Program-made: the position numbers and the translations under genes
Shown here: one piece after another, positions 1 through 64,000 of the stretch
How the letters are laid out: each line of letters starts with the position of its first letter
Position numbering within the stretch: position 1 is the first letter of the stretch
Source: Thermanaeromonas toyohensis ToBE
GTDB lineage: Bacteria > Bacillota > DSM-521 > Neomoorellales > Neomoorellaceae
Direction: 5' to 3'
NCBI RefSeq assembly: GCF_900176005.1
Contig: NZ_LT838272.1
Location: forward strand, 1,755,587-1,819,586
Length of the DNA stretch: 64,000 bases
The notes under the pieces: model-generated
The model's database searches: none
The model's input: the letters and a program-made list of their open reading frames with translations, nothing else
Told to the model about the DNA's origin: nothing

Positions 1-74
1 GAGGAATTATTAAAAACCTGACGAAAACATTTCAAAAGAGAAAAGAAGGGGAATTAATAGGGAAGGGAAACGGA

Positions 75-839
75 ATGACTACTAAGGATCCTATGCCAGT
101 TAAAACACTAGAAGTACTCGAAATATTAGCCTCGGCACGGGAAGGACTAGGGGTTACCGAGATTAGCCGTACTTTAAATTTAAGCAAAAGCACTGTTCAT
201 CGTATCCTTACGGCCCTGTCCCATAAACAATATGTATGGAAAGATGAGGTAACAAGGCGCTATAAGCTGGGGTTTAAACTTCTTCTCTTATCTAGCCAGG
301 TTTTAGATTCCCTAGAATTAAGACAAATAGCACGTGCTGAACTGGTAGACCTGGCTAATAAAAGCCGAGAGACAGTACATTTAGTTTGGCTAGATGGAGA
401 CGAAGGAGTTTATATTGAAAAAATAGATACTCCTGAAACAATAGGGCTTTTATCCCGGATCGGTAAAAGAGCACCCCTTTATTCTACTGCTGTAGGGAAA
501 GCCATGCTGGCCTTTATGAGTGAAGAGCGGTTAAATTCTTACTTTCGTCGTGTACCCTTAGTGCCCTTGACCCCCCATACCATTGTAGATGAAGGGAAAC
601 TAAGGGAGTATCTTTTCAGGGTGCGCGAACAAGGTTTTGCCCTTGATTGTGAGGAAAATCGTGAAGGAGTTATATGTGTAGCAGCTCCTATTTTCCAAGC
701 TGATGGCAAAGTTATTGCCGCAGTTAGTATTTCGGGGCCTAGTTTTCGCTTTTCTGTGGAAAGGGCTAAAGAGTTGGCCCCGGTAGTAAAAGAGGCTGCT
801 AAGAGGATTTCCAGGAAACTAGGGTTTCCGGGGGACTAG
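75..839 (+). CDS. IclR-family transcriptional regulator
   Basis: This is a 254-residue protein of normal IclR length. An N-terminal winged helix-turn-helix lies at about residues 8-70, with the recognition-helix stretch LSKSTVHRILTAL. The C-terminal effector-binding domain (about 80-250) carries family signatures such as PLYSTAVGKAMLAF and the ENREGVICVAAPIF segment. IclR proteins usually sense small organic acids and repress or activate an adjacent catabolic operon. Here the antiporter, racemase, transporter and dehydratase genes follow on the same strand, so it is probably their regulator. The ATG start is preceded by GGGAAGGG. The effector cannot be read from the sequence. Confidence 0.93.
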   Translation: MTTKDPMPVKTLEVLEILASAREGLGVTEISRTLNLSKSTVHRILTALSHKQYVWKDEVTRRYKLGFKLLLLSSQVLDSLELRQIARAELVDLANKSRETVHLVWLDGDEGVYIEKIDTPETIGLLSRIGKRAPLYSTAVGKAMLAFMSEERLNSYFRRVPLVPLTPHTIVDEGKLREYLFRVREQGFALDCEENREGVICVAAPIFQADGKVIAAVSISGPSFRFSVERAKELAPVVKEAAKRISRKLGFPGD

Positions 840-908
840 CAGGAGGATTTTAAGGGAGAAGAGTAAGAAATTTGGCCTTTAACCGGAAGTTCAGGATGTG
901 ACCCTAAA

Positions 909-2288
909 ATGAATAGAGAAAATGCTCATCCCCCTACAGGTATTCAAATAGGTTTACTTTTGGTAGTTTGCTATCTGCTAATTATAGTATTTGTTTACCA
1001 CCATATAAATCTGGTACCAGCGTTTTTACTTAACATTATTTTTACCATCCTATTTGGTACACGGTTAGGTTATAAATGGCATGATATAGAAAAACGGCTT
1101 GCTTATTGTGCAACGGAAGCTTTTAGTACTTTTATTATGATACTAGCTGTTGGCCTCACCATTGGCATTTGGATAGCTTCTGGAGTACTTCCTGCTCTGT
1201 TGTATTATGGTGTAACTTATATTTCACCTCAACTTTATCTAACCGAAGCCTTCATTATTTCCCTGGTAACCTCTGTAGCTCTAGGCTCGATTATTGCAGC
1301 GTTGGGTACAGCAGGGATTCTTCTTTTAAGTATCGGGGCTACGCTTAATATATCTTTAGCTCTAGCTGGAGGGGTTATTCTCTCCGGAGCCATAGCTGGT
1401 AATATTTTATCACCTTTATCGGAAATGGTAATTTTAGCTGTATCCATCGCCCAAAGTAATTTACGGAGATACTTAGTTAATACCGGTCGCATGGTAGGCA
1501 TTTCCATTTTAATAGCTGTTTTACTTTATAGCGTATTAAATTTATATATTCCTCAAGTTGATATACAAAACGCTATACTCCAGAAAAAGCAGCAGATGCT
1601 TATGAATTATAATATCAACCCCCTTTTACTATTTCCTTTAGTTTTAATGTTGGCCTTAAGTATAACCCGAACGCCCCTGTTGTTAAGCCTTTTTTTAAAT
1701 ATAATTGTTAGTGTTTTACTAGGTTTTCTCACCCAGCCCTATTTTACTATCGACAAAATTCTAGGTGTAATTTCCGGTAGTTTTCCATTGACTGGAATAG
1801 ATTTCCTAGATTCCTTGGTTTCGAGAGGCAATCTTAACAATTATATGGGTGTAAGTGTGTTGGTACTCCTGGCCGGCTCTTGGGGTATGCTTCTTAAGGA
1901 ATTAGGAGTAGTGGAATGGGGTTTAGCAAGATTTTTGATAGGGGGAGGAAACTCTTGTAAAGATTTAATGTTAAGGGCTATGGGTATGGCTTTTTTGCTG
2001 GGAGTTATCACTTGTGCCGTTATCCCTAGTGTTGTTATTTCCGGCGGGTATTTTCGGGAAAAATTTAAGCAGGCCCAGGTGGATACCGCTCATCTCTCCC
2101 GCCTATTATTAGAGCAAACCTTGGTTTTAGCCCCCTTTTTCCCCTGGACTAATTTATATTTTATGATCCAGGCTGCTTTAGGAATTAACCCTATAGTAAG
2201 TGCTCCCTACTATTTTATCGGTTGGTTGGTCCCCTTGATATCTACTTGTTGGCTTTTACTGCTGCCAAGAGGTAAGTGTTTAAAATAA
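909..2288 (+). CDS. NhaC-family Na+/H+ antiporter-like membrane protein
   Basis: This is a 459-residue polytopic membrane protein with about 11-12 hydrophobic segments. The conserved central part, GLTIGIWIASGVLPALLYYG followed by SGAIAGNILSPLSEM, is typical of the NhaC antiporter family (IT superfamily). Members exchange Na+ for H+ or for organic acids such as malate/lactate, and some are simple organic-acid carriers. It lies between a regulator and a 2-hydroxyacid racemase gene, so an organic-acid exchange role is plausible but inferred. A clear paralogue, broken by a frameshift, occurs at 23948-25320. Confidence 0.85.
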   Translation: MNRENAHPPTGIQIGLLLVVCYLLIIVFVYHHINLVPAFLLNIIFTILFGTRLGYKWHDIEKRLAYCATEAFSTFIMILAVGLTIGIWIASGVLPALLYYGVTYISPQLYLTEAFIISLVTSVALGSIIAALGTAGILLLSIGATLNISLALAGGVILSGAIAGNILSPLSEMVILAVSIAQSNLRRYLVNTGRMVGISILIAVLLYSVLNLYIPQVDIQNAILQKKQQMLMNYNINPLLLFPLVLMLALSITRTPLLLSLFLNIIVSVLLGFLTQPYFTIDKILGVISGSFPLTGIDFLDSLVSRGNLNNYMGVSVLVLLAGSWGMLLKELGVVEWGLARFLIGGGNSCKDLMLRAMGMAFLLGVITCAVIPSVVISGGYFREKFKQAQVDTAHLSRLLLEQTLVLAPFFPWTNLYFMIQAALGINPIVSAPYYFIGWLVPLISTCWLLLLPRGKCLK

Positions 2289-2402
2289 TTCACTATGCAA
2301 TTGGAATAACCGGGAAGGAATTATCCGGGTTATGTCGAATATAATTATTAAATGAGAAACGTTGTTTCATATTTGATACAAAAGGGGTTATAACTTCAAA
2401 AA

Positions 2403-3680
2403 ATGCCTATAGTTCATTTTAGCAATCCTCTTTTTGCCTCCCTTCTAATTGATGAAAAAATTTCAGTTGAGGAGTTTTATCCCCGTGAGGCTGGTGAGTG
2501 GTGTGTAGTAGATGAAGACAGCCTTATTGCCGAAGCGTTAGATAATCCCATAGGTACTCCGGCTCTTAGTGAGAGGTTATCCCCTGATCAACAAGTATTG
2601 ATTATTGTAGATGACAATACCAGAACCACACCGGTAAACCGTATTTTGCCTCACGTGTTAGATAGAATAAAAAAGGCAGGGGTACCCTCCGAACACATTA
2701 AATTTCTCGTGGCACTAGGAACCCATCGTCCTTTAAAGGAGGAGGAATTAAACCGAAAACTGGGGTCAGAGATATGCCAGAAGTATTTAGTCTATAATCA
2801 TAATTGGCAGGATAGGAATTCTTTAATAAATATTGGTAGGACCCCTTCAGGTATTGATATCTGGATTAACCAGCACTTAAGGGAATCTGATTTTATAATC
2901 GGTATAGGCCATATCGTACCTCATAGGGTGGCTGGTTACAGCGGCGGAGGCAAGATTATTCAACCCGGCGTTTGCGGCCCTATCACTACGGGCCAAACCC
3001 ATTGGCTTAGCGCTTATTATTCGGCTGGCGAAATTTTGGGCAGGCCAGATAATCCGGTAAGAAAGGAAATAGAAGAAGTAGCCCTAAGAGCAGGCTTAAA
3101 ATTTATCCTTAATGTAGTACAAGATAAGACCGGCCGGGTAGTTGGAGCCTTCGCCGGGGATCCTATCAAAGCCCATCGGGAAGGATGTAAGTTAGCTCAG
3201 AGGATGTATGGAGTCCCTATTAAAGAAAAGGCGGACATAGTAATAGCTGAAGCCTTTCCCGCTGAATTAGAGCTGTGGCAGGCCACTAAAGCATTGCAAG
3301 CGGCAGATATGGTGGTTAAGCCAGGTGGGGTTATAATTTTGCTAGCTGAATGCCCTGAAGGTATATCTAAAAGCCATGGGGAACTGATACTAAAATACGG
3401 ATTTAAATCTTTACCAGAGGTAGAAAAACTAATAGCTAATAAAGAAATAACCGATTTAAATGTAGCTTCTTATTTAGCTCGAGTAGGTAATATTGTTAAC
3501 AAAGTAAAAGTTATTTTAGTAAGCAAAGGAATTTCCGCCCTCGAGGCCCGTACATTGGGATTTTATAGTGCTCCTAGCCCGCAAGAAGCTTTAGACATAG
3601 CCTTAAAATTTATCGGCAAGGGCGAGAGGATTATCGTTTTACATAATGGTAGCGAAATTTTACCACTTATTCGGAAATAA
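2403..3680 (+). CDS. LarA-family nickel-pincer racemase/epimerase
   Basis: This 425-residue protein belongs to the lactate racemase (LarA, formerly DUF2088) family. These enzymes use a nickel-pincer nucleotide (NPN) covalently bound to lysine to racemise or epimerise 2-hydroxyacids. The residues I count match those described for Lactobacillus plantarum LarA: His108 (in GTHRP), His174 (in IVPHR), Lys184 (in YSGGGK) and His200 (in GQTH). The active site therefore looks complete. Family members act on lactate, malate, phenyllactate or gluconate. The neighbouring dehydratase, aldolase-type lyase and TTT transporter favour a sugar acid, but the substrate is not proven. The NPN biosynthesis genes larB, larC and larE are not in this window. 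Confidence 0.88.
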   Translation: MPIVHFSNPLFASLLIDEKISVEEFYPREAGEWCVVDEDSLIAEALDNPIGTPALSERLSPDQQVLIIVDDNTRTTPVNRILPHVLDRIKKAGVPSEHIKFLVALGTHRPLKEEELNRKLGSEICQKYLVYNHNWQDRNSLINIGRTPSGIDIWINQHLRESDFIIGIGHIVPHRVAGYSGGGKIIQPGVCGPITTGQTHWLSAYYSAGEILGRPDNPVRKEIEEVALRAGLKFILNVVQDKTGRVVGAFAGDPIKAHREGCKLAQRMYGVPIKEKADIVIAEAFPAELELWQATKALQAADMVVKPGGVIILLAECPEGISKSHGELILKYGFKSLPEVEKLIANKEITDLNVASYLARVGNIVNKVKVILVSKGISALEARTLGFYSAPSPQEALDIALKFIGKGERIIVLHNGSEILPLIRK

Positions 3681-3803
3681 AAGGGAGGGATAGCAAGCAT
3701 AATTAAGGTAAGGGGTTGAAGACAAAGTTGAAGACAAAAGAGAATAAAAGGAAATCTATTTACAAAGTAACAATTTCCCTAAAAACCGAGAGGAGGATAG
3801 AGG

Positions 3804-4817
3804 ATGAAACGCTTGAATAAAGTAGCATTGGTTTTCTTGAGTCTTTTTGTAATATTGGGCCTTCTCATTACAGCTTGCGGGTCCAAACAACAGAGTGGTG
3901 GCCAAACTGCTTCCACTTCCAAATATCCCGAGAAAGAAATTACCTTAATTTGCCCTTGGCCCCCGGGAGGATCTAGCGACATAATATCACGAGCCATAGC
4001 TCAGGTAGCTAGCAAGTATTTGAATAAACCTATGGTAGTTGTTAATCGCGAGGGCGCCAACGGAATGATAGCTACTACCGAATTAGCTAAGACCAATCCT
4101 GACGGGTATACCATTGCCTTAGGGGCTAGCGGATTATTTGTAACCCAGCCTTTCGTGCAAAAAAATCTGGGATATAAGCAGGACGATTTCGAATTCTTGA
4201 TTGGCCTTACTAATGAACCCATTTTACTTACTATAAACGCTGGTTCCCCTTATAATACGCTGGAAGATTTAATTAAAGATGCCAAAGAAAAGAATAAAGT
4301 AATACGCTATAGCAATTCGGGTATGGGGGGTATTCCTCAACTGTGCCTGGATTATTTATTCCAATTGGCTGGCGTTAAATCCCAACCTGTACCCTTCAAA
4401 GGCGGTGCTCCGGCTTTGACTGCAATCTTGGGAGGCCATGTGGATGCTGCTGCCTCCCATCCAGGTGAGGCTATACCTCATATTAAAGCAGGTAAGTTAC
4501 GGCCCTTAGCTATATCTTCTACCCAAAGATTCCCTGCCTTACCTGATGTTCCTACCATGAAGGAAAAAGGCTTTGATATCGATATGGGTGTTAAGAAGTT
4601 CGTTTTTGCTCCCAAAGGCTTGCCCGAGGAAGCCCGGAAAGTGTTGATAGATGTTTTGCAAAAAGTAGCTAGCGACCCTGAATTTAAGAAAACCATGGAA
4701 GATAATAACCTAATGCTAGAAGTAATGAGCGGGAAAGAAGTTGTGGAGTACTTTAATAAACAAGCTCCGATTATGAAGAAATTAATCGAGTCCATGCCCC
4801 AGATAGAAGCCAAATAA
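3804..4817 (+). CDS. tctC: Tripartite tricarboxylate transporter substrate-binding lipoprotein (TctC/BUG family)
   Basis: This 337-residue secreted binding protein has a lipoprotein signal peptide with lipobox LITAC (Cys at about residue 26). It is followed by the BUG-family opening YPEKEITLICPWPPGGSSD and the NREGANGMIATTELAK segment that contacts carboxylates in characterised BUG proteins. It should capture a carboxylated substrate outside the cell for the TctA/TctB membrane subunits encoded 1 kb downstream. An AGGAGG site precedes the ATG. The gene is separated from tctBA by a dehydrogenase gene and by a hairpin at 4836-4861. Confidence 0.93.
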   Translation: MKRLNKVALVFLSLFVILGLLITACGSKQQSGGQTASTSKYPEKEITLICPWPPGGSSDIISRAIAQVASKYLNKPMVVVNREGANGMIATTELAKTNPDGYTIALGASGLFVTQPFVQKNLGYKQDDFEFLIGLTNEPILLTINAGSPYNTLEDLIKDAKEKNKVIRYSNSGMGGIPQLCLDYLFQLAGVKSQPVPFKGGAPALTAILGGHVDAAASHPGEAIPHIKAGKLRPLAISSTQRFPALPDVPTMKEKGFDIDMGVKKFVFAPKGLPEEARKVLIDVLQKVASDPEFKKTMEDNNLMLEVMSGKEVVEYFNKQAPIMKKLIESMPQIEAK

Positions 4818-4835
4818 TTTTACAATTTTATGCTT

Positions 4836-4861
4836 GGGAGGCGGATACATTTCCGCCTTCC
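4836..4861 (+). terminator. Hairpin after tctC, possible attenuator or partial terminator
   Basis: The arms GGGAGGCGGA (4836-4845) and TCCGCCTTCC (4852-4861) form a 10-bp stem with one G:T pair and a 6-nt loop. A short interrupted T-rich tail follows. It sits between the binding-protein gene and the dehydrogenase/TctBA genes, a place where partial termination or 3'-end protection would favour excess binding protein. Confidence 0.5.
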
Positions 4862-4906
4862 TTCTTACAAACAAAGTATTTTTAAATGCGATAAAGGAAG
4901 GTGGGT

Positions 4907-5881
4907 ATGTTCAAAATTTTAATCACTGCTCGCGTATTTGGCCGTTACTCCCGTGAACCGTTCCAGATACTAGAAAGAGGTAACTGTCAAATAGTTCCCA
5001 ACCCCTGGCCGGGTAAAAAACTTAAAGAGGCAGAAATGTTATCCTTAGTGGGAAATGTAGATGGGATTATCTGCGGCGAAGATGAACTCACAGAGAGAGT
5101 TATAGCTGCAGCCCCGCAGTTAAAGGTGATTTCTAAATTTGGCGTCGGCGTAGATAAAATCGATGTGGCAGCAGCTACTCGGCGTAAAATTGCTGTTTGC
5201 AATACACCAGGAGCTAATAGTGAAAGTGTAGCAGATATGACCTTTTGCTTGCTTTTAGGTGCAGCGAGAAGGATAGCCTTAGCCGACCGCCAAGTTCGCC
5301 AGGGTCTATGGGAACCCATTGTAGGCCTTGAGCTGTGGAAGAAGACCCTGGGTATTATCGGATTAGGGAAGATTGGAAAGGCAGTAGCCCGCCGGGCCAA
5401 GGGTTTCGAGATGCGGATTTTGGCTTATGATACCTGCCCTGACATAGACTTCATACAAAAAGAAGGAATCGAGTTGGTAACTTTAAAAGAACTTTTAAGC
5501 CGGGCGGACTTTATCTCCCTCCATCTACCGGCTACCCCCGAAACTAAAGGCTTAATCGGTGCGGAGGAATTGGCTCTTATAAAACCCGGAGCCATTTTAG
5601 TGAACACAGCCCGGGGTGATATTATAGATGAGGCCGCCCTTTACACTGCATTGAAGGAAGGGAAATTAAGCGGGGCCGGTTTAGATGTTTTTGCAGAAGA
5701 GCCTCCAAATCCTTCCTCTTCCTTGTTTGAACTCCCCCAGGTGGTCGTATCCCCTCATAGCGGTGCCCATACCGTAGAAGCGATTGATAGAATGGGGGTT
5801 ATGGCTGCTCAAAATTTGGTCAAGGTGCTTAAAGGTGAACCTCCTTTAGCTATAGTTAATCCGGAGGTTTTAGGGGGTTAA
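4907..5881 (+). CDS. D-isomer-specific 2-hydroxyacid dehydrogenase (SerA/GhrB-like)
   Basis: This NAD-dependent 2-hydroxyacid dehydrogenase has about 324 residues. A Rossmann nucleotide-binding motif (GIIGLGKIGKAVARRAKG) lies near the middle. The catalytic triad is recognisable as Arg in LVNTARGD, Glu in FAEEPP and His in SPHSGAHT. The length fits the short glyoxylate/hydroxypyruvate-reductase type without the ACT domain of serine-pathway SerA. I chose ATG 4907 over GTG 4901, because the GGAAGG site ends only about two bases before the GTG. Lying between tctC and tctBA, it probably oxidises the imported hydroxy-acid or reduces its keto product. Confidence 0.88.
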   Translation: MFKILITARVFGRYSREPFQILERGNCQIVPNPWPGKKLKEAEMLSLVGNVDGIICGEDELTERVIAAAPQLKVISKFGVGVDKIDVAAATRRKIAVCNTPGANSESVADMTFCLLLGAARRIALADRQVRQGLWEPIVGLELWKKTLGIIGLGKIGKAVARRAKGFEMRILAYDTCPDIDFIQKEGIELVTLKELLSRADFISLHLPATPETKGLIGAEELALIKPGAILVNTARGDIIDEAALYTALKEGKLSGAGLDVFAEEPPNPSSSLFELPQVVVSPHSGAHTVEAIDRMGVMAAQNLVKVLKGEPPLAIVNPEVLGG

Positions 5882-6379
5882 GTGAGTATGACTAGAATAT
5901 CAGGTAACATGGCCGGTGCTCTGACTATAGGAATAATAACTGCAGTTTATTTATATGAAGCGTTTAAACTACCTTTTGGCTCGGCAGCAGCACCGGGAAT
6001 GGGTTTTATGCCGGTGTTGACAGGAATGAGCGTGATTTTACTCTGTCTAATGCTTCTCGCTAAAGAACTTTTATTTTCTCAAGCTCCCACTTCCTCTAGT
6101 GTCCAGGAAAGGGATTTATGGGAGGAAGAAGAGGGAGGTGAAAGTTCGGGTTATAGAAAGCCTTTAATGCTTATTATAATTCTGTTGCTTTACCCTTTGG
6201 CTCTAACTTATTTAGGCTTCATCATATCCAGTATCCTCCTATTATATACCAGTTTAAGGATAATGGAATACCGGAACTGGTTGATATGCCTGGCAGTGGC
6301 AGTGTTAACAGCTGTTGTGGCTAATATCGTTTTTTCCCATTGGTTAGGCATTTATTTCCCCAAGGGCATTCTGGGATAG
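5882..6379 (+). CDS. tctB: Tripartite tricarboxylate transporter small membrane subunit (TctB)
   Basis: This 165-residue protein has four hydrophobic segments and the variable hydrophilic linker (about residues 62-95) typical of TctB. It forms the small membrane subunit of the TTT importer with the TctA encoded directly downstream. The gene starts immediately after the preceding stop codon. GTG 5882 and ATG 5888 are both possible starts. Sequence conservation in this family is low, so the call rests on length, topology and position before tctA. Confidence 0.85.
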   Translation: MSMTRISGNMAGALTIGIITAVYLYEAFKLPFGSAAAPGMGFMPVLTGMSVILLCLMLLAKELLFSQAPTSSSVQERDLWEEEEGGESSGYRKPLMLIIILLLYPLALTYLGFIISSILLLYTSLRIMEYRNWLICLAVAVLTAVVANIVFSHWLGIYFPKGILG

Positions 6380-6395
6380 GGGGGCAACTTAAGCA

Positions 6396-7907
6396 GTGGA
6401 AGGATTGTTACATGGTTTTGCTGTAGCTTTGACACCCACAAATCTTTTATTCGCCCTTATCGGTGCTTTTCTAGGTACCTTGGTCGGTGTTTTACCGGGA
6501 ATTGGGCCTATTGGTTCTATGGCCTTACTCCTAGGGGTCACCTATGGCTTACCCCCGGCTACCGCCTTGATTATGTTTGCTGGTATTTACTATGGATCCA
6601 TGTACGGTGGTTCCACCACCTCTATCTTAGTAAATATACCTGGGGAAGCCAGCTCTGTAGTCACCTGTATCGATGGCTATAAAATGGCCCGCAAAGGGAG
6701 GGCGGGAGCGGCCCTTTTTTTGGCGGCTGTAGGTTCATTTGTGGCCGGGACCATCGCTTTGGTAATATTAACCTTTCTTGCTCCTAAGCTGGCTGAAGTA
6801 GCCCTTAAATTCGGACCTCCTGAGTATTTCGCTATTGCTGTCTTCGGTTTACTAGTGTTGTCTCAATTAAGTGGCCAGGGATTATTGAAATCCCTCATCA
6901 TGGTAGGCGCTGGTTTGCTTTTAGGAACCATAGGTCTAGATATTATTACAGGTCAGCCGCGCCTAACCTTCGGGTTTGTTGAGCTCCAAAAAGGGATAGA
7001 TTTTGTTCCCATTGCCATGGGTTTATTTGGGATTGCCGAGGTATTGCAGGTAGCGGAAGAAAAATTAGCGGAAAAGAAAGATATTATAAAGGTCAAGCTG
7101 AGGGAACTGTTGCCCAACCGGATGGAATTCAGGCGTTCCGTTGGACCTATAATAAGGGCCTCCTTCTTGGGTTTCTTCACCGGGTTAATTCCGGGGCCTG
7201 CAGCAGTTATCTCCACTTTCTTGTCCTATACTTTAGAGCGCAAGATAAGTAAGTATCAGAAAGAGTTTGGCCACGGCGCCCCGGAAGGGGTAGCAGGGCC
7301 CGAGGCAGCAAACAATGCTGCGGCTGTAGGAGCCTTTGTTCCCCTTCTGTCCTTAGGTATCCCTTTTGCCCCGCCTACAGCCCTTTTGCTCTCGGCCATG
7401 ATGATCCACGGGGTTACTCCCGGGCCGCTTCTGGTAAAGGAACACCCTGAAATCTTCTGGGGCGTAATTGCCAGTATGTATATAGGAAATTTAATGCTCT
7501 TGGTATTAAACCTTCCTTTGGTAGGCTTATTTGTTAATGTTTTACGCATCCCAAAGAATCTGTTAATGTCTATTATCCTTCTTTTATGTGTGGTAGGTGC
7601 TTTTGCAGTCAATAATTCGGTTACTGATATTTGGATTATGTTTATAGCTGGCATTGCAGGTTATATCCTACGGAAGTGGCGTTTCTCTGTGGCCCCTCTT
7701 GTTTTGGCACTGGTCATTGGGCCCATGCTGGAAGACTCTTTACGCCAGTCTTTGATGCTTTCCGGAGGGAAGTTTGGCATATTCCTGGCCAGCTCTATAT
7801 CCCGCAGCCTATTTATACTGGCCGGTGCTATTGTAGTTATGCCTCCTGTAGTGAGATGGTTTAAGAAGAGGTTAAAGGGCGCTACCAGTACCAGCCTTTC
7901 TAAATAA
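6396..7907 (+). CDS. tctA: Tripartite tricarboxylate transporter large membrane subunit (TctA)
   Basis: This 503-residue polytopic protein matches the normal TctA length. The diagnostic TctA motif GVLPGIGPIGSMALLLG is near residues 31-48, and the segment YYGSMYGGSTTSILVNIPGE follows. Its inverted counterpart, FTGLIPGPAAVISTFLSY, lies in the second half. TctA is the cation-coupled translocating subunit. The substrate comes from the binding protein at 3804-4817. A GTG start is used, preceded by a G-rich site. Confidence 0.95.
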   Translation: MEGLLHGFAVALTPTNLLFALIGAFLGTLVGVLPGIGPIGSMALLLGVTYGLPPATALIMFAGIYYGSMYGGSTTSILVNIPGEASSVVTCIDGYKMARKGRAGAALFLAAVGSFVAGTIALVILTFLAPKLAEVALKFGPPEYFAIAVFGLLVLSQLSGQGLLKSLIMVGAGLLLGTIGLDIITGQPRLTFGFVELQKGIDFVPIAMGLFGIAEVLQVAEEKLAEKKDIIKVKLRELLPNRMEFRRSVGPIIRASFLGFFTGLIPGPAAVISTFLSYTLERKISKYQKEFGHGAPEGVAGPEAANNAAAVGAFVPLLSLGIPFAPPTALLLSAMMIHGVTPGPLLVKEHPEIFWGVIASMYIGNLMLLVLNLPLVGLFVNVLRIPKNLLMSIILLLCVVGAFAVNNSVTDIWIMFIAGIAGYILRKWRFSVAPLVLALVIGPMLEDSLRQSLMLSGGKFGIFLASSISRSLFILAGAIVVMPPVVRWFKKRLKGATSTSLSK

Positions 7908-7958
7908 GCCATTTTACCAGTCTTCAGAACAAAAATGATTTTTAGGAGGGATATATCT

Positions 7959-8855
7959 TTGAATTACAAAAAAGTAGAAGGTATTGTTGCTGCTATAGTT
8001 ACACCCCTAACAGAAGATGGCAAGCTTAACACCCAAGAGCTAGTTGAGTTGACCAATTTTTTAATTGAAAAAGGGATTCATGGCATATTTCCCTGCGGTT
8101 CTACAGGAGAAGGGGTTCTTTTATCCTTGGAAGAGAGAAAGAAAGTAGCGGAGATAACAGTAAAGGAGGCGGCCGGACGGGTACCTGTTATTATCCATAC
8201 AGGTTCTTTGGACTTAAATGAAGCCCTTGAACTTACCCTTCACGCGCGAGATATCGGAGCCGACGGAGCAGCGCTGATTCCCCCATACTATTATACAGTG
8301 GATGACCCTATTATTTTGGATTACTACAGTACAATAGCTAAGCGGGTTTCAGAATTCCCCCTTTATGTTTACAACATACCTGGCAATGTAAAAAACGCTA
8401 TATCACCCAAGATTTTGGCCAGGTTACAATCCGAACATCCCAATATTGTAGGTATTAAGGATAGTAGCATGGATTTCATGAACTTCATTAATTTTAAACA
8501 GCAGATGCCCGAGGACTTCTGTATTCTCATGGGCAACGACGCTCAGATTTACGCCTCCCTTCTTATGGGCGGTAGCGGGGCGGTAGCGGCAACAGCTACT
8601 GTGTTCCCGGAGCCGGTAGTGGAAATTTACGAAAGCCTTAAGGCCAAAGATATGGAAAGGGCCTTAAAAGCCCAGGATATAGTCATTAAGTTGCGGGCAA
8701 TTTTTAGAAGCTATCCTCCTATTGCCCCTTATAAAGAAGCGTTGAAATTCAGGGGAATAAATGGCGGGATACCCCATCCACCCTTACGTCCTCTTACCCC
8801 AGAAGAAAGCCAAAAGCTAAGGGCTGAATTAGAAGCGTTAGGGTTACTAGATTAA
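7959..8855 (+). CDS. DapA/NanA-family (class I) aldolase or dehydratase
   Basis: This is a TIM-barrel enzyme of about 298 residues in the dihydrodipicolinate synthase/N-acetylneuraminate lyase family. Visible residues are the GSTGEG motif, the Tyr of VYNIPGN and the Schiff-base Lys of VGIKDSS (about residue 167). Family members cleave 2-keto-3-deoxy sugar acids or dehydrate keto-deoxy-glucarate. Following a transporter and a racemase, and preceding an IlvD/Edd-type dehydratase, a 2-keto-3-deoxy-acid aldolase is more likely than lysine biosynthesis. I moved the start from ATG 7935 to TTG 7959: AGGAGG at 7944-7949 lies 9 bases before the TTG but inside the longer reading frame. Confidence 0.88.
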   Translation: MNYKKVEGIVAAIVTPLTEDGKLNTQELVELTNFLIEKGIHGIFPCGSTGEGVLLSLEERKKVAEITVKEAAGRVPVIIHTGSLDLNEALELTLHARDIGADGAALIPPYYYTVDDPIILDYYSTIAKRVSEFPLYVYNIPGNVKNAISPKILARLQSEHPNIVGIKDSSMDFMNFINFKQQMPEDFCILMGNDAQIYASLLMGGSGAVAATATVFPEPVVEIYESLKAKDMERALKAQDIVIKLRAIFRSYPPIAPYKEALKFRGINGGIPHPPLRPLTPEESQKLRAELEALGLLD

Positions 8856-8879
8856 GGAAAGCGGAGGAAGCAAATCAAG

Positions 8880-10553
8880 ATGATTACTAAGGAACGCAGA
8901 TATCGCAGTTGGGAAGTAGTAGAAGGTATAGATCGCGGGGGCCCCCGGGCACATTTAAAAAACATAGGTTTGCTTCCTGAAGAGATGAAGAAACCTTTCA
9001 TCGGCATTGTCAATACTTATAGCGAGATGCATCCTGGGCATTTTCATCTTAATGAATTGGTTAAATACGTTAAAGATGGGATTTATGCAGCTGGGGGCAT
9101 TCCCTTTGAGTTCGGTACTATTGCTATTTGTGATGGTTTTTCCCAGGCTAATAAAGGCATGTGTTACGTACTACCTAGCCGGGAAGTCATTGCCGATTCT
9201 ATTGAAGTAATGGTGGAAGCCCAGCGGTTTGATGGTTTGGTTTTAGTAGGCGGATGCGATAAGATTGTCCCAGCCTTGCTTATGGCAGCTGCGCGGTTAG
9301 ACCTGCCGGCCATTGTTGTTACGGGTGGCCCCATGTTACCAGGTCGCTACGGAGGGCGAGAGTGGGCTACCTATGAACTAAAGGAAGCTGCAGGGAGACT
9401 TAAGTGCGGCCTTCTAACCCAGGAAGAATTGGAGGAGATGGAGGATTGCCTTTCCCCTGTGGCTGGTTCTTGCGCTATGATGGGAACCGCCAACACCATG
9501 TCCATTGTTGCCGAGGTTTTAGGCATGACCTTGCCTGGCTGTGCTACTGCCCATGCTGTAGAGGGGAAAAAAAGGCGCCTGGCTAAAGCTAGCGGTTATC
9601 GTATAGTGGAATTGGTTAATGCTGGTTTTAAGCCTAGCTCTATATTAACAAGGGAAGCCTTTTTCAATGCTATCCGAGTGGCCATGGCAGTAGGAGGTTC
9701 TACCAATTGCCTATTGCATATTCCGGCCATTGCTTATGAATTGGGTATAGAGATTACCCTTGATGACTTTGAAAAAATAAGTAGTTCTACACCTTATCTG
9801 GCTAAAATCAAACCCAGCGGCCCTTACACCTTAAAAGACCTAGAAGATGCTGGTGGGGTACCAGCCTTAATGAAGGAGTTAGGGCCCCTCTTGGACGGTT
9901 CCCAGCAGACAGTAAGCGGGCTAACCATTGGCCAGATAGCAGCCGCAGCTAAAAATAAGAATCCGGAAGTAATACGCTGTATTTCCCGTGCCTACAGCCC
10001 CCAGGGGAGCTTGGCTATACTTAAAGGTAATTTAGCTCCCCGGGGGTCGGTGGTAAAACAAACGGCAGTAATGCCCTCTATGCTCCGCCACCAGGGGCCG
10101 GCCAGGGTTTTTAACAGCGAAGAGGAGGCCAACGCTGCTATTCTAGGGGGATATATTAACCCCGGGGATGTAATTGTGATTCGCTATGAAGGCCCCAAAG
10201 GTGGTCCAGGCATGCGGGAGATGCTTACGGCTACTTCTTACCTGGTGGGAATGGGGCTGGAGGATGTGGCTTTAGTGACCGACGGCCGTTTTTCCGGCGC
10301 TACCCGGGGGCCTGTAGTGGGCCATGTTTCTCCCGAAGCGGCTTGCGGTGGCTTGATCGGTCTGGTAGAAGATGGGGATCAAATTTTAATTGATATTCCA
10401 GGACGTAAGTTAGAACTATTAGTGCCCGAGGAGGAAATCAATCGCCGTCGGGCTAACTGGCGCCCCCCCAGACCCAAAGTAAATAAAGGTTATCTCTGGC
10501 GTTATATCCATCTAGTTAGTTCAGCGGATGAAGGAGCTATATTAAAGATATAA
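8880..10553 (+). CDS. IlvD/Edd-family dehydratase (sugar-acid or dihydroxyacid)
   Basis: This 557-residue protein has the usual length and full signature set of the IlvD/Edd family: MCYVLPSREVIADSIE, the iron-sulfur ligand Cys in GGCDK, Cys in AGSCAMMGTANTM, and the C-terminal VGHVSPEAACGG segment. Such enzymes use an Fe-S cluster to dehydrate dihydroxyacids, either in valine/isoleucine synthesis or in breakdown of aldonates such as xylonate and galactonate. The catabolic neighbourhood suggests an aldonate. The sequence alone cannot exclude genuine IlvD. It is the last gene before the terminator at 10572-10599. Confidence 0.88.
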   Translation: MITKERRYRSWEVVEGIDRGGPRAHLKNIGLLPEEMKKPFIGIVNTYSEMHPGHFHLNELVKYVKDGIYAAGGIPFEFGTIAICDGFSQANKGMCYVLPSREVIADSIEVMVEAQRFDGLVLVGGCDKIVPALLMAAARLDLPAIVVTGGPMLPGRYGGREWATYELKEAAGRLKCGLLTQEELEEMEDCLSPVAGSCAMMGTANTMSIVAEVLGMTLPGCATAHAVEGKKRRLAKASGYRIVELVNAGFKPSSILTREAFFNAIRVAMAVGGSTNCLLHIPAIAYELGIEITLDDFEKISSSTPYLAKIKPSGPYTLKDLEDAGGVPALMKELGPLLDGSQQTVSGLTIGQIAAAAKNKNPEVIRCISRAYSPQGSLAILKGNLAPRGSVVKQTAVMPSMLRHQGPARVFNSEEEANAAILGGYINPGDVIVIRYEGPKGGPGMREMLTATSYLVGMGLEDVALVTDGRFSGATRGPVVGHVSPEAACGGLIGLVEDGDQILIDIPGRKLELLVPEEEINRRRANWRPPRPKVNKGYLWRYIHLVSSADEGAILKI

Positions 10554-10571
10554 ATTAATAATAAAGTAACT

Positions 10572-10599
10572 AACCCCAGGGGAGTAACCGCCTGGGGTT
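10572..10599. terminator. Bidirectional intrinsic terminator between convergent genes
   Basis: A perfect 9-bp stem, AACCCCAGG (10572-10580) with CCTGGGGTT (10591-10599), lies between the converging dehydratase and LarA-like genes. It has A/T-rich sequence on both sides and touches the stop codon of the minus-strand gene. It can serve both directions. Confidence 0.8.
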
Positions 10600-12020
10600 T
10601 ATTTACGCTTAAGGTGTACGGCCACTTTCAAGAAGAACTCTGGTAAAACCAATATCCGAGGGTTTTTACCTACGTACTTCTCTGCTTTTTTTAAAGCCTC
10701 GCTAAAAGTATTAGTAGGTATACAGCCCATAGCCCGGGCATAACCTGGTTTTCTGGCACCGGGAATGAAAATCGCGCTGGTATGTTTTAAAGCAATTGTA
10801 CCCATGGAAACCATGGAAAGGGCGTGAAAGGGGTGATAGCCATAGGCATATCGATACTTATATATATCCTCCGGGTCATGGGAAATCTCATCTTCAAAAC
10901 GGGTTGCTTCAGCAAAGTCGGATATGTCCTGTAATTTATTAAATACCTTCCGGTAAGACGGGAACCATTCATCGTTGAACCACCCGTCGCAGAGGGAAGG
11001 GGCAATGATTACCCCGCCCTCCTGGAATACATCAAAGTGTCGTACTACATTTGCACCAATAGCCTGAAGCATGAGGATAGGGTTAGTCCCCATGCCGGGA
11101 CCATAGTGGAATGTACGAGGCAAACCGAAAACCATAATATCAAATTTATCTTTAACATCGAGGTAAACATTAGTGCGTCGTTCAGCCAGCTGCCAGCTAG
11201 CTTCTTGTACTTCCTTGGCGCTGCCCGCGTATACTCCTAATACTTGAGAGTTAGTACCAAGGACGGCATCAACACAGAAAAATTTCTTGCCCATTCCCCT
11301 TTCAATGGCCTGGCCAATGGAATCAAATTGCTTGCGCATTAAGCTTTTTTCTGTATTGACAGGTAAGAAATCATCGCGATGCATAGTATCGGGGCAGTGA
11401 TGGCAACGGATAGAACGCCAGGTAGTAACCCCGGTTACACACATTTTGTACCCACCACTATATCCCCCGTAAGGGTTTCCCTGGACATGGCCGATCATTA
11501 TAGCCAAGTCCGCTTCTGCTATATGGCGGTTTACATTTACTACATTGCCCATATCATCATACCCATATTCTACAATGCCTTCCGGATCTTCAGCATCATG
11601 CATAAGGAGTCTATCAGGCCAAAAAGCATCCACAATTTCTGGGCCCAGGTACCAGTAGAGCTCTTGCTTGGTATTTTTCCGGTGAAGCCCCATGGCACAG
11701 AGTAAAATAATGTTTTTCTTTTCCACTCCTGCTTTAAGTAATTCTTCTACAATTATGGGAATGCATACTCGACGATGGGCCTGGGGATGAGCACCGCCTT
11801 TGACACGATCGGGAAAAGCTATGACTACCTTCTTAGCTTTGCGAGCCAGCTCCCTTAAAGGAGGCATACCTAGTGGATGGGCTAAAGCGTGGCGGGTGGC
11901 CTCCCAAGGGTCTACTTCGGGAGGATCTACGTTGTCCCTTCCCAAATGGAAAATAGTAGCTGACTCGGGTACTTCAATAAGCATTTTAGAATCACCATAT
12001 TCTACCAGAACTTCTTTCAT
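10599..12020 (-). CDS. Divergent LarA-family (DUF2088) protein
   Basis: This 473-residue LarA homologue is longer than the one at 2403-3680 and clearly divergent. His113 (GLHRK), a GH pair at 177-178, Lys192 in YSGGYK and His207/His208 can be matched to the family active site. The IVPHR motif is replaced by QGNPYGG, so the equivalent of the catalytic His174 is missing or moved. It may act on a different 2-hydroxyacid or polyol acid, or by an altered mechanism. The gene is last in a minus-strand operon and overlaps the upstream reductase gene by 4 bp (ATGA), indicating translational coupling. The substrate is unknown. Confidence 0.8.
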   Translation of the reverse strand: MKEVLVEYGDSKMLIEVPESATIFHLGRDNVDPPEVDPWEATRHALAHPLGMPPLRELARKAKKVVIAFPDRVKGGAHPQAHRRVCIPIIVEELLKAGVEKKNIILLCAMGLHRKNTKQELYWYLGPEIVDAFWPDRLLMHDAEDPEGIVEYGYDDMGNVVNVNRHIAEADLAIMIGHVQGNPYGGYSGGYKMCVTGVTTWRSIRCHHCPDTMHRDDFLPVNTEKSLMRKQFDSIGQAIERGMGKKFFCVDAVLGTNSQVLGVYAGSAKEVQEASWQLAERRTNVYLDVKDKFDIMVFGLPRTFHYGPGMGTNPILMLQAIGANVVRHFDVFQEGGVIIAPSLCDGWFNDEWFPSYRKVFNKLQDISDFAEATRFEDEISHDPEDIYKYRYAYGYHPFHALSMVSMGTIALKHTSAIFIPGARKPGYARAMGCIPTNTFSEALKKAEKYVGKNPRILVLPEFFLKVAVHLKRK

Positions 12021-12925
12021 TTTTTACCCCCTCCTTTAACTTCTCCAGAAATGGTACGGCCTATAAATTCTTCATACACCTTCACCGCGCTGCTGGTATC
12101 TTCGTTTCCTAATCCTTTGGCTCGGGCCATCTCATTTACTAATTGATTGGAATGGCCCACTATAACTGGTACCCCTGCCCTTTGAGCCATCTCAAGGGCT
12201 AACTTTAAATCTTTATGTAATAGATCAATGGTGAAAAGAGGGGTAAAATCACGGTTTATCATCTTAGGGCCTAGCTCAATAAAAAGATTGCTTACCGAGG
12301 CAGCGCCACTAGTGGCAATGGTATCATAGAGAACCTTGGGATCCATCCCTAGCTTAGCGCAGATGGCCATAATCTCAGCTGTAACAGCGTTAATGGCACC
12401 AAACATCATATTATTGAGGAGTTTAATAATATTACCGTGTCCGGAGGGACCCACATGGATAATTTTTTTGGCTAGCTTTTCTAAAATAGGCCGAACTTTA
12501 TCTAAATATACTACCTCACCACCTACAGGGAGGGTCCAGTTACCACAAGCTTGGGGACGCCCGAGAACGGGAGCATCCAAATATCCTACACCTTTTTCTT
12601 TGGCCAAGGCTGCATTCCGCTGGGTGGTAAAGGGATCAACTGTACTCAGATCTACAATTACATGACCAGGTTGACTGCCTGCTAGCACTCCTTCTGCTTC
12701 TTGGACGACACCTTCCACATCGTTGGGTAAGGGTAATGAAAGCAGAATAATACTGGCTATTTCTGCTACTTGGCGGGGAGATCTAGCAGGTGAAGCTCCT
12801 ATTTCCTGGGCTCGAGCTAGGGCTGAAGGGTTAATATCAAAGGCTATAACTTCATACCCGTTGGTGAGCAATTTCCGGGCCATTTGGCTACCCATAGTGC
12901 CTACCCCAATAAGGCCCACTTTCAT
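12017..12925 (-). CDS. GarR/3-hydroxyisobutyrate-dehydrogenase-family reductase
   Basis: This 302-residue NAD(P)-dependent beta-hydroxyacid dehydrogenase has the N-terminal nucleotide motif GLIGVGTMGSQMARKL. A substrate loop DAPVLGRPQACG stands where the family normally has DAPVSGG. The catalytic-lysine region GHGNIIKLLNNMMFGA follows. Family members reduce tartronate semialdehyde to glycerate or oxidise 3-hydroxyisobutyrate. With a class II aldolase upstream and a LarA homologue downstream, a tartronate-semialdehyde-type step after aldol cleavage of a sugar acid is a reasonable guess. A G-rich ribosome site precedes the ATG. Confidence 0.88.
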   Translation of the reverse strand: MKVGLIGVGTMGSQMARKLLTNGYEVIAFDINPSALARAQEIGASPARSPRQVAEIASIILLSLPLPNDVEGVVQEAEGVLAGSQPGHVIVDLSTVDPFTTQRNAALAKEKGVGYLDAPVLGRPQACGNWTLPVGGEVVYLDKVRPILEKLAKKIIHVGPSGHGNIIKLLNNMMFGAINAVTAEIMAICAKLGMDPKVLYDTIATSGAASVSNLFIELGPKMINRDFTPLFTIDLLHKDLKLALEMAQRAGVPVIVGHSNQLVNEMARAKGLGNEDTSSAVKVYEEFIGRTISGEVKGGGKK

Positions 12926-12987
12926 TTTTATCCCCCCTAATAGGTATGCTGGTTAATACCAGATTTTAAAATAAAGATACCATATTA

Positions 12988-13833
12988 TTATATCCTATTA
13001 GATGCACCGCAAAGCTGTATTTTCTCTTTCACTACTTTTACGACCGCTTTTCGTGCAACTTGGGCTGCTTTCCAAGGTTCCTGGTATCCTTGATTTAAGG
13101 CTTCCTGCATGGCCTTGGCCCAAGCCATTTTTAATTCTGTACCGATGTTGACTTTCGAGATGCCACAAGATATGGCTTCTTTGAGCATCGCTTCGGGTAA
13201 CCCAGAACCCCCATGTAAAACTAAGGGAATATCCACAAGTTTTCTAATTTCTAAAAGCCGGTTAAAATCTATTTTGGGTTCTGAATGGTAAATACCATGG
13301 GCAGTACCTACAGCTGGAGCTAAGGCATCGATACCACTTTTTTCTACTAAAAGTACCGCTTCTTGGGGATCAGCTAATCTAGCGCTCTTATTACCTTGTT
13401 CAACTTCATCTTCCACCCCCCCTATATGACCTAGCTCGGCTTCGGCTGTAGCCCCTACAGCATGAGCTGCCTCAGCTGCTTGGCGGGAAAGAGCGATATT
13501 TTCCTCTAAAGGTAACCTTGAAGCATCGATCATTACTGAAGTAAACCCATGGGCCAGGGCCCATATTACCCAGCGCAAGTTATCGCTATGATCGAGATGT
13601 AGGGCTACGGGGATTTTAGAATTTGTAGCTGCTTCGCGGGCCATAGCAGCTGCGGCTACTGGTCCGATTTTAGCTAGGTAAGTAGGAGTGATCTGGATGA
13701 TGACTGGGGCTCTTTCTTCTTCAGCCCCTTCTAAGATGGCTTGTAAGATTTCTAGGTTATGGAAATTAAAAGCAGGAACAGCATAACGTCTTTCTTGGGC
13801 TTGTTTTAGTAGTTGGGCAGCCGGGATTAACAA
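12988..13833 (-). CDS. Class II fructose/tagatose-bisphosphate-type aldolase
   Basis: This 281-residue zinc aldolase has the expected motifs: YAVPAFNFHNLE at the N-terminus, LHLDHSDN with metal-ligand histidines, EAELGHIGGVEDE, LVLHGGSGLP and the phosphate-binding KVNIGTEL. Length and motifs resemble the GatY/KbaY/FbaA group. It begins with TTG, preceded by GGGGAGAGG at good spacing. Its promoter region is shared with the divergent GntR gene, whose product may regulate both directions. Together with the phosphofructokinase-family enzyme at 14776 it could form a kinase/aldolase pair for a ketose phosphate. Confidence 0.88.
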   Translation of the reverse strand: MLIPAAQLLKQAQERRYAVPAFNFHNLEILQAILEGAEEERAPVIIQITPTYLAKIGPVAAAAMAREAATNSKIPVALHLDHSDNLRWVIWALAHGFTSVMIDASRLPLEENIALSRQAAEAAHAVGATAEAELGHIGGVEDEVEQGNKSARLADPQEAVLLVEKSGIDALAPAVGTAHGIYHSEPKIDFNRLLEIRKLVDIPLVLHGGSGLPEAMLKEAISCGISKVNIGTELKMAWAKAMQEALNQGYQEPWKAAQVARKAVVKVVKEKIQLCGASNRI

Positions 13834-13858
13834 TTTTTAGCCTCTCCCCAAAAAACTA

Positions 13859-13888
13859 TTGACGGAAATTATATTAGCAGAATATAAT
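13859..13888 (+). promoter_or_regulatory. Candidate sigma-A promoter of the GntR gene
   Basis: A TTGACG box (13859-13864) and a TATAAT box (13883-13888) are separated by 18 bases, about 65 bases before the GntR start codon. The boxes lie within an AATTATA...TATAATT inverted repeat (13867-13889), so the same sequence could also carry a leftward promoter for the aldolase operon. Confidence 0.65.
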
Positions 13889-13893
13889 TAAGG

Positions 13894-13913
13894 TGTAAAT
13901 ATACAAATTTACA
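13894..13913. promoter_or_regulatory. Candidate GntR/HutC-type operator
   Basis: This palindrome has 7-bp perfect arms, TGTAAAT and ATTTACA, separated by 6 bases. It lies just downstream of the -10 box, about where transcription would start, in the divergent region between the aldolase and the GntR gene. Position and symmetry suit an autoregulatory operator. Binding is inferred. Confidence 0.55.
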
Positions 13914-13953
13914 TGTTTTGAGGGAGCCATCTTAAATCAAAGGAGAAATTACC

Positions 13954-14721
13954 GTGGTATTCGACCGCGAAGCTCCTGTACCGCTGCACTACCAGATCAC
14001 CAATGACTTACGTGAAGCTATAAAATCCGGCAAATGGGGAGTAGGTGATCTTTTCCCCACGGATAAAGAGTTAATGGAAATGTATGGTGTCAGCAGTACT
14101 ACTGTGCGCCGGGCGGTAGCTGAGCTAGTGCGGGAAGGATGGCTGGAGAGGAAAAGGGGAAAAGGTACTTTTGTAAAGAAAGAGGCGATAGAAGAAACTC
14201 TAGGGAGGCTTACGGGGTTCTTCGAAGAGATCCGTTCCCATGGACATATACCGAGTGCAGATGTTTTAGATTTGCGTCCGGTGGAGATAACAGATAAGGA
14301 GATAGAGAAAACTCCTTTACTCAGTGTTTTTAAGCATCAGAAACTTTTCCTCATCGAGCGTCTCCAGAAGATGGATGGCAATCCTGTCGTTTATCTTAGG
14401 AGCTATTGGCCTTATGAATATGGTAAGCGCATGGCTGAATTTGACCTCTCCAAAGAAGCCCTCTATGAGATAGCTGAAAAGAAGCTAGGTCTTATTCTCA
14501 CCCGCGCTGAGCAAACCATATCTGCTGGTGTGGCGCGCAAAAAAGAAGCTCAACTTCTTTCCGTACCTGTAGGGTTTCCCCTTTTGATAATGGAGCGCTT
14601 AGCCTACGCAGGAGATCAACCGGTGGAGCTTTCCATAAACGCCTACCGGGCAGATAGATATAAATACCGTGTTATCTTGCGTAAGGATTATCAGAATGTA
14701 AGTGGAATATTACTCCCGTAA
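13954..14721 (+). CDS. GntR-family regulator with UTRA domain (HutC subfamily)
   Basis: This is a 255-residue protein. The N-terminal winged helix opens with VPLHYQITNDLREAIKSG and includes YGVSSTTVRRAVAELV and RKRGKGTFV (residues 5-75). The C-terminal UTRA ligand-binding domain (about 95-240) has the SINAYRADRYKY ending. HutC-type GntR proteins sense sugars, phosphosugars or small metabolites. The gene faces away from the aldolase operon and leads the kinase/ABC-transporter operon, so it probably controls both. The GTG start follows AAAGGAG. Confidence 0.92.
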   Translation: MVFDREAPVPLHYQITNDLREAIKSGKWGVGDLFPTDKELMEMYGVSSTTVRRAVAELVREGWLERKRGKGTFVKKEAIEETLGRLTGFFEEIRSHGHIPSADVLDLRPVEITDKEIEKTPLLSVFKHQKLFLIERLQKMDGNPVVYLRSYWPYEYGKRMAEFDLSKEALYEIAEKKLGLILTRAEQTISAGVARKKEAQLLSVPVGFPLLIMERLAYAGDQPVELSINAYRADRYKYRVILRKDYQNVSGILLP

Positions 14722-14775
14722 TGCTGTGTTCTATTTTTCCCAGTTTTTAGTGGTAGATGTAGGAGTGGCTTTACA

Positions 14776-16035
14776 ATGGGAGAAGGTGCACTTTTTGTAG
14801 CACAGTCAGGAGGTCCGACCTCTGTTATCAACAGCACGCTGGCAGGGATAATCGCTGCTGCCCAAAAGAAGCGAGAGATAGAAGGTATTTATGGTTTGCT
14901 TCATGGGTTAGAAGGTGCCTTGAGGGGCGAGATAATCTACCTGGACAATTTGCGGCAAGAAGAGTTAGAGCGTTTAGCCGTTACTCCGGGAGCCATTTTA
15001 GGGGGGAGCCGGTATCACTTAAGGGAGGAGGATTTAGATAAAATAGCTAGTTTTTTAATACATCATAAATGCCGTTATCTTTTACTTATTGGCGGAAATG
15101 GTACTATGGAAACCTGCTTGCGACTGCAGAGGGTGATGCAGCAAAAAAAAGCAGAAGTAGAGATCGTAGGGGTGCCTAAAACAGTAGATAATGACTTGGT
15201 AGAAACGGATCATGCTCCGGGATATTTGAGCGCTGCCCGCTATGTAGCCTTGGCAGTAAGGGATCAACTAATGGATCTAGAATCTATGAGCCGCTTTGAA
15301 CAGGTAAGAATTATTGAAACTATGGGAAGAAGTGTAGGATGGCTAGCGGCAGCCTCCTTTTTGGCTGTGGACCCTATAAATGTTTGTTATCCTATTTTTA
15401 TCCCCGAGGTTCCTTTGGACGAAGATGAGTTTCTTAGTTTTATTGATAAGATATATCGCCAGCAGGGCTTTGCTTTAGCGGTTATTGGCGAAGGGGTAAT
15501 CGATAAACAAGGCCAACCTCTAGGGATCCAACCTTTTAATGACATGGATAAAGAAAAGGGTTGCCATGTAGTGCGAACAGGGGCAGCAGAAAATTTAGCC
15601 CGGCTGGTTACCGAGCGATTAGGGTTAAGGGCTAGAGCCCAAGTATTAGGCATGAATCAGAGGAGCTTTTCCACCTGCGTTTCATCAGTAGATCGGGAGG
15701 AGGCTTATGAGGTAGGGAGGGCAGCGGTAGAGCTAGCTTTACAGGGTGGGGGAGGAAATATGATAACCCTCCAAAGGGAGGGTTGCCTTAGTAAGACTGG
15801 TTTTGTCAGCTTAGAACGTGTCGCTGGCGCGGAAAGAAAATTGCCCTTGGAATTTTACGATAGCGCGAATAAAAAAGTAACACCCAAGTTTGTAGAATGG
15901 ATAATGCCGCTAGTGGGAGAGTTGGGCCCTTCTTACCTTTACAGGGGAGAGATAATGCGCTTCTTTAGTTGGCGGAGGGAGAACCAGGAAATTGCCTGGT
16001 GTGGAGGGATAAACCTGTGGCCGGAGTTAGGCTAG
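14776..16035 (+). CDS. 6-phosphofructokinase-family enzyme
   Basis: This 419-residue phosphofructokinase-superfamily protein has the opening VAQSGGPTSVINS. The loop GGNGT is at residues 106-110, PKTVDND at 134-140, and MGRSVGW at 183-189. Lys135 in PKT is typical of pyrophosphate-dependent or non-allosteric forms. The GGNGT loop has Asn where ATP enzymes usually have Asp, and Gly where pyrophosphate enzymes usually have Asp. Phosphoryl donor and sugar substrate are therefore uncertain. The location between a GntR regulator and a sugar ABC transporter suggests phosphorylation of a sugar phosphate feeding the divergent class II aldolase. Confidence 0.82.
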   Translation: MGEGALFVAQSGGPTSVINSTLAGIIAAAQKKREIEGIYGLLHGLEGALRGEIIYLDNLRQEELERLAVTPGAILGGSRYHLREEDLDKIASFLIHHKCRYLLLIGGNGTMETCLRLQRVMQQKKAEVEIVGVPKTVDNDLVETDHAPGYLSAARYVALAVRDQLMDLESMSRFEQVRIIETMGRSVGWLAAASFLAVDPINVCYPIFIPEVPLDEDEFLSFIDKIYRQQGFALAVIGEGVIDKQGQPLGIQPFNDMDKEKGCHVVRTGAAENLARLVTERLGLRARAQVLGMNQRSFSTCVSSVDREEAYEVGRAAVELALQGGGGNMITLQREGCLSKTGFVSLERVAGAERKLPLEFYDSANKKVTPKFVEWIMPLVGELGPSYLYRGEIMRFFSWRRENQEIAWCGGINLWPELG

Positions 16036-17153
16036 AAGGGGTAAGTAAGGTATTTGGTAATATCACTGCAGTAGCTAAAATGGATTTAGACATTAAGGAT
16101 GGCGAGTTCTTAGTCTTGGTAGGCCCTTCTGGATGCGGCAAAACTACTACTTTGCGGATGGTGGCTGGGCTAGAGACGCCTACCGAAGGTGAAATATATA
16201 TTGGTGAGAGAAGGGTTACCCACTTAGAACCGAAAGATCGGGACATTGCTATGGTATTTCAAAATTATGCCCTTTATCCCCATATGAAGGTTTATGATAA
16301 CATGGCCTTTGGTTTACGCTTACGAAGAGTACCTAGAGAAGAGATTGATCGGCGCGTTAAAGAAGCTGCTGAAATGCTAGGAATAGCCGGGTTATTAGAT
16401 CGCTATCCTAAGGAGCTTTCTGGCGGCCAGAGGCAGAGGGTAGCCTTGGGAAGGGCTATTGTACGCCATCCCCAAGTTTTTCTTATGGATGAACCCTTAA
16501 GCAACTTAGATGCTAAGCTTCGGGTACAGACCAGGGCAGAACTTATTAAATTACACCAGCGCCTAAAGACCACAGTAATTTATGTAACTCACGACCAGGT
16601 GGAAGCTATGACCATGGGCACTAGAATTGTGGTTATGAAGGATGGGGTAGTCCAGCAAGTGGGCACACCGCAGGAGATATATAACCGGCCCGGCAATATG
16701 TTTGTAGCGGGATTTATCGGTTCGCCACCTATGAATTTTATAAAAGGGATTTTAGAGCAAGTAGATGGTAAACTCTTCTTTAAAGGAAAAGGCATAACTT
16801 TCAATTTATCCTTCGTAAAGTTAGGGGAGTTACCAGATAATAAAGAAATAATTTTGGGGGTGCGACCTGAACATCTAACATTACACCAAGAAGAAAGTAC
16901 TACGGCTAGTGTTGCTTTTGGTTATTATATTCCATGTATAGTAGAGGTGGTAGAGCATATAGGGGCAGAAGCTATTATCCATGCTAAGACTAGGGGGGGT
17001 GAAGAGTTAGTAATTCGCTATACAGGAGAAAATAAGATACCTAAGATGGGAGAAATGATTAAGGTTAGGCCGCAAGGAAATTTACATTTATTTGAAATGG
17101 CAAGTAGCCAATGTATTCTTTCCGAAAAATGGGATTTTCCAACACATAACTAG
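16017..17153 (+). CDS. CUT1 sugar ABC transporter ATP-binding protein (MsmX/UgpC type)
   Basis: This 378-residue ATPase has Walker A GPSGCGKTT, signature LSGGQRQRVALGRAIV, Walker B VFLMDEPLSNLDAKLR and the H-loop Asp-His pair YVTHDQVEAMTMG. A C-terminal TOBE/OB regulatory domain contains LGVRPEHLTL. I place the start at GTG 16017, with GGAGGG 8 bases upstream. That overlaps the kinase gene by 19 bases and gives an N-terminus matching family members. It should energise the permeases at 18487-20252, and possibly also the ATPase-less importer at 55854-58985. Confidence 0.93.
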   Translation: MAGVRLEGVSKVFGNITAVAKMDLDIKDGEFLVLVGPSGCGKTTTLRMVAGLETPTEGEIYIGERRVTHLEPKDRDIAMVFQNYALYPHMKVYDNMAFGLRLRRVPREEIDRRVKEAAEMLGIAGLLDRYPKELSGGQRQRVALGRAIVRHPQVFLMDEPLSNLDAKLRVQTRAELIKLHQRLKTTVIYVTHDQVEAMTMGTRIVVMKDGVVQQVGTPQEIYNRPGNMFVAGFIGSPPMNFIKGILEQVDGKLFFKGKGITFNLSFVKLGELPDNKEIILGVRPEHLTLHQEESTTASVAFGYYIPCIVEVVEHIGAEAIIHAKTRGGEELVIRYTGENKIPKMGEMIKVRPQGNLHLFEMASSQCILSEKWDFPTHN

Positions 17154-17189
17154 TTCATAGCTAAAAATTTTTATTAGGAGGTTAGGGTC

Positions 17190-18497
17190 GTGTTTTGGAA
17201 AAAGAAAACCTATTTATTATCGATAATATCTATTCTGCTGTTAGTTTTGACTGCTTGTGCGAAAGGAGGAGGTTCTGGTAAACAGGGAGCAGGTACACCA
17301 CAAGAAAAAGTAGAAATAACGTTTGTTAATTGGGCTACCGCTGAAGAGGCCACAAAAAAGCAGATGTTAGCAGTTATAGAAGAGTTTGAGAAGCAAAATC
17401 CCAATATTAAGGTGAAAAATGTTCCTATTCCAGTAGGAGAACAATTAAATCAGCTAACAATTATGACCACTGGTGGTAACGCCCCGGATATTGCTCAAGT
17501 TCACTTTGATGTAGGTATAAGTTTGGCAGCTATGGGTGCGTTAGAACCAACTGAAAACTTACTTTCAAAAGAGTTTTTAGAGGATGTTAATAAAAAGCTT
17601 TATGATTTCGGAATATGGGAAGGAAAGCATTATTTAATACCATGGGTCGGACATCCATTAGGCTTTTGGTATAACAAGAAGATTCTTAAAGAAGCAGGAT
17701 TAGATCCCAATAATCCACCTCAAACAATGGATGAACTTACTAAAGCAATGGGGATTATTAAAGAAAAATTTCCCGAAGTAATTCCACTTCAGATAGATAC
17801 TACTATACGTACTTTAGGATTATCTCACGAATGGTCTTTTATGGCTGCCTTTGGTGCTGTTCCTATTGAAGGAGACAAAGTTCAAGCTAACAAGATGGGA
17901 CCTTTTGCAGAATGGTTGAGAATGCTGGTTAAAAAAGGTTATACTTTACCAGGTAAAAAATTTGGTGAATTTCGTCCTTTAGCAGCTCAAAATAGGTTAG
18001 CCTTTGGGTTTGATGGCCCTTCGTTTAAAGGTATAGTTCAAAGCTTTGATAAGACAATTACTGATGAAAAGTTTTATGAAACATGGGGTGTAACTACTTT
18101 ACCTGTAGGAGTGGATAAGAAACCTTATTCAGCCCCTGATGACCATAATTTGGCTATATTTAAAGCTTCTAAGCATAAAGAAGCAGCAGCAAAATTTGCT
18201 GAGTTTCTAGCACGAAGCGATTTCTCTATAAAGACCTATGTAATTCCTCTGGGCTTCCTTCCTACAGTACAGAGTGCAATTCAGCGATTCCCTAAAGAAT
18301 TTAGTGATCCCGCTAGGAAAGCGTATGTAGAAAAAGTAGTTCCAGCTGAAGTTCGGTTACCCTATGGTCCTAATTATTCTAAAATAGCTACTGTAGTTAT
18401 GGCGGGGATGCAAGAAGTTATTACTACAGATAAACCTATTCCTGAAATTTTAAATAATATACAAATGAAGTTGGAGGGCATAGTTCATGGTAGATAA
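17190..18497 (+). CDS. Extracellular sugar-binding lipoprotein (CUT1)
   Basis: This 435-residue solute-binding protein has a lipoprotein signal peptide (lipobox LTAC, Cys near residue 23). It shows MalE-family features: a VEITFVNWATAEE first strand, TTGGNAPDIAQVH and GFWYNKKILKEAGLDPNNPP. It delivers a sugar or oligosaccharide to the permease pair downstream. GTG start with AGGAGG. The coding sequence is markedly AT-rich compared with the cobalamin genes. It overlaps the next permease by 11 bases. Confidence 0.92.
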   Translation: MFWKKKTYLLSIISILLLVLTACAKGGGSGKQGAGTPQEKVEITFVNWATAEEATKKQMLAVIEEFEKQNPNIKVKNVPIPVGEQLNQLTIMTTGGNAPDIAQVHFDVGISLAAMGALEPTENLLSKEFLEDVNKKLYDFGIWEGKHYLIPWVGHPLGFWYNKKILKEAGLDPNNPPQTMDELTKAMGIIKEKFPEVIPLQIDTTIRTLGLSHEWSFMAAFGAVPIEGDKVQANKMGPFAEWLRMLVKKGYTLPGKKFGEFRPLAAQNRLAFGFDGPSFKGIVQSFDKTITDEKFYETWGVTTLPVGVDKKPYSAPDDHNLAIFKASKHKEAAAKFAEFLARSDFSIKTYVIPLGFLPTVQSAIQRFPKEFSDPARKAYVEKVVPAEVRLPYGPNYSKIATVVMAGMQEVITTDKPIPEILNNIQMKLEGIVHGR

Positions 18498-19392
18498 AGA
18501 GTTGGAATTGGGTAAGCGAGGAATTATTCCTCGCTTACCTCTACCTTTTTTACTTGTGTTTCCTTCATTATTAGTTTTGGGATTGGTAATTTTATATCCC
18601 CTTTTGAGTTCTTCTATTCTTTCTCTTTTTCATTATGAACTAACAAAACCTAACGAAATTACCTTTAATCTGTTAGGAAATTATAACCAAATGATTAAAG
18701 ATAGTACTTTTTGGTTGGCTTTTAAAAACACAATAATTTTTACAGTGAGTTCAGTGGTAATTAGTTTAGCGATAGGTTTAATAGTTGCTATTGCATTAGA
18801 TCAATTACCAGACCGATTAGCTAGTCTTAGAGGGGTAGTTTTAGTTCCTTGGATTATTCCAGGAGTAATAGTGGGATTTCTGTTTATGCTTATTTTTGAC
18901 GTTGAAGTAGGTATAGCTAATGTAATTTTATATCAAATAGGGGTCCTAAAAAAGTTTTTACCTTGGTTGATGGATGAACAGTTGGCTATGGTAGCTGTAA
19001 TTGTAGCAAATATTTGGAACCAAGTACCTTTCTACATTTTGATGTTTACAGCTGGTCTTAAAGCTATTCCTATAGATGTAAAAGAAGCAGCAATTGTCGA
19101 AGGTGCTACTCGGTGGCAGGAATTTGTTTATGTAACTTTACCATATTTGAGAGGAATTATGGTAATTACTAGCCTTCTAATGGTCATTAGAAATTTTAAC
19201 AACTTCCCTATCATATATACCATGACTGGGGGAGGACCAGTTTTTTCTACAACAACATTAGTGATTTATATTTATCGGTTAGCATTTGAACAGTTTAATA
19301 TTGGTTATGCTTCAGCAGTAGGTATTGTATGGTGTCTTGTCCTACTACTTCTTTCGAGTATTTATGTAAAAATGTTATACAAACAAATTTAA
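18487..19392 (+). CDS. CUT1 sugar ABC transporter permease (MalF type)
   Basis: This 301-residue inner-membrane permease has six hydrophobic segments and the EAA loop that contacts the ATPase (KEAAIVEGATRWQEFVYVTLP). It forms the channel with the second permease at 19407 and overlaps the binding-protein gene by 11 bases. GGAGGG precedes the ATG. Base composition is strongly AT-biased. Confidence 0.93.
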   Translation: MVDKELELGKRGIIPRLPLPFLLVFPSLLVLGLVILYPLLSSSILSLFHYELTKPNEITFNLLGNYNQMIKDSTFWLAFKNTIIFTVSSVVISLAIGLIVAIALDQLPDRLASLRGVVLVPWIIPGVIVGFLFMLIFDVEVGIANVILYQIGVLKKFLPWLMDEQLAMVAVIVANIWNQVPFYILMFTAGLKAIPIDVKEAAIVEGATRWQEFVYVTLPYLRGIMVITSLLMVIRNFNNFPIIYTMTGGGPVFSTTTLVIYIYRLAFEQFNIGYASAVGIVWCLVLLLLSSIYVKMLYKQI

Positions 19393-19406
19393 AAAGGAGG
19401 ATCAAA

Positions 19407-20252
19407 GTGTTTCGCCGTCGATTTTCATTGGGGTGGACGCTATTTATTTGGAGTGTGATTATAATAATTTTAGCCTGGTCTCTTTTCCCTATATATTGGA
19501 TGTTGGTTACAAGTTTAAAACGAAATATGGACGTTTTTAAAGTACCACCTGAATGGTGGCCAGTTCAACCCACTATTGAGAATTATATTGGCTTAACCAC
19601 TGGAATCAATCCAATAGGTAGGTTTTTCGTTAATAGTATGGTTACCTCATTATTAACTGTAGGTATAACTATTGTCTTAGCTACTTTATCTGGATATGCC
19701 TTATCTAGGCTCAAATTTCGTTTTCGCAACCATATTTTAATAGGCGTTTTGGTAACCCAAATGTTTCCTCTCGTTATTATGCTTGCCCCACTTTACCTTT
19801 TATATGTAAAAACTCATCTTCTAAACACTTATATTGGATTAGTAATCGCTTTTACTTCCTTTGCCCTTCCTTTCGGAATCTGGATGGTAAAAGGATTTAT
19901 TGATTCTGTTCCAGTAGAAATAGAAGAAGCAGCGATGGTAGACGGCTGTAGTAGGCTTAAGGCAATGTGGACAGTAGTACTTCCTTTAACTATTCCAGGG
20001 ATAGTTGCTACAGGTATATTTGCTTTCTTAGATGCCTGGAATAATTTACTCTTTCCCTTAACACTTACCAATGATATTAAAATGAAAACTTTACCTGCTG
20101 GTTTAGTTCTTGCCTTTACAGGTCAATTTAAGCATGAATGGAGTGGAATGATGGCTGCTTGCTTTATTACAACCTTACCAGTACTTATCCTTTTTGTCGT
20201 AATGCAGCGTTATTTAGTTGAAGGACTTACACGAGGCGCAGTAAAAGGGTAA
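19407..20252 (+). CDS. CUT1 sugar ABC transporter permease (MalG type)
   Basis: This is a 281-residue permease with six transmembrane segments, the EAA loop (EEAAMVDGCSRLKAMWTVVLP) and the MalG-like C-terminus QRYLVEGLTRGAVKG. GTG 19407 is chosen because AAAGGAGG ends 6 bases upstream. A longer frame from 19329 would run through the end of the preceding permease gene. It pairs with the MalF-type subunit directly upstream. Confidence 0.93.
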   Translation: MFRRRFSLGWTLFIWSVIIIILAWSLFPIYWMLVTSLKRNMDVFKVPPEWWPVQPTIENYIGLTTGINPIGRFFVNSMVTSLLTVGITIVLATLSGYALSRLKFRFRNHILIGVLVTQMFPLVIMLAPLYLLYVKTHLLNTYIGLVIAFTSFALPFGIWMVKGFIDSVPVEIEEAAMVDGCSRLKAMWTVVLPLTIPGIVATGIFAFLDAWNNLLFPLTLTNDIKMKTLPAGLVLAFTGQFKHEWSGMMAACFITTLPVLILFVVMQRYLVEGLTRGAVKG

Positions 20253-20283
20253 AACATTAAAGCTCTAAAAAGGGTGAAATGAA

Positions 20284-21426
20284 GTGACTAGTAGGGAAAG
20301 AGTCTTGACTGCTCTTAATCATCAAGAACCCGATCGTGTTCCTTTCGATTTGGGATCAACAGGTGTTACTGGAATTCATATTATTGCATATCAGCGTTTA
20401 CGTAAATATTTAGGATTACCAGAGGGTACTAACAAAATATATGATCCCATTCAACAATTAGCTCTGGTAGAAGAAGATGTAGTTCAGCGGTTAGGTATCG
20501 ATACTAGACCAATTACACGCCGTTTACCTCCAACATCGATAACCGAAGATAGCAATTCTTTTAGTTTTTATGATGACTGGTATGTCCAATGGCAAATGCC
20601 CAAAGATAGCGGTTTTTATTTTGATGCGGTGTCTTTTCCGTTACAATATGCTGAAACTGTGGAGGAAGTTGAGAAGTTCTCTTGGCCCAACTTTGATGAG
20701 CCGGAACGATATAAGGGGTTAAGAGAAGAATTAAAGGCTATAGTTGAGCAAACTGGTTGTATTGTAGTAGCTCAAGATATATGTCCGGGTTTCAGTGAGA
20801 CAGCTGCTCGTCTATTAGGGATGGAAAAATTTTTAACGGATCTTATCCTTAATCCTAAAGTGATATGTGCAGTGATGGACAAGATTATTGAAAATAAAAA
20901 GCAATACTGGCAAAGGATGTTAACAGAAGGGAAAGGATATATTGATATAGTGCAACAAGGCGAGGACCTTGGTACCCAAGAATCCCTTTTGATGTCTCCT
21001 GAGTTGTATCGTAAGTATATTAAACCTAGGCAAAAAGAATTGTATGCTTTTATTAAAAAGCTAGCTCCAGTAAAGATATTTTTTCATTCTTGTGGAGCAA
21101 TAAGAGAATTAATTCCAGACTTCATAGAGGTAGGAATAGATATCTTAAATCCTATACAACTAAGTGCGGCTGGGATGAATGATACAGCTGGATTAAAGAA
21201 AGAATTTGGGAAATATCTTACTTTTTGGGGAGGGGGTATTGAAACACAAAGGATTCTTCCTTATGCCAATCCACAAACAATAAAATACGAAGTACGCCGA
21301 CGTATTGAAGATCTTGCACCTGGTGGAGGTTTTATCTTTGCTACAGTACATAATATCCAACCTGAAGTTCCCCCAGAAAATATTGTTGCTATGTGGGAAG
21401 CCCTGCAAGAATATGGAAGGTATTAG
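20284..21426 (+). CDS. UroD-like (MtaA/CmuA family) methyltransferase-fold protein
   Basis: This 380-residue protein belongs to the uroporphyrinogen-decarboxylase superfamily. Its opening SRERVLTALNHQEPDRVP is that of the group with MtaA/MtbA corrinoid methyltransferases, not of true HemE. The HSCG motif (near residue 262) corresponds to the zinc-thiolate site that activates coenzyme M or another thiol in those enzymes. Homologues occur often in Firmicute sugar-utilisation loci without an established role. Here it sits between a sugar transporter and phosphomannose isomerase. Demethylation of a methylated sugar or use of a corrinoid cofactor is possible but speculative. Confidence 0.8.
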   Translation: MTSRERVLTALNHQEPDRVPFDLGSTGVTGIHIIAYQRLRKYLGLPEGTNKIYDPIQQLALVEEDVVQRLGIDTRPITRRLPPTSITEDSNSFSFYDDWYVQWQMPKDSGFYFDAVSFPLQYAETVEEVEKFSWPNFDEPERYKGLREELKAIVEQTGCIVVAQDICPGFSETAARLLGMEKFLTDLILNPKVICAVMDKIIENKKQYWQRMLTEGKGYIDIVQQGEDLGTQESLLMSPELYRKYIKPRQKELYAFIKKLAPVKIFFHSCGAIRELIPDFIEVGIDILNPIQLSAAGMNDTAGLKKEFGKYLTFWGGGIETQRILPYANPQTIKYEVRRRIEDLAPGGGFIFATVHNIQPEVPPENIVAMWEALQEYGRY

Positions 21427-21467
21427 CAATCCTTAACAGAAAAGTTTGGGGTGGTTTAGTTACAGCA

Positions 21468-22556
21468 ATGGTTTTAAGACACCCTTTGAAATTTCAAGAA
21501 AATCGGGTTTGGCGAGTATACACTGGTGGTTGGCTACTTGAACAATTTTTGGGAAAAGCTCATCCAAGGGAAGGACATTTTCCCGAGTATTGGATTGGTT
21601 CTACCATATTAGCTCGTAATCCTAACCATAAGCAGGGTTTAGAAGGGTTAAGTTTTGTTATATTACCAAATGGAGAAAGATGTAATTTAAAAACATTGTT
21701 AGAGCAGGCCCCCACAAGCATATTAGGTGAGGCACACTATCGAAAATATGGGACTAACCCAGGTATCTTAATTAAGCTTTTGGATGCGTCTGTGAGACTC
21801 CCAATTCAAGTTCATCCTGATAAAAGCTTGGCGTTGAAATATTTTAGTTGGCCTTTTGGAAAGACAGAAGCATGGTTAGTATTAACAACAAAGGACATAA
21901 ATGGTGATTCTCCTTATATTCTTTTAGGTTTTCGTGAAGGAGTATCTTGGAAACGATTTGTTACTGCAGTCAAAGAAAGCAATTCTAGTGTTTTAGAACA
22001 ATGTTTACATCGCCTTGTGGTACAACCAGGTGATGTTTATTTGATAAAGCCTGGGATACCCCATGCTATTGGCCCAGGTAGTTTAATTTTGGAGATTCAA
22101 GAGCCTACAGATATTACTATACGTGCGGAGAAAAAAATTGGTGATATTGTGATATCTGATGATATAGCTTATCAAGGTTTATCTTTAGAACAATCCCTTG
22201 AATGTTATCACTTCGAACCGATAAGCATAGATACGCTTCTCAAAAGATATAAGTTAAGACCCAAAGTTATTAAAGAATGTCCAGGTCAGGGTCGGGAGCA
22301 ATGGTTAATCAGCTACAGTGATACTCCGTGTTTTGCCTTAAGTTCTTTACAAGTAACTAGTTACTGGGAAGTAGAACCCCAGAAAACTTTTCACATAATG
22401 ATAGTCCTCCAAGGGAAGGGGTTTTTAATAGATAAAGATCTAATAACTGTAATTCAAAAAGGAGAATGCTTTCTTATCCCGGCGTATGTTCCCTACCGTA
22501 TAGAAACTTTAAAAAACAATGAGCTCATAATAGTAAACTGCTGGCCGCCACTGTAA
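21468..22556 (+). CDS. Type I phosphomannose isomerase (ManA-like)
   Basis: This zinc-dependent cupin isomerase has about 362 residues. Visible motifs are the metal ligands in QVHPDKS, the KTEAW segment and PGIPHAIGPGSLILEIQEP, which supplies a further His and Glu. The family interconverts mannose-6-phosphate and fructose-6-phosphate, and some members act on related phosphosugars. ATG 21468 gives a family-like N-terminus. A longer frame from 21393 overlaps the UroD-like gene and has no conserved residues in the extra part. It probably links the imported sugar to the phosphofructokinase-family enzyme of this operon. Confidence 0.88.
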   Translation: MVLRHPLKFQENRVWRVYTGGWLLEQFLGKAHPREGHFPEYWIGSTILARNPNHKQGLEGLSFVILPNGERCNLKTLLEQAPTSILGEAHYRKYGTNPGILIKLLDASVRLPIQVHPDKSLALKYFSWPFGKTEAWLVLTTKDINGDSPYILLGFREGVSWKRFVTAVKESNSSVLEQCLHRLVVQPGDVYLIKPGIPHAIGPGSLILEIQEPTDITIRAEKKIGDIVISDDIAYQGLSLEQSLECYHFEPISIDTLLKRYKLRPKVIKECPGQGREQWLISYSDTPCFALSSLQVTSYWEVEPQKTFHIMIVLQGKGFLIDKDLITVIQKGECFLIPAYVPYRIETLKNNELIIVNCWPPL

Positions 22557-22583
22557 AGTTTTTGAAGAAAGGATGATGGAAAA

Positions 22584-23921
22584 GTGGATGAAAATATAAA
22601 GTTAGGTTTAGTAATGTTAGGTCGGCCTCAATTTGACATTTCTTTAGCCCAGCAGTTTTGGGGTAGAGTAAAAACTGCTTTAGAGAGTTGGGGCATCGAT
22701 AATATCGTAGCCCTTGAAGAACCAGTTACTAGACCCCAACAAGCAATATCTGCGGCACAGAAACTCCAGGGGAAGGACTTGGATGCAGTTCTAGTGGTTC
22801 AAGGTACATTTACTGATGCTTCTTTAATCCTTAATCTAACTCGGGATTTGGCTTTACCTTTACTTATATGGGCCATAAAAGAAGAACCTACAGGGGAACG
22901 CTTGCGCCTCAATTCATTCTGTGGATTAAATTTAGCTGCCCATGCCTTAACAGCCGCAGGTAGAAAATTTAAAGGTATTTATGGGGAACCCGATACGCCT
23001 CAAGTACAACGGGAAATTTTAGCTTTTATCAGGGCTGCAGCTGCTATTAGATGGCTTAAAGGTAAAAAACTAGGGATAGTAGGTCAGCGTCCCCCAGGGT
23101 ATTATACTTCTAATTTTGACGAGATAGGTTTATATACTACATTCGGAATAAGTGTAGAGTATATTCCTTTATTTGAAGTATTTAGCCTCGCCGATAAGAT
23201 AAATCTAGAAGAGCAAGAGGCTAGCTTAACTTCTAATCTAGATGGTTATAAGCAAGTTGAGGCAGGAGCGGTCCAAAAATCTTTGCAAGGTTATTTAGCC
23301 TTACGAAGAATAGCAATCGATAAAGCTTTAGATGCTTTAGCGATAGAATGCTGGCCTGATTTTATGGTTACCTATGGGGGAGCAGCTTGCTTTGCCTTAG
23401 GGAAGTTAAATGATGAAGGAATTGTAGCTGCCTGTGAGGCAGATGTTAATGGTGCTATAACTATGTTATTAGCTCACTACTGGTCAGATAAGGCTACCTT
23501 TTTAGCTGATCTAGTAGTTGGTGACAAAGAAAAGAACGAACTAATTTTTTGGCACTGCGGAGGGGCCCCTCCATCTCTAATTGCACGTAATTTAAAACCT
23601 GTAGCTAGCGTTCACCCGAATCGCAAGGTTCCCCTATCCTTATATTTTCCTTTACGTGAAGGAGAAACGACCATTAGCCGTTTAAGCCCCGGTAAAGACG
23701 GGAGGTACAGGATCTTATTGGGTAAAGGAATTGGCTTGCAGACGCCGTTGTTATTCAGCGGAAATACTTTACTTATACGGTTAGAAAGGCCGGTAACCTC
23801 AGTGTTAGATACGATTCTTAGCCATGGGTTTGAACATCATTACATTATAGCTTATGGGGATCTTATCCAAGAGTGGCGCGAGTTTGCTCGGCTTTTGGAT
23901 CTAGAAATTGTGGAGTTTTAA
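22584..23921 (+). CDS. L-fucose/L-arabinose isomerase-family protein
   Basis: This 445-residue protein is of the FucI/AraA-like family. The likely Mn2+ ligands of fucose isomerase are recognisable: Glu in LAIECWP, Asp/Glu in CEADVNG and His in FWHCGG. It is shorter than true FucI (about 590 residues) and resembles the uncharacterised fucose-isomerase-like group found in sugar operons. It should convert an aldose to a ketose. The exact sugar is not readable. GTG start after GAAAGGATGATGG. Confidence 0.83.
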   Translation: MDENIKLGLVMLGRPQFDISLAQQFWGRVKTALESWGIDNIVALEEPVTRPQQAISAAQKLQGKDLDAVLVVQGTFTDASLILNLTRDLALPLLIWAIKEEPTGERLRLNSFCGLNLAAHALTAAGRKFKGIYGEPDTPQVQREILAFIRAAAAIRWLKGKKLGIVGQRPPGYYTSNFDEIGLYTTFGISVEYIPLFEVFSLADKINLEEQEASLTSNLDGYKQVEAGAVQKSLQGYLALRRIAIDKALDALAIECWPDFMVTYGGAACFALGKLNDEGIVAACEADVNGAITMLLAHYWSDKATFLADLVVGDKEKNELIFWHCGGAPPSLIARNLKPVASVHPNRKVPLSLYFPLREGETTISRLSPGKDGRYRILLGKGIGLQTPLLFSGNTLLIRLERPVTSVLDTILSHGFEHHYIIAYGDLIQEWREFARLLDLEIVEF

Positions 23922-23947
23922 TAAAAAGGAAAGTCCAGGGAATAAAA

Positions 23948-25320
23948 ATGTCAATAAAGTTAGAGAAAAAGTGTCCCCAAGCGCCATCTTTACTTTACGC
24001 CTTAGGTGCTGTTTTACCAGCATTATTAGCTTTAGTAACGGCAAGCTTAACGGGCTTGCCGTTACAGATTCCCTTCTTATTTGCCATATTTTTAGCTGGC
24101 TTTATAGGGTGGCGTTTGGGATATAGCTGGAGCGAAGTGCAAGCAGCAGCTTTAAAGGGTATGAGTCAATGTAGCCTGGCTATTTTTATCTTACTTTTGA
24201 TAGGGGCTTCTATTGGCATCTGGATTTCTGCTGGGATAATTCCTGCGTTTATATATTATGGCTTTCAATGGCTTTCTCCTAAATTATTTTTACTTGAGGC
24301 TTGTCTTTTAACTTTTCTTCTGGCCTTGATTACCGGTTCTGATGCAGGTGCTTTTGGTACGGTAGGGATCGCTTTGCTAATTATGGGGCAAGCCTTAAAC
24401 CTACCAGCTCCTATGATTGGTGGAGCTATTACTGCAGGAGGTGTAGCAGGGCAGCTTTTGTCTCCTTTAAGCGATATTACTGTCTTATCTTTGAGCGCCA
24501 ATGGGGGAAGGTTATCTAGACTGTTACAGCTTCTTAGTGGGAGGGTAATACCAGTATTTATCCTTAGCTTAAGCTTTTATGCTGTTTATGGAATGTTAAA
24601 GGCCAGCTCTATGACTACTTTTTTATCCCCTGACCTCCCGGCGACCTTAAATAAAATGTTTACCTTTAGTCCCTGGCTTTTTTTACCCGTGATAATTTTG
24701 TTTTGTTAATTATATTTAAAGTCCCCTTGGCCCCAGCTTTAGGGGTTAATCTCTTGCTTTCTGGCCTGGTTGGTATTTTGATTCAAGATTTAGATTTCCG
24801 GAGCGTTATCCATGCCATGACCTTTGGTTATATTGCTTTGCCTGGGGAAAACACTACCGAGATAGGAATGATGTTTAACAGGGGCGGGATTATCAGCTTT
24901 AGCAATATCATTGGACTGATTTTCTTGGCTTCTGCCTGGGCGAGCGTGCTCCAGCATATTGGCATATTAGAATTCTTACTAAATAAGCTTTCCTACCTTA
25001 AAATCTTAAAACATAAGGTGCGCCTTACAGGATACCTTATAAGCATCTTAACTTCAGTAACCACCTGCGCTATTATTCCTGCTATTTTTATACCTTCAGC
25101 TTGGCTAAAAGAACGCTATGCAAGCGCAGGCTGGCAGGTAGAGCATCTTTCCCAGGATATGATAGAAGGTTCTTTTGCAGCGGCCTCGTTAGTACCCTGG
25201 TCCAATTTTAACTTCTTAGTCCTCGGAACTTTAGGAGTGGGGGCCTTTGCTACGGTGCCGTATAATATTTTTGCTCCTCTATTGATCTTTAGTGTCATAA
25301 TGAAGGAGTGCTTTAAATGA
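23948..25320 (+). pseudogene. NhaC-family antiporter gene with a frameshift
   Basis: Two consecutive frames encode one NhaC-type antiporter. The first part (ATG 23948 to stop 24709) contains IGIWISAGIIPAFIYYG and GGVAGQLLSPLSD, matching the intact paralogue at 909-2288. The second part (about 24703-25320) contains TTCAIIPAIFIPSAW and SLVPWSNFNF, matching that paralogue's C-terminal half. Inserting one base in the T-rich stretch near 24698-24706 restores a single membrane protein of about 457 residues. No canonical slippery heptamer is visible. A recent inactivating deletion or a sequencing error is most likely. The second part could also restart at TTG 24703. Confidence 0.82.
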
Positions 25321-26495
25321 GAGGTTGGAGGGGTAGTTTTACCATGACGTTAAAGTTAGGGATTGGAATGCTGGGCTATGGCTTTATGGCTAAAGCCCAT
25401 ACCAACGCTTATAAAAAGATAAAGTACATATTTCATCCTTTTCCTGCGGAGATAGAATTAATAGCTATCTGTGGCCGGGATAAGAATAAGGCTCAAGAGG
25501 CAGCCCAACGTTACCAATATCAGAAATGGGTTATCCATTGGCAAGATCTAGTGGAAGATGAAAGTATTCAGGTGCTGGATAATACTGCTACCAATGATGT
25601 GCATTGTGAACCGTGCATTGCAGCCCTTGAAGCTGGTAAGCATGTGATAGTGGAAAAGCCTATGGCGCTTACTTTAGCTGAAGCACGGAAGATGTATGAA
25701 GTAGCTAAAGAGGCGGAGAAAAAGGGCATAAAGCATATGGTCGCTTTTAATTACCGCTTTGTACCTGCTTTAAGGCTAGCCCGCAAGCTTATAAACGAAG
25801 GTAAGTTAGGGAGAATATATCAATTCCGGTCTAATTTTTTATCCGATCGCTTATCTAACCCCCAAGCCCCTTGGGCTTGGCGCCTTTCTAAAGAAAAAGC
25901 AGGGAGCGGAGTGCTGGGGGATTTAAACTCCCATGCTATAGATATGGTCCGGTTTCTTTTGCAAACAGAAGTGCAGGCGGTTTTAGCTTGGAACCCCACC
26001 CTTATTTCCCACAGGCTTACACCAGAAGGTAAAAGTTGCCCTGTAGAAGTAGATGATGTGTCCCTTATTTGGCTTAAACTAGCCAATGGCGCCGTGGCTT
26101 GCCTGGAAGCGAGTAAAGTAGCTACCGGATATAAAACCACCTGGCGTATTGAAATCCATGGGAGCGAAGGGGCTTTAGCTTTCGATTTAATAAGGGGTAA
26201 TGAACTGCAATTTTTTAGCCGCCGAGATCCGGTAGAAATACAAGGTTTTCGGCTTATTCATGTAACAGAGCCCGAGGTCCATGACTATATAAGCTATTGG
26301 TGGCCGCGAGGGCATGGGCTAGGATGGGAGCATTATCATATTAATATGCTCGAGCATTTCCTGCGCTGTATTGCCACTGGAGATAATGTGGCTCCCTGGG
26401 GAGCAACCTTTCTTGATGGCTTGCGCTGCCAAGAAGTAATAGAAGCCGCTCTTACATCTAGCAGACAGGGCGGCTGGATCGAACTGGTCTATTAG
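25317..26495 (+). CDS. Gfo/Idh/MocA-family oxidoreductase
   Basis: This 392-residue NAD(P)-dependent oxidoreductase has the nucleotide motif GIGMLGYGFMAKAH and the catalytic EKP motif in IVEKPMALTLAEA. The C-terminal alpha/beta domain ends in a dimer sheet. The family oxidises or epimerises sugars and inositols. The ATG overlaps the stop of the antiporter gene (ATGA) and is preceded by AAGGAG at 8 bases. An alternative ATG at 25344 also has a GGAGGGG site. It is the last gene of this sugar operon before the cobalamin riboswitch. Confidence 0.9.
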   Translation: MRGWRGSFTMTLKLGIGMLGYGFMAKAHTNAYKKIKYIFHPFPAEIELIAICGRDKNKAQEAAQRYQYQKWVIHWQDLVEDESIQVLDNTATNDVHCEPCIAALEAGKHVIVEKPMALTLAEARKMYEVAKEAEKKGIKHMVAFNYRFVPALRLARKLINEGKLGRIYQFRSNFLSDRLSNPQAPWAWRLSKEKAGSGVLGDLNSHAIDMVRFLLQTEVQAVLAWNPTLISHRLTPEGKSCPVEVDDVSLIWLKLANGAVACLEASKVATGYKTTWRIEIHGSEGALAFDLIRGNELQFFSRRDPVEIQGFRLIHVTEPEVHDYISYWWPRGHGLGWEHYHINMLEHFLRCIATGDNVAPWGATFLDGLRCQEVIEAALTSSRQGGWIELVY

Positions 26496-26546
26496 ATAAG
26501 GCTAGATTTATTGCAAAAGCTTCATTAAGAGGGACCTGTTTCCCCC

Positions 26547-26575
26547 TTGCTTCCTACTTTCTTTTCCGATATACT
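26547..26575 (+). promoter_or_regulatory. Promoter of the cobalamin operon
   Basis: TTGCTT (26547-26552) and TATACT (26570-26575) are spaced by exactly 17 bases. This puts the predicted start near 26582, about 20 bases before the first stem of the cobalamin riboswitch. Position and spacing make it a good sigma-A-type promoter for the whole cob/cbi operon. Confidence 0.65.
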
Positions 26576-26602
26576 GGAGACAGCTAAAATTTTATATTTT
26601 TA

Positions 26603-26769
26603 CCGGATGGGTGCCTTTGCGGGGCGTAAAAGGGAATCAGGTGGGAATCCTGAGCGGTCGCGCCACTGTAACCGGGGAGCTTTCCTTTTTGAGGGAAGCC
26701 ACTGGGTAGTTTTACCTGGGAAGGCTAAGGAAAGCGGTGAGCCGGAAGCCAGGAAACCTGCCCGTCCGG
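26603..26769 (+). ncRNA. Cobalamin (adenosylcobalamin-type) riboswitch aptamer
   Basis: The conserved core is recognisable: AAAAGGGAATCAGGTGGGAA, then the GCCACTG box (26676 region) followed by TAACCGG, and the late AGCCGGAAGCCAGGAAACC stretch. The terminal P1 stem pairs 26603-26611 with 26761-26769 (nine pairs, one G:U). It lies directly upstream of the cobU-cobC operon and is followed by an intrinsic terminator, so cobamide binding should stop transcription. No protein gene is needed to explain this stretch. Confidence 0.95.
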
Positions 26770-26820
26770 ATGTGCCGCTTACCCTCGCGTCAAGGGGAAG
26801 GGCTAAACTGTATGTATAGA

Positions 26821-26853
26821 AAACCCAGCCTCCAGGCGAGAGGCTGGGTTTTT
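26821..26853 (+). terminator. Riboswitch-controlled intrinsic terminator
   Basis: A perfect 12-bp stem, AAACCCAGCCTC (26821-26832) with GAGGCTGGGTTT (26840-26851), has a 7-nt loop and a run of five T. It lies 51 bases after the aptamer and 27 bases before cobU, the expected expression platform for ligand-induced termination. Confidence 0.88.
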
Positions 26854-26879
26854 AGTTAAGGGGGCCAAGGGGTGGGAGC

Positions 26880-27509
26880 TTGGCGGAAAAGGGCAAGTTG
26901 GTATTGGTCACTGGCGGAGCTAGCAGCGGTAAGAGCCGTTTTGCCGAGGAGCTAGCCGCTAGGTTAGCCCAAGAGGTTGTTTATATCGCTACTGCCCGGA
27001 TCACTGATGAAGAAATGGCTAGGAGGGTGGGCAAGCACAAGGCTAGGAGGCCCGCCTCTTGGCGTACAGTTGAGGAGCCCTGGGATCTCAAGCGGGCCTT
27101 ACAGGAATGGGGCCAAGCCAGCAGGACAATACTGGTGGATTGCCTGGGGACATATGTAACTAATTTGTTGGTAGACAAGGGTATGGAGGAGGAAGAGGTA
27201 AGCCTCACTCTACAGGACTTTGCTCGGCTGGCCTGGGCTTCCCCCGCTGATGTTATTATAGTAAGCAATGAGGTAGGATGGGGTGTGGTACCTTCTTATC
27301 CTCTAGGGAGAGTATTTCGGGATCTTTTAGGTGCGGCTAACCAAGAGATAGCTTGTCTGGCCGATGAGGTCTATTTGGTGGTCTCCGGTCTACCTTTGGA
27401 GATAAAAAGCCTGGCGCAGGCCGGACTTAAAAACTTTTCTAAAGAAGAAGCGAGCTTAGACGGGCGCTTGCCCTGTGATACACTACTACTTGGAGGAAAG
27501 AAGAAATGA
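26880..27509 (+). CDS. cobU: Adenosylcobinamide kinase/guanylyltransferase
   Basis: This 209-residue bifunctional enzyme phosphorylates adenosylcobinamide and transfers GMP to it, activating the corrinoid for lower-ligand attachment. The P-loop GGASSGKSRFAEELA is at the N-terminus, and KHKARRPASW supplies the histidine region used for the GMP intermediate. Length is close to other CobU/CobP proteins. It starts at TTG and is the first gene after the riboswitch terminator. It overlaps cbiD by 4 bases (ATGA). Confidence 0.94.
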   Translation: MAEKGKLVLVTGGASSGKSRFAEELAARLAQEVVYIATARITDEEMARRVGKHKARRPASWRTVEEPWDLKRALQEWGQASRTILVDCLGTYVTNLLVDKGMEEEEVSLTLQDFARLAWASPADVIIVSNEVGWGVVPSYPLGRVFRDLLGAANQEIACLADEVYLVVSGLPLEIKSLAQAGLKNFSKEEASLDGRLPCDTLLLGGKKK

Positions 27510-28633
27510 GTAAAGGATGGCGGCGGGGATATACTACGGGTACTTGTGCAGCGGCTGCGGCCCGGGCAGCGGTGAGAGCTCTTTTGGAGTCTTGCCCCTC
27601 CGAGGATAGGGTTAGGGTAACCCTGCCCCGGGGAGAAGAAGTCGAATTACCGGTTATGGTAAAGCGGGGTGAAGGATGGGCCGAGGCTATAGTAATTAAG
27701 GATGCTGGAGATGATCCGGACATTACCCATGGTGCTGCCATCCATGTACGGGCCAGCTTCATAGACAAGGGTATCACCTTACGTGCAGGACCGGGAGTAG
27801 GGATAGTCACCAAGCCTGGGCTTCCTGTACCGGTAGGTGAACCGGCCATCAACCCTGTTCCTCGGGCCATGATTAAGAAAGCTGTAAAGGATTTCCTTCC
27901 TCCTGACCAGGGAGTGGAGCTTACCATCAGCATTCCTGGAGGAGAGGAGCTGGCCCGACGGACTCTTAATCCTAAGCTGGGTATTCACGGAGGACTTTCT
28001 ATTTTAGGTACTACGGGCATAGTAGAGCCCATGTCTGAAGAAGCCTTCCGGGCCTCACTAATACCCCAGATTGAAGTAGCCCGGGCGGCTGGCCTGGATA
28101 CCCTGGTACTTACCCCTGGGCGGCAGGGCCAACGCCAGGCCGTGGAAAACTATAAGATACCGGCTGAAGCGGTGGTCCTGACCAGCAATTTTATAGGGTT
28201 TCTCGCCGAAGCCTGCGCCGAACGCCATATAAAGCGTCTCCTTTTATGGGGCTATGTAGGTAAATTAGTCAAGGTAGCAGGAGGGATTTTCCATACCCAT
28301 AGCCGCCTGGCTGATGCCCGTCGGGAGATAGTAGGGGCTTGGGCGGCTGCTTGGGGTGCCCCGCCGGGAGTGGTTAAGGCGGTGTTAGAGGCTAACACTG
28401 TAGAAACTATACTTACCATTTTGGAGGAGGCTTGGGGAAGGGAATTTTGCCGGACATTTTGGAATCATATGGCAGGGCTAGCCAGCAGTAGACTTAAGGA
28501 ACGGCTCCAGGATAAAGTCGAAGTAGGGACAGCCTTTCTAAACCTTAAAGGAGAGATTATAGGCTGGGATGAAAAGGCGCAGAAGATTTTGGAGGAGTTG
28601 GGTCATGGCAGGAAACAAGGGGAGTTGGCTTAA
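27506..28633 (+). CDS. cbiD: Cobalt-precorrin-5B C1-methyltransferase
   Basis: This 375-residue CbiD methylates C1 of the corrin ring after ring contraction in the anaerobic pathway. The opening RRGYTTGTCAAAAARAA is characteristic, as are the glycine-rich GPGVGIVTKPGL stretch and the GGLSILGTTGIVEPMS segment. Length is normal. It is translationally coupled to cobU, and its end overlaps cbiE by 29 bases. Confidence 0.95.
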   Translation: MSKGWRRGYTTGTCAAAAARAAVRALLESCPSEDRVRVTLPRGEEVELPVMVKRGEGWAEAIVIKDAGDDPDITHGAAIHVRASFIDKGITLRAGPGVGIVTKPGLPVPVGEPAINPVPRAMIKKAVKDFLPPDQGVELTISIPGGEELARRTLNPKLGIHGGLSILGTTGIVEPMSEEAFRASLIPQIEVARAAGLDTLVLTPGRQGQRQAVENYKIPAEAVVLTSNFIGFLAEACAERHIKRLLLWGYVGKLVKVAGGIFHTHSRLADARREIVGAWAAAWGAPPGVVKAVLEANTVETILTILEEAWGREFCRTFWNHMAGLASSRLKERLQDKVEVGTAFLNLKGEIIGWDEKAQKILEELGHGRKQGELA

Positions 28634-29258
28634 GGTTATAGGTATAGGGCCGGGGCACCCTTCTTGGCTTACCCCTGCGGCCTATGAGGCGGTAGCTCAA
28701 GCTGAGATCTTGGTAGGGGGGCGCCGGGCTCTAGCACTTTTTGCTTTCTTGGAACGGGAGAAAAGGGTAATAGATGGGGACCTGGAAAGTCTCCGACGCT
28801 TTTTAGAGAGCGTGCGGGGGCGACCGACGGCAGTACTGGTTTCTGGAGACCCAGGGCTGTATAGCCTTTTGGGATGGCTAAAGCGGCATTTTCCGGAAGA
28901 AGAAATCATGGTGATACCCGGAATTAGCTCTGTTCAATTAGCTTTTGCCCGATTAGGCTGCGGCTGGGAAGAGGCTATTATCTTAAGCCTTCACGGGAGA
29001 GCCTTAAGCCTTCTAGATCCTTATCTAGAGGGGCTGGCCCAAGAGAGAGTATTGTTGGCCCTTCTGACTGGGGGTAGCAATACGCCGGCTAGGGTAGGAG
29101 AATACTTAACCTCTCAAGGCCTAGGAAAGGTAAGCCTCTGGGTGGGGGCTGAGCTAGGTGGCCCGGAGGAACGTATAGAGTATCTTTTGGCAGAGGAACT
29201 GGCCTGCTCCGACTTTCCTCAAGCAGCGGTGATAATCGGTGGATATAGGAAAAAATAG
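28605..29258 (+). CDS. cbiE: Cobalt-precorrin-7 C5-methyltransferase
   Basis: This 217-residue SAM-dependent tetrapyrrole methylase has the N-terminal loop VIGIGPGHPSWLTPAA and the internal VLVSGDPGLYSLLGWL and IPGISSVQLAFARLG motifs. CbiE methylates C5. The separate CbiT encoded next methylates C15 and decarboxylates; in aerobic bacteria the two are fused as CobL. I chose ATG 28605 because GGAGGAG lies 7 bases upstream. An upstream frame would run into cbiD without conserved sequence. Confidence 0.93.
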   Translation: MAGNKGSWLKVIGIGPGHPSWLTPAAYEAVAQAEILVGGRRALALFAFLEREKRVIDGDLESLRRFLESVRGRPTAVLVSGDPGLYSLLGWLKRHFPEEEIMVIPGISSVQLAFARLGCGWEEAIILSLHGRALSLLDPYLEGLAQERVLLALLTGGSNTPARVGEYLTSQGLGKVSLWVGAELGGPEERIEYLLAEELACSDFPQAAVIIGGYRKK

Positions 29259-29847
29259 ATGGCCCTACATAACCCCAGGTATTCCCGATGAACTATTTCA
29301 AAGGCGGGAAGTGCCTTTAACCAAAGAAGAGGTCCGGGTATTGACCCTGGCTAAAGCACGCCTGGCCCCTGGCCAAACCGTATATGACATCGGCTCAGGG
29401 ACAGGATCCATAACTGTAGAAGCCGCCCGGTTGGTCTCCCCTGGAATCGTATATGCTGTAGATAAAGACGAAGAAGCCCTTAGACTTACTCGCGTTAATG
29501 TAACCTCTTTCGGTTTAACTAATGTGGTATACCTGGCTGGTGAGGCACCGGGAGCTTTAGCTGGGTTACCCCCTGCTGATCGCATATTTATTGGAGGGAG
29601 CGGGGGAAACCTTAAGGAAGTTTTATATCAGTCTTTAAGCCAGTTAAAGCCTAAAGGGATTATAGTTATTAATGCCGTAACCCTGGACACCTTATGGGAA
29701 GCTATAAATTTCGGCCGGGAAAGGGGACTAAAGACTGCGGCTATAGCTTTGAATGTAGCCCGGTTGGAGAGGGCGGGTCGGCGGGAGATTTTCCGCGCCC
29801 TTAATCCCGTATATATCATCCAACTCTGGGGCCAGCCCGGGCCATAG
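29239..29847 (+). CDS. cbiT: Cobalt-precorrin-6B C15-methyltransferase (decarboxylating)
   Basis: This 202-residue class I SAM methyltransferase contains the family N-terminal element WPYITPGIPDELF, followed by the SAM-binding motif VYDIGSGTGSITVEAA and the acidic YAVDKDEEALRL strand end. It acts together with CbiE to finish C15 methylation and acetate-side-chain decarboxylation. GTG start; the gene overlaps cbiE by 20 bases. Confidence 0.94.
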   Translation: MDIGKNRWPYITPGIPDELFQRREVPLTKEEVRVLTLAKARLAPGQTVYDIGSGTGSITVEAARLVSPGIVYAVDKDEEALRLTRVNVTSFGLTNVVYLAGEAPGALAGLPPADRIFIGGSGGNLKEVLYQSLSQLKPKGIIVINAVTLDTLWEAINFGRERGLKTAAIALNVARLERAGRREIFRALNPVYIIQLWGQPGP

Positions 29848-29867
29848 ATTAAAGGAGGAGAAGGGTT

Positions 29868-30587
29868 TTGGTAGGGAAACTTTACGGTATAGGGGTGGGA
29901 CCTGGGGATCCCGAGCTTCTTACACTTAAGGCCCGCCGCATAATAGAGGAGGTCCCTGTTCTGGCGGTCCCCGTCTCCCAGCGTGGGGAGGAGAGCTTGG
30001 CTCTTAAGGTGGTAAAACCCTTTATCCGGCCCCAGCAGGAGATTCTTTCCCTTTTTATGCCTATGAGTCGTGACCGTTCGTACTTGGAACGCTCTTGGGA
30101 GGCCGCCGCCCATGAATTATTGAATAAACTCTATGAGGGGAAAGACGTAGCCTTTTTAACCTTAGGAGATGCTAGCCTCTATAGTACCTATAGCTACTTG
30201 ATGGAAAAAGCCCGGGAGATGAACCCGGATCTGGTCGTGGAGACTGTGCCGGGTATTACTTCCTTTTGTGCTGCGGCGGCTAGACTTAACTTGCCCTTGG
30301 CTAAGGGGGACGAGCCTTTAGCCATCATACCGGTAGTGGAAGAGGATGTGGCTACTTTAAGGGAATGGCTTGCCCAATTTCCCAATCTGGTCCTTATGAA
30401 AGTAGCCCGGAGGTACGAGGAAATCGTAGGCCTTTTAGCCGAAGCAGGGGTCCTTAAGAGTTCGGTTCTAGCCACGCGCTGCTGTCTAGAAGGCGAGCGG
30501 TTTTCCTGGGATCTCGAAGCTGGCCTGGGCCAGCGGCACGACTACTTGTCTCTTATTCTTGTACATAAAGGGAGGAGTTCAGGATGA
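29868..30587 (+). CDS. cbiL: Cobalt-precorrin-2 C20-methyltransferase
   Basis: This 239-residue tetrapyrrole methylase has the opening GIGVGPGDPELLTLKARRI and the internal VAFLTLGDASLYSTYSYL and VPGITSFCAAAARLNLPLA motifs. These distinguish C20-methylases (CbiL/CobI) from the other methylases in the operon. It is the first methylation after cobalt insertion. TTG start preceded by AAAGGAGGAG. It overlaps cbiF by 4 bases (ATGA). Confidence 0.93.
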   Translation: MVGKLYGIGVGPGDPELLTLKARRIIEEVPVLAVPVSQRGEESLALKVVKPFIRPQQEILSLFMPMSRDRSYLERSWEAAAHELLNKLYEGKDVAFLTLGDASLYSTYSYLMEKAREMNPDLVVETVPGITSFCAAAARLNLPLAKGDEPLAIIPVVEEDVATLREWLAQFPNLVLMKVARRYEEIVGLLAEAGVLKSSVLATRCCLEGERFSWDLEAGLGQRHDYLSLILVHKGRSSG

Positions 30588-31375
30588 AGGTTTATTTCAT
30601 AGGTGCTGGACCCGGGGATCCGGAACTTATAACGGTGAAAGGGCAACGCTTACTTAAGGAGGCAGAGGTTGTAATCTATGCAGGCTCTTTAGTAAACCCT
30701 GCCCTGCTGGGTTGGGCGCGCCCAGAAGCTCGTATTTATGATAGTTCCTCTTTAACTTTGGAAGAGATTATAGATCTTATGGAGGAAGCTGTAAGAAAGG
30801 GACAAAAAGTAGCCCGGCTTCATACAGGGGATACCTCCCTTTACAGCGCAATACAAGAGCAGATAGAGGCTTTAGAAGCCCGCGGTATCCCTTATGAGAT
30901 TGTGCCTGGAGTTAGCTCCTTTTCTGCAGCAGCAGCAGCGGTAAGAAAAGAATTTACCTTGCCGGGGCAGAGCCAGACCCTTATTTTGACCAGGAGGGCA
31001 GGAAGAACTCCCGTGCCGGAAGCTGAGAGTCTTGCGGCTCTGAGCGTCCATCGGGCTAGTTTATGTTTGTTCCTGAGCGCCCATTGTTTAAAAGAGGCTA
31101 CCCAGGAACTGGCCACCGGATATGGCCTGGAGGCTCCGGCTGCGTTGGTTTATAAGGCTTCCTGGCCCGAAGAAAAAATTTTGTATGGGAGTTTGGCCGA
31201 TATCGCGGACCGAGCCCAAAAGGAGGGCATAGAGCGCACGGCCTTACTTCTGGTGGGGGATTTTCTCCGGGGAAGGGGCCAGCGTTCCCGTCTATATCAT
31301 CCCGCATTTTCCCACGGTTTCCGGAGGAAAAAGGATGAAGCTAGCCATCATCACCTTGACGAAACAGGGTCTTAA
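30584..31375 (+). CDS. cbiF: Cobalt-precorrin-4 C11-methyltransferase
   Basis: This 263-residue SAM-dependent methylase has the N-terminal FIGAGPGDPELITVKGQRLL and the CbiF/CobM signatures VIYAGSLVNPALL, RLHTGDTSLYSAIQEQ and VPGVSSFSAAAAAV. It methylates C11 of the corrin precursor. ATGA overlap with cbiL, and a 41-base overlap with cbiG, so the three are translated as a coupled set. Confidence 0.95.
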   Translation: MKVYFIGAGPGDPELITVKGQRLLKEAEVVIYAGSLVNPALLGWARPEARIYDSSSLTLEEIIDLMEEAVRKGQKVARLHTGDTSLYSAIQEQIEALEARGIPYEIVPGVSSFSAAAAAVRKEFTLPGQSQTLILTRRAGRTPVPEAESLAALSVHRASLCLFLSAHCLKEATQELATGYGLEAPAALVYKASWPEEKILYGSLADIADRAQKEGIERTALLLVGDFLRGRGQRSRLYHPAFSHGFRRKKDEASHHHLDETGS

Positions 31376-32435
31376 GACGGCAAGAAGGATAGCCTTTTTA
31401 TATAAAGGGAAAGCCCATATTTATACTCCTTTAGCCTTACTAGAGGAAGTCTCTTCAAGGGATGGATCTTCAAAGCTTGAAGAAGAGGGGGTTATATTCC
31501 CTTTTAAGCGGCCTTTAAAATATTCTTGTGGCCAGCTTTGGAAGAGTTACCAGGGCCTCATCTTTATAATGGCTACAGGGATAGTAGTACGGTGTCTCGC
31601 TCCCTATCTACAGGATAAGAAGAAAGACCCTGCAGTTGTGGTGTTAGATGAGAAGGGTGAATATATAATAAGCCTTTTGTCTGGCCACCTAGGGGGGGCT
31701 AATAGACTGGCCCGGGAGATAGCCCACTTCCTGGGAGGGAAAGCAGTTATTACTACATCTAGCGATATCCAGGGTCTTCCAGCTTTAGATGTGGTGGCTC
31801 AAGAGTTAGGGTTTAAGGTTATCCCGGGAGAAAGGTTCACCCAGGTTATGGGAGCGCTGGTCAATGGGAAGAAGGTAGGCGTCTGGGCAGAAGAACCCTG
31901 GCAGGAAAGGCTGGAAAGGGAGCTTAAAGGTTTAAAGGTTGAGCCTTGGTTTAAGTATCGAGGTCCAGAAGGGTGGGAGGCAGGGATACTCGTTACTTCA
32001 AGGAGATGCAAGCTTCCCCCTGGACCTTGGGTTTTCTGGCGGCCCCAGGAGCTGGTAGCAGGGGTGGGCTGCCGCAAAGGGATAGACTATAAGTCTATCC
32101 TTAAAGCCTTAGGGGTGGCCTTTAAAACAGCCGGCCGCAGCCTATTAAGCCTTAAGGCTTTGGCTACCTGGGAGTTTAAGGCGAAAGAAGAAGGGCTAGT
32201 AATTGTAGCCCAGAGGCTTAACGTACCCTTGCTAAGTTTTTCTAAGGAAGAGCTCCTAAAGGTTTGGGAGGAGACTCCGGGTCTCTCCTATTCTTCCCTA
32301 GCCCAAGAGAGGTTGGGCTTAAGCGGTGTCTGCGAGCCGGCAGCGCTACTGGGATCAAGAAAGGGGGAGCTTATATGCAAGAAGATAGCCTTAAATGGAG
32401 TAACCGTAGCCCTGGCCAGGGCCACATATCTATAG
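31335..32435 (+). CDS. cbiG: Cobalt-precorrin-5A hydrolase
   Basis: This 366-residue CbiG opens the ring-contracted lactone and releases the C20 fragment as acetaldehyde. The N-terminal domain begins KLAIITLTKQGLKTARRIA. The central region has ATGIVVRCLAPYLQDKKKDP and SLLSGHLGGANRLAREIA. The C-terminal domain begins VAGVGCRKGIDYKSILKAL. All three parts are present, so it is full length. It starts inside the end of cbiF, with GGAGG just upstream of the ATG. Confidence 0.95.
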   Translation: MKLAIITLTKQGLKTARRIAFLYKGKAHIYTPLALLEEVSSRDGSSKLEEEGVIFPFKRPLKYSCGQLWKSYQGLIFIMATGIVVRCLAPYLQDKKKDPAVVVLDEKGEYIISLLSGHLGGANRLAREIAHFLGGKAVITTSSDIQGLPALDVVAQELGFKVIPGERFTQVMGALVNGKKVGVWAEEPWQERLERELKGLKVEPWFKYRGPEGWEAGILVTSRRCKLPPGPWVFWRPQELVAGVGCRKGIDYKSILKALGVAFKTAGRSLLSLKALATWEFKAKEEGLVIVAQRLNVPLLSFSKEELLKVWEETPGLSYSSLAQERLGLSGVCEPAALLGSRKGELICKKIALNGVTVALARATYL

Positions 32436-33154
32436 TAGGCTTGGGGCCTGGGGGACCGCAAGATATGACACCCCGGGCCACAGAAGCTTTAGCCCAGGCC
32501 AAGGTTGTAGTAGGCTACCGTCCTTATATAGCCCTTTTGGGAGAGCTGGCTGCTTCTAAAGAGGTTGTAGCTACAGGGATGACGGCGGAAGTGGAGCGGT
32601 GCCAGGAAGCTGTGCGGCGAGCAGCCCAAGGGCAAAGGGTAGCAGTAATTTCTAGCGGAGATGCGGGGATTTACGGAATGGCCGGGTTGGTCCTACAGAT
32701 CCTTCATCAAGAAGACCGGGCCGGAAGGATAGGGGTGGAAGTAGTCCCAGGGGTAACCGCGGCCACAGCGGCAGCCGCTGCCTTGGGAGCCCCCCTTATG
32801 CACGATTTTGCTGTCATCAGTTTGAGCGACCGTTTGACTCCGTGGGAGACCATAGCCCGGCGCTTGAACTTGGCCGCCCAAGGTGATTTTGTAATTGTTC
32901 TTTATAACCCTAAAAGTAAGACACGCACCTGGCAGCTTAGCTCAGCCCAGGAGATCATTTTACAGTATCGCTCTCCAGCTACACCAGTAGGGGTCGTACG
33001 CCAAGCGGGGCGTCCCGGCCAGCAAGTATGGATCTCTGATCTTGCTTCTTTTTTAAGCCTCCCTGTAGATATGTTATCTACAGTTATTATAGGGAATAGT
33101 CAAACGCAAGTTTTAGGGAAATGGATGGTTACCCCTAGGGGGTACGAGCTGTGA
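32375..33154 (+). CDS. cbiH: Cobalt-precorrin-3B C17-methyltransferase
   Basis: This is a 259-residue tetrapyrrole methylase that performs ring contraction with C17 methylation. Motifs are ISIVGLGPGGPQDMTPRA, VVVGYRPYIALL, VAVISSGDAGIYGMAGLV and VPGVTAATAAAAALGAP, typical for CbiH/CobJ. The ATG at 32375 has GGGGGAG 6 bases upstream and overlaps cbiG by 61 bases. The longer frame from 32264 adds only sequence with no resemblance to the family. Confidence 0.94.
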   Translation: MQEDSLKWSNRSPGQGHISIVGLGPGGPQDMTPRATEALAQAKVVVGYRPYIALLGELAASKEVVATGMTAEVERCQEAVRRAAQGQRVAVISSGDAGIYGMAGLVLQILHQEDRAGRIGVEVVPGVTAATAAAAALGAPLMHDFAVISLSDRLTPWETIARRLNLAAQGDFVIVLYNPKSKTRTWQLSSAQEIILQYRSPATPVGVVRQAGRPGQQVWISDLASFLSLPVDMLSTVIIGNSQTQVLGKWMVTPRGYEL

Positions 33155-33927
33155 TCTTAGTTTTAAGCGGGACATCTGATGGGAACGGGCTTATCCGGGA
33201 GCTGGTAAGCCTAGGTTACCGGGTGCTGGCTACAGCTGTCACCCCTTATGGTGCCCACCTGGCCAGGGAGGCCGGAGCTGTAGAAGTATCCCAAGGAGAG
33301 CTCGATAAAACATCCTTTAAGGAGCTAGTCCAAAAGAAAAAAGTGAGGGCCGTAATAGATGCTACCCACCCTTACGCGGAGAAGATAACCTCCATAGCCC
33401 AGGAGGTAGCTGAAGATGTAAATATCCCTTACCTCCGCCTCCGCCGGGAATTTGCCCCCGTACCCCAGCATCCTTTGGTTAAGATGGCTTCAGATTGGGA
33501 AGAAGCTGCCGAGGCTGCAGCCCGGGCCCAGGGCAATACCGTATTTTTGGCCATCGGGTCCCGCCGTTTAGAGGTTTTTACTAATTATGAGGGTTTACGG
33601 AAGAAACGCTTAGTGGTACGTATTTTACCTGACCGGGATTCTTTAGAGAAATGTCTTAAACTCGGGTTTTGGCCCCGGGATATTATCGCCTTACAAGGAC
33701 CCTTTAGCTATGAGTTAAATTTAGCCCTTTTTCGTGAGTATAAGGCCGAAGTTTTGGTGACCAAGGATAGTGGCCATACGGGGGGCCTCTTGGAAAAGAT
33801 TCAGGCCGCCCTAGACTTAAAATTGGAGGTTATCCTTTTAAGACGTCCTCCAGAACCCCCAGGTTTAAGGCTGGAGGAGATCTTAAAGGTTTTAGAGCAA
33901 ACCTGTAAAGGTGTGTTTAAAGGCTAG
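33151..33927 (+). CDS. cbiJ: Cobalt-precorrin-6A reductase
   Basis: This 258-residue reductase of the CbiJ/CobK family has the nucleotide-binding start LVLSGTSDGNGLIREL, the VIDATHPYAEKI motif and the C-terminal VTKDSGHTGGLLEKIQAA. It reduces the C18-C19 double bond with a pyridine nucleotide. GTG start overlapping cbiH by 4 bases. Confidence 0.94.
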   Translation: MILVLSGTSDGNGLIRELVSLGYRVLATAVTPYGAHLAREAGAVEVSQGELDKTSFKELVQKKKVRAVIDATHPYAEKITSIAQEVAEDVNIPYLRLRREFAPVPQHPLVKMASDWEEAAEAAARAQGNTVFLAIGSRRLEVFTNYEGLRKKRLVVRILPDRDSLEKCLKLGFWPRDIIALQGPFSYELNLALFREYKAEVLVTKDSGHTGGLLEKIQAALDLKLEVILLRRPPEPPGLRLEEILKVLEQTCKGVFKG

Positions 33928-33959
33928 CTTAAAGTCAAGGAGTTTGGGGAGGAAGATTG

Positions 33960-34349
33960 ATGCAAAGCAGGATCATCCTTTTGGGTCATGGGAGCCGCAT
34001 ACCCGAGGCTAACGAACACTTGCGAAAGCTCGCTTCCCAAGTAGGCGAGCTTTTAGGAGGGCTTCCGGTGGACGCCTGTTATATGATGCGTGCCCGGCCC
34101 GATCTAGCAGAAGGGGTAGCCCGGGCGGTGGAGGAAGGGGCTAAGAGAATTGTCGTGGTACCCATGTTTTTTTGTAACGGGCTCCATGTGCAGAGGGATA
34201 TACCAGAGCAATTAGAGAAGCTGCGGGCCACCTATCCCCAGGTAGAGTTTATCTATGCCGCTAATTTAGGGGCTGACCGCAGGATCGCGGAGATTATAGT
34301 GGAGCGCATCCAGGAGGTGGCACCGGGTGAATTTTTTGCGAGACCCTAA
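33960..34349 (+). CDS. cbiX: Short sirohydrochlorin cobaltochelatase (CbiX-S type)
   Basis: This 129-residue protein is a single-domain chelatase, half the length of classical CbiX/CbiK. The metal-binding His of ILLGHGSRIPEANEHL is near the N-terminus, and a second conserved His occurs in FFCNGLHVQRDIPEQL. Short CbiX proteins form homodimers that insert Co2+ into sirohydrochlorin, the entry step of this pathway. ATG 33960 has GGGGAGG 7 bases upstream. It overlaps cbiC by 23 bases. Confidence 0.92.
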   Translation: MQSRIILLGHGSRIPEANEHLRKLASQVGELLGGLPVDACYMMRARPDLAEGVARAVEEGAKRIVVVPMFFCNGLHVQRDIPEQLEKLRATYPQVEFIYAANLGADRRIAEIIVERIQEVAPGEFFARP

Positions 34350-34968
34350 GGATATTGAGGAAAAAAGCCAGGCCTTTATTTCCGCCCATCTGGAAGGAGC
34401 TTGGGCTCCCGAGGAAAAACAGATACTCACTCGTATAATCCATGCCACCGGCGACTTAAGTTACGCCAGCTTAACAGTTATCCACCCGGATCTGGTGCCC
34501 GAAGCTTTAAAGGCCTTGCGCCAGGGAGCAGCCATAGTAACAGATGTGGAAATGGTTAGAAGTGGTATAAATGCTTCTTTGGCCGCTAAGGGGAAATGTC
34601 CTGTAATCTGCGCTATCCGGGAGGAAGAGGTTATAAGGATGGCCACGGCAAGATCGGAGACCCGGGCCATGGTGGCCATGGAGTACTTGGCACCTCGAAT
34701 GTGGGGTTCCGTAGTAGCCATCGGTAATGCGCCGACCGCCTTGTTCCGCCTCCTGGAACTCATAGAGAGCGGGCAGACCCGGCCGGCAGTCATTATCGGG
34801 ACGCCGGTGGGCTTTGTAGGAGCTTCCGAGGCTAAAGAAGCCTTGGAGAAGAGCCCAGTACCTTTCTTGACTGTCCGTGGATCCAAGGGCGGAAGCACAG
34901 TGGCCGCCGCGGCTGTCAATGCCCTCTTACATTTGGCTTTTAAAGGGGGTTTTAAGGCTGAAGGCTAA
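34327..34968 (+). CDS. cbiC: Cobalt-precorrin-8 methylmutase
   Basis: This 213-residue methylmutase moves the methyl group from C11 to C12 to give cobyrinate. The family signature RIIHATGDLSYAS contains the catalytic His. GTPVGFVGASEAKEAL and TVRGSKGGSTVAAAAVNALL lie near the C-terminus. GTG start with GGAGGTG 7 bases upstream, inside the end of cbiX. Confidence 0.95.
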   Translation: MNFLRDPKDIEEKSQAFISAHLEGAWAPEEKQILTRIIHATGDLSYASLTVIHPDLVPEALKALRQGAAIVTDVEMVRSGINASLAAKGKCPVICAIREEEVIRMATARSETRAMVAMEYLAPRMWGSVVAIGNAPTALFRLLELIESGQTRPAVIIGTPVGFVGASEAKEALEKSPVPFLTVRGSKGGSTVAAAAVNALLHLAFKGGFKAEG

Positions 34969-36526
34969 AAATATCATGCTCCAGGGGACTAGCTCCCATG
35001 TAGGTAAAAGTGTGCTAGCCGCCGCCCTTTGCCGGATATTCTACCGGGCCGGTTATAAAGTAGCTCCCTTTAAGGCCCAAAATATGGCCAATAACTCTTA
35101 TGTCACCGCGGATGGCGGGGAGATGGGGCGAGCTCAGGTGGTACAGGCCTGGGCAGCAGGGATAAAGCCGCGGGTAGAGATGAATCCTGTGCTGCTTAAA
35201 CCCACCGGCCACTCTTGTTCTCAGGTGATAGTTATGGGTAGGCCGGTCGGAAATTTAGGAGCCAAGGAGTATCATAAGGAGTTTGCCCTAAGCTTGCTTG
35301 ATACAGTAGCCCGGGCTTACGCTACCCTGGCAGCGGAATTTGAGATCATAGTTATCGAGGGAGCGGGGAGCCCAGCGGAGATAAATTTAAAGGACCAGGA
35401 GATAGCCAATATGCGCATCGCCAAGATGGTAGGAGCTCCTGTTTTGTTGGTGACCGACATAGACCGGGGAGGGGCCTTAGCCTCTGTGGTGGGCACCTTA
35501 GAGCTCCTGGAACCTGAAGAGAGAGATTTAGTAGCCGGCATCATAATTAACAAATTCCGGGGCGACCTTTCTCTCCTTAAGCCTGCTTTAGATTTCCTGG
35601 AGAAAAGGACAGGGAAACCTGTATTAGGTGTAATACCTTATCTCCCGGGACCCAGTTTACCTGAAGAGGATTCCGTGGCCTTGGAAGAACGGCAACGGAA
35701 TACCAAAGATCCGGGGACAGGTGAGCTAGACATAGCTATAGTTCTCCTCCCCCGCATTTCCAACTTTACCGATTTTGATGCTCTAGAGAGGGAGCCGGGG
35801 GTAAGGGTACGCTATGTGGAGGTATCTAAACCTTTAGGCCGACCGGATCTTGTAATTCTACCGGGAAGCAAAAATACTATTGAAGATCTACTTTTATTAA
35901 AGCAATATGGCCGAGATAAAGAGATCATTGCGCTAGCTCGGCAAGGGACGCCGGTAGTAGGTATATGCGGTGGTTTTCAAATGCTGGGCAAACTTATCCG
36001 GGACCCCTTTATGGTAGAAAGTAGCACTCCGGAAGTGGAAGGGTTAGGATTATTGCCTATGATTACTACTTTTAAGCTTCAAAAGGCCACGTATTTAGTG
36101 GAAGCGGAGGTGGCGGGGCTAGGGCCCTTATGGGGCTTAACCGCCTGTGGGACACTAAAGGGCTATGAGATCCATATGGGTATTAGCGAAAAATGTGGGG
36201 ACGTTATCCCTGCCTTTTATATAAGGAGCAGGGGAGGAGAGGCTGTCGAGATACAAGATGGAGCTGTATCTATAGAGGGGCATATTTGGGGTACTTATAT
36301 CCACGGTATTTTCGATAACGATGGCTTCCGGCAAAGCTTTATAGAAAAACTTCGCCAGAGACGGGGCCTAAGACCAGGGGAGGGTTATAGGCGAGGATTT
36401 GAGGCTGAGCAAGAGAAAAGATTAGAGGAATTGGCCAGAACAGTGGCCTCCCATCTCGATTTAGAGAAACTAGGCCAGATTATGGGGTTAGAACGACCCT
36501 TGGTAGGTGGGTGGTTTGCCCGTTAG
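34919..36526 (+). CDS. cbiP: Cobyric acid synthase (glutamine-hydrolysing)
   Basis: This is a full-length cobyric acid synthase (CobQ/CbiP) amidating side chains b, d, e and g. The N-terminal ATPase domain has GTSSHVGKSVLAAALC and FKAQNMANNSYVT. The C-terminal class I glutaminase domain has the nucleophile Cys in VGICGGFQMLG and His in GTYIHGIFDN. The start is unclear. ATG 34919 is the last ordinary start codon before the first conserved strand. A CTG at 34958, placed 8 bases after a G-rich site, would fit the family N-terminus better, and ATG 34976 would cut into it. Confidence 0.94.
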   Translation: MPSYIWLLKGVLRLKAKNIMLQGTSSHVGKSVLAAALCRIFYRAGYKVAPFKAQNMANNSYVTADGGEMGRAQVVQAWAAGIKPRVEMNPVLLKPTGHSCSQVIVMGRPVGNLGAKEYHKEFALSLLDTVARAYATLAAEFEIIVIEGAGSPAEINLKDQEIANMRIAKMVGAPVLLVTDIDRGGALASVVGTLELLEPEERDLVAGIIINKFRGDLSLLKPALDFLEKRTGKPVLGVIPYLPGPSLPEEDSVALEERQRNTKDPGTGELDIAIVLLPRISNFTDFDALEREPGVRVRYVEVSKPLGRPDLVILPGSKNTIEDLLLLKQYGRDKEIIALARQGTPVVGICGGFQMLGKLIRDPFMVESSTPEVEGLGLLPMITTFKLQKATYLVEAEVAGLGPLWGLTACGTLKGYEIHMGISEKCGDVIPAFYIRSRGGEAVEIQDGAVSIEGHIWGTYIHGIFDNDGFRQSFIEKLRQRRGLRPGEGYRRGFEAEQEKRLEELARTVASHLDLEKLGQIMGLERPLVGGWFAR

Positions 36527-37475
36527 CCTGGAAGTCTTTTTCTTAGCTCTGCTTCTAGACGTGCTCATAGGTGATCCCCGCTGGTTGGTCCACCCTACCC
36601 AGGTAATGGGCTTAAGTGTAGTTAAGCTGGAGAGGTTACTTTGGCCCTGGGCTACAACCCCCCGCCTCAAGTATCTGGCGGGGATGATCATAGAAGTTAT
36701 AATTGTGGGGTTAAGCTGGCTCGTGACCAAGGTATTGATTACCTTAGCTTATAAGATAGGCTGGCTATGGGGGTATTTTTTAAGCGCGTGGCTACTTTCT
36801 ACTACCATAGCTGCGCGGGGGTTATGCCTTACAGCTTGGGAGATAGCTTCTTGTTTAAGCCGGGGGGATTTACCAGCCGCCCGGCGTAAGGTGGCTATGC
36901 TAGTGGGCCGGGATACTGAGCGGATGGAGGAAAGGGAGGTAGCCCGGGCGACCATCGAAAGTGTGGCCGAAAATACAAGTGATGGGATCTTGGCTCCTCT
37001 TCTTTATGCCCTGGTGGGTGGGGTGCCTTTAGCCATGGCTTACCGGGCTATAAATACCTTAGATTCCATGCTGGGGTATAGAAATGAGCGCTACCTTTAT
37101 TTCGGCCGTGCTGCAGCCCGGGTAGATGATTTCGCTAACTTTATACCCGCTCGCCTTACAGGTGTCTTCCTCTGTTTGGCCGCCTTGTTAGGGGGTAAGG
37201 CGGGGGAGGCTTGGCGGGTGTTATGGCGGGACGGGAGCCGCCATCCCAGCCCCAACAGCGGGTACCCGGAAGCGGCCATGGCTGGTGCCTTAGGTGTTCG
37301 CTTGGGCGGCCTAAATTACTACCAGGGAAGACCTGAAATGCGTCCCTTCATAGGCCAGGGTGGAGGGGAGCCGGAGGTAGCTCATATATATAAGGCGATA
37401 AACCTAGTAATTATAGCTTATCTATTATTCGCTATAGCTTCTAGTTTGGTTTTACTGGTGGTAGGAAGACATTAA
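36507..37475 (+). CDS. cbiB: Adenosylcobinamide-phosphate synthase
   Basis: This 322-residue membrane protein attaches (R)-1-amino-2-propanol O-phosphate to cobyric acid. It has four to five hydrophobic segments and the CbiB motifs LLLDVLIGDPRWLVHPTQVM, RATIESVAENTSDGILAPL and YRAINTLDSMLGYRNERY. Its amino-alcohol substrate comes from PduX and CobD, encoded downstream. GTG start, overlapping cbiP by 20 bases. Confidence 0.94.
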   Translation: MGGLPVSLEVFFLALLLDVLIGDPRWLVHPTQVMGLSVVKLERLLWPWATTPRLKYLAGMIIEVIIVGLSWLVTKVLITLAYKIGWLWGYFLSAWLLSTTIAARGLCLTAWEIASCLSRGDLPAARRKVAMLVGRDTERMEEREVARATIESVAENTSDGILAPLLYALVGGVPLAMAYRAINTLDSMLGYRNERYLYFGRAAARVDDFANFIPARLTGVFLCLAALLGGKAGEAWRVLWRDGSRHPSPNSGYPEAAMAGALGVRLGGLNYYQGRPEMRPFIGQGGGEPEVAHIYKAINLVIIAYLLFAIASSLVLLVVGRH

Positions 37476-37590
37476 TAGGGAGAAGCGCGAGATAGTTTCA
37501 TAGTCTGGCCGTTGTAGCTAATGGTTGGAAAGGCATTAGTAGGAGAAAAGCCTGTGTGCGATGATTAATTGTGGGATTAGAGGTGAAAAA

Positions 37591-38991
37591 ATGGTTATAC
37601 CCCGCCTCGTTATAGCCGGGATAAAAAGCGGTGTAGGTAAAACGAGCATCGCCACGGGCCTTATGGCAGCCCTGGCCCGCAGGGGATGGCGGGTTCAGGG
37701 TTTTAAGGTAGGACCCGACTACATCGATCCTGGTTTCCATACCGTGGCTACCGGTCGAGCTTCACGGAATCTGGACACCTTTCTAGTGCCACCGGAAGGG
37801 GTCCTCGAGCTTTTCTTACGCGCATCTCAGGGTTGCGACTTGGCTATTGTGGAAGGGGTTATGGGCTTATACGATGGCCGCTTGGAGGATGGATCAAGCA
37901 GCACGGCAGAGGTAGCCAAACTTCTTAAGGCTCCTGTGCTTTTGGTAGTAGATGTGGCCTCCCTAGGGCAGAGCGCAGCAGCTTTAGTTTTGGGTTTTTG
38001 CCAGCTAGATCCACAGATAAACATAGCTGGCGTAATCCTAAACCGTGTATCTAGTAATAGGCATCTGGAGCTGGTCCGGGGCCCCATTGAGAAGGCCACA
38101 GGTGTACCAGTGGTGGGATGGATCAGTAAGGGAGCTTTACCTGCCTTACCCTCCCGTCATTTAGGCCTTGTGCCGGCCCTGGAGCAGGAAGGTATAAAAG
38201 GGGATATAGAGCGGCTAGGGTTGGCTTTAGAGGCAAGCCTAAACTTAGAAGAAATCCTTAAAATAGCAAGGCGAGCAGGCCCTTTGCCTCGGCCCACGGA
38301 GACCTGTTTTCCTTCTAAATTTCCTGTAACCAAGGTTCCCATTGCTCTTGCCTGGGATAAGGCCTTTAACTTCTATTATCAAGACGGGCTGGATTACCTT
38401 TCCGCCCTGGGGGTGGAATGGATACCCTTTAGCCCTTTAAAGGAGGAAAAGCTTCCAGACGGAATCGCAGGTTTGGTTGTTGGAGGCGGGTTTCCGGAGG
38501 TGTTTCTACCGGAACTTGCTTCTAACAAGAGGATGCTTCACTCAGTGGCCCAAGCAGCCGCCCAAGGCCTCCCCCTTTATGCTGAATGTGGAGGGTTAAT
38601 GTATTTAAGCCGAGGGCTCCGGGACCATAACGGCCGGTATTGGCCCCTAGCTGGTGTGATACCGGCCCTTTGCCGTATGGAAGAACGGCTGGCTGGCATG
38701 GGCTACCGGCAAGCCAGGACCTTACGGCATACCCTTTATACTCGCCCAGGGGAGATGGTGCGCGGCCATGAATTTCATTATTCCCGCCTGCAGCCCTTAC
38801 AGACTTTCTTCCCTTGGGCCTATAGCTGGCCAGGTACAGCGAGCAGCATCTTTGATGGTTATGCCTTCAATAACATCCTGGCCTCTTATCTCCACCTCCA
38901 CTGGGTGGGTAATACAAAGCTGGCCCAAAGGTTTGTAGAAGCTTGCCGGAGGTATCAGAAACTAGGGCGAGGAGGAAAGGGGAGGGGATAA
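37591..38991 (+). CDS. cbiA: Cobyrinate a,c-diamide synthase
   Basis: This is a 466-residue glutamine-dependent amidase acting on side chains a and c. The N-terminal P-loop region IKSGVGKTSIATGLMAAL is followed by FKVGPDYIDPGFH. The C-terminal glutaminase domain has Cys in YAECGGLMYLS and ends with YLHLHWVGN. ATG 37591 is preferred over 37561 because AGAGGTG lies just before it and the extra ten residues are not family-like. The 115-base gap before it is the longest within the operon proper and shows no gene. Confidence 0.94.
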   Translation: MVIPRLVIAGIKSGVGKTSIATGLMAALARRGWRVQGFKVGPDYIDPGFHTVATGRASRNLDTFLVPPEGVLELFLRASQGCDLAIVEGVMGLYDGRLEDGSSSTAEVAKLLKAPVLLVVDVASLGQSAAALVLGFCQLDPQINIAGVILNRVSSNRHLELVRGPIEKATGVPVVGWISKGALPALPSRHLGLVPALEQEGIKGDIERLGLALEASLNLEEILKIARRAGPLPRPTETCFPSKFPVTKVPIALAWDKAFNFYYQDGLDYLSALGVEWIPFSPLKEEKLPDGIAGLVVGGGFPEVFLPELASNKRMLHSVAQAAAQGLPLYAECGGLMYLSRGLRDHNGRYWPLAGVIPALCRMEERLAGMGYRQARTLRHTLYTRPGEMVRGHEFHYSRLQPLQTFFPWAYSWPGTASSIFDGYAFNNILASYLHLHWVGNTKLAQRFVEACRRYQKLGRGGKGRG

Positions 38992-38997
38992 ATTATC

Positions 38998-39201
38998 ATG
39001 TCTTTACTAGCGCAGACCCTTAAGTACATTAATCCAGTCGAACAGGAGATACAAGCGGTAGTACAAAAAAGACTAGATAACCTAACCAAGCCCCCGGGAG
39101 CTTGGGAGTACTGGAAGATCTGAGATGCCGCCCTCAAAATCTATAACGAGATGGCCACCTTCACTGAGGCCGGAGTTTCAGAAGCGCTGGATTTAAAATA
39201 G
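38998..39201 (+). pseudogene. cobT: cobT remnant (DMB phosphoribosyltransferase), internally deleted
   Basis: After cbiA, an ATG with GGAGGGG upstream opens a frame whose first 35 codons read like CobT, including VVQKRLDNLTKPPG, and which stops at TGA 39121. If one base is added at the CCCCCGGG run (39091 region), the frame continues as GSLGVLEDL, the normal CobT continuation. Immediately after this come ALKIYNEMATFTEAGVS and a stop, which is the CobT C-terminus. CobT proteins are about 350 residues, so some 280 codons including the catalytic core are missing. It cannot encode an active enzyme. Confidence 0.85.
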
Positions 39202-39267
39202 AAGGGGATTAGGAGCGGGACGGGTAAGCCTGCTGTGAGATTAAAAGGAGAAATAAGGGGAAAGAAG

Positions 39268-40206
39268 ATGCGAGCTACTGCTTATGTTCCCGGGTCCTGT
39301 GGAGAACTGGTACAGGGGCTTGTGGGAGAAAGCTATTTTTTAATAACCTGCCCTATTGATAAGGGTTCCCAGGTTACGGTAACCCTGGAAAGGGGCAAAG
39401 ATTACTTAAAGGGACCGGCCGGACGTAGTAAAGCTTTGCAGGCTGTCCGTCTGACTTTGGAATTCTTAGGGATAAGGGCTGGCGCTCTGGTGGAAATAGA
39501 GAATCCCCTACCGGTGGGTAAAGGGTTAGCCAGCAGCACAGCAGATGTGGCCGCTGCTACCGTGGCCACTGCCTTGGCCGCTGGCCGGGAACTGACTTTA
39601 GAAGAACTGGCCAGGATCGTGGTGCAAGTAGAGCCCAGCGATGGGGTATTCTTACCTGGTATATCCCTTTTTGAGCATATATCTGGTAAACGGTGGGAGT
39701 ACCTGGGGGAGCCTCCTCCTCTGGAAGTCCTTATAGTAGATTTAGGAGGGGCTGTAGATACCCTGGCTTTCAACCGTCGGCCGGATCTCTTGGAGCTCAA
39801 CCGGGCCAAAGAAAAATGGGTCAGGGAAGCCACAAGATTAGTCAAAGAGGGGCTCGCGCAGGGTAATGCCGCTCTTATAGCGCGGGGAGCTACCTTAAGC
39901 GCCTGGGCCAATCAAAGGATCTTGCCGAAGGCAGAATTACAATTTATCTTTAGCATAGCTATCTCGTGCGGTGCTTTAGGGGTAAACGTAGCCCACAGCG
40001 GAACCGTAGTGGGGATTCTATACAAGCCCTGGGCCGTAGATCAAAGGAAATTGGAGGCCCTTTTAAAGGAGCGATATCCTTTCCTTAGCTTACTGCCCGC
40101 CAGGGTAGTTAGCGGGGGGGTGAAGGTTGGGGAACGGGACCTTTTCCTCCCTCCACGGGGGGAACTGGCAGGAAGTACGGCAGAAGTACGGGTGGGAACC
40201 AGGTGA
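39268..40206 (+). CDS. pduX: PduX-like L-threonine kinase (GHMP family)
   Basis: This 312-residue GHMP kinase opens with AYVPGSCGELVQG, and has the ATP loop PLPVGKGLASSTADVAAAT and a C-terminal SGTVVGILY motif. In Salmonella, PduX phosphorylates L-threonine, and CobD (next gene) then makes aminopropanol phosphate for CbiB. The operon position supports this role. ATG 39268 is chosen with AGGGGAAAG just upstream. A longer frame from GTG 39235 adds a lysine-rich, unconserved tail. Confidence 0.88.
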   Translation: MRATAYVPGSCGELVQGLVGESYFLITCPIDKGSQVTVTLERGKDYLKGPAGRSKALQAVRLTLEFLGIRAGALVEIENPLPVGKGLASSTADVAAATVATALAAGRELTLEELARIVVQVEPSDGVFLPGISLFEHISGKRWEYLGEPPPLEVLIVDLGGAVDTLAFNRRPDLLELNRAKEKWVREATRLVKEGLAQGNAALIARGATLSAWANQRILPKAELQFIFSIAISCGALGVNVAHSGTVVGILYKPWAVDQRKLEALLKERYPFLSLLPARVVSGGVKVGERDLFLPPRGELAGSTAEVRVGTR

Positions 40207-41284
40207 GCTTCTGGATTTTAGTGCTAATATTAACCCCTTGGGTCCCCCAGCCTGTGTTCTGGAAGCCCTGATTAAAAATCTACAGGCGGTTAAGCGTTAT
40301 CCGGACCCTACTAATTTAGAGCTTAAAAGCTCCCTGGCTGCCTACTTAGGTGTTCAACCAGATAGTTTATTGGTAGGGAACGGGGCTACGGAAATTATCT
40401 ATTTCCTTTGTTTTCTACTTAGACCACGGACTGTATTGGTGGCCCAGCCTACTTTTTCGGAGTATGCCCGGGCAGCTGAAGCCGCCGGAGCCCGGGTGAT
40501 CTTTTGTCCCTTGTTACCTACCCAAGGGTTTAAGCTCGACGTGGAAGGTTATTGCTGCTTGCTGGACCAATCCGATATGGCTTTCTTATGTAATCCCAAC
40601 AACCCCACTGGGAATTTGCTCCCCTACGATACTGTCTACCGTATATGGCAAGAAAGCAGGCGACGAGGTATCTGGCTAATAGTAGACGAATCCTTCTTAG
40701 ACTTCGTGGAAGACTGGCCAGAGCTCTCCTTGGTCCAGGTAGCAGCTAGAGAAGAGAAGCTAGTGGTATTGCGTTCCCTTACCAAATTTTTTGCCCTGCC
40801 GGGCCTAAGATTAGGAGTTGGTATAGCCGCGCCAGGCATCATCAAATACCTGGAGGAAAGGTCCGATCCTTGGAGGGTGAACATTTTGGCCCAGCTGGCC
40901 GGTGCGGTAGCAGTAAAGGACAAGGAGTACCAAATACGTACCTGGGAATGGCTTAAGGTGGAAAAGGCTTATCTTTTTGAGGGCCTGGCTTCTCTGCCTG
41001 GCCTTCGCCCCTACAGATCAGAGACCAATTTTATTCTAGTAGATATTAGTTTGAGCGGTTGGAAGTCAGGGGAGTTGACTAATGCTTTAGCCCAGCACAA
41101 GGTATTGGTTAGGGATTGCTCTAATTTTCCGGTACTTAAGGGAAGATATATCCGGGTGGCTGTAAAAGAACGGGAGTCCAATACCATTTTACTAAGGCTT
41201 TTAAGAACCTTTTTACAGGGGAAAGGTTATGAAAGAGAGCACGCGCATTTATCTCATTCGGCACGGGGAGACAGCGTGGAATGA
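40127..41284 (+). CDS. cobD: L-threonine-O-3-phosphate decarboxylase
   Basis: This 385-residue PLP enzyme of the histidinol-phosphate aminotransferase fold has the CobD-type start SLHGGNW and DFSANINPLGPP. It continues with LVGNGATEIIYFLC, NPNNPTGNLL and the Schiff-base Lys region VLRSLTKFFALPGLRLG. It makes (R)-1-amino-2-propanol O-phosphate for CbiB. The TTG start lies 80 bases inside the pduX gene, an unusually long overlap. The conserved HGGN motif at residues 10-13 argues against a much later start. Confidence 0.9.
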   Translation: MGNGTFSSLHGGNWQEVRQKYGWEPGELLDFSANINPLGPPACVLEALIKNLQAVKRYPDPTNLELKSSLAAYLGVQPDSLLVGNGATEIIYFLCFLLRPRTVLVAQPTFSEYARAAEAAGARVIFCPLLPTQGFKLDVEGYCCLLDQSDMAFLCNPNNPTGNLLPYDTVYRIWQESRRRGIWLIVDESFLDFVEDWPELSLVQVAAREEKLVVLRSLTKFFALPGLRLGVGIAAPGIIKYLEERSDPWRVNILAQLAGAVAVKDKEYQIRTWEWLKVEKAYLFEGLASLPGLRPYRSETNFILVDISLSGWKSGELTNALAQHKVLVRDCSNFPVLKGRYIRVAVKERESNTILLRLLRTFLQGKGYEREHAHLSHSARGDSVE

Positions 41285-41846
41285 AGCTGGTCGCTACCAG
41301 GGGCATCGAGATGTTGAGCTGAGTCCCCGGGGGCTTAAGCAGGCTGTACTTCTAAGGGAACGTTTACAGAAGGAAAATATAAAAGCAGTTTACGCTAGCG
41401 ATCTAAGGCGGGCTCGAGAGACAGCTATTATCATAGCTCAAGCCCATGGACTTACGGTAAATGAACTTTCCTCCCTTAGGGAGCTTAATTTCGGCCTTTG
41501 GGAGGGACTAACGTACCAGGAGATCGCCAGCCAATACCCTGAAGAGTGGAAGGAGTGGCTGGCTGACCCAAGTAACATCCGGGTGCCTGGGGGAGAAAGC
41601 TACCTGGAACTCCAGGAGAGAGTATACCGAGCCTTTCTGAAAATAGTTGCCCGGCATCCTGGAGAAAAGTTGGCTATAGTTGCCCATGGCGGTACCTTAC
41701 GGGTGATTATTTGCCAGGCGTTAGGGCTGGGGCTCGAGGGGCTATGGCGCTTTCGGATAGATAACGGTAGTATAACTATTTTAGACTGCTATGAGGGTAA
41801 ATATATATTAAGCTCTCTTAATGATGTATGTCACTTATGTCTATAA
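41229..41846 (+). CDS. cobC: Alpha-ribazole phosphatase-like histidine phosphatase
   Basis: This 205-residue histidine-phosphatase-superfamily enzyme has the catalytic RHG motif in IYLIRHGETAWNEAGRYQGH, Glu in ELNFGLWEGLTY and the second His in IVAHGGTLRVI. In cob operons such enzymes remove the phosphate from alpha-ribazole 5'-phosphate or adenosylcobalamin 5'-phosphate. Family members elsewhere are phosphoglycerate mutases, so the assignment depends on context. It overlaps cobD by 56 bases and ends the operon. Confidence 0.85.
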   Translation: MKESTRIYLIRHGETAWNEAGRYQGHRDVELSPRGLKQAVLLRERLQKENIKAVYASDLRRARETAIIIAQAHGLTVNELSSLRELNFGLWEGLTYQEIASQYPEEWKEWLADPSNIRVPGGESYLELQERVYRAFLKIVARHPGEKLAIVAHGGTLRVIICQALGLGLEGLWRFRIDNGSITILDCYEGKYILSSLNDVCHLCL

Positions 41847-41868
41847 GAAGCTGCTCAGTTGTTAATTT

Positions 41869-42810
41869 TTAAAGATTAATTTTTAGAAGCCGAAGAGCAT
41901 TTTGAGCAAAGATATCTTTTAAACCCTCATCAGGGATACCTGCTTCTACTGCAGCCCGGAATTGTTCTTCAAAGTATTTATAAACCCATCCGCGGGGGAA
42001 ATGAGAAGAATCCGTACCAAAAATAATACGTTTTGCTCCAAAAAGCTCATAAAAGAGGCGAAAAAGTTCTTTAAGTGTGGGCTCAGGCCAAATATAGCGA
42101 CGCCATTCATTATTTCCCGAAGTATCAACATAAACATTATCGCAAGCCCACATGAGATGAAGAAGTTCTCTTAAATAACCACATCCAAAATGGGGCACAA
42201 CAAAAGGTATACTGGGAAATCCTTTAGCCACATCATGAAGTACTAAAGGATTAATATTTTCTGTATAAGTTATTCCTGCTTCACCGCCTAGGGGGCCAAA
42301 GTGAATAAGGACAGGAATTTTTAGCTCAGCGCAGGTTTCCCAAAGAGGATCTAAGTCAGGATGGTCAATCTTTTTTTCTAGGGCAGGGGCCAGGATTTTA
42401 TAGCCTACCATTCCCAATTCCTGGACTGCCCTTTTTAATTCTTGGGGCGCTTCCGGTGAATAAGGATCATGGTGAGCGAAGCCATAAAGGCGAGGAAAAG
42501 GCTTTAAAAGTCGACCTAGGGTTTCATTACCACCGCCGGTAACAAAGCATATCCCCAACAGGCCATAACGAATTATTTCTTCCTCATATCTTTGAACACA
42601 TTCTGCTGGTGAAGGCTGAGGTTCATCGGGAAAGGGGAAAGAATAGGTTAGCCACCATTTCTTTTGGGCTTCTTTATTCTTAAGATCCCAAACTTTAAGC
42701 TTTTCCTTTCCAAAGCGAGCACTAAAATTTTTTGCCCAACTTCCCCATAAATCTTCGCCAGTGTAAGGAAGATGAGCATGGAAATCAAATACAGGTAAAG
42801 GTAAACCCAT
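41869..42810 (-). CDS. Amidohydrolase-2 family metal-dependent hydrolase
   Basis: This 313-residue TIM-barrel amidohydrolase has the N-terminal metal motif FDFHAHLPY. Further potential ligands are in VLIHFGPLG and VVPHFGCGYL, and the terminal Asp is in IIFGTDSSHFP. This group includes decarboxylases, lactonases and other hydrolases of small carbonyl compounds, and the substrate cannot be deduced. The gene is transcribed away from the LacI regulator, with GGAAGGAG before the ATG. It may share the operators at 42897-42931 and be part of the sugar regulon. Confidence 0.85.
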   Translation of the reverse strand: MGLPLPVFDFHAHLPYTGEDLWGSWAKNFSARFGKEKLKVWDLKNKEAQKKWWLTYSFPFPDEPQPSPAECVQRYEEEIIRYGLLGICFVTGGGNETLGRLLKPFPRLYGFAHHDPYSPEAPQELKRAVQELGMVGYKILAPALEKKIDHPDLDPLWETCAELKIPVLIHFGPLGGEAGITYTENINPLVLHDVAKGFPSIPFVVPHFGCGYLRELLHLMWACDNVYVDTSGNNEWRRYIWPEPTLKELFRLFYELFGAKRIIFGTDSSHFPRGWVYKYFEEQFRAAVEAGIPDEGLKDIFAQNALRLLKINL

Positions 42811-42896
42811 GTTTTTCCACTCCTTCCGCTAAGATTATATAATAAAATTTCAGGCTTTGGAAGAAGGAAAAATTAAAACGACGGCGAATAATTATA

Positions 42897-42931
42897 TTTG
42901 AAACGGTTCAAAGGAATGAAAACGATTTTTC
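42897..42931. promoter_or_regulatory. Tandem LacI-type operator candidates
   Basis: Two CG-centred palindromes lie between the divergent hydrolase and LacI genes. The first, TTTGAAACGGTTCAAA (42897-42912), is symmetric except for one pair. The second, TGAAAACGATTTTT (42917-42930), matches most of a catabolite-repression (cre-like) consensus. Their centres are 19 bases apart, near two helical turns. LacI-family proteins bind such CG-centred sites, so local autoregulation or CcpA control is likely. Confidence 0.6.
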
Positions 42932-42943
42932 GGAGTGGAAACA

Positions 42944-43975
42944 ATGGTAACCATAAAAGATGTGGCTAAAGCAGCAGGTGTTGCACCTTCGACTGTATCC
43001 CATGTATTAAATAAGAGCGCTCCAGTAAGCCCTCAAACAAGGGAAAAAGTATTAGCAGCTGTTAAAGCTTTGGGGTACCAGCCCAGTGCCGTTGCCCAGA
43101 GCCTTAAATTAGGGTTTAGCAAGACCATCGCCCTAATAGTACCTACCATATCTACTCCTATGTATTCCGAAATGATTGAAGGTATTGAAGAAGAGGCCAC
43201 CAATCATGGGTATAATTTAATTTTATGTCGTTCGGGCCGCGATCCCATCCGGGAGCTTATGTATTTAAAGATTTTGCGCACCAACCGAGTGGATGGAATA
43301 ATTTTGGCGGCTCCTCAAGTAAATGATCCTTGCTTAAAGGAATTAGAGAAATCCAGCCTTCCAGCGGTAATAATTGGAGGTTACCCTCCCAATAATGGAA
43401 TACCGAGCATAAAAGTTGATAACAAGGGGGGGACGTGGGCGTCGATAGAGTATCTTCTTTCGCTAGGGCATCGCAAGATAGCGTTTATTAATGGCTATTC
43501 CACTGTACCGGATAGCAAGGAACGTTTAGAGGCTATAAAGGAGTGTTTAGCCCATTACCATATTCCTTGGCGTGAAGACTATTACCGTGAAGGGGATTTT
43601 ACACGGCATTCTGGTGCTGCTTTAGCCCAAGAATTAATGGCTAGCGAAGAACCCCCGACAGCTATTTTTATCGCTTCAGATACTATGGCTATTGGAGCTA
43701 TGCAAGCCATAAAAAATATGGGATGGTCAATTCCAGAGGATGTTTCTCTTATAGGCTTTGATGATATTAAATTTTGCCAATATCTTGATCCCCCCTTGAC
43801 TACTGTAAGGCAACCAGCGTATGAAATGGGGAAAGCTGCCATGAAAGCTTTGCTTGCCCTATTTTCAGGAGAAAGGAGTGAGGCATTAAGTCGGATTTTT
43901 GAAGCTAAGTTAATTATACGAGGTTCTTGTGCCAAACCGCGGTCAAAAGATTTAGGAGAGGGGGTAGGAAAATAA
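42944..43975 (+). CDS. LacI-family transcriptional regulator
   Basis: This 343-residue LacI/GalR protein has the N-terminal helix-turn-helix TIKDVAKAAGVAPSTVSHVL, the hinge helix around PSAVAQSLK and a periplasmic-binding-protein-like sugar domain (about 60-335) ending with GFDDIKFCQYLDPPLTTVRQ. It leads the ABC transporter and glycosidase genes and should repress them without inducer. ATG 42944 has GGAG 8 bases upstream. GTG 42935 is part of that ribosome site. Confidence 0.93.
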   Translation: MVTIKDVAKAAGVAPSTVSHVLNKSAPVSPQTREKVLAAVKALGYQPSAVAQSLKLGFSKTIALIVPTISTPMYSEMIEGIEEEATNHGYNLILCRSGRDPIRELMYLKILRTNRVDGIILAAPQVNDPCLKELEKSSLPAVIIGGYPPNNGIPSIKVDNKGGTWASIEYLLSLGHRKIAFINGYSTVPDSKERLEAIKECLAHYHIPWREDYYREGDFTRHSGAALAQELMASEEPPTAIFIASDTMAIGAMQAIKNMGWSIPEDVSLIGFDDIKFCQYLDPPLTTVRQPAYEMGKAAMKALLALFSGERSEALSRIFEAKLIIRGSCAKPRSKDLGEGVGK

Positions 43976-44044
43976 TTTAGGCATGGGTTAAAGGGTAAAT
44001 TTTAATTTAAAGCCAGAAAACATAATTAGGAGGGGAGGCTTAGA

Positions 44045-45331
44045 ATGAAAAGAAGTATTAAGCTTATCATATTGGCAATAACATTTACTTTATTAAGTAT
44101 TATTGCTGGTTGCGCTAAGAGCCCTTCGCAAGCTGGTAAGCCAGAAGAAAAGCCTAAGATAACTATAGTGCATTGGCAGCATCATCATGAGGCGCGTACC
44201 CCTGTGGTCCAAGAGCTGGCTAGGGAATTTGAACAATCCCACCCCGGAGTGAGTGTGGTAGTAGAACCTATTCCTTATGATAGCTATTTCGATAAGCTTT
44301 ATACCTCTTTAGCTTCAGGTTCAGGGCCAGATACTTTTCAGATTGCTGCCACTATGGCTTTAGAGATGATAAACGGCGGCAAGCTAGCGCCTATGCCGGA
44401 TTCAATTTATACCCCTGAGCAGGTGAAAAATACTTTTTTGGCCTGGACGGTTGAACCAGGGTTTAAGGATGGCAAGTATTACGGCTTACCTACTGATGTG
44501 CAGACGCTAGTACTGTTTATAAATAATGAGATTTTTAAGTCCATAGGCGGAGATCCTCAAAATCCTCCTAAGACGTGGTCCGAAATGGAAAAGTATGCTA
44601 TAGCAGCTACTAAAAAGGATGCTTCTGGTAAAATGGTTCAGGCTGGCCTAGATACCCGGTATAAATGGGCAGTATATACAGCTTTTCTTTATCAAAATAT
44701 AGAGGGGCCTGTAGTTGATGTTTCCGCCAAGAAGGTTAATTACGACAGCCCGCAGGGGTTGGCTGCTTGGAATTTTGTACACAAGCTTATGGTACAAGAT
44801 AAGGTGGATTCACCCGAATTTATGACTGGTCAGTTTAAGTTTGAACTTAAGAAAGCTCTATTCTATATTAACCATCCTGTTACTCGGGGCCGGATAGAGA
44901 AGATGGCACCTGGCTTAGATTACAGCGTTGCCCAGCTACCCATGCCTGATGGCAAGCCTGGCAACATTACCGTTGGACATAGTTGGATGTATGTGGTAAA
45001 CAAAGACTCCAAAAATGCTAAAGTGGCATGGGAATGGGTTAAGTTTTTGGCTTCTAAAGAAGCCCAAATTAAATGGATTACTAAAGCGGGCGACTTACCT
45101 TCTATGAAAGCCTTATTAGAGGATGAAGCTTTGTGGAAAGATCCCAAAGCCCAAGTGGTGCGAGAATCCCTTAAGTACGCTAGACCGTGTCAAGAGGTAG
45201 GAGAAAATGATGTTAATAAAATCCGGAATGAAATTTGGGATAACATTGTGCTTAAAGGGATGAAAGTAGAAGAAGCGGTAAAAGAGGGGGCTCAAAAAGA
45301 AAACGCCTTAATTGCCCAGAAGCTTAAATAA
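44045..45331 (+). CDS. Extracellular sugar-binding lipoprotein (CUT1)
   Basis: This 428-residue MalE-like binding protein has a lipoprotein signal peptide with Cys in SIIAGCAKSP (near residue 23). ITIVHWQHHHEARTP is the first strand, and LASGSGPDTFQIA and VLFINNEIFKSIGGDPQNPP are typical of CUT1 binding proteins. It carries the substrate specificity of the importer at 45399-48282. AGGAGGGGAGG precedes the ATG. A GC-rich hairpin follows the stop codon. Confidence 0.92.
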   Translation: MKRSIKLIILAITFTLLSIIAGCAKSPSQAGKPEEKPKITIVHWQHHHEARTPVVQELAREFEQSHPGVSVVVEPIPYDSYFDKLYTSLASGSGPDTFQIAATMALEMINGGKLAPMPDSIYTPEQVKNTFLAWTVEPGFKDGKYYGLPTDVQTLVLFINNEIFKSIGGDPQNPPKTWSEMEKYAIAATKKDASGKMVQAGLDTRYKWAVYTAFLYQNIEGPVVDVSAKKVNYDSPQGLAAWNFVHKLMVQDKVDSPEFMTGQFKFELKKALFYINHPVTRGRIEKMAPGLDYSVAQLPMPDGKPGNITVGHSWMYVVNKDSKNAKVAWEWVKFLASKEAQIKWITKAGDLPSMKALLEDEALWKDPKAQVVRESLKYARPCQEVGENDVNKIRNEIWDNIVLKGMKVEEAVKEGAQKENALIAQKLK

Positions 45332-45343
45332 AAAACAGTTTAA

Positions 45344-45376
45344 TAGCAGCTGGCGCGCTACGTGCGCTGGCTGCTA
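45344..45376 (+). other. Intercistronic hairpin after the binding-protein gene
   Basis: A nearly symmetric 15-bp inverted repeat (TAGCAGC...GCTGCTA outer arms, GGCGCGC/GTGCGC inner arms) with a 3-nt loop lies between the binding-protein and permease genes. No T-tract follows. Such hairpins protect upstream mRNA and give excess binding protein in mal-type operons. Confidence 0.65.
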
Positions 45377-45398
45377 CCTTAGTTTGGAGGAGCAAAAA

Positions 45399-46301
45399 AT
45401 GGGTGCTTCTAGAAGACAAATTATATGGGCTATTTTCTTTGTATTTCCTGCTCTTTTCCTTTTCATATTTACTGTACTTTATCCCCTTCTCGAAGTAGTC
45501 CGCCTTAGCCTTTACGAGTGGCGGATGGTCGGTAAAGGTCCTACTTTTGTAGGGCTACAGAATTATATAACTACTTTTCATGATCCTCTATTTTGGCAAG
45601 CGGTCAAAGTAACTGTGATTTGGACTTTAGGGGTAGTACCAGCCATTATTGTATTAGGTTTAGGAACTGCTTTTTTACTTAATATGAAAGCTCTTAAATT
45701 GAAAGGGGTTTTTCGCACCATTTATTTTATTCCTGTTGTTACTAATATGGTGGCTTCCGCCTTTGTTTGGAGATGGCTTTTTGAGCCTACTAATGGGGTT
45801 GTCAATTACTTCTTGGGAGTTTTAGGTTTACCCCAACCGGGCTGGTTAGCGAGCACTAGATATGCTTTACCTGCCATGATGGTGGTGGGGGTTTGGAAAC
45901 AGATCGGGTTTTCTATGGTAGTTTTTTTGGCGGGGCTTCAAACTATTCCCCAAACTATGTATGAGGCAGCAGCTATTGATGGAGCCACCAGGTGGAAGAC
46001 CTTTTGGTCTATTACTTTACCCCTTTTAAATCCTGCCATAGTATTTAACGCTATTATCCTAGTGATCAATGCCTTTAGAGTTTTTACCATACCTTACGTC
46101 ATGGCCTGTGGAGGGTTTACTTATGGCCAGCCAGGAGGGCCACTGGATAGTACAAGAGTATTTGTGATTCATATTTATGATCTGGCTTTTAGGCGCGGGG
46201 AATTTGGCTATGCTTCTGCTAGCGCGGTAATACTTTTGGTAGTAATTATGTGCTTAACTTTACTTCAGTTTAAAGTTCTTGAACGCCGGATCGAATATTA
46301 A
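45399..46301 (+). CDS. CUT1 sugar ABC transporter permease (MalF type)
   Basis: This is a 300-residue permease with six hydrophobic segments and the EAA loop YEAAAIDGATRWKTFWSITLP. ATG 45399 follows TTTGGAGGAG at a good distance. An earlier in-frame start at 45312 would translate through the intercistronic hairpin and add an unconserved leader. It forms the channel with the subunit encoded at 46332. Confidence 0.93.
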   Translation: MGASRRQIIWAIFFVFPALFLFIFTVLYPLLEVVRLSLYEWRMVGKGPTFVGLQNYITTFHDPLFWQAVKVTVIWTLGVVPAIIVLGLGTAFLLNMKALKLKGVFRTIYFIPVVTNMVASAFVWRWLFEPTNGVVNYFLGVLGLPQPGWLASTRYALPAMMVVGVWKQIGFSMVVFLAGLQTIPQTMYEAAAIDGATRWKTFWSITLPLLNPAIVFNAIILVINAFRVFTIPYVMACGGFTYGQPGGPLDSTRVFVIHIYDLAFRRGEFGYASASAVILLVVIMCLTLLQFKVLERRIEY

Positions 46302-46331
46302 AGTGAAAACTGGAAAAAAGAGGTGCCTTTT

Positions 46332-47159
46332 ATGCACAAGTATACACCCAAAGGGGAGTTAATATTAGCCTATGCTATTTTACTTTTAGGTTCCATCATT
46401 ATGCTATTACCCTTAGCTTGGATGACTTCAGCAGCTTTTAAGCCCTTAAGCGAGATAATCCAAGTGCCTCCCACCTGGATCCCTCGCCATTTTACTTTAG
46501 ATAACTTCAAAGAAGCCTTAACTCAGTTTCCCATATTACGGTATCTTGGGAACAGCCTTCTTACAACCAGTATTATTGTAGTTGGAGTGTTAATTACTAG
46601 CACCATGGCAGGATATGCTTTAACCAAACTAAACTGGCCCCTTAGGGATACATTATTTATTGTGTTTTTATCCGCTTTAATGATTCCTCTTCAAGTACGC
46701 ATGATCCCTCTTTATCGAATAGCTATGAACTTACATTTAATCGATACTTATACAGGGGTAATTTTCCCTTGGCTTTTTGATGCTTTAGGTATTTTTCTTA
46801 TGCGGCAATTTATTGCCAGTATACCCGATGAGTTAATTGATGCTGCGCGCATTGATGGGGCTTCAGAAGGGAGTATTCTAATACGGATAGTGCTCCCTAA
46901 TATCAAACCTGCCTTGTCGGCTTTAGCCATTTTTACTTTCTCTTGGGCATGGGATGAATTTTTATGGCCTTTACTAATTTGTAGTTCAGATGCTACTAGA
47001 ACTCTTCCTGTGGGGCTTCAATATTTTTCAGAACAATACGGGCTAAATATCCATTGGCAGATGGCAGGCGCTCTTCTAGCTGTGGCTCCAGTTTTGGTCG
47101 TATTTCTTTTCATGCAGCGTCAATTTATAGAAGGCGTTACTTTGACTGGCATGAAATAA
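46332..47159 (+). CDS. CUT1 sugar ABC transporter permease (MalG type)
   Basis: This 275-residue permease has six transmembrane segments and the EAA loop DAARIDGASEGSILIRIVLP. The C-terminal FMQRQFIEGVTLTGMK is typical of MalG-type subunits. ATG 46332 is preferred, because GTG 46323 lies within the GAGGTG ribosome site. Partner of the permease at 45399. Confidence 0.93.
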   Translation: MHKYTPKGELILAYAILLLGSIIMLLPLAWMTSAAFKPLSEIIQVPPTWIPRHFTLDNFKEALTQFPILRYLGNSLLTTSIIVVGVLITSTMAGYALTKLNWPLRDTLFIVFLSALMIPLQVRMIPLYRIAMNLHLIDTYTGVIFPWLFDALGIFLMRQFIASIPDELIDAARIDGASEGSILIRIVLPNIKPALSALAIFTFSWAWDEFLWPLLICSSDATRTLPVGLQYFSEQYGLNIHWQMAGALLAVAPVLVVFLFMQRQFIEGVTLTGMK

Positions 47160-47184
47160 GCGAAAGCCTTAAGGAGGAGTAAAA

Positions 47185-48282
47185 ATGGCAAGTGTTATCT
47201 TAAGGAACGTCTGGAAGAAATTTGGGCAAGTGATAGCCGTAAGGGACTTTAACCTAGAAATAAAGGACGGCGAATTTATAGTCTTAGTAGGGCCTTCAGG
47301 CTGCGGCAAGACCACCACTTTACGCATGGTAGCAGGATTAGAAGATATCACCCAAGGAGAAATATACATTGGCGACCGGCTAGTAAACGACGTACCGCCC
47401 AAAGACCGGGACATAGCCATGGTCTTTCAAAACTACGCACTTTACCCCCACATGAACGTATATGACAACATGGCCTTTGGGCTAAAAATGAGGAAAGTGC
47501 CCAAACAAGAGATAAAGAGAAGAGTAGAGGAAGCGGCTAAACTTTTAGGGATAGAACATTTACTTACCAGGAAACCCAAGGAGCTATCTGGTGGGCAGAG
47601 GCAGCGGGTAGCCTTGGGGAGAGCCATAGTGCGGGAACCCAAAGTATTTTTAATGGACGAACCTCTATCCAACCTAGACGCAAAGCTTCGGGTACAGATG
47701 CGGGCGGAGCTAACGAAACTACAGCAGAAACTAGGGGTAACGACCATTTATGTCACTCACGACCAAGTAGAGGCCATGACCATGGGTCACCGGATAGTAG
47801 TAATGAGGGACGGTATTATTCAACAGATAGACACACCATTAGGGTTATATGAGAGGCCGGCCAATTTATTTGTAGCGGGGTTTATAGGCTCACCGCCCAT
47901 GAATTTTTTGCCGGTTATGCTGGAGGAGGAGCAGGGGGTTTTAAGAGTTAAGGGAGAGGGTTTTAGCTTTCCGCTTGCGGAAGATATGGGGAGGAGGCTT
48001 AAGGCTCCTAGGAAGGAAGTAGTTTTGGGCTTACGGCCAGAGGATATAACGGTGGAGCACAGGTTAAGGGAAGCACATCCTGAGTGGGTATACAGGGTGA
48101 AGGTGGAAGTAGTGGAGCCTTTAGGGGCGGAGGGGCTAGTATACTTTAGCCTAGGGGGGCAGCAAGTAGTGGCCAGGCTTTCGGGTTCTAGCCTGCCTAA
48201 GGTAGGGGAGGAAGTGGCGCTGGTATTCAACTTAAACCGTGCCCATTTCTTTGATAAGGAATCGGGAAAGGCGGTGGCTTAA
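47185..48282 (+). CDS. CUT1 sugar ABC transporter ATP-binding protein (MsmX/UgpC type)
   Basis: This 365-residue ATPase is closely similar to the one at 16017-17153. It has Walker A GPSGCGKTT, signature LSGGQRQRVALGRAIV, Walker B VFLMDEPLSNLDAKLR, YVTHDQVEAMTMG and a C-terminal TOBE domain starting LGLRPEDITVEH. AAGGAGGAG precedes the ATG. It energises the importer at 44045-47159. It is also the nearest ATPase to the third importer (55854-58985), which has none. Confidence 0.94.
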   Translation: MASVILRNVWKKFGQVIAVRDFNLEIKDGEFIVLVGPSGCGKTTTLRMVAGLEDITQGEIYIGDRLVNDVPPKDRDIAMVFQNYALYPHMNVYDNMAFGLKMRKVPKQEIKRRVEEAAKLLGIEHLLTRKPKELSGGQRQRVALGRAIVREPKVFLMDEPLSNLDAKLRVQMRAELTKLQQKLGVTTIYVTHDQVEAMTMGHRIVVMRDGIIQQIDTPLGLYERPANLFVAGFIGSPPMNFLPVMLEEEQGVLRVKGEGFSFPLAEDMGRRLKAPRKEVVLGLRPEDITVEHRLREAHPEWVYRVKVEVVEPLGAEGLVYFSLGGQQVVARLSGSSLPKVGEEVALVFNLNRAHFFDKESGKAVA

Positions 48283-48335
48283 AAATAAAGGTCCATTTTA
48301 TTAATTAGCTATAACGTAGAAAGGGTGGAGCTTAG

Positions 48336-50276
48336 GTGCCTAAGCAGAATATCGTTACTGTTCCGGAAGAAGAAAAGGATAAAGAAAAATATTTTGCTTT
48401 AGCTAATGAATATGTAGCCTTACCAGAAATCAGAGCGCGAGATGCCGCTATATTAAGTGTTAATGCACTTTTATATTCAGCCCGAGGCCTTATAGAACTA
48501 ACTGGCTGCCCTGGAGGGCAAAGTAAAACAAGAGAGCCGCTATTAACCCCTTATCTTAAATATATGGGGAAACCTATTTGCCTGGAAGAAGTAACCTCTA
48601 ATACTCTCTTAGAACATTGGATCCCTACATTTAAAGGAACTTATGAAGGTATAGAGTTCACTTTAATTTATTTTACCCCTCCTGGTTATCGCGGGTTTGT
48701 GGTCCTCTGGGAATTGAGCAATAGTTCCCCAGAAGTACTAGCGCTTGAAGCGGGATTAGCTGGTAAAGTCGGTACTTCTTATTTGCATATTTTTCATCGC
48801 CAGCCTTTAGAAGGGGTTCGAGGACTTAGGTTTTACCCTTGGACTAGAAGCATAGTTGTAGAAGTTGTGGCTGGATTGCCAACTCTGGCTATGGCTATAA
48901 AGTCATGTCCTGAAGCTAACGTTATCCACGACATAGAAAAGAAAGATGATTTTGCCGTCCGAGTAGATAATGACTCAGATACCTTACTGCCTTTTACAGT
49001 AGGATATAATTTAACTTTATGCCCCAAAGAAAAGAAGCAGCTAGCTTTTTACCTAACTTTTGCTACTGAAGCTGATGGGGCAGCTACGGCTGGGGTAGAT
49101 ATGGCTCGCCATGGGGTAGAAGTTCTTTGGGAGTTGACTGTTAACCACCTTAAGGCTATGAAGCGCAAAATCCATGATCCAAAGCTAGAACGGATTTTTC
49201 ACCAGAACTTGTTCTTCAATTATTTTTTTGCGCGAGGCCGTACCTTGGATACTGATCAGGTAGTATTAGTAACTTCTCGCAGTCCTAGGTATTACGTAAG
49301 TGCTGCTCACTGGACGCGTGATACTTTATTATGGAGTTTCCCAGGGCTTTTAATTGCAGATGTCCATGCCGCACGTGAAACCTTATTAACAGCTTTTGAT
49401 TTATATACTAAAAACCCTGGCATCCATGCCCTTTATATTGATGGGGGGATACTTTATCCTGGGTTTGAGTTAGATGAACTAGCAGCCTTTTTGGTAGCTT
49501 TGGAACGATATTGGGAAATGACAGGGGATGCTTCTATTCTTTCGGAAAAAGTAGTTCGCCAAGGTATAGCGAGGGTGGAAAAAAAGCTTAAAGAAGTTCG
49601 CCATCCCGAGCTAGCCCTTTATCAAACTTTTCTCCTTCCTTCAGATGATCCTGCTCAATATCCCTATGTAACCTATGATAATGTTCTAGTTTGGCGTGGT
49701 TTGCGCTTTTTAGCCCATCTAAAAAGGTGGGAACAAGAAGAGGAAAAAGCCCAGGAGTTTGAGCAGGAAGCGGCAGAGCTAAAGGAAAATTTGTATCGTT
49801 ATGCAGTGGTTCCTGGTCCTTATGGACCTATGTTTGCCTGGGCTTTCGAACTGGATGGTCAGTATGTACTTTATGATGAACCTCCTGGAAGTTTAGGGTT
49901 ATTGGCTTATTACGGTTTTTGTTCCCTAGAAGATCCTGTTTTCCTAAATACGGTAAGGTGGATAAATAGTAGCTCTAATCCCTATTGGATTTCCGAAGGT
50001 TCCTTTGCTGCTCCCGCTTGCCCCCATTCATGCCACCCCTGGGTGTTAGCTTTAGCTAATGAATTAATACTGGGAAACTCCCGACAGATCACCCTAGATA
50101 AGATAGCCCGAGCCCCTATGGATAATGGATATGCTTGCGAGACTATAGATCGGTTTACGGGGGAGGTGCGTACAGGTGCTGCTTTTGCCACTTGTGCTGG
50201 TTGGCTGGTAGCTTCCCTTTGGGAGGCCCTTGGGAAACCTTCTTTATTAGGGGAGGTGATGGGAGAAAGAGGATAA
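48336..50276 (+). CDS. Glycoside hydrolase, (alpha/alpha)6-barrel, GH125-like
   Basis: This is a 646-residue protein without a signal peptide. Residues 1-260 form a beta-rich N-terminal domain. The remainder looks like a six-hairpin glycosidase barrel, with AHWTRDTLLWSFPGLL and YVTYDNVLVWRGL as likely active-site strands. The late segment SLGLLAYYGFCSLEDPVF with NPYW resembles family 125 alpha-mannosidases, but that similarity is from memory and weak. It probably hydrolyses an oligosaccharide imported by the preceding transporter. GTG start after GGGTGGAG. Confidence 0.65.
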   Translation: MPKQNIVTVPEEEKDKEKYFALANEYVALPEIRARDAAILSVNALLYSARGLIELTGCPGGQSKTREPLLTPYLKYMGKPICLEEVTSNTLLEHWIPTFKGTYEGIEFTLIYFTPPGYRGFVVLWELSNSSPEVLALEAGLAGKVGTSYLHIFHRQPLEGVRGLRFYPWTRSIVVEVVAGLPTLAMAIKSCPEANVIHDIEKKDDFAVRVDNDSDTLLPFTVGYNLTLCPKEKKQLAFYLTFATEADGAATAGVDMARHGVEVLWELTVNHLKAMKRKIHDPKLERIFHQNLFFNYFFARGRTLDTDQVVLVTSRSPRYYVSAAHWTRDTLLWSFPGLLIADVHAARETLLTAFDLYTKNPGIHALYIDGGILYPGFELDELAAFLVALERYWEMTGDASILSEKVVRQGIARVEKKLKEVRHPELALYQTFLLPSDDPAQYPYVTYDNVLVWRGLRFLAHLKRWEQEEEKAQEFEQEAAELKENLYRYAVVPGPYGPMFAWAFELDGQYVLYDEPPGSLGLLAYYGFCSLEDPVFLNTVRWINSSSNPYWISEGSFAAPACPHSCHPWVLALANELILGNSRQITLDKIARAPMDNGYACETIDRFTGEVRTGAAFATCAGWLVASLWEALGKPSLLGEVMGERG

Positions 50277-50338
50277 ATTATTAAATTACCTTATCTTAGG
50301 GTATCTCCAGCTAAAATTTGGGAAAGGAGGCTAGGATT

Positions 50339-51427
50339 ATGAGACGGTTAAGTGTACTAATATGTTCTTTAATGTTATTATTTGTTCTTTTATTGCCGGG
50401 AGCTTCCAAAAGTAAGGCAGCTAGTCAATCCTTTCAAGTAGTAGCAGTCCAGCATAAATGGAATCCGGAAGTAGATTATGCTTCTCCTGATGCTTTTAAG
50501 GCCAAGATAGATAGTATAATGCAGGATGTAATGGGTAAGGTAGACCCTAATATCCCTACATTAGTAACTTTTCCTGAACATATAGGTTTACCTATGCTTT
50601 TTATCGATAATGATATTGATATTCTTCGTAGTGCTACTACTTTTGCGGAGGCCATACAAAATTTAATCAAAAGGCATTTTGCTGCTGTAAGCGCTTTTCG
50701 CCTATATTATGGAGTTGATTGGGTAAGGGCTCTCTTTCTTGAACGAAGCGGTGTAATGGCTAAAGCCTATTTGAACACTTTCAAAGAGATGGCCGCTAAA
50801 TATGGGGTATACTTAGTAGCCGGGTCTATTCCAATGAGAGCTGTAAATGAAGATGGGACTTTGGTTAAAGATGACAATACTGTGTATAATCTTTCTTATT
50901 TCTTTGGGCCGGATGGACATTTAATTGGTTATCAGAAAAAAGTTAATTTAGTTCCTACCGAGCAATATAAAGATGAAAATGGAAACTATGGATTGGATCT
51001 TAATGCAGGCACTTTAGAGGAATTAAAAGTGTTTTCTACTCCTTTTGGCAATGTTGCTATAGCCATTTGTTATGATGCCTTTCATTACAAAGTAATATGG
51101 GAGCTGGTTAAAAAAGGGGGAGAAATACTTGTTATGCCTTCTGCTAACCCCAAGTTATGGACTAAAGAACAGCAGTCAGATTGGTTAAACAGTGCATGGT
51201 TAGCTACCCGGCATCCTTATGGTTTGAAATGGTTTGCGAACCCCATGATGGTAGGTCCCCTGAAAGATATTACATTTGAAGGCCAATCATCTCTAGGTGT
51301 TAATTGGGTGATAGCCCCTGAAGGACCTAAGATGAATTATATGGATTTAGATCCTATAACTGGTTTTCTTTCTATTGCACCTTCTAAGGATCAATATGAA
51401 ATAGTTGAAACCCGCATATCTAGGTAA
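50339..51427 (+). CDS. Exported carbon-nitrogen hydrolase (nitrilase superfamily)
   Basis: This 362-residue protein has a clear Sec signal peptide (hydrophobic core LSVLICSLMLLFVLLLPG, likely cleavage after SKA near residue 28). The mature part is a nitrilase-fold enzyme with the catalytic triad Glu80 (VTFPEHIG), Lys201 (YQKKVNLVP) and Cys244 (AIAICYDAF). Nitrilase-superfamily amidases are normally cytoplasmic, so export is unusual. It may remove an amide or acyl group from an extracellular glycan or peptide. ATG 50339 has AAGGAGG upstream. A perfect 14-bp hairpin follows the gene. Confidence 0.8.
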   Translation: MRRLSVLICSLMLLFVLLLPGASKSKAASQSFQVVAVQHKWNPEVDYASPDAFKAKIDSIMQDVMGKVDPNIPTLVTFPEHIGLPMLFIDNDIDILRSATTFAEAIQNLIKRHFAAVSAFRLYYGVDWVRALFLERSGVMAKAYLNTFKEMAAKYGVYLVAGSIPMRAVNEDGTLVKDDNTVYNLSYFFGPDGHLIGYQKKVNLVPTEQYKDENGNYGLDLNAGTLEELKVFSTPFGNVAIAICYDAFHYKVIWELVKKGGEILVMPSANPKLWTKEQQSDWLNSAWLATRHPYGLKWFANPMMVGPLKDITFEGQSSLGVNWVIAPEGPKMNYMDLDPITGFLSIAPSKDQYEIVETRISR

Positions 51428-51444
51428 AGGTAAAATTTAGAATC

Positions 51445-51494
51445 GGCGATGCTGGCGGGCTCTAATAAAAGCTCAGTGTTCCGCCAGCATCGCC
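51445..51494 (+). terminator. Strong hairpin after the nitrilase gene
   Basis: A perfect 14-bp inverted repeat, GGCGATGCTGGCGG (51445-51458) and CCGCCAGCATCGCC (51481-51494), has a 22-base loop and is followed by TAATTTT. It probably terminates the transcript that begins with the LacI gene or the transporter, although the T-tract is weak. Confidence 0.6.
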
Positions 51495-51545
51495 TAATTT
51501 TAAAACAATATTTTGTTATACTTGTAAAAAATGGGGAGGGGAGTT

Positions 51546-51685
51546 ATGAGGAGAACAATTTTTTTAATTCTTGGCAACCCCAGGGTTTCTGGGGGATTTT
51601 GTTACCTCTGATGTCAAGTGTAATAACTGGTGTTATTGCAAACTGGTTTTTATCTTTTTTGTTTTATATTGTTCTAATAAAGTAA
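51546..51685 (+). other. Possible small membrane-peptide gene, perhaps frameshifted
   Basis: A strong GGGGAGGGGAG site precedes ATG 51546, which opens only 21 codons (stop 51609-51611). The adjacent frame encodes WQPQGFWGILLPLMSSVITG followed by a hydrophobic helix, ending at 51685. It has no start at the right place, although ATG 51611 overlaps the first stop (TGATG). Either one base was lost just after the start codon, or two coupled tiny frames exist. I recognise no family. The rest of 51686-51819 shows only an A/T-rich upstream region for the DeoR gene. Confidence 0.25.
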
Positions 51686-51819
51686 GGCCAATAGTAGATT
51701 AAATAACCCAAAACTTTTTCTAAAAAACTTCTAAAACTAGCAGGAAATGTTCGTTTCTTGGCGAATATATTATAGCGAAGATAGAATGATAACAAAAGAG
51801 AACAGGTGGACCCCAAATC

Positions 51820-52584
51820 ATGATATCAGCTCAGCGTAAAAAAATTATAATAGATAAAATTAAAGCAGGTTTACCCATAAGTGTAAAAGAATTAAGCCGG
51901 GAACTTGGGGTTTCTCCCATGACTATACGTAGGGATTTAGATGCCCTAGAGAAAGAGGGTTTACTAACCCGCATCCATGGAGGAGCTATTCCCATAAATG
52001 GGGGAATAGAAGATGAACCGTCTTTTAACGATAGAACGGGTAATTTTCCTCGAGAAAAGCTTGCTATTGCCCAAAAAGCAGCAGAGCTAATCCAAAAAGG
52101 GGACTCTATCTTTTTAGGAGGTGGTACTACTGTTACTGCGCTAGCTAATTTATTAATTGAAAGAGAGGATATTACGGTAGTAACTAATGCTGTAAACATT
52201 GCCATGATTCTTGCGCCATGTGAAAAGATTAATTTAATAGTCACGGGTGGAACTGTAAGAACTAAATCATATTCACTTGTGGGAGCTTTAGCTGAAAGAG
52301 TATTGCGGGAAATCCATGTCGACAAAGCATTTTTAGGAGTGGATGGGATTAGTATTGATTATGGTTTAACCACCCCTAATATGACGGAAGCCCATACTGA
52401 TAGCCTCATAGTAGAGGCTGCTAAAAATGTTATCATTTTAGCTGATCATTCTAAAATTGGGCGAGTAACCTTAGCACGTTTTGCTTCTATTTCTGCCATT
52501 GATATTCTTATTACTGATAAAGGTGCTCCTCAAGATTTTCTAGAAGAGCTTAAGAAGATGGATATTCAAGTGCTAGTAGTTTAA
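51820..52584 (+). CDS. DeoR-family transcriptional regulator
   Basis: This 254-residue DeoR/GlpR-type regulator has the N-terminal helix-turn-helix ISVKELSRELGVSPMTIRRD followed by LTRIHGGAI. The phosphosugar-sensing domain has LGGGTTVTALANLL and the terminal ILADHSKIGRVTLARFA. Such proteins respond to phosphorylated sugars. It begins a new group that leads into the exported phosphoesterase, the third importer and the BadF kinase, so it is the likely regulator of 52623-64000. Confidence 0.93.
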   Translation: MISAQRKKIIIDKIKAGLPISVKELSRELGVSPMTIRRDLDALEKEGLLTRIHGGAIPINGGIEDEPSFNDRTGNFPREKLAIAQKAAELIQKGDSIFLGGGTTVTALANLLIEREDITVVTNAVNIAMILAPCEKINLIVTGGTVRTKSYSLVGALAERVLREIHVDKAFLGVDGISIDYGLTTPNMTEAHTDSLIVEAAKNVIILADHSKIGRVTLARFASISAIDILITDKGAPQDFLEELKKMDIQVLVV

Positions 52585-52622
52585 TAAATTTTAAATCGTA
52601 TCTAGAGAAGAGGGAGAAGCTT

Positions 52623-55600
52623 ATGAAAAGATACTTAAGGCTTATATTAGTTACCCTTTTAACAATTGCCTTAGTATCATTCAATATAAATATTCCTTTA
52701 ACTGCTAAAAAAATTAAAAAGGTAGAAGCAGCCACTACTCAAGTTGCCTCTTATGATATTCGTCAAGCCTCAATAGAATATGGAAGTTTATACTCGGGAA
52801 GCCCCGAGGCGTTACATGATAATGATGGTGACTACTATGCGGTTTCTTCTACCACTACTTATCCTTACCGTGTGGCATGGTATACTAAAGTTTTGTGCCA
52901 TGTAAACAAAAGTGCCATTTCTCGGCTTACCCTTACGTTTGTTGCCAAATATTCTGCTCCCACTAATGATCAATGGATTGCCTTATGGAATTTTAATACA
53001 GGCAACTGGGAAGCTATAGACCAGTCAACTACCTCTACTTCTGATGTAACACGGGTATGGACTACCACAGATCCTGCAGCTTTGGGAAGGTTTATTTCGA
53101 ATGCGGGTGAAATTTGGGTACGAGTATATAATTCCAAGGACGACGGTACTTTTATCCGATATAGCGACTGGCTCAACATTACCATTGAATATAATCCCGA
53201 AGCTCAAAATGCACAGTATACTCCTACAGCGGTTACTGCTGAGTATGGCACCATTACTTCTGGCGATTATACTTCTTTAGCTGCTCAAGATGGGATTTAT
53301 CTTGAAATGGCTTCTACTTCTACCTCTCCTTATAAGGCCGCCTGGCAAGCTAGCGCTAGTATAGATGTAAATCGCAATTATGTATCTTGTTTAACAGTCA
53401 AATATGTAGGCCATCTTTCTACTACCAGCACCAATCGCTTGTATTTATCCTTATGGAATTTTGTTACTGGAAATTGGGAAGTGGTTCGGACTTTTTGGCC
53501 TTCTACTAGCGACACCACCCAGATTTGGTCTTCTATAGATGCAGACGAGATCCAGAAATATATAAGTTCTACGGGGGAGATTAAAGTACGTCTTTATAAT
53601 TCTTCATCATCTTCTTCCTTTAGCAGGTTCTCAGACTTTCTTAACATATATATAGAATATGGTTCTGTGGGAACATTTTGCTTTGCCCATTATACTGATG
53701 TACACCAAGAGGCTACTACTAATACAAGTTTGGGATATGTTATTGATGATTTAAACCTATATGTAAAGCCTGCCTTTGTTGTAAATACTGGAGATACTGC
53801 CAACCATAGCTACCTAGCTGAATTTGACTCCTATAACAACCAGATTTCTTCCCTTCAAATACCTCGCAAAGAAGCAGCCGGAAACCATGATGTCCGTTGG
53901 TATTGCCCTAATGGCAAGGCCGATTGGCGGCAAAAAATAGGCCAACCTTTATATCAATCCTTTGATTATGCTGGAGTGCACTTTGTTGTTTTGGATACAA
54001 GCGTTTTTATGGAAAATGATGGGGCTTTGGATCCTAAAGTATTGAACTGGCTAGAACAAGATCTCGCTAGTATTGCTGGAGATACGCCGGTGGTGTTATT
54101 TGGGCATCACCCTAATCATGACGTATCAGGACTTGTTAAACTAATCTCCTTGCTGCAAGGCAAAAATGTCAAATGCTTCCTAGGTGGGCATGACCATGTA
54201 TGGGAGATCCGGTATGAAAATGGGATACCGTGGATAGGGGTAGAGGATGTAAAATACAGCATTAAATATGCGGTAATACGGGTAACACCTACCCACATTA
54301 AGATTTATAAGCGGGATCCTCAAACGCATAGTGGTACTTTATGGCTTACCTTCCCTCTAAGGAAGCTTCCGAGGACTTCTCCAGTTGTGGAAGTGACAGG
54401 CGTTGATGCCAATACAGGGAAAGTTGAGGTTAAGGTTACTGTTAATACTCCAGTGTACCCAATAATTCAAGTAGAGGCGCGGGTAGATGGTTATGGTTCG
54501 TGGGTCTCTTTAACCAAGGATGCAACTGGGGCTTGGGTAGGTAGTATTGATGTATCTACTTATACACCTCCTGTTCCGCGGGGCAGACACTTTGTGGAAG
54601 CACGAGCAAGCGATGAATATAGCAATTATTGGTTTGGATATGCTACTTACCTTTGGAGTGATGGTAATATAGCTTCTTCTTGGAGTTTTACTACAGGGGG
54701 AGCTATTCAAGCGGCACCAGCAGTATATGGAGATAAGGTATATGTGGGCTCTGCCGATGGGAAATTATATGCTCTTAATGGGTTAGATGGGACACTCCTC
54801 TGGTCTTATGCTACAGGAGGAGAGATATGTTCTACCCCGGCCATTTATGTAGGGACTAGTGGAACCTCTATAATCTTCGGTTCCGCTGATAAGTATGTCT
54901 ATTCTTTAGACGCAGCAACTGGAGGGTTAAAATGGAGTTATCTAACAGGAGGGGCGGTACTTTCTTCACCCTTGTGTTATGGAACTTATGTGTACGTAGG
55001 TTCGGGTGATGGGAAGATATATTGCTTAAATGCTGAAACAGGAGGTCTAAAGTGGGCTTATCAGACAGGTGGCCTTATGCGGCAACGGCCCTGGATAGAA
55101 AATGGTATCCTATATGCAATAGTTCGGGACAATGATATGTGGTACGCCCTAGATGCTTCTACGGGGGCCCTTGTATGGAAGACCAGTGCCAATGCTGATA
55201 CTTACATGCCTGTTTGTGATAATGCTCCTGTGGTGGCAGCAGGTAAAGTATGGGTAGTAAAACCGGATTACACTTTTAGCGCTTTAGATGCAAATAGCGG
55301 CCAGATCGTCTGGACAGAAAATACGCCTGATGAATTTTCTAACCGTGGACCAGCAACTGATGGCCAGCGAGTATTTATAAATGCTCGTTCAGATACCGTG
55401 TATTGCTTTGATGGCCAGTCAGGTAATGTAATATGGACACGCGCTTTAGCTTCTAGCACAGAAGATGTACAACAGAAACAAATTAATTCAGCCTTGGTAT
55501 ATCAAAATGGCCGTCTTTACCGGATAGCTGAGCGCGGCCGGCTTACAGTGATAGATAGTGTTACAGGAGAAGTGAAATTTATCTATGATTTAGCTGATTT

Positions 55601-55706
55601 GCCCGAAAGAAACTTCTGGTCTACTCCAGCTGTAGATAGTAAGGGCTTTTACGTTGGGGGGTTAGACGGTAAAGTATATGGAATTAGATGGGCTGTGGCC
55701 CCATAA
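52623..55706 (+). CDS. Exported metallophosphoesterase with tandem beta domains and PQQ-like propeller
   Basis: This is a 1027-residue protein with a signal peptide (cleavage near VEAA, residue 37). Two similar domains of about 145 residues (46-190 and 204-346) both end in RxSDxLNIxIEY. A calcineurin-like phosphoesterase (352-560) has the full metal motif set: Asp359/His361, Gly-Asp 390-391, GNHD 420-423, GHH 494-496 and GGHDH 521-525. An Ig-like region (585-675) and a beta-propeller of PQQ-type repeats (686-1022, for example VYVGSADGKLYALNG) follow. No anchor motif is visible. The substrate is unknown; an extracellular phosphate or phosphodiester on a glycan or nucleotide is possible. Confidence 0.82.
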   Translation: MKRYLRLILVTLLTIALVSFNINIPLTAKKIKKVEAATTQVASYDIRQASIEYGSLYSGSPEALHDNDGDYYAVSSTTTYPYRVAWYTKVLCHVNKSAISRLTLTFVAKYSAPTNDQWIALWNFNTGNWEAIDQSTTSTSDVTRVWTTTDPAALGRFISNAGEIWVRVYNSKDDGTFIRYSDWLNITIEYNPEAQNAQYTPTAVTAEYGTITSGDYTSLAAQDGIYLEMASTSTSPYKAAWQASASIDVNRNYVSCLTVKYVGHLSTTSTNRLYLSLWNFVTGNWEVVRTFWPSTSDTTQIWSSIDADEIQKYISSTGEIKVRLYNSSSSSSFSRFSDFLNIYIEYGSVGTFCFAHYTDVHQEATTNTSLGYVIDDLNLYVKPAFVVNTGDTANHSYLAEFDSYNNQISSLQIPRKEAAGNHDVRWYCPNGKADWRQKIGQPLYQSFDYAGVHFVVLDTSVFMENDGALDPKVLNWLEQDLASIAGDTPVVLFGHHPNHDVSGLVKLISLLQGKNVKCFLGGHDHVWEIRYENGIPWIGVEDVKYSIKYAVIRVTPTHIKIYKRDPQTHSGTLWLTFPLRKLPRTSPVVEVTGVDANTGKVEVKVTVNTPVYPIIQVEARVDGYGSWVSLTKDATGAWVGSIDVSTYTPPVPRGRHFVEARASDEYSNYWFGYATYLWSDGNIASSWSFTTGGAIQAAPAVYGDKVYVGSADGKLYALNGLDGTLLWSYATGGEICSTPAIYVGTSGTSIIFGSADKYVYSLDAATGGLKWSYLTGGAVLSSPLCYGTYVYVGSGDGKIYCLNAETGGLKWAYQTGGLMRQRPWIENGILYAIVRDNDMWYALDASTGALVWKTSANADTYMPVCDNAPVVAAGKVWVVKPDYTFSALDANSGQIVWTENTPDEFSNRGPATDGQRVFINARSDTVYCFDGQSGNVIWTRALASSTEDVQQKQINSALVYQNGRLYRIAERGRLTVIDSVTGEVKFIYDLADLPERNFWSTPAVDSKGFYVGGLDGKVYGIRWAVAP

Positions 55707-55853
55707 GGTAGGGATACTTCCACAAGCGGGAATGCTGGTTTCAGTTGTCAGAGACCTAAGGAAGGGTGGGAGGAAATCGAAGTTTGCGTGGATTATAGTT
55801 TAAAAGTAGCAGTCTAGATCTGAAAAATTATTTAGGGTGGAGGCGCTAGGAGG

Positions 55854-56756
55854 TTGAAAAAAGAGTTATTCCTGCGATTAATTGGCCGTCATGAGGAAAA
55901 ACTAGCCGGTATAAGCTTAGTCTTACCTAATTTAATGGGCTTTGGGGTATTCGTTTTCTTCGCTTGCGGGATGTCGTTATGGCTTTCGTTTCATGATTGG
56001 GATATGTTAACTCCTGCTAGGTTTGTGGGATTTAAGAATTACATTGCTATTATCGAAGGCGATCCTCATTTTCGTAAGGTTCTATACAATACTTTATATA
56101 TTGCTTTAATCTATATCCCCTTTACATTAATAACTTCTCTTATATTGGCAGTATTCCTTAATCAAAAACTTAGGTGGATAGCAATTTTTAGGGCCGCGTA
56201 TTATATGCCTGCAGTTACGGCTACTGTAGCTATCAGCGTAGTTTGGATGTTTCTATTTAACCCCGAGTATGGGCCTATAAATTTGGTGTTGGGCAGTTTA
56301 GGGTTACCTAAACCAGGTTGGCTTTTCAGTGTGGAGTGGGCTAAACCCGCAGTGGCTATAGTACGCACATGGCAAAGCGCAGGCTATTATATGTTAATGT
56401 TCCTGGCTGGATTACAAGCCATCCCTCATGAACTATATGAGGCAGCCTCTATCGACGGGGCTTCAGGATGGGTAAAATTCTGGCGTATAACACTTCCTAT
56501 GCTTTCACCCACTACATTTTTGGTATTAGTCCTGTTGGTAATAGATGGCTTAAACGTATTTGAGGCTGTGTACGTGATGACTCGAGGAGGGCCAGCGGGA
56601 AGCACAGAGACATGGCTTTATTACATCTATAGTAAAGCTTTTGAGGGATTTAAGATGGGTTATGCAACTGCTTTAGCTTGGCTTCTTTTTGTTGCCCTAT
56701 TCCTTCTAACCATTTTCCAGTTCTGGCTACAACGAAAGTGGGTGTATCATGAATGA
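55854..56756 (+). CDS. CUT1 sugar ABC transporter permease (MalF type)
   Basis: This is a 300-residue permease with six hydrophobic segments and the EAA loop YEAASIDGASGWVKFWRITLP. The TTG start directly follows AGGAGG, with a second GGTGGAGG at a more usual distance. It overlaps the next permease by 4 bases (ATGA). The 147 bases before it show no gene and no clear terminator. Confidence 0.92.
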   Translation: MKKELFLRLIGRHEEKLAGISLVLPNLMGFGVFVFFACGMSLWLSFHDWDMLTPARFVGFKNYIAIIEGDPHFRKVLYNTLYIALIYIPFTLITSLILAVFLNQKLRWIAIFRAAYYMPAVTATVAISVVWMFLFNPEYGPINLVLGSLGLPKPGWLFSVEWAKPAVAIVRTWQSAGYYMLMFLAGLQAIPHELYEAASIDGASGWVKFWRITLPMLSPTTFLVLVLLVIDGLNVFEAVYVMTRGGPAGSTETWLYYIYSKAFEGFKMGYATALAWLLFVALFLLTIFQFWLQRKWVYHE

Positions 56757-57613
56757 TAGCCATAAATCGGCCTTATCAAGTAGGCGAACGTTTCTGGCGG
56801 ATTTTGACCTATATTCTTCTTGTTATTGGGGCCTTAACTACAGTAGCTCCCTTTATTTGGTCTGTCTTAGCTTCTTTTAAAACACGGGCCCAATTTGTGG
56901 CCTGGCCTCCAGTTTGGATACCGTGGCCTCCTCACTATGAGAACTATATAAAAGTATGTACCTATTTGCCTTTTGGTCGTTTTATGCTAAACTCCCTCTT
57001 TCTTTCTATTACGGTACCGACATTACAGCTAGCCTTTGCTGCACCAGCTGCTTATGCTTTTGCGCGTTTGCGGTTTCCCGGGCGAGATCTTCTATTCCTA
57101 GCTTTTTTAGGAACCATGATGATACCTGGGCATGTAACGTTAATTCCCAATTTTATCTTAGTAAAATACTTAGGATGGTTAGATACCTGGTGGGCGCTTA
57201 TAATTCCGCCCATATTTACCGGGACCAATGTATTTGGTTTGTTTCTTCTAAGACAGTATTTCCTCACTATTCCTAGAGAGCTAGAAGAAAGTGCTAGGAT
57301 TGATGGGTGCAGCTGGTTTCAAACATTCTTGCGGGTAATATTGCCCAATGCTAAGCCCGCTATAGCTACCTTCTTTATCATTGCCTTTAAAAATGAATGG
57401 AATAGCTTTATTTGGCCGTTGATCGTTATGAATTCCTATGAAAAAATGCCTATCCAGGTTGGCCTGGCGTATCTAGCTAGTAAAGACCTAATAGAGTGGG
57501 AGGTGGTGTTAGCGGGCGCAACTTTGGCTTTGATCCCTATCATTATAGTATTTATGTTTGCCCAGCGCTACTTCATAGAGAGTATGGCCCGCGCTGGGTT
57601 AGGAGGGAGGTGA
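56753..57613 (+). CDS. CUT1 sugar ABC transporter permease (MalG type)
   Basis: This is a 286-residue permease with six transmembrane segments, the EAA loop EESARIDGCSWFQTFLRVILP and the C-terminus FAQRYFIESMARAGLGG. It is translationally coupled to the preceding permease. The binding protein of this importer is encoded next. No ATPase gene is found in this cluster. Confidence 0.93.
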   Translation: MIAINRPYQVGERFWRILTYILLVIGALTTVAPFIWSVLASFKTRAQFVAWPPVWIPWPPHYENYIKVCTYLPFGRFMLNSLFLSITVPTLQLAFAAPAAYAFARLRFPGRDLLFLAFLGTMMIPGHVTLIPNFILVKYLGWLDTWWALIIPPIFTGTNVFGLFLLRQYFLTIPRELEESARIDGCSWFQTFLRVILPNAKPAIATFFIIAFKNEWNSFIWPLIVMNSYEKMPIQVGLAYLASKDLIEWEVVLAGATLALIPIIIVFMFAQRYFIESMARAGLGGR

Positions 57614-57692
57614 AGGAGGTCAGACTTGGACGAAAAGCAAATTATAAAAGCCTACAAGAGACGATAGAAAAGAAAGGAGGAACTGATTTAAG

Positions 57693-58985
57693 ATGAAAAC
57701 TTCCAAAAAGCAAATAGGGATCCTTAGTATATTAGTTTGTATTTTGCTTGTAACAGTAAGCTTTGCAGGGTGCGCTAAAAAGGCATATCCTCAAGGTCAA
57801 GCGCCTACAAAAACGGGAGAAAAAGTAAAACTAGATGTGGTTTCCTGGTGGGATATCAATAAAGAGAAGCCCCTCCAAGAAATCAAGGAAGCTTTTGAGA
57901 AGGCTCATCCTAATATTGAATTGAATTTTATCCAGGTTCCTTCCAAAGGCTACTATGATAAACTGCTTACCATGATCGCGGGTGGACAGCCTCCTGATAT
58001 AGCTATGCTAGCTATGGACCAATATCCGGCTTATGTAGAAAAGGGAGCTCTTACTTGCTTAGATAGATGGATCACGGATGACTATAAAAAGGATTTGTGG
58101 CCTGTAGCTCTGAAGATCCTAACTTATAAAGGAAGCATCTATGGCGTGCCACGCGATCTTACTTGCAATGTTATGTATTACAACAAGAAGTTATTTGACG
58201 AAGCGAAGGTACCTTATCCCAAAGAAGGTTGGACTTGGAATGACTTCTTAGATATATGTCAGAAGCTTACTAAGCGCGATGGTTCTGGAAAAGTTATACA
58301 ATGGGGATATCATTATGCAGGTTATCCCGATGCTTACTATGATTGGCTATTGCAGAACAATGGCGGTTTTGTCTCGGAAGATGGTAAGAGGTGTATATTA
58401 ACCAACCCTGAGAGCATAGAAGCCCTCCAATTCTTAGTAGATCTGAGGTATAAGTATAAAGTAGCTCCTACACCTGAAGAAGCCAAACAGTTTGGCGAAT
58501 CCTCTATTGCTCCTTTTGAGAGCGGAAAGGTGGCTATGTTTACTGGTGGTGCTTCACGGATGTTCAGTCTTACTAAAGCAGGTCTAGATTATGATGTAGC
58601 ACCTTTACCTAAGGGTAAGCGCCAGGCTACACGGGTATTTGCCATTCTTTGGGTAATGCCTAAAGGATGCAAACATCCGGAGGAAGCCTGGAAAGTTCTC
58701 TCCTTCCTTGGTGGTAAAGAAGGCCAACAGCTCGTAGTGAATACTGGTATGGGTAATAGTGCCCTTAAGTCAACTGACAATTCCAAGTTCCTAACACCGC
58801 CTCCGGCTAATAAGAAAGTGTTTATTGATAGCTTTAACTATGGTGAACCTTTCCCCATGGTTAAGAACCGCGAAGTGTGGAAGGAAATAGAACAAGGTTT
58901 AGACCTTATGTGGTTAGGGAAGCAGCCGGTTAAAGAAGCTGCAGAGGCCGTAGCTAAGAAAGTAGATATGTTGCTTAAAGAATAG
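57693..58985 (+). CDS. Extracellular sugar-binding lipoprotein (CUT1)
   Basis: This 430-residue binding protein has a lipoprotein signal peptide (Cys in VSFAGCAKKA near residue 27). VKLDVVSWWDINKEKPLQ is the first strand, and MIAGGQPPDIAMLAMDQ and VMYYNKKLFDEAKVPYPKEG are typical of CUT1 proteins. The gene order permease-permease-binding protein is the reverse of the other two importers in the window. GAAAGGAGG precedes the ATG. A strong hairpin follows the gene. Confidence 0.92.
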   Translation: MKTSKKQIGILSILVCILLVTVSFAGCAKKAYPQGQAPTKTGEKVKLDVVSWWDINKEKPLQEIKEAFEKAHPNIELNFIQVPSKGYYDKLLTMIAGGQPPDIAMLAMDQYPAYVEKGALTCLDRWITDDYKKDLWPVALKILTYKGSIYGVPRDLTCNVMYYNKKLFDEAKVPYPKEGWTWNDFLDICQKLTKRDGSGKVIQWGYHYAGYPDAYYDWLLQNNGGFVSEDGKRCILTNPESIEALQFLVDLRYKYKVAPTPEEAKQFGESSIAPFESGKVAMFTGGASRMFSLTKAGLDYDVAPLPKGKRQATRVFAILWVMPKGCKHPEEAWKVLSFLGGKEGQQLVVNTGMGNSALKSTDNSKFLTPPPANKKVFIDSFNYGEPFPMVKNREVWKEIEQGLDLMWLGKQPVKEAAEAVAKKVDMLLKE

Positions 58986-59008
58986 GGTATAAAAAGTTAA
59001 AAACTTTA

Positions 59009-59050
59009 GCACCTGCGGCAGGAGAAAAGATTAACGCCTGCCGCAGGTGC
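59009..59050 (+). other. Perfect 14-bp hairpin after the binding-protein gene
   Basis: GCACCTGCGGCAGG (59009-59022) and CCTGCCGCAGGTGC (59037-59050) form a perfect stem around a 14-base A-rich loop. No T-tract follows, so it is more likely an mRNA-stabilising or partial-termination element than a full terminator. Confidence 0.65.
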
Positions 59051-59074
59051 TGATTAAAGAGGTGAATATAAGTT

Positions 59075-60043
59075 TTGGAGCTATTCTTAGGAATAGAAGG
59101 GGGCGGGACTAATACCAGGGCAGTTTTAGCCCAGGCTGATGGCCAAATATTGGGTGTTGGATGGGGAGGGCCTTCCAATGCTTTGTTTGTTGGACGTGAA
59201 GCTGCCAGTAAAGCTATAAAGCAAGCTATAAGCCAGGCTTTGGCGCAAAAGAGGGAAAGGTTAAAGTGTAAAGTTATAGCTGCTTGTATACCAGGAGTGA
59301 ATAAAGAATTGCTCCAGCTAACCCTTAAACCGTTAATGGAATGGGAGCATCTTATTTTGTGCAGCGATACACTTTCGGCTTTACAAGCAGGGTTGGGCCC
59401 TGAAGGGGTAGGAGTTGTAGTTTCCAGCGGCACAGGTTCTTTTGCGATTGCCCGCAACAAGAAAGGCGATATAGCTGTTGTGGGAGGATGGGGTCCCCTG
59501 TTGGGGGATGAGGGAAGTGGTTATTATATAGGCTTGCTAGGGCTCAAGGCCATAATTCATGCTGCTGATGGAATAGGACCGCCCACCTGTTTAACTAGAG
59601 CAATCATTGAAAGGCTGGGATTAACTAACCCTTTGGAGCTAAGGCGGGTGGCCTATAGCGGTGTTTTAGATAGAAAGAGTATTGCGGAGTTATCCCAAGT
59701 AGTCATGGTTATGGCTAAAGAAGGGGATAAAGCGGCTTTATCTATTATAAAGAAGGCGGCATGGTGGTTGGTGGTCATGGCTCGAGCTGTGGTTAGGAAA
59801 GCTGGGCTAGAAAATGAGATACCTGTGGTATTCGTGGGAGGAGTGGCAAGGGAAAGGGTGATAGTCGAGATATTTAAGCGTTATTTAGATAAGCTTTTAC
59901 CCGGAGCAGTCTATACTCCACCCCTTTTTCCTATTGAATTGGGTTCTCTTTTGTTGGCTTATAAAGAAGGGGGTATTTCGTTAAAGGAGTCAACCTTACA
60001 CCAGGTTAAAACAACTTATAGTAGCATATTAAAAAGCATTTAG
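59075..60043 (+). CDS. BadF/BadG-family sugar kinase (N-acetylglucosamine kinase-like)
   Basis: This is a 322-residue kinase of the ASKHA fold. The ATP-binding start LGIEGGGTNTRAVL is followed by the second phosphate motif VVSSGTGSFAIARN and GGWGPLLGDEGSGYYIG, characteristic of GlcNAc-kinase-like BadF proteins. It should phosphorylate the sugar, often an amino sugar, brought in by the preceding importer. TTG start with AGAGGTG 10 bases upstream. A SIS-domain protein encoded next may act on its product. Confidence 0.88.
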   Translation: MELFLGIEGGGTNTRAVLAQADGQILGVGWGGPSNALFVGREAASKAIKQAISQALAQKRERLKCKVIAACIPGVNKELLQLTLKPLMEWEHLILCSDTLSALQAGLGPEGVGVVVSSGTGSFAIARNKKGDIAVVGGWGPLLGDEGSGYYIGLLGLKAIIHAADGIGPPTCLTRAIIERLGLTNPLELRRVAYSGVLDRKSIAELSQVVMVMAKEGDKAALSIIKKAAWWLVVMARAVVRKAGLENEIPVVFVGGVARERVIVEIFKRYLDKLLPGAVYTPPLFPIELGSLLLAYKEGGISLKESTLHQVKTTYSSILKSI

Positions 60044-60054
60044 AGGTGAATTCT

Positions 60055-60795
60055 GTGCTCGCCCAGCAATATTATCACCAGATGCGCAAGGTGCTAGAAA
60101 GAATCGAACAGACCCAAGGAGAAGCTTTAGAAAAAGCGGCAGAGTTAATAGTTGAATCTTTGGCTCAAGGCGGCACCTGGCATTTAATGGATACAGGGCA
60201 CATGCTTAATCATGAAATGATAGGCAGGGCAGGGGGAATGATGGCTATTACTCCCCTCCAGGTAATGGTAGAAGTGTATAACCCGGTCCGCCCTAGCCGG
60301 GTTGGGGAGAAGAAAAGCGTCTACCTAGATAGAATAGAGGGGCTAGGAGAATTCGTAATAGCTAAATCAGGGATGCTCCCGGGAGATGTTCTTGTCATAG
60401 GTTCGGTATCCGGGTATAATATGCTTCCCGTAGAAGTAGCGATACAGGCCAAATCTCAAGGGATTAAGGTCATTGCCCTTACTTCTGTAGCCTACTCCAG
60501 CACCCTTCAAAGCCGACACCCTTCTGGCCTTAGGCTTTACGAGGTAGCAGATGTAGTGTTGGACCATGGGGCGCCCCCAGGAGATGCTTTAGTAGAAGTA
60601 GCGGGCTTACCAGTTAAGATTTGCCCTGCTTCAGGTATAGCAGCAGCTTATTTGATGTGGGCCTTGCAGGCAGAAGTAATAGAGAAGATGTTAAAACGCG
60701 GGCTGGTCCCCCAGGTATATATGAGCAATCATTTGCCAGGGGCAGATGAATTTAACCGTAGAGCAAAAAAAGAGTTCGCCGAGAAAGGGTACTAA
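60055..60795 (+). CDS. SIS-domain phosphosugar-binding protein
   Basis: This protein of about 246 residues has one SIS (sugar isomerase) domain. The stretch WHLMDTGHMLNHEMIGRAGG is followed by VLVIGSVSGYNMLPVEVAI and VIALTSVAYSSTLQ, a layout known from the uncharacterised YfhH/UPF0309-type group. SIS domains isomerise or bind phosphosugars, and the neighbour is an amino-sugar-type kinase. GTG 60055 is preferred, because AGAGGTG sits 6 bases upstream and includes the alternative GTG at 60046. Confidence 0.85.
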   Translation: MLAQQYYHQMRKVLERIEQTQGEALEKAAELIVESLAQGGTWHLMDTGHMLNHEMIGRAGGMMAITPLQVMVEVYNPVRPSRVGEKKSVYLDRIEGLGEFVIAKSGMLPGDVLVIGSVSGYNMLPVEVAIQAKSQGIKVIALTSVAYSSTLQSRHPSGLRLYEVADVVLDHGAPPGDALVEVAGLPVKICPASGIAAAYLMWALQAEVIEKMLKRGLVPQVYMSNHLPGADEFNRRAKKEFAEKGY

Positions 60796-60816
60796 TTTTA
60801 TGGAGGTAGCAAGAAT

Positions 60817-62919
60817 ATGGCTTTTACCCTAAGCAATCCCAATCTTGTTATAAAGATTGAACCACAGGATTTAGAAGTAAAATCCCTGGTTTATTTAAAA
60901 ACAGGAGAAGAGTTAATAAAGGATCCCTATACGGGCTTACCCTTGTTACACCTTTTCCAGGTTAATCCAGAAGAGGAAGGGATTGTTCCGCGCAAAATAG
61001 CTCTTAAAGAAACTAGGATTTATTCAGGATTGGAAGGTGGAGGGAGATTTTACATATCATGGGAAGCGCTAGATAGTAACTACAGCTCCTTAAACTTAAT
61101 AGGCAATATTGAAGGTGCAATAGATGTAATAAGGCCCCGCCTCCTATGGCAACTTACAATACGGAATAACACTTCCCAAAAGATCTGGTTACAAGTGCTC
61201 TTTCCTCAGATAAGCGGGCTTGGCCTAGGAATGCCTAAGGAAGAGTTTTTGGCTTTACCTCATCATGCTGGAGATCTTACCCGGAATCCTATTCAGGAAT
61301 ATACATCTTTACGTTACCAGAGTTTTGGGAGAGCTGCCACGAAAAAAGAAGGCAATATATATGTCCGCGAAATCAATTATTGTGGCCTGGCCTCCATGAA
61401 TTGGATGGATTACCACCGGAGGGATTTAGGAATATATTTTGGCTGCCATGATCCTAACTTCGGGTTAACAGGGCTCCGTTCTTATTCTTGTATGGTTAAT
61501 TATCCCAGTATGGGATTAGGATTTCGGCGCTTTCCTGTTTTAAATGAAGAAGAAGAGTGGGTTTCGCCTCCCTTTATCCTGGAAATACATGAAGGTGACT
61601 GGCATAGCGGTGCTAGGATTTATAGGGAATGGGCTACCCAATTCATAAATCCCCCTTGTAATCCAAAGGATTTAGCAGAGCAATATGCTCTCCATCCCCG
61701 GTACGATTTCTTTAGAGAAGGTAAGGTACTGCATAGCTTTAGTGATATCCCTGCTTTATATGAGCGAGGGAAAGAATGGGGGATCAAACACTTTTTTATT
61801 GCCGGCTGGAACCACGGGGGTTTTGATGCTCAATATCCTGATTATCATCCGGCTATGGAGTTAGGGAGCCCTTTAGAACTGGAACGCGGTTGTCGCTATA
61901 TTAATGCAGACGGTGGGATGGTAACTTTCTATATAAATGCTCGGTTATTTGATACTGGGCTTCCTTCTTATAAAGAAAAAGGGTATAACTGGGCTATCAA
62001 GCGCCCAGGAGGGGATGTTTATATCGAACAATATGATACGCCCTCACTTTTTGCCGTGATGTGCCCAGCGAGTGAAGGCTGGCAAGGGTGGTTGAAGGAC
62101 TTAGCGATTTGGATGGTAAAAGCTTACGGGGCCCGAGGGATATATTTTGATCAGTTGGGCTCGGCGGAACCCTTTCCTTGCTATCACTCCCTTTCTATTT
62201 CAGATCATCACCCTCATCATCCTGAGGACTATAATCGGGGGTATTTAAAGCTATTAAAGGAGACATTAGAGGCCATCAGGAAAGAGAATCCAAAAGCCTT
62301 TCTCATGATCGAGAATTGTGGAGATATATATGGCCAGTATGTATGGGGGAGCTTAACGTGGAATGGGGTACTTTATGATGAACATTACTCTATCTACCGA
62401 TATACTTTTCCCGAACATAGTTTAGTAATGATGGTTCACCCTAAAAGGTTATCTGAGGTAGAAGGGGATGAAAAATTACGGCGCGACCTCTTTTATCAAC
62501 ATATTGAGCAAGCCCTGCTTTTGGGCGCTGTTTTCTGGATTGCTCCTGATCGGCGTTTCGGTCCTGGAGATGAGCAAATGCTCCTTCATGCTAACCAAAT
62601 GTTAAAGCTTCGCGCTAGTATAGCAAGAGAAATAGCCCGATGCCATTATGTAGATCAGGACGGGATTTTATCTAAAGGGGAAATTGCGGTTTCACACTGG
62701 ATAGGGAAAGACGACCCGCGTTTTCACTTGATTTGCATAGGTAATCATAAAGGGAAAGGGGGAGAAGTAGAAATAGAAGCTTTTCAAGTTGATTCTTTAT
62801 GGGCGCGGGGATTAGGAGGCGAGCTAATACAAGTACCTTGGAAGTATACTGACCGAGGGATAAAACTTTTAATACCCCCTGAATTTCCGGCTTTAGTAAT
62901 AGGGATAGAAGGGAGTTGA
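60817..62919 (+). CDS. DUF6259-like TIM-barrel glycoside hydrolase
   Basis: This is a 700-residue protein without a signal peptide. Residues 1-275 form a beta-sandwich, 280-620 a TIM barrel, and the rest a small beta domain. The barrel strand GARGIYFDQLG puts an Asp near residue 445 where retaining GH-D type enzymes have their nucleophile. FLMIENCGD (Glu near 499) and WNHGG (near 331) are further candidate active-site positions. The domain order resembles DUF6259 proteins of bacterial glycan loci. The substrate is unknown. Being cytoplasmic, it should act on an imported oligosaccharide. Confidence 0.65.
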   Translation: MAFTLSNPNLVIKIEPQDLEVKSLVYLKTGEELIKDPYTGLPLLHLFQVNPEEEGIVPRKIALKETRIYSGLEGGGRFYISWEALDSNYSSLNLIGNIEGAIDVIRPRLLWQLTIRNNTSQKIWLQVLFPQISGLGLGMPKEEFLALPHHAGDLTRNPIQEYTSLRYQSFGRAATKKEGNIYVREINYCGLASMNWMDYHRRDLGIYFGCHDPNFGLTGLRSYSCMVNYPSMGLGFRRFPVLNEEEEWVSPPFILEIHEGDWHSGARIYREWATQFINPPCNPKDLAEQYALHPRYDFFREGKVLHSFSDIPALYERGKEWGIKHFFIAGWNHGGFDAQYPDYHPAMELGSPLELERGCRYINADGGMVTFYINARLFDTGLPSYKEKGYNWAIKRPGGDVYIEQYDTPSLFAVMCPASEGWQGWLKDLAIWMVKAYGARGIYFDQLGSAEPFPCYHSLSISDHHPHHPEDYNRGYLKLLKETLEAIRKENPKAFLMIENCGDIYGQYVWGSLTWNGVLYDEHYSIYRYTFPEHSLVMMVHPKRLSEVEGDEKLRRDLFYQHIEQALLLGAVFWIAPDRRFGPGDEQMLLHANQMLKLRASIAREIARCHYVDQDGILSKGEIAVSHWIGKDDPRFHLICIGNHKGKGGEVEIEAFQVDSLWARGLGGELIQVPWKYTDRGIKLLIPPEFPALVIGIEGS

Positions 62920-62927
62920 AGATTAAG

Positions 62928-64000
62928 TTGTGCCAAGTATACTTTATTCATACTTTTAATGTAAACCTCCAATTCGCTGAAATGCCTGTGGATAAGACTT
63001 TCCTGCTAGTAGAGCAAGGCTTAATTCCGCTGTTTGATCTGCTCCAAAAATACAAGCAGCCTGCCAACTTCTTTTTTACGGGTTACTCTAGCCTTTATCT
63101 TCAACAAAAATATCCTGAGTTGGTCCGCGAGGTGCAGAAAAAGATAGGAGAAGGTTTAATCGAACTAGGGACTTATACCTATGCCCATCCGGTTCTTAGC
63201 TTAATTCCCTATGAAGATGTAGAAAGGCAGATTCGGAAAGGAATGGAATGCGACGAAAAAGTATGGGGGATTAAGTGTCAGGGTATGCTTTTGCCCGAAG
63301 TGGCGTGGGATGTTTGTCTTCCTAAGGTTATGGCCGAGTTGGGCTTAGAATGGGTTATAATCTACCGCGAATTAATACACGAGCTGGCAGAAAAGAGACT
63401 ATATCCTGGAATGGTAAAGGTTAAGGGTATAGCTGATACTCAGACTAAAGCAGTGCTTGCTAACAGGAAAATAGGAAAGTTATTGTTAGAGTATCTTACG
63501 GGTGTGGCTCCTTGGGAAAAGGTAAGGGAGGAGATAGAAAGATTTATAGAGGAAGCCTCTAATGCCTTGGGGCCTGATGAGCCTCCGCCGCTACTATGTA
63601 TAAAACAGGATGCTGAAGTCTTATATGCCGCTTCAGTAGAAAGCAGCAAAGGGCAAGGAACTTGCTGGGGAGATAGATTGACCTCTTTAGAGGCTCTGCC
63701 TCGCTTCGCTAGATATTTAGAGTTTATTACCTCTCACCCTGGTATCCAGGTTACGACCGCTAAATCTTATATAGACTCCTTTTCAGGAGTTATAGGGGAA
63801 AAAGCCTTTTATGCCGAAAACGCCTCGGGCCATGCAGGATTTGATGTATGGCTTAAAGGCGAGGGAAGGGAACGACTTAACGTACTTACAGAAGATGCGC
63901 GTAGCTGGATAATAACTGCTTCCTTAATTATTCGGGCAGAGCAAGGTAAAGGGGCCGATGTACGTTCTGCTTTGGAGTTGTTGGAGGGGGCTTGGGAACA
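62928..64000 (+). CDS. Partial: GH38/GH57-superfamily-like enzyme, cut by the window edge
   Basis: An open frame runs from the end of the DUF6259-like gene to the last base of the window (about 357 codons visible). It begins QVYFIHTFNVNLQFAEMP and includes PANFFFTGYSSLYLQQKYPE and IELGTYTYAHPVLSLI, the strand-helix pattern of the glycoside hydrolase/deacetylase beta-alpha barrel. The usual N-terminal His-x-His metal or substrate motif is not seen. TTG 62916, overlapping the previous stop, and TTG 62928 are both possible starts. It probably acts in the same glycan pathway as its neighbours. The family assignment is tentative. Confidence 0.55.
   Translation, partial: MCQVYFIHTFNVNLQFAEMPVDKTFLLVEQGLIPLFDLLQKYKQPANFFFTGYSSLYLQQKYPELVREVQKKIGEGLIELGTYTYAHPVLSLIPYEDVERQIRKGMECDEKVWGIKCQGMLLPEVAWDVCLPKVMAELGLEWVIIYRELIHELAEKRLYPGMVKVKGIADTQTKAVLANRKIGKLLLEYLTGVAPWEKVREEIERFIEEASNALGPDEPPPLLCIKQDAEVLYAASVESSKGQGTCWGDRLTSLEALPRFARYLEFITSHPGIQVTTAKSYIDSFSGVIGEKAFYAENASGHAGFDVWLKGEGRERLNVLTEDARSWIITASLIIRAEQGKGADVRSALELLEGAWE

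Follow-up and report, generated by a model that had tools for sequence, protein, structure and literature searches.

A GH125-like glycosidase and a predicted exported nitrilase-fold enzyme in a CUT1 importer operon of Thermanaeromonas toyohensis

Introduction

What would an exported nitrilase-fold enzyme do in a sugar-uptake pathway? The question is raised by an operon of Thermanaeromonas toyohensis ToBE that has the layout and the importer type of CUT1 operons with a LacI regulator and an intracellular glycosidase. It differs from the ordinary ones in its last gene, which encodes a predicted exported nitrilase, and in an Amidohydro_2 gene that is conserved in the module. The original prediction, made from the sequence of the window (the whole 64,000 nucleotide stretch of contig NZ_LT838272.1 analysed here), was that the enzyme is an extracellular amidase that trims an amide, N-acyl or amidated uronic-acid group in a glycan pathway before uptake. 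This study examined the operon and its two enzymes in the window, then their relatives in a sample of Bacillota genomes.

Results

The operon and its importer

The genes run on one strand from 42935 to 51427 with intergenic gaps of about 20-70 bases, and the class of each gene was confirmed by Pfam. The first encodes a LacI-family regulator (42935-43975, plus strand; PF00356, PF13377). It is followed by a CUT1 solute-binding protein (44045-45331, plus strand; PF01547, E 2e-35), two ABC permeases (45399-46301 and 46323-47159, both plus strand; PF00528) and a MalK-type ABC ATPase (47185-48282, plus strand; PF00005, OB_MalK PF17912). The first permease starts at an ATG within a listed TTG frame. 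With an SBP_bac_1 binding protein, two BPD permeases and a MalK-type ATPase, the set is a CUT1 ABC importer, and it lies directly upstream of the glycosidase, as had been proposed. The last two genes, found where the original prediction placed them, encode a GH125-like glycosidase of 646 residues, referred to below as GH (48336-50276, plus strand; PF06824), and a nitrilase-fold enzyme of 362 residues (50339-51427, plus strand; PF00795), whose clade was named NitS. They are separated by 62 bp and share one terminator. The terminator-like hairpin that closes the operon (51445-51494, plus strand; -35.1 kcal/mol, z -6.9) is 3' of the nitrilase stop and has a T-rich tail, and 0 shuffles were equally stable.

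The Amidohydro_2 enzyme (41869-42810, minus strand; PF04909, E 1.4e-39) is encoded divergently from the LacI gene and is counted as a module member. Its homologues are found beside or near GH in L084, L095, L104, L118 and L106 (43-56% identity) and in L192 (45%). The importer genes also have counterparts in the same module elsewhere. The binding protein is 64%, 63% and 49% identical to those of L118, L192 and L104, respectively, permease 1 is 61% identical to that of L118 and 64% to that of L192, and permease 2 is 59-69% identical to those of the same two loci. Within the divergent promoter region (42896-42930) two putative LacI-type operator-like palindromes, TTTGAAACGGTTCAAA and GAAAACGATTTTTC, were read by eye.

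At 52623-55706 is a gene for a 1027 residue exported protein with a calcineurin-type phosphoesterase domain and a PQQ-type beta-propeller. A second CUT1 operon (55854-63998) lies directly downstream and includes a BadF-type kinase, a SIS protein, a DUF6259 protein (700 residues) and a GH57-like protein.

The glycosidase

GH starts at a GTG preceded by a Shine-Dalgarno-like GGGTGGAG, and no signal peptide was found by motif at its N-terminus. It matches PF06824 (GH125) with 71 bits against a curated cut-off of 23.4, with the match confined to residues 427-602 and to profile positions 206-387 of 414, which is less than the whole catalytic domain. When a profile of 32 GH sequences was compared with PDB chains, only GH125 chains were significant (2nvp, E 8.5e-24), again through the C-terminal half. 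In CpGH125 (PDB 2nvp) the reported catalytic acid and base are D220 and E393 (PMC9425025), and the GH residues aligned with them are D437 and E602. D437, D438 and E602 are invariant across the 32 sequences. GH therefore resembles the metal-independent exo-alpha-1,6-mannosidases of family GH125 in the C-terminal half of the catalytic domain and in its putative acid and base, but differs from CpGH125 in about 280 additional N-terminal residues and in leaving the first half of the profile unmatched. Because only part of the catalytic domain is matched, we felt that the enzyme is best named GH125-like, and not filed as GH125. Judged from these alignments it is homologous to that family, and its mechanism is probably inverting. 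The structure model, built from an alignment that was too shallow, reached a pLDDT of 35. In the GH tree the G035 row, a long branch with three stops read in the wrong frame, should be disregarded.

The nitrilase NitS

The listed frame of the nitrilase opens at a TTG (50318). Translation more likely begins at the ATG of position 50339, which has a ribosome site, AAAGGAGG, at a spacing of 8 nt. The protein matches PF00795 with 56.8 bits against a curated cut-off of 23.2. Counted from this ATG, the Glu80-Lys201-Cys244 triad is intact exactly as had been claimed, and E80, K201 and C244 are invariant in an alignment of 12 NitS sequences. C244 is the sole Cys of the predicted mature protein.

A Sec signal peptide had also been proposed, and by motif judgement the N-terminus has one (50339-50419, plus strand), with cleavage predicted after A27 from hydrophobicity and motif. 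It reads MRRLSVLICSLMLLFVLLLPGASKSKA followed by ASQ, and has a positive n-region with two Arg, a hydrophobic core, and a c-region with small residues at -3 and -1 in the S-K-A cleavage motif (SKA, then A). Mean Kyte-Doolittle hydrophobicity over 15 residues of the core is 3.0, versus 0.3-1.6 in signal-less relatives. The same layout is present in the NitS proteins of G340, G029 and G427. By motif, then, NitS appears to be exported and catalytically intact.

A domain search of the 362 residues found nothing beyond PF00795, and in particular no further C-terminal domain. Against NCBIfam the protein fell under every equivalog cut-off. For the alpha-beta-beta-alpha sandwich fold of the superfamily, an AlphaFold2 model from a two-sequence alignment, which is too shallow, had a pLDDT of 42. 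A weak match to Lnt (TIGR00546; 35.6 bits), like NitS a bacterial nitrilase fold with an extracytoplasmic place, raises the idea that NitS is an acyltransferase or other transferase acting on lipoproteins or cell-wall glycans, and not a catabolic hydrolase. The score is far under the cut-off of 132.9, however. Lnt is a polytopic membrane enzyme, whereas NitS has a single N-terminal hydrophobic stretch, its signal, and no transmembrane domain otherwise, and the content of the operon is catabolic. A transferase is thus very improbable, and we treat NitS below as a hydrolase.

Sister nitrilases NitA and NitB

In other genomes two nitrilase-fold genes, which may be on either strand relative to GH, usually lie beside it. 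NitB has an intact triad with the motif CMDATYFET. In NitA the triad is lost: most sequences have A, G, S, P or Q instead of Glu, all have Gln instead of Lys, and nearly all have G, S or A instead of Cys. NitA is a conserved triad-less paralogue encoded next to catalytic NitB (L084, L085, L086, L100, L110, L118 and others), and from its sequence it looks like a pseudoenzyme partner of NitB. Gene fusions join NitA to NitB in G103 (L152:8414-10624), G065 and others, and place NitB at the front of GH in G266 (L087:5821-9057).

NitS is the third clade of this group. NitS, NitB and NitA form one branch (support 99/97 and 100/99) apart from ordinary amidases; the tree took in the three other amidases of the window genome, which fall outside the branch. 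NitS shares the PF00795 domain and the Glu-Lys-Cys triad with Nit2, N-carbamoylputrescine amidase and ordinary Bacillota amidases, but differs from them in its separate, well-supported branch, its Sec signal and its NCBIfam scores.

The commonest further neighbour of GH is a GPH sugar symporter (14 loci; PF13347). A gene for a PIG-L-type deacetylase separates NitB from GH in several genomes (L090, L099, L103, L107, L108), which hints at an N-acyl amino sugar.

A glycosidase with a nitrilase-fold enzyme is also the pair expected of a pathway for nitrile glycosides, such as cyanogenic glycosides, in which the nitrilase would act on the nitrile group. The known GH125 enzymes act on alpha-mannosides, however, whereas cyanogenic glycosides are beta-glucosides, and the profiles of NitS and NitB match both amidases and nitrilases. 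We consider nitrile glycosides most improbable substrates and favour a glycoside with a hydrolysable C-N bond, probably an amide.

Distribution in Bacillota

GH was found in 59/398 Bacillota genomes, and with G403 this gave 60 genomes to examine. NitB is present in 53/60, among them G340 with a diverged copy, and lies within 8 kb of GH in 37. NitS is present in 5/7 GH genomes without a NitB match (the window genome counted) versus 2/53 with NitB. The distributions are complementary (Fisher p 7.6e-5, uncorrected for kinship, with two of the five NitS genomes sharing one family). The two genomes with both are G389, which has a broken NitS fragment only, and G340, whose NitAB is diverged. Neither NitB nor NitS was matched in G231, where the contig ends just after NitA, or in G201, where an ordinary nitrilase is a few genes off. 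GH is therefore hardly ever without a nitrilase. The original prediction had been staked on the linkage being conserved, and it does recur in other genomes.

The nitrilases are less strict. Some genomes with no GH match nevertheless have NitS (G029, G272, G317, G338 and five from a single family), and 16 sampled ones have NitAB, so neither is tied to GH alone. Signal-less NitS proteins of G359, G225 and G378 are encoded far from GH. Retention of the signal peptide in homologues, a second point on which the prediction had been staked, did not hold: about five members of the NitS clade have an N-terminal signal or anchor while the others begin directly at the catalytic domain, and by these N-termini export is not conserved across the clade.

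Within the window's own family, NitS was found in 1/18 genomes, that of the window, and GH in no other genome either, so the window copy was probably acquired. A contig scan returned only the relative with 86% identity.

Conservation of the module

The module of the window operon is found again in G427, in the order binding protein (63% identity), two permeases (64% and 69%), Amidohydro_2 (45%), GH (33%) and NitS. This NitS (L192:9962-11467) has 501 residues, a signal peptide and 63% identity over the common part, and ends in an F5/8 type C galactose-binding-type domain (PF22633, E 2e-22). GH and NitS are 2.2 kb apart in G427; the gap contains a degenerate, higher-GC stretch (L192:7799-9600) that includes a broken reading frame for a secreted protein. 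G348 has a binding protein (64%), two permeases, Amidohydro_2, GH (split by a frame break), a ROK kinase, NitA, NitB and a GPH symporter, with NitAB in the place of NitS. G201 has the binding protein (49%) and Amidohydro_2 (56%) plus GH. In G340 an 86% identical NitS lies behind a diverged resident GH. What separates the two is the remainder of a GH tail of the window type (about 98 residues, 534-631, with 51-75% identity in separate stretches), and this points to joint movement of NitS and its GH. In total, GH is linked to an exported-type NitS in four genomes (the window, G427, G340 and, as a NitS fragment, G389), two of them with remnants.

The lone NitS fragment in G389 and the GH tail in G340 make the NitS-GH island look mobile, and recombination may have put NitS behind GH as a hitch-hiker with no functional tie to the operon. 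Against this, G427 keeps the same order with a whole transporter set, the two window genes have a short gap and a common terminator, and sister nitrilases are linked to the same GH in 37 genomes with a complementary distribution. Chance placement is distinctly unlikely.

Alternatively, NitS could be a scavenging amidase unrelated to sugar, freeing a vitamin extracellularly from its amide conjugate, with its place in the operon secondary. Pantetheinase (vanin) and biotinidase are exported nitrilase-fold amidases, as NitS is predicted to be. The NitS profile weakly reaches pantetheinase chains (E 4e-6), and five genomes, all from a single family, encode a signal-less NitS beside a gene that resembles the one for the BioY biotin transporter (L042-L045, L047; PF02632 tested in L044). 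However, the BioY pairing is confined to that family and may be synteny. Vanin and biotinidase are eukaryotic and have an extra C-terminal domain missing from the window NitS, whose locus lacks vitamin genes. In G427 and G340, which have the closer of its exported relatives, NitS is encoded behind GH and not beside vitamin genes, and the G427 enzyme has a carbohydrate-binding-type domain. We regard scavenging as rather unlikely and favour a role for NitS in the sugar pathway.

Discussion

We lean towards reading the operon as a module, under LacI control, that imports and degrades a small glycoside with a nitrilase-cleavable C-N bond (probably an amide), the ABC-importer and exported-enzyme version of a conserved Bacillota module. 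Exported NitS would cut the C-N bond outside the membrane via its Cys-Glu-Lys triad, and the CUT1 importer would then take in the trimmed glycoside. In the cytoplasm, the GH125-like enzyme would use an inverting acid/base mechanism to free the sugar at the non-reducing end, and the Amidohydro_2 enzyme would act on one product. In its usual Bacillota form the module pairs GH with signal-less catalytic NitB and triad-less NitA, often with a GPH sugar symporter.

This reading is based on the genes present, the triad, the signal motif, the conserved linkage, the relationships among the clades and the complementarity of NitS and NitAB. We infer that NitS performs the same chemical step as NitB, and likewise the bond, the substrate and the order of steps. 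Systems with NitAB, many of which include a GPH symporter, would make both cuts inside, so the substrate should be small. Since the window nitrilase is predicted to be exported and is paired with a CUT1 importer, the most likely order is C-N cleavage outside, then uptake, then GH. For the window, an extracellular amidase step is consistent with an apparently exported enzyme, its intact triad, its linkage to GH and an importer, the recurrence of that linkage and the F5/8 type C domain in G427. The corresponding nitrilases are signal-less in most GH genomes, so the step is not inherently extracellular, and the original prediction is partly supported.

A broader possibility, which we put forward tentatively, is that Bacillota widely share an undescribed pathway for alpha-glycosides that bear nitrogen. 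In it the GH125-like enzyme and NitA/NitB would work intracellularly, and some lineages would have swapped the pair for one exported nitrilase before an ABC importer, which would shift C-N cleavage to the outside. The conserved GH-nitrilase module is apparently undescribed, a provisional statement: a literature search for GH125 paired with a nitrilase or carbon-nitrogen hydrolase found nothing, with most subscription journals outside its coverage.

A glycosyl-glycerate or its amide (mannosylglyceramide) was considered as the substrate, prompted by a glycerate kinase gene that adjoins the module in both G389 and G427. Most members of that genus have the kinase as a resident gene, elsewhere with a permease (G421, G422, G428) or RidA/TnaA-like genes (G262, G426) after it, and it is not near GH in other genomes. 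It therefore marks an insertion site, and the clue was rejected.

With its small genes and a regulator of its own, the locus allows a direct search for the substrate. If the reading is correct, a C-N hydrolysis step, extracellular in some bacteria, would be added to sugar-uptake pathways, and the pair of catalytic and triad-less nitrilases would provide a further example of a conserved pseudoenzyme partner, one that is new. It would also mean that many Bacillota eat a class of nitrogen-bearing glycosides that is so far unnamed.
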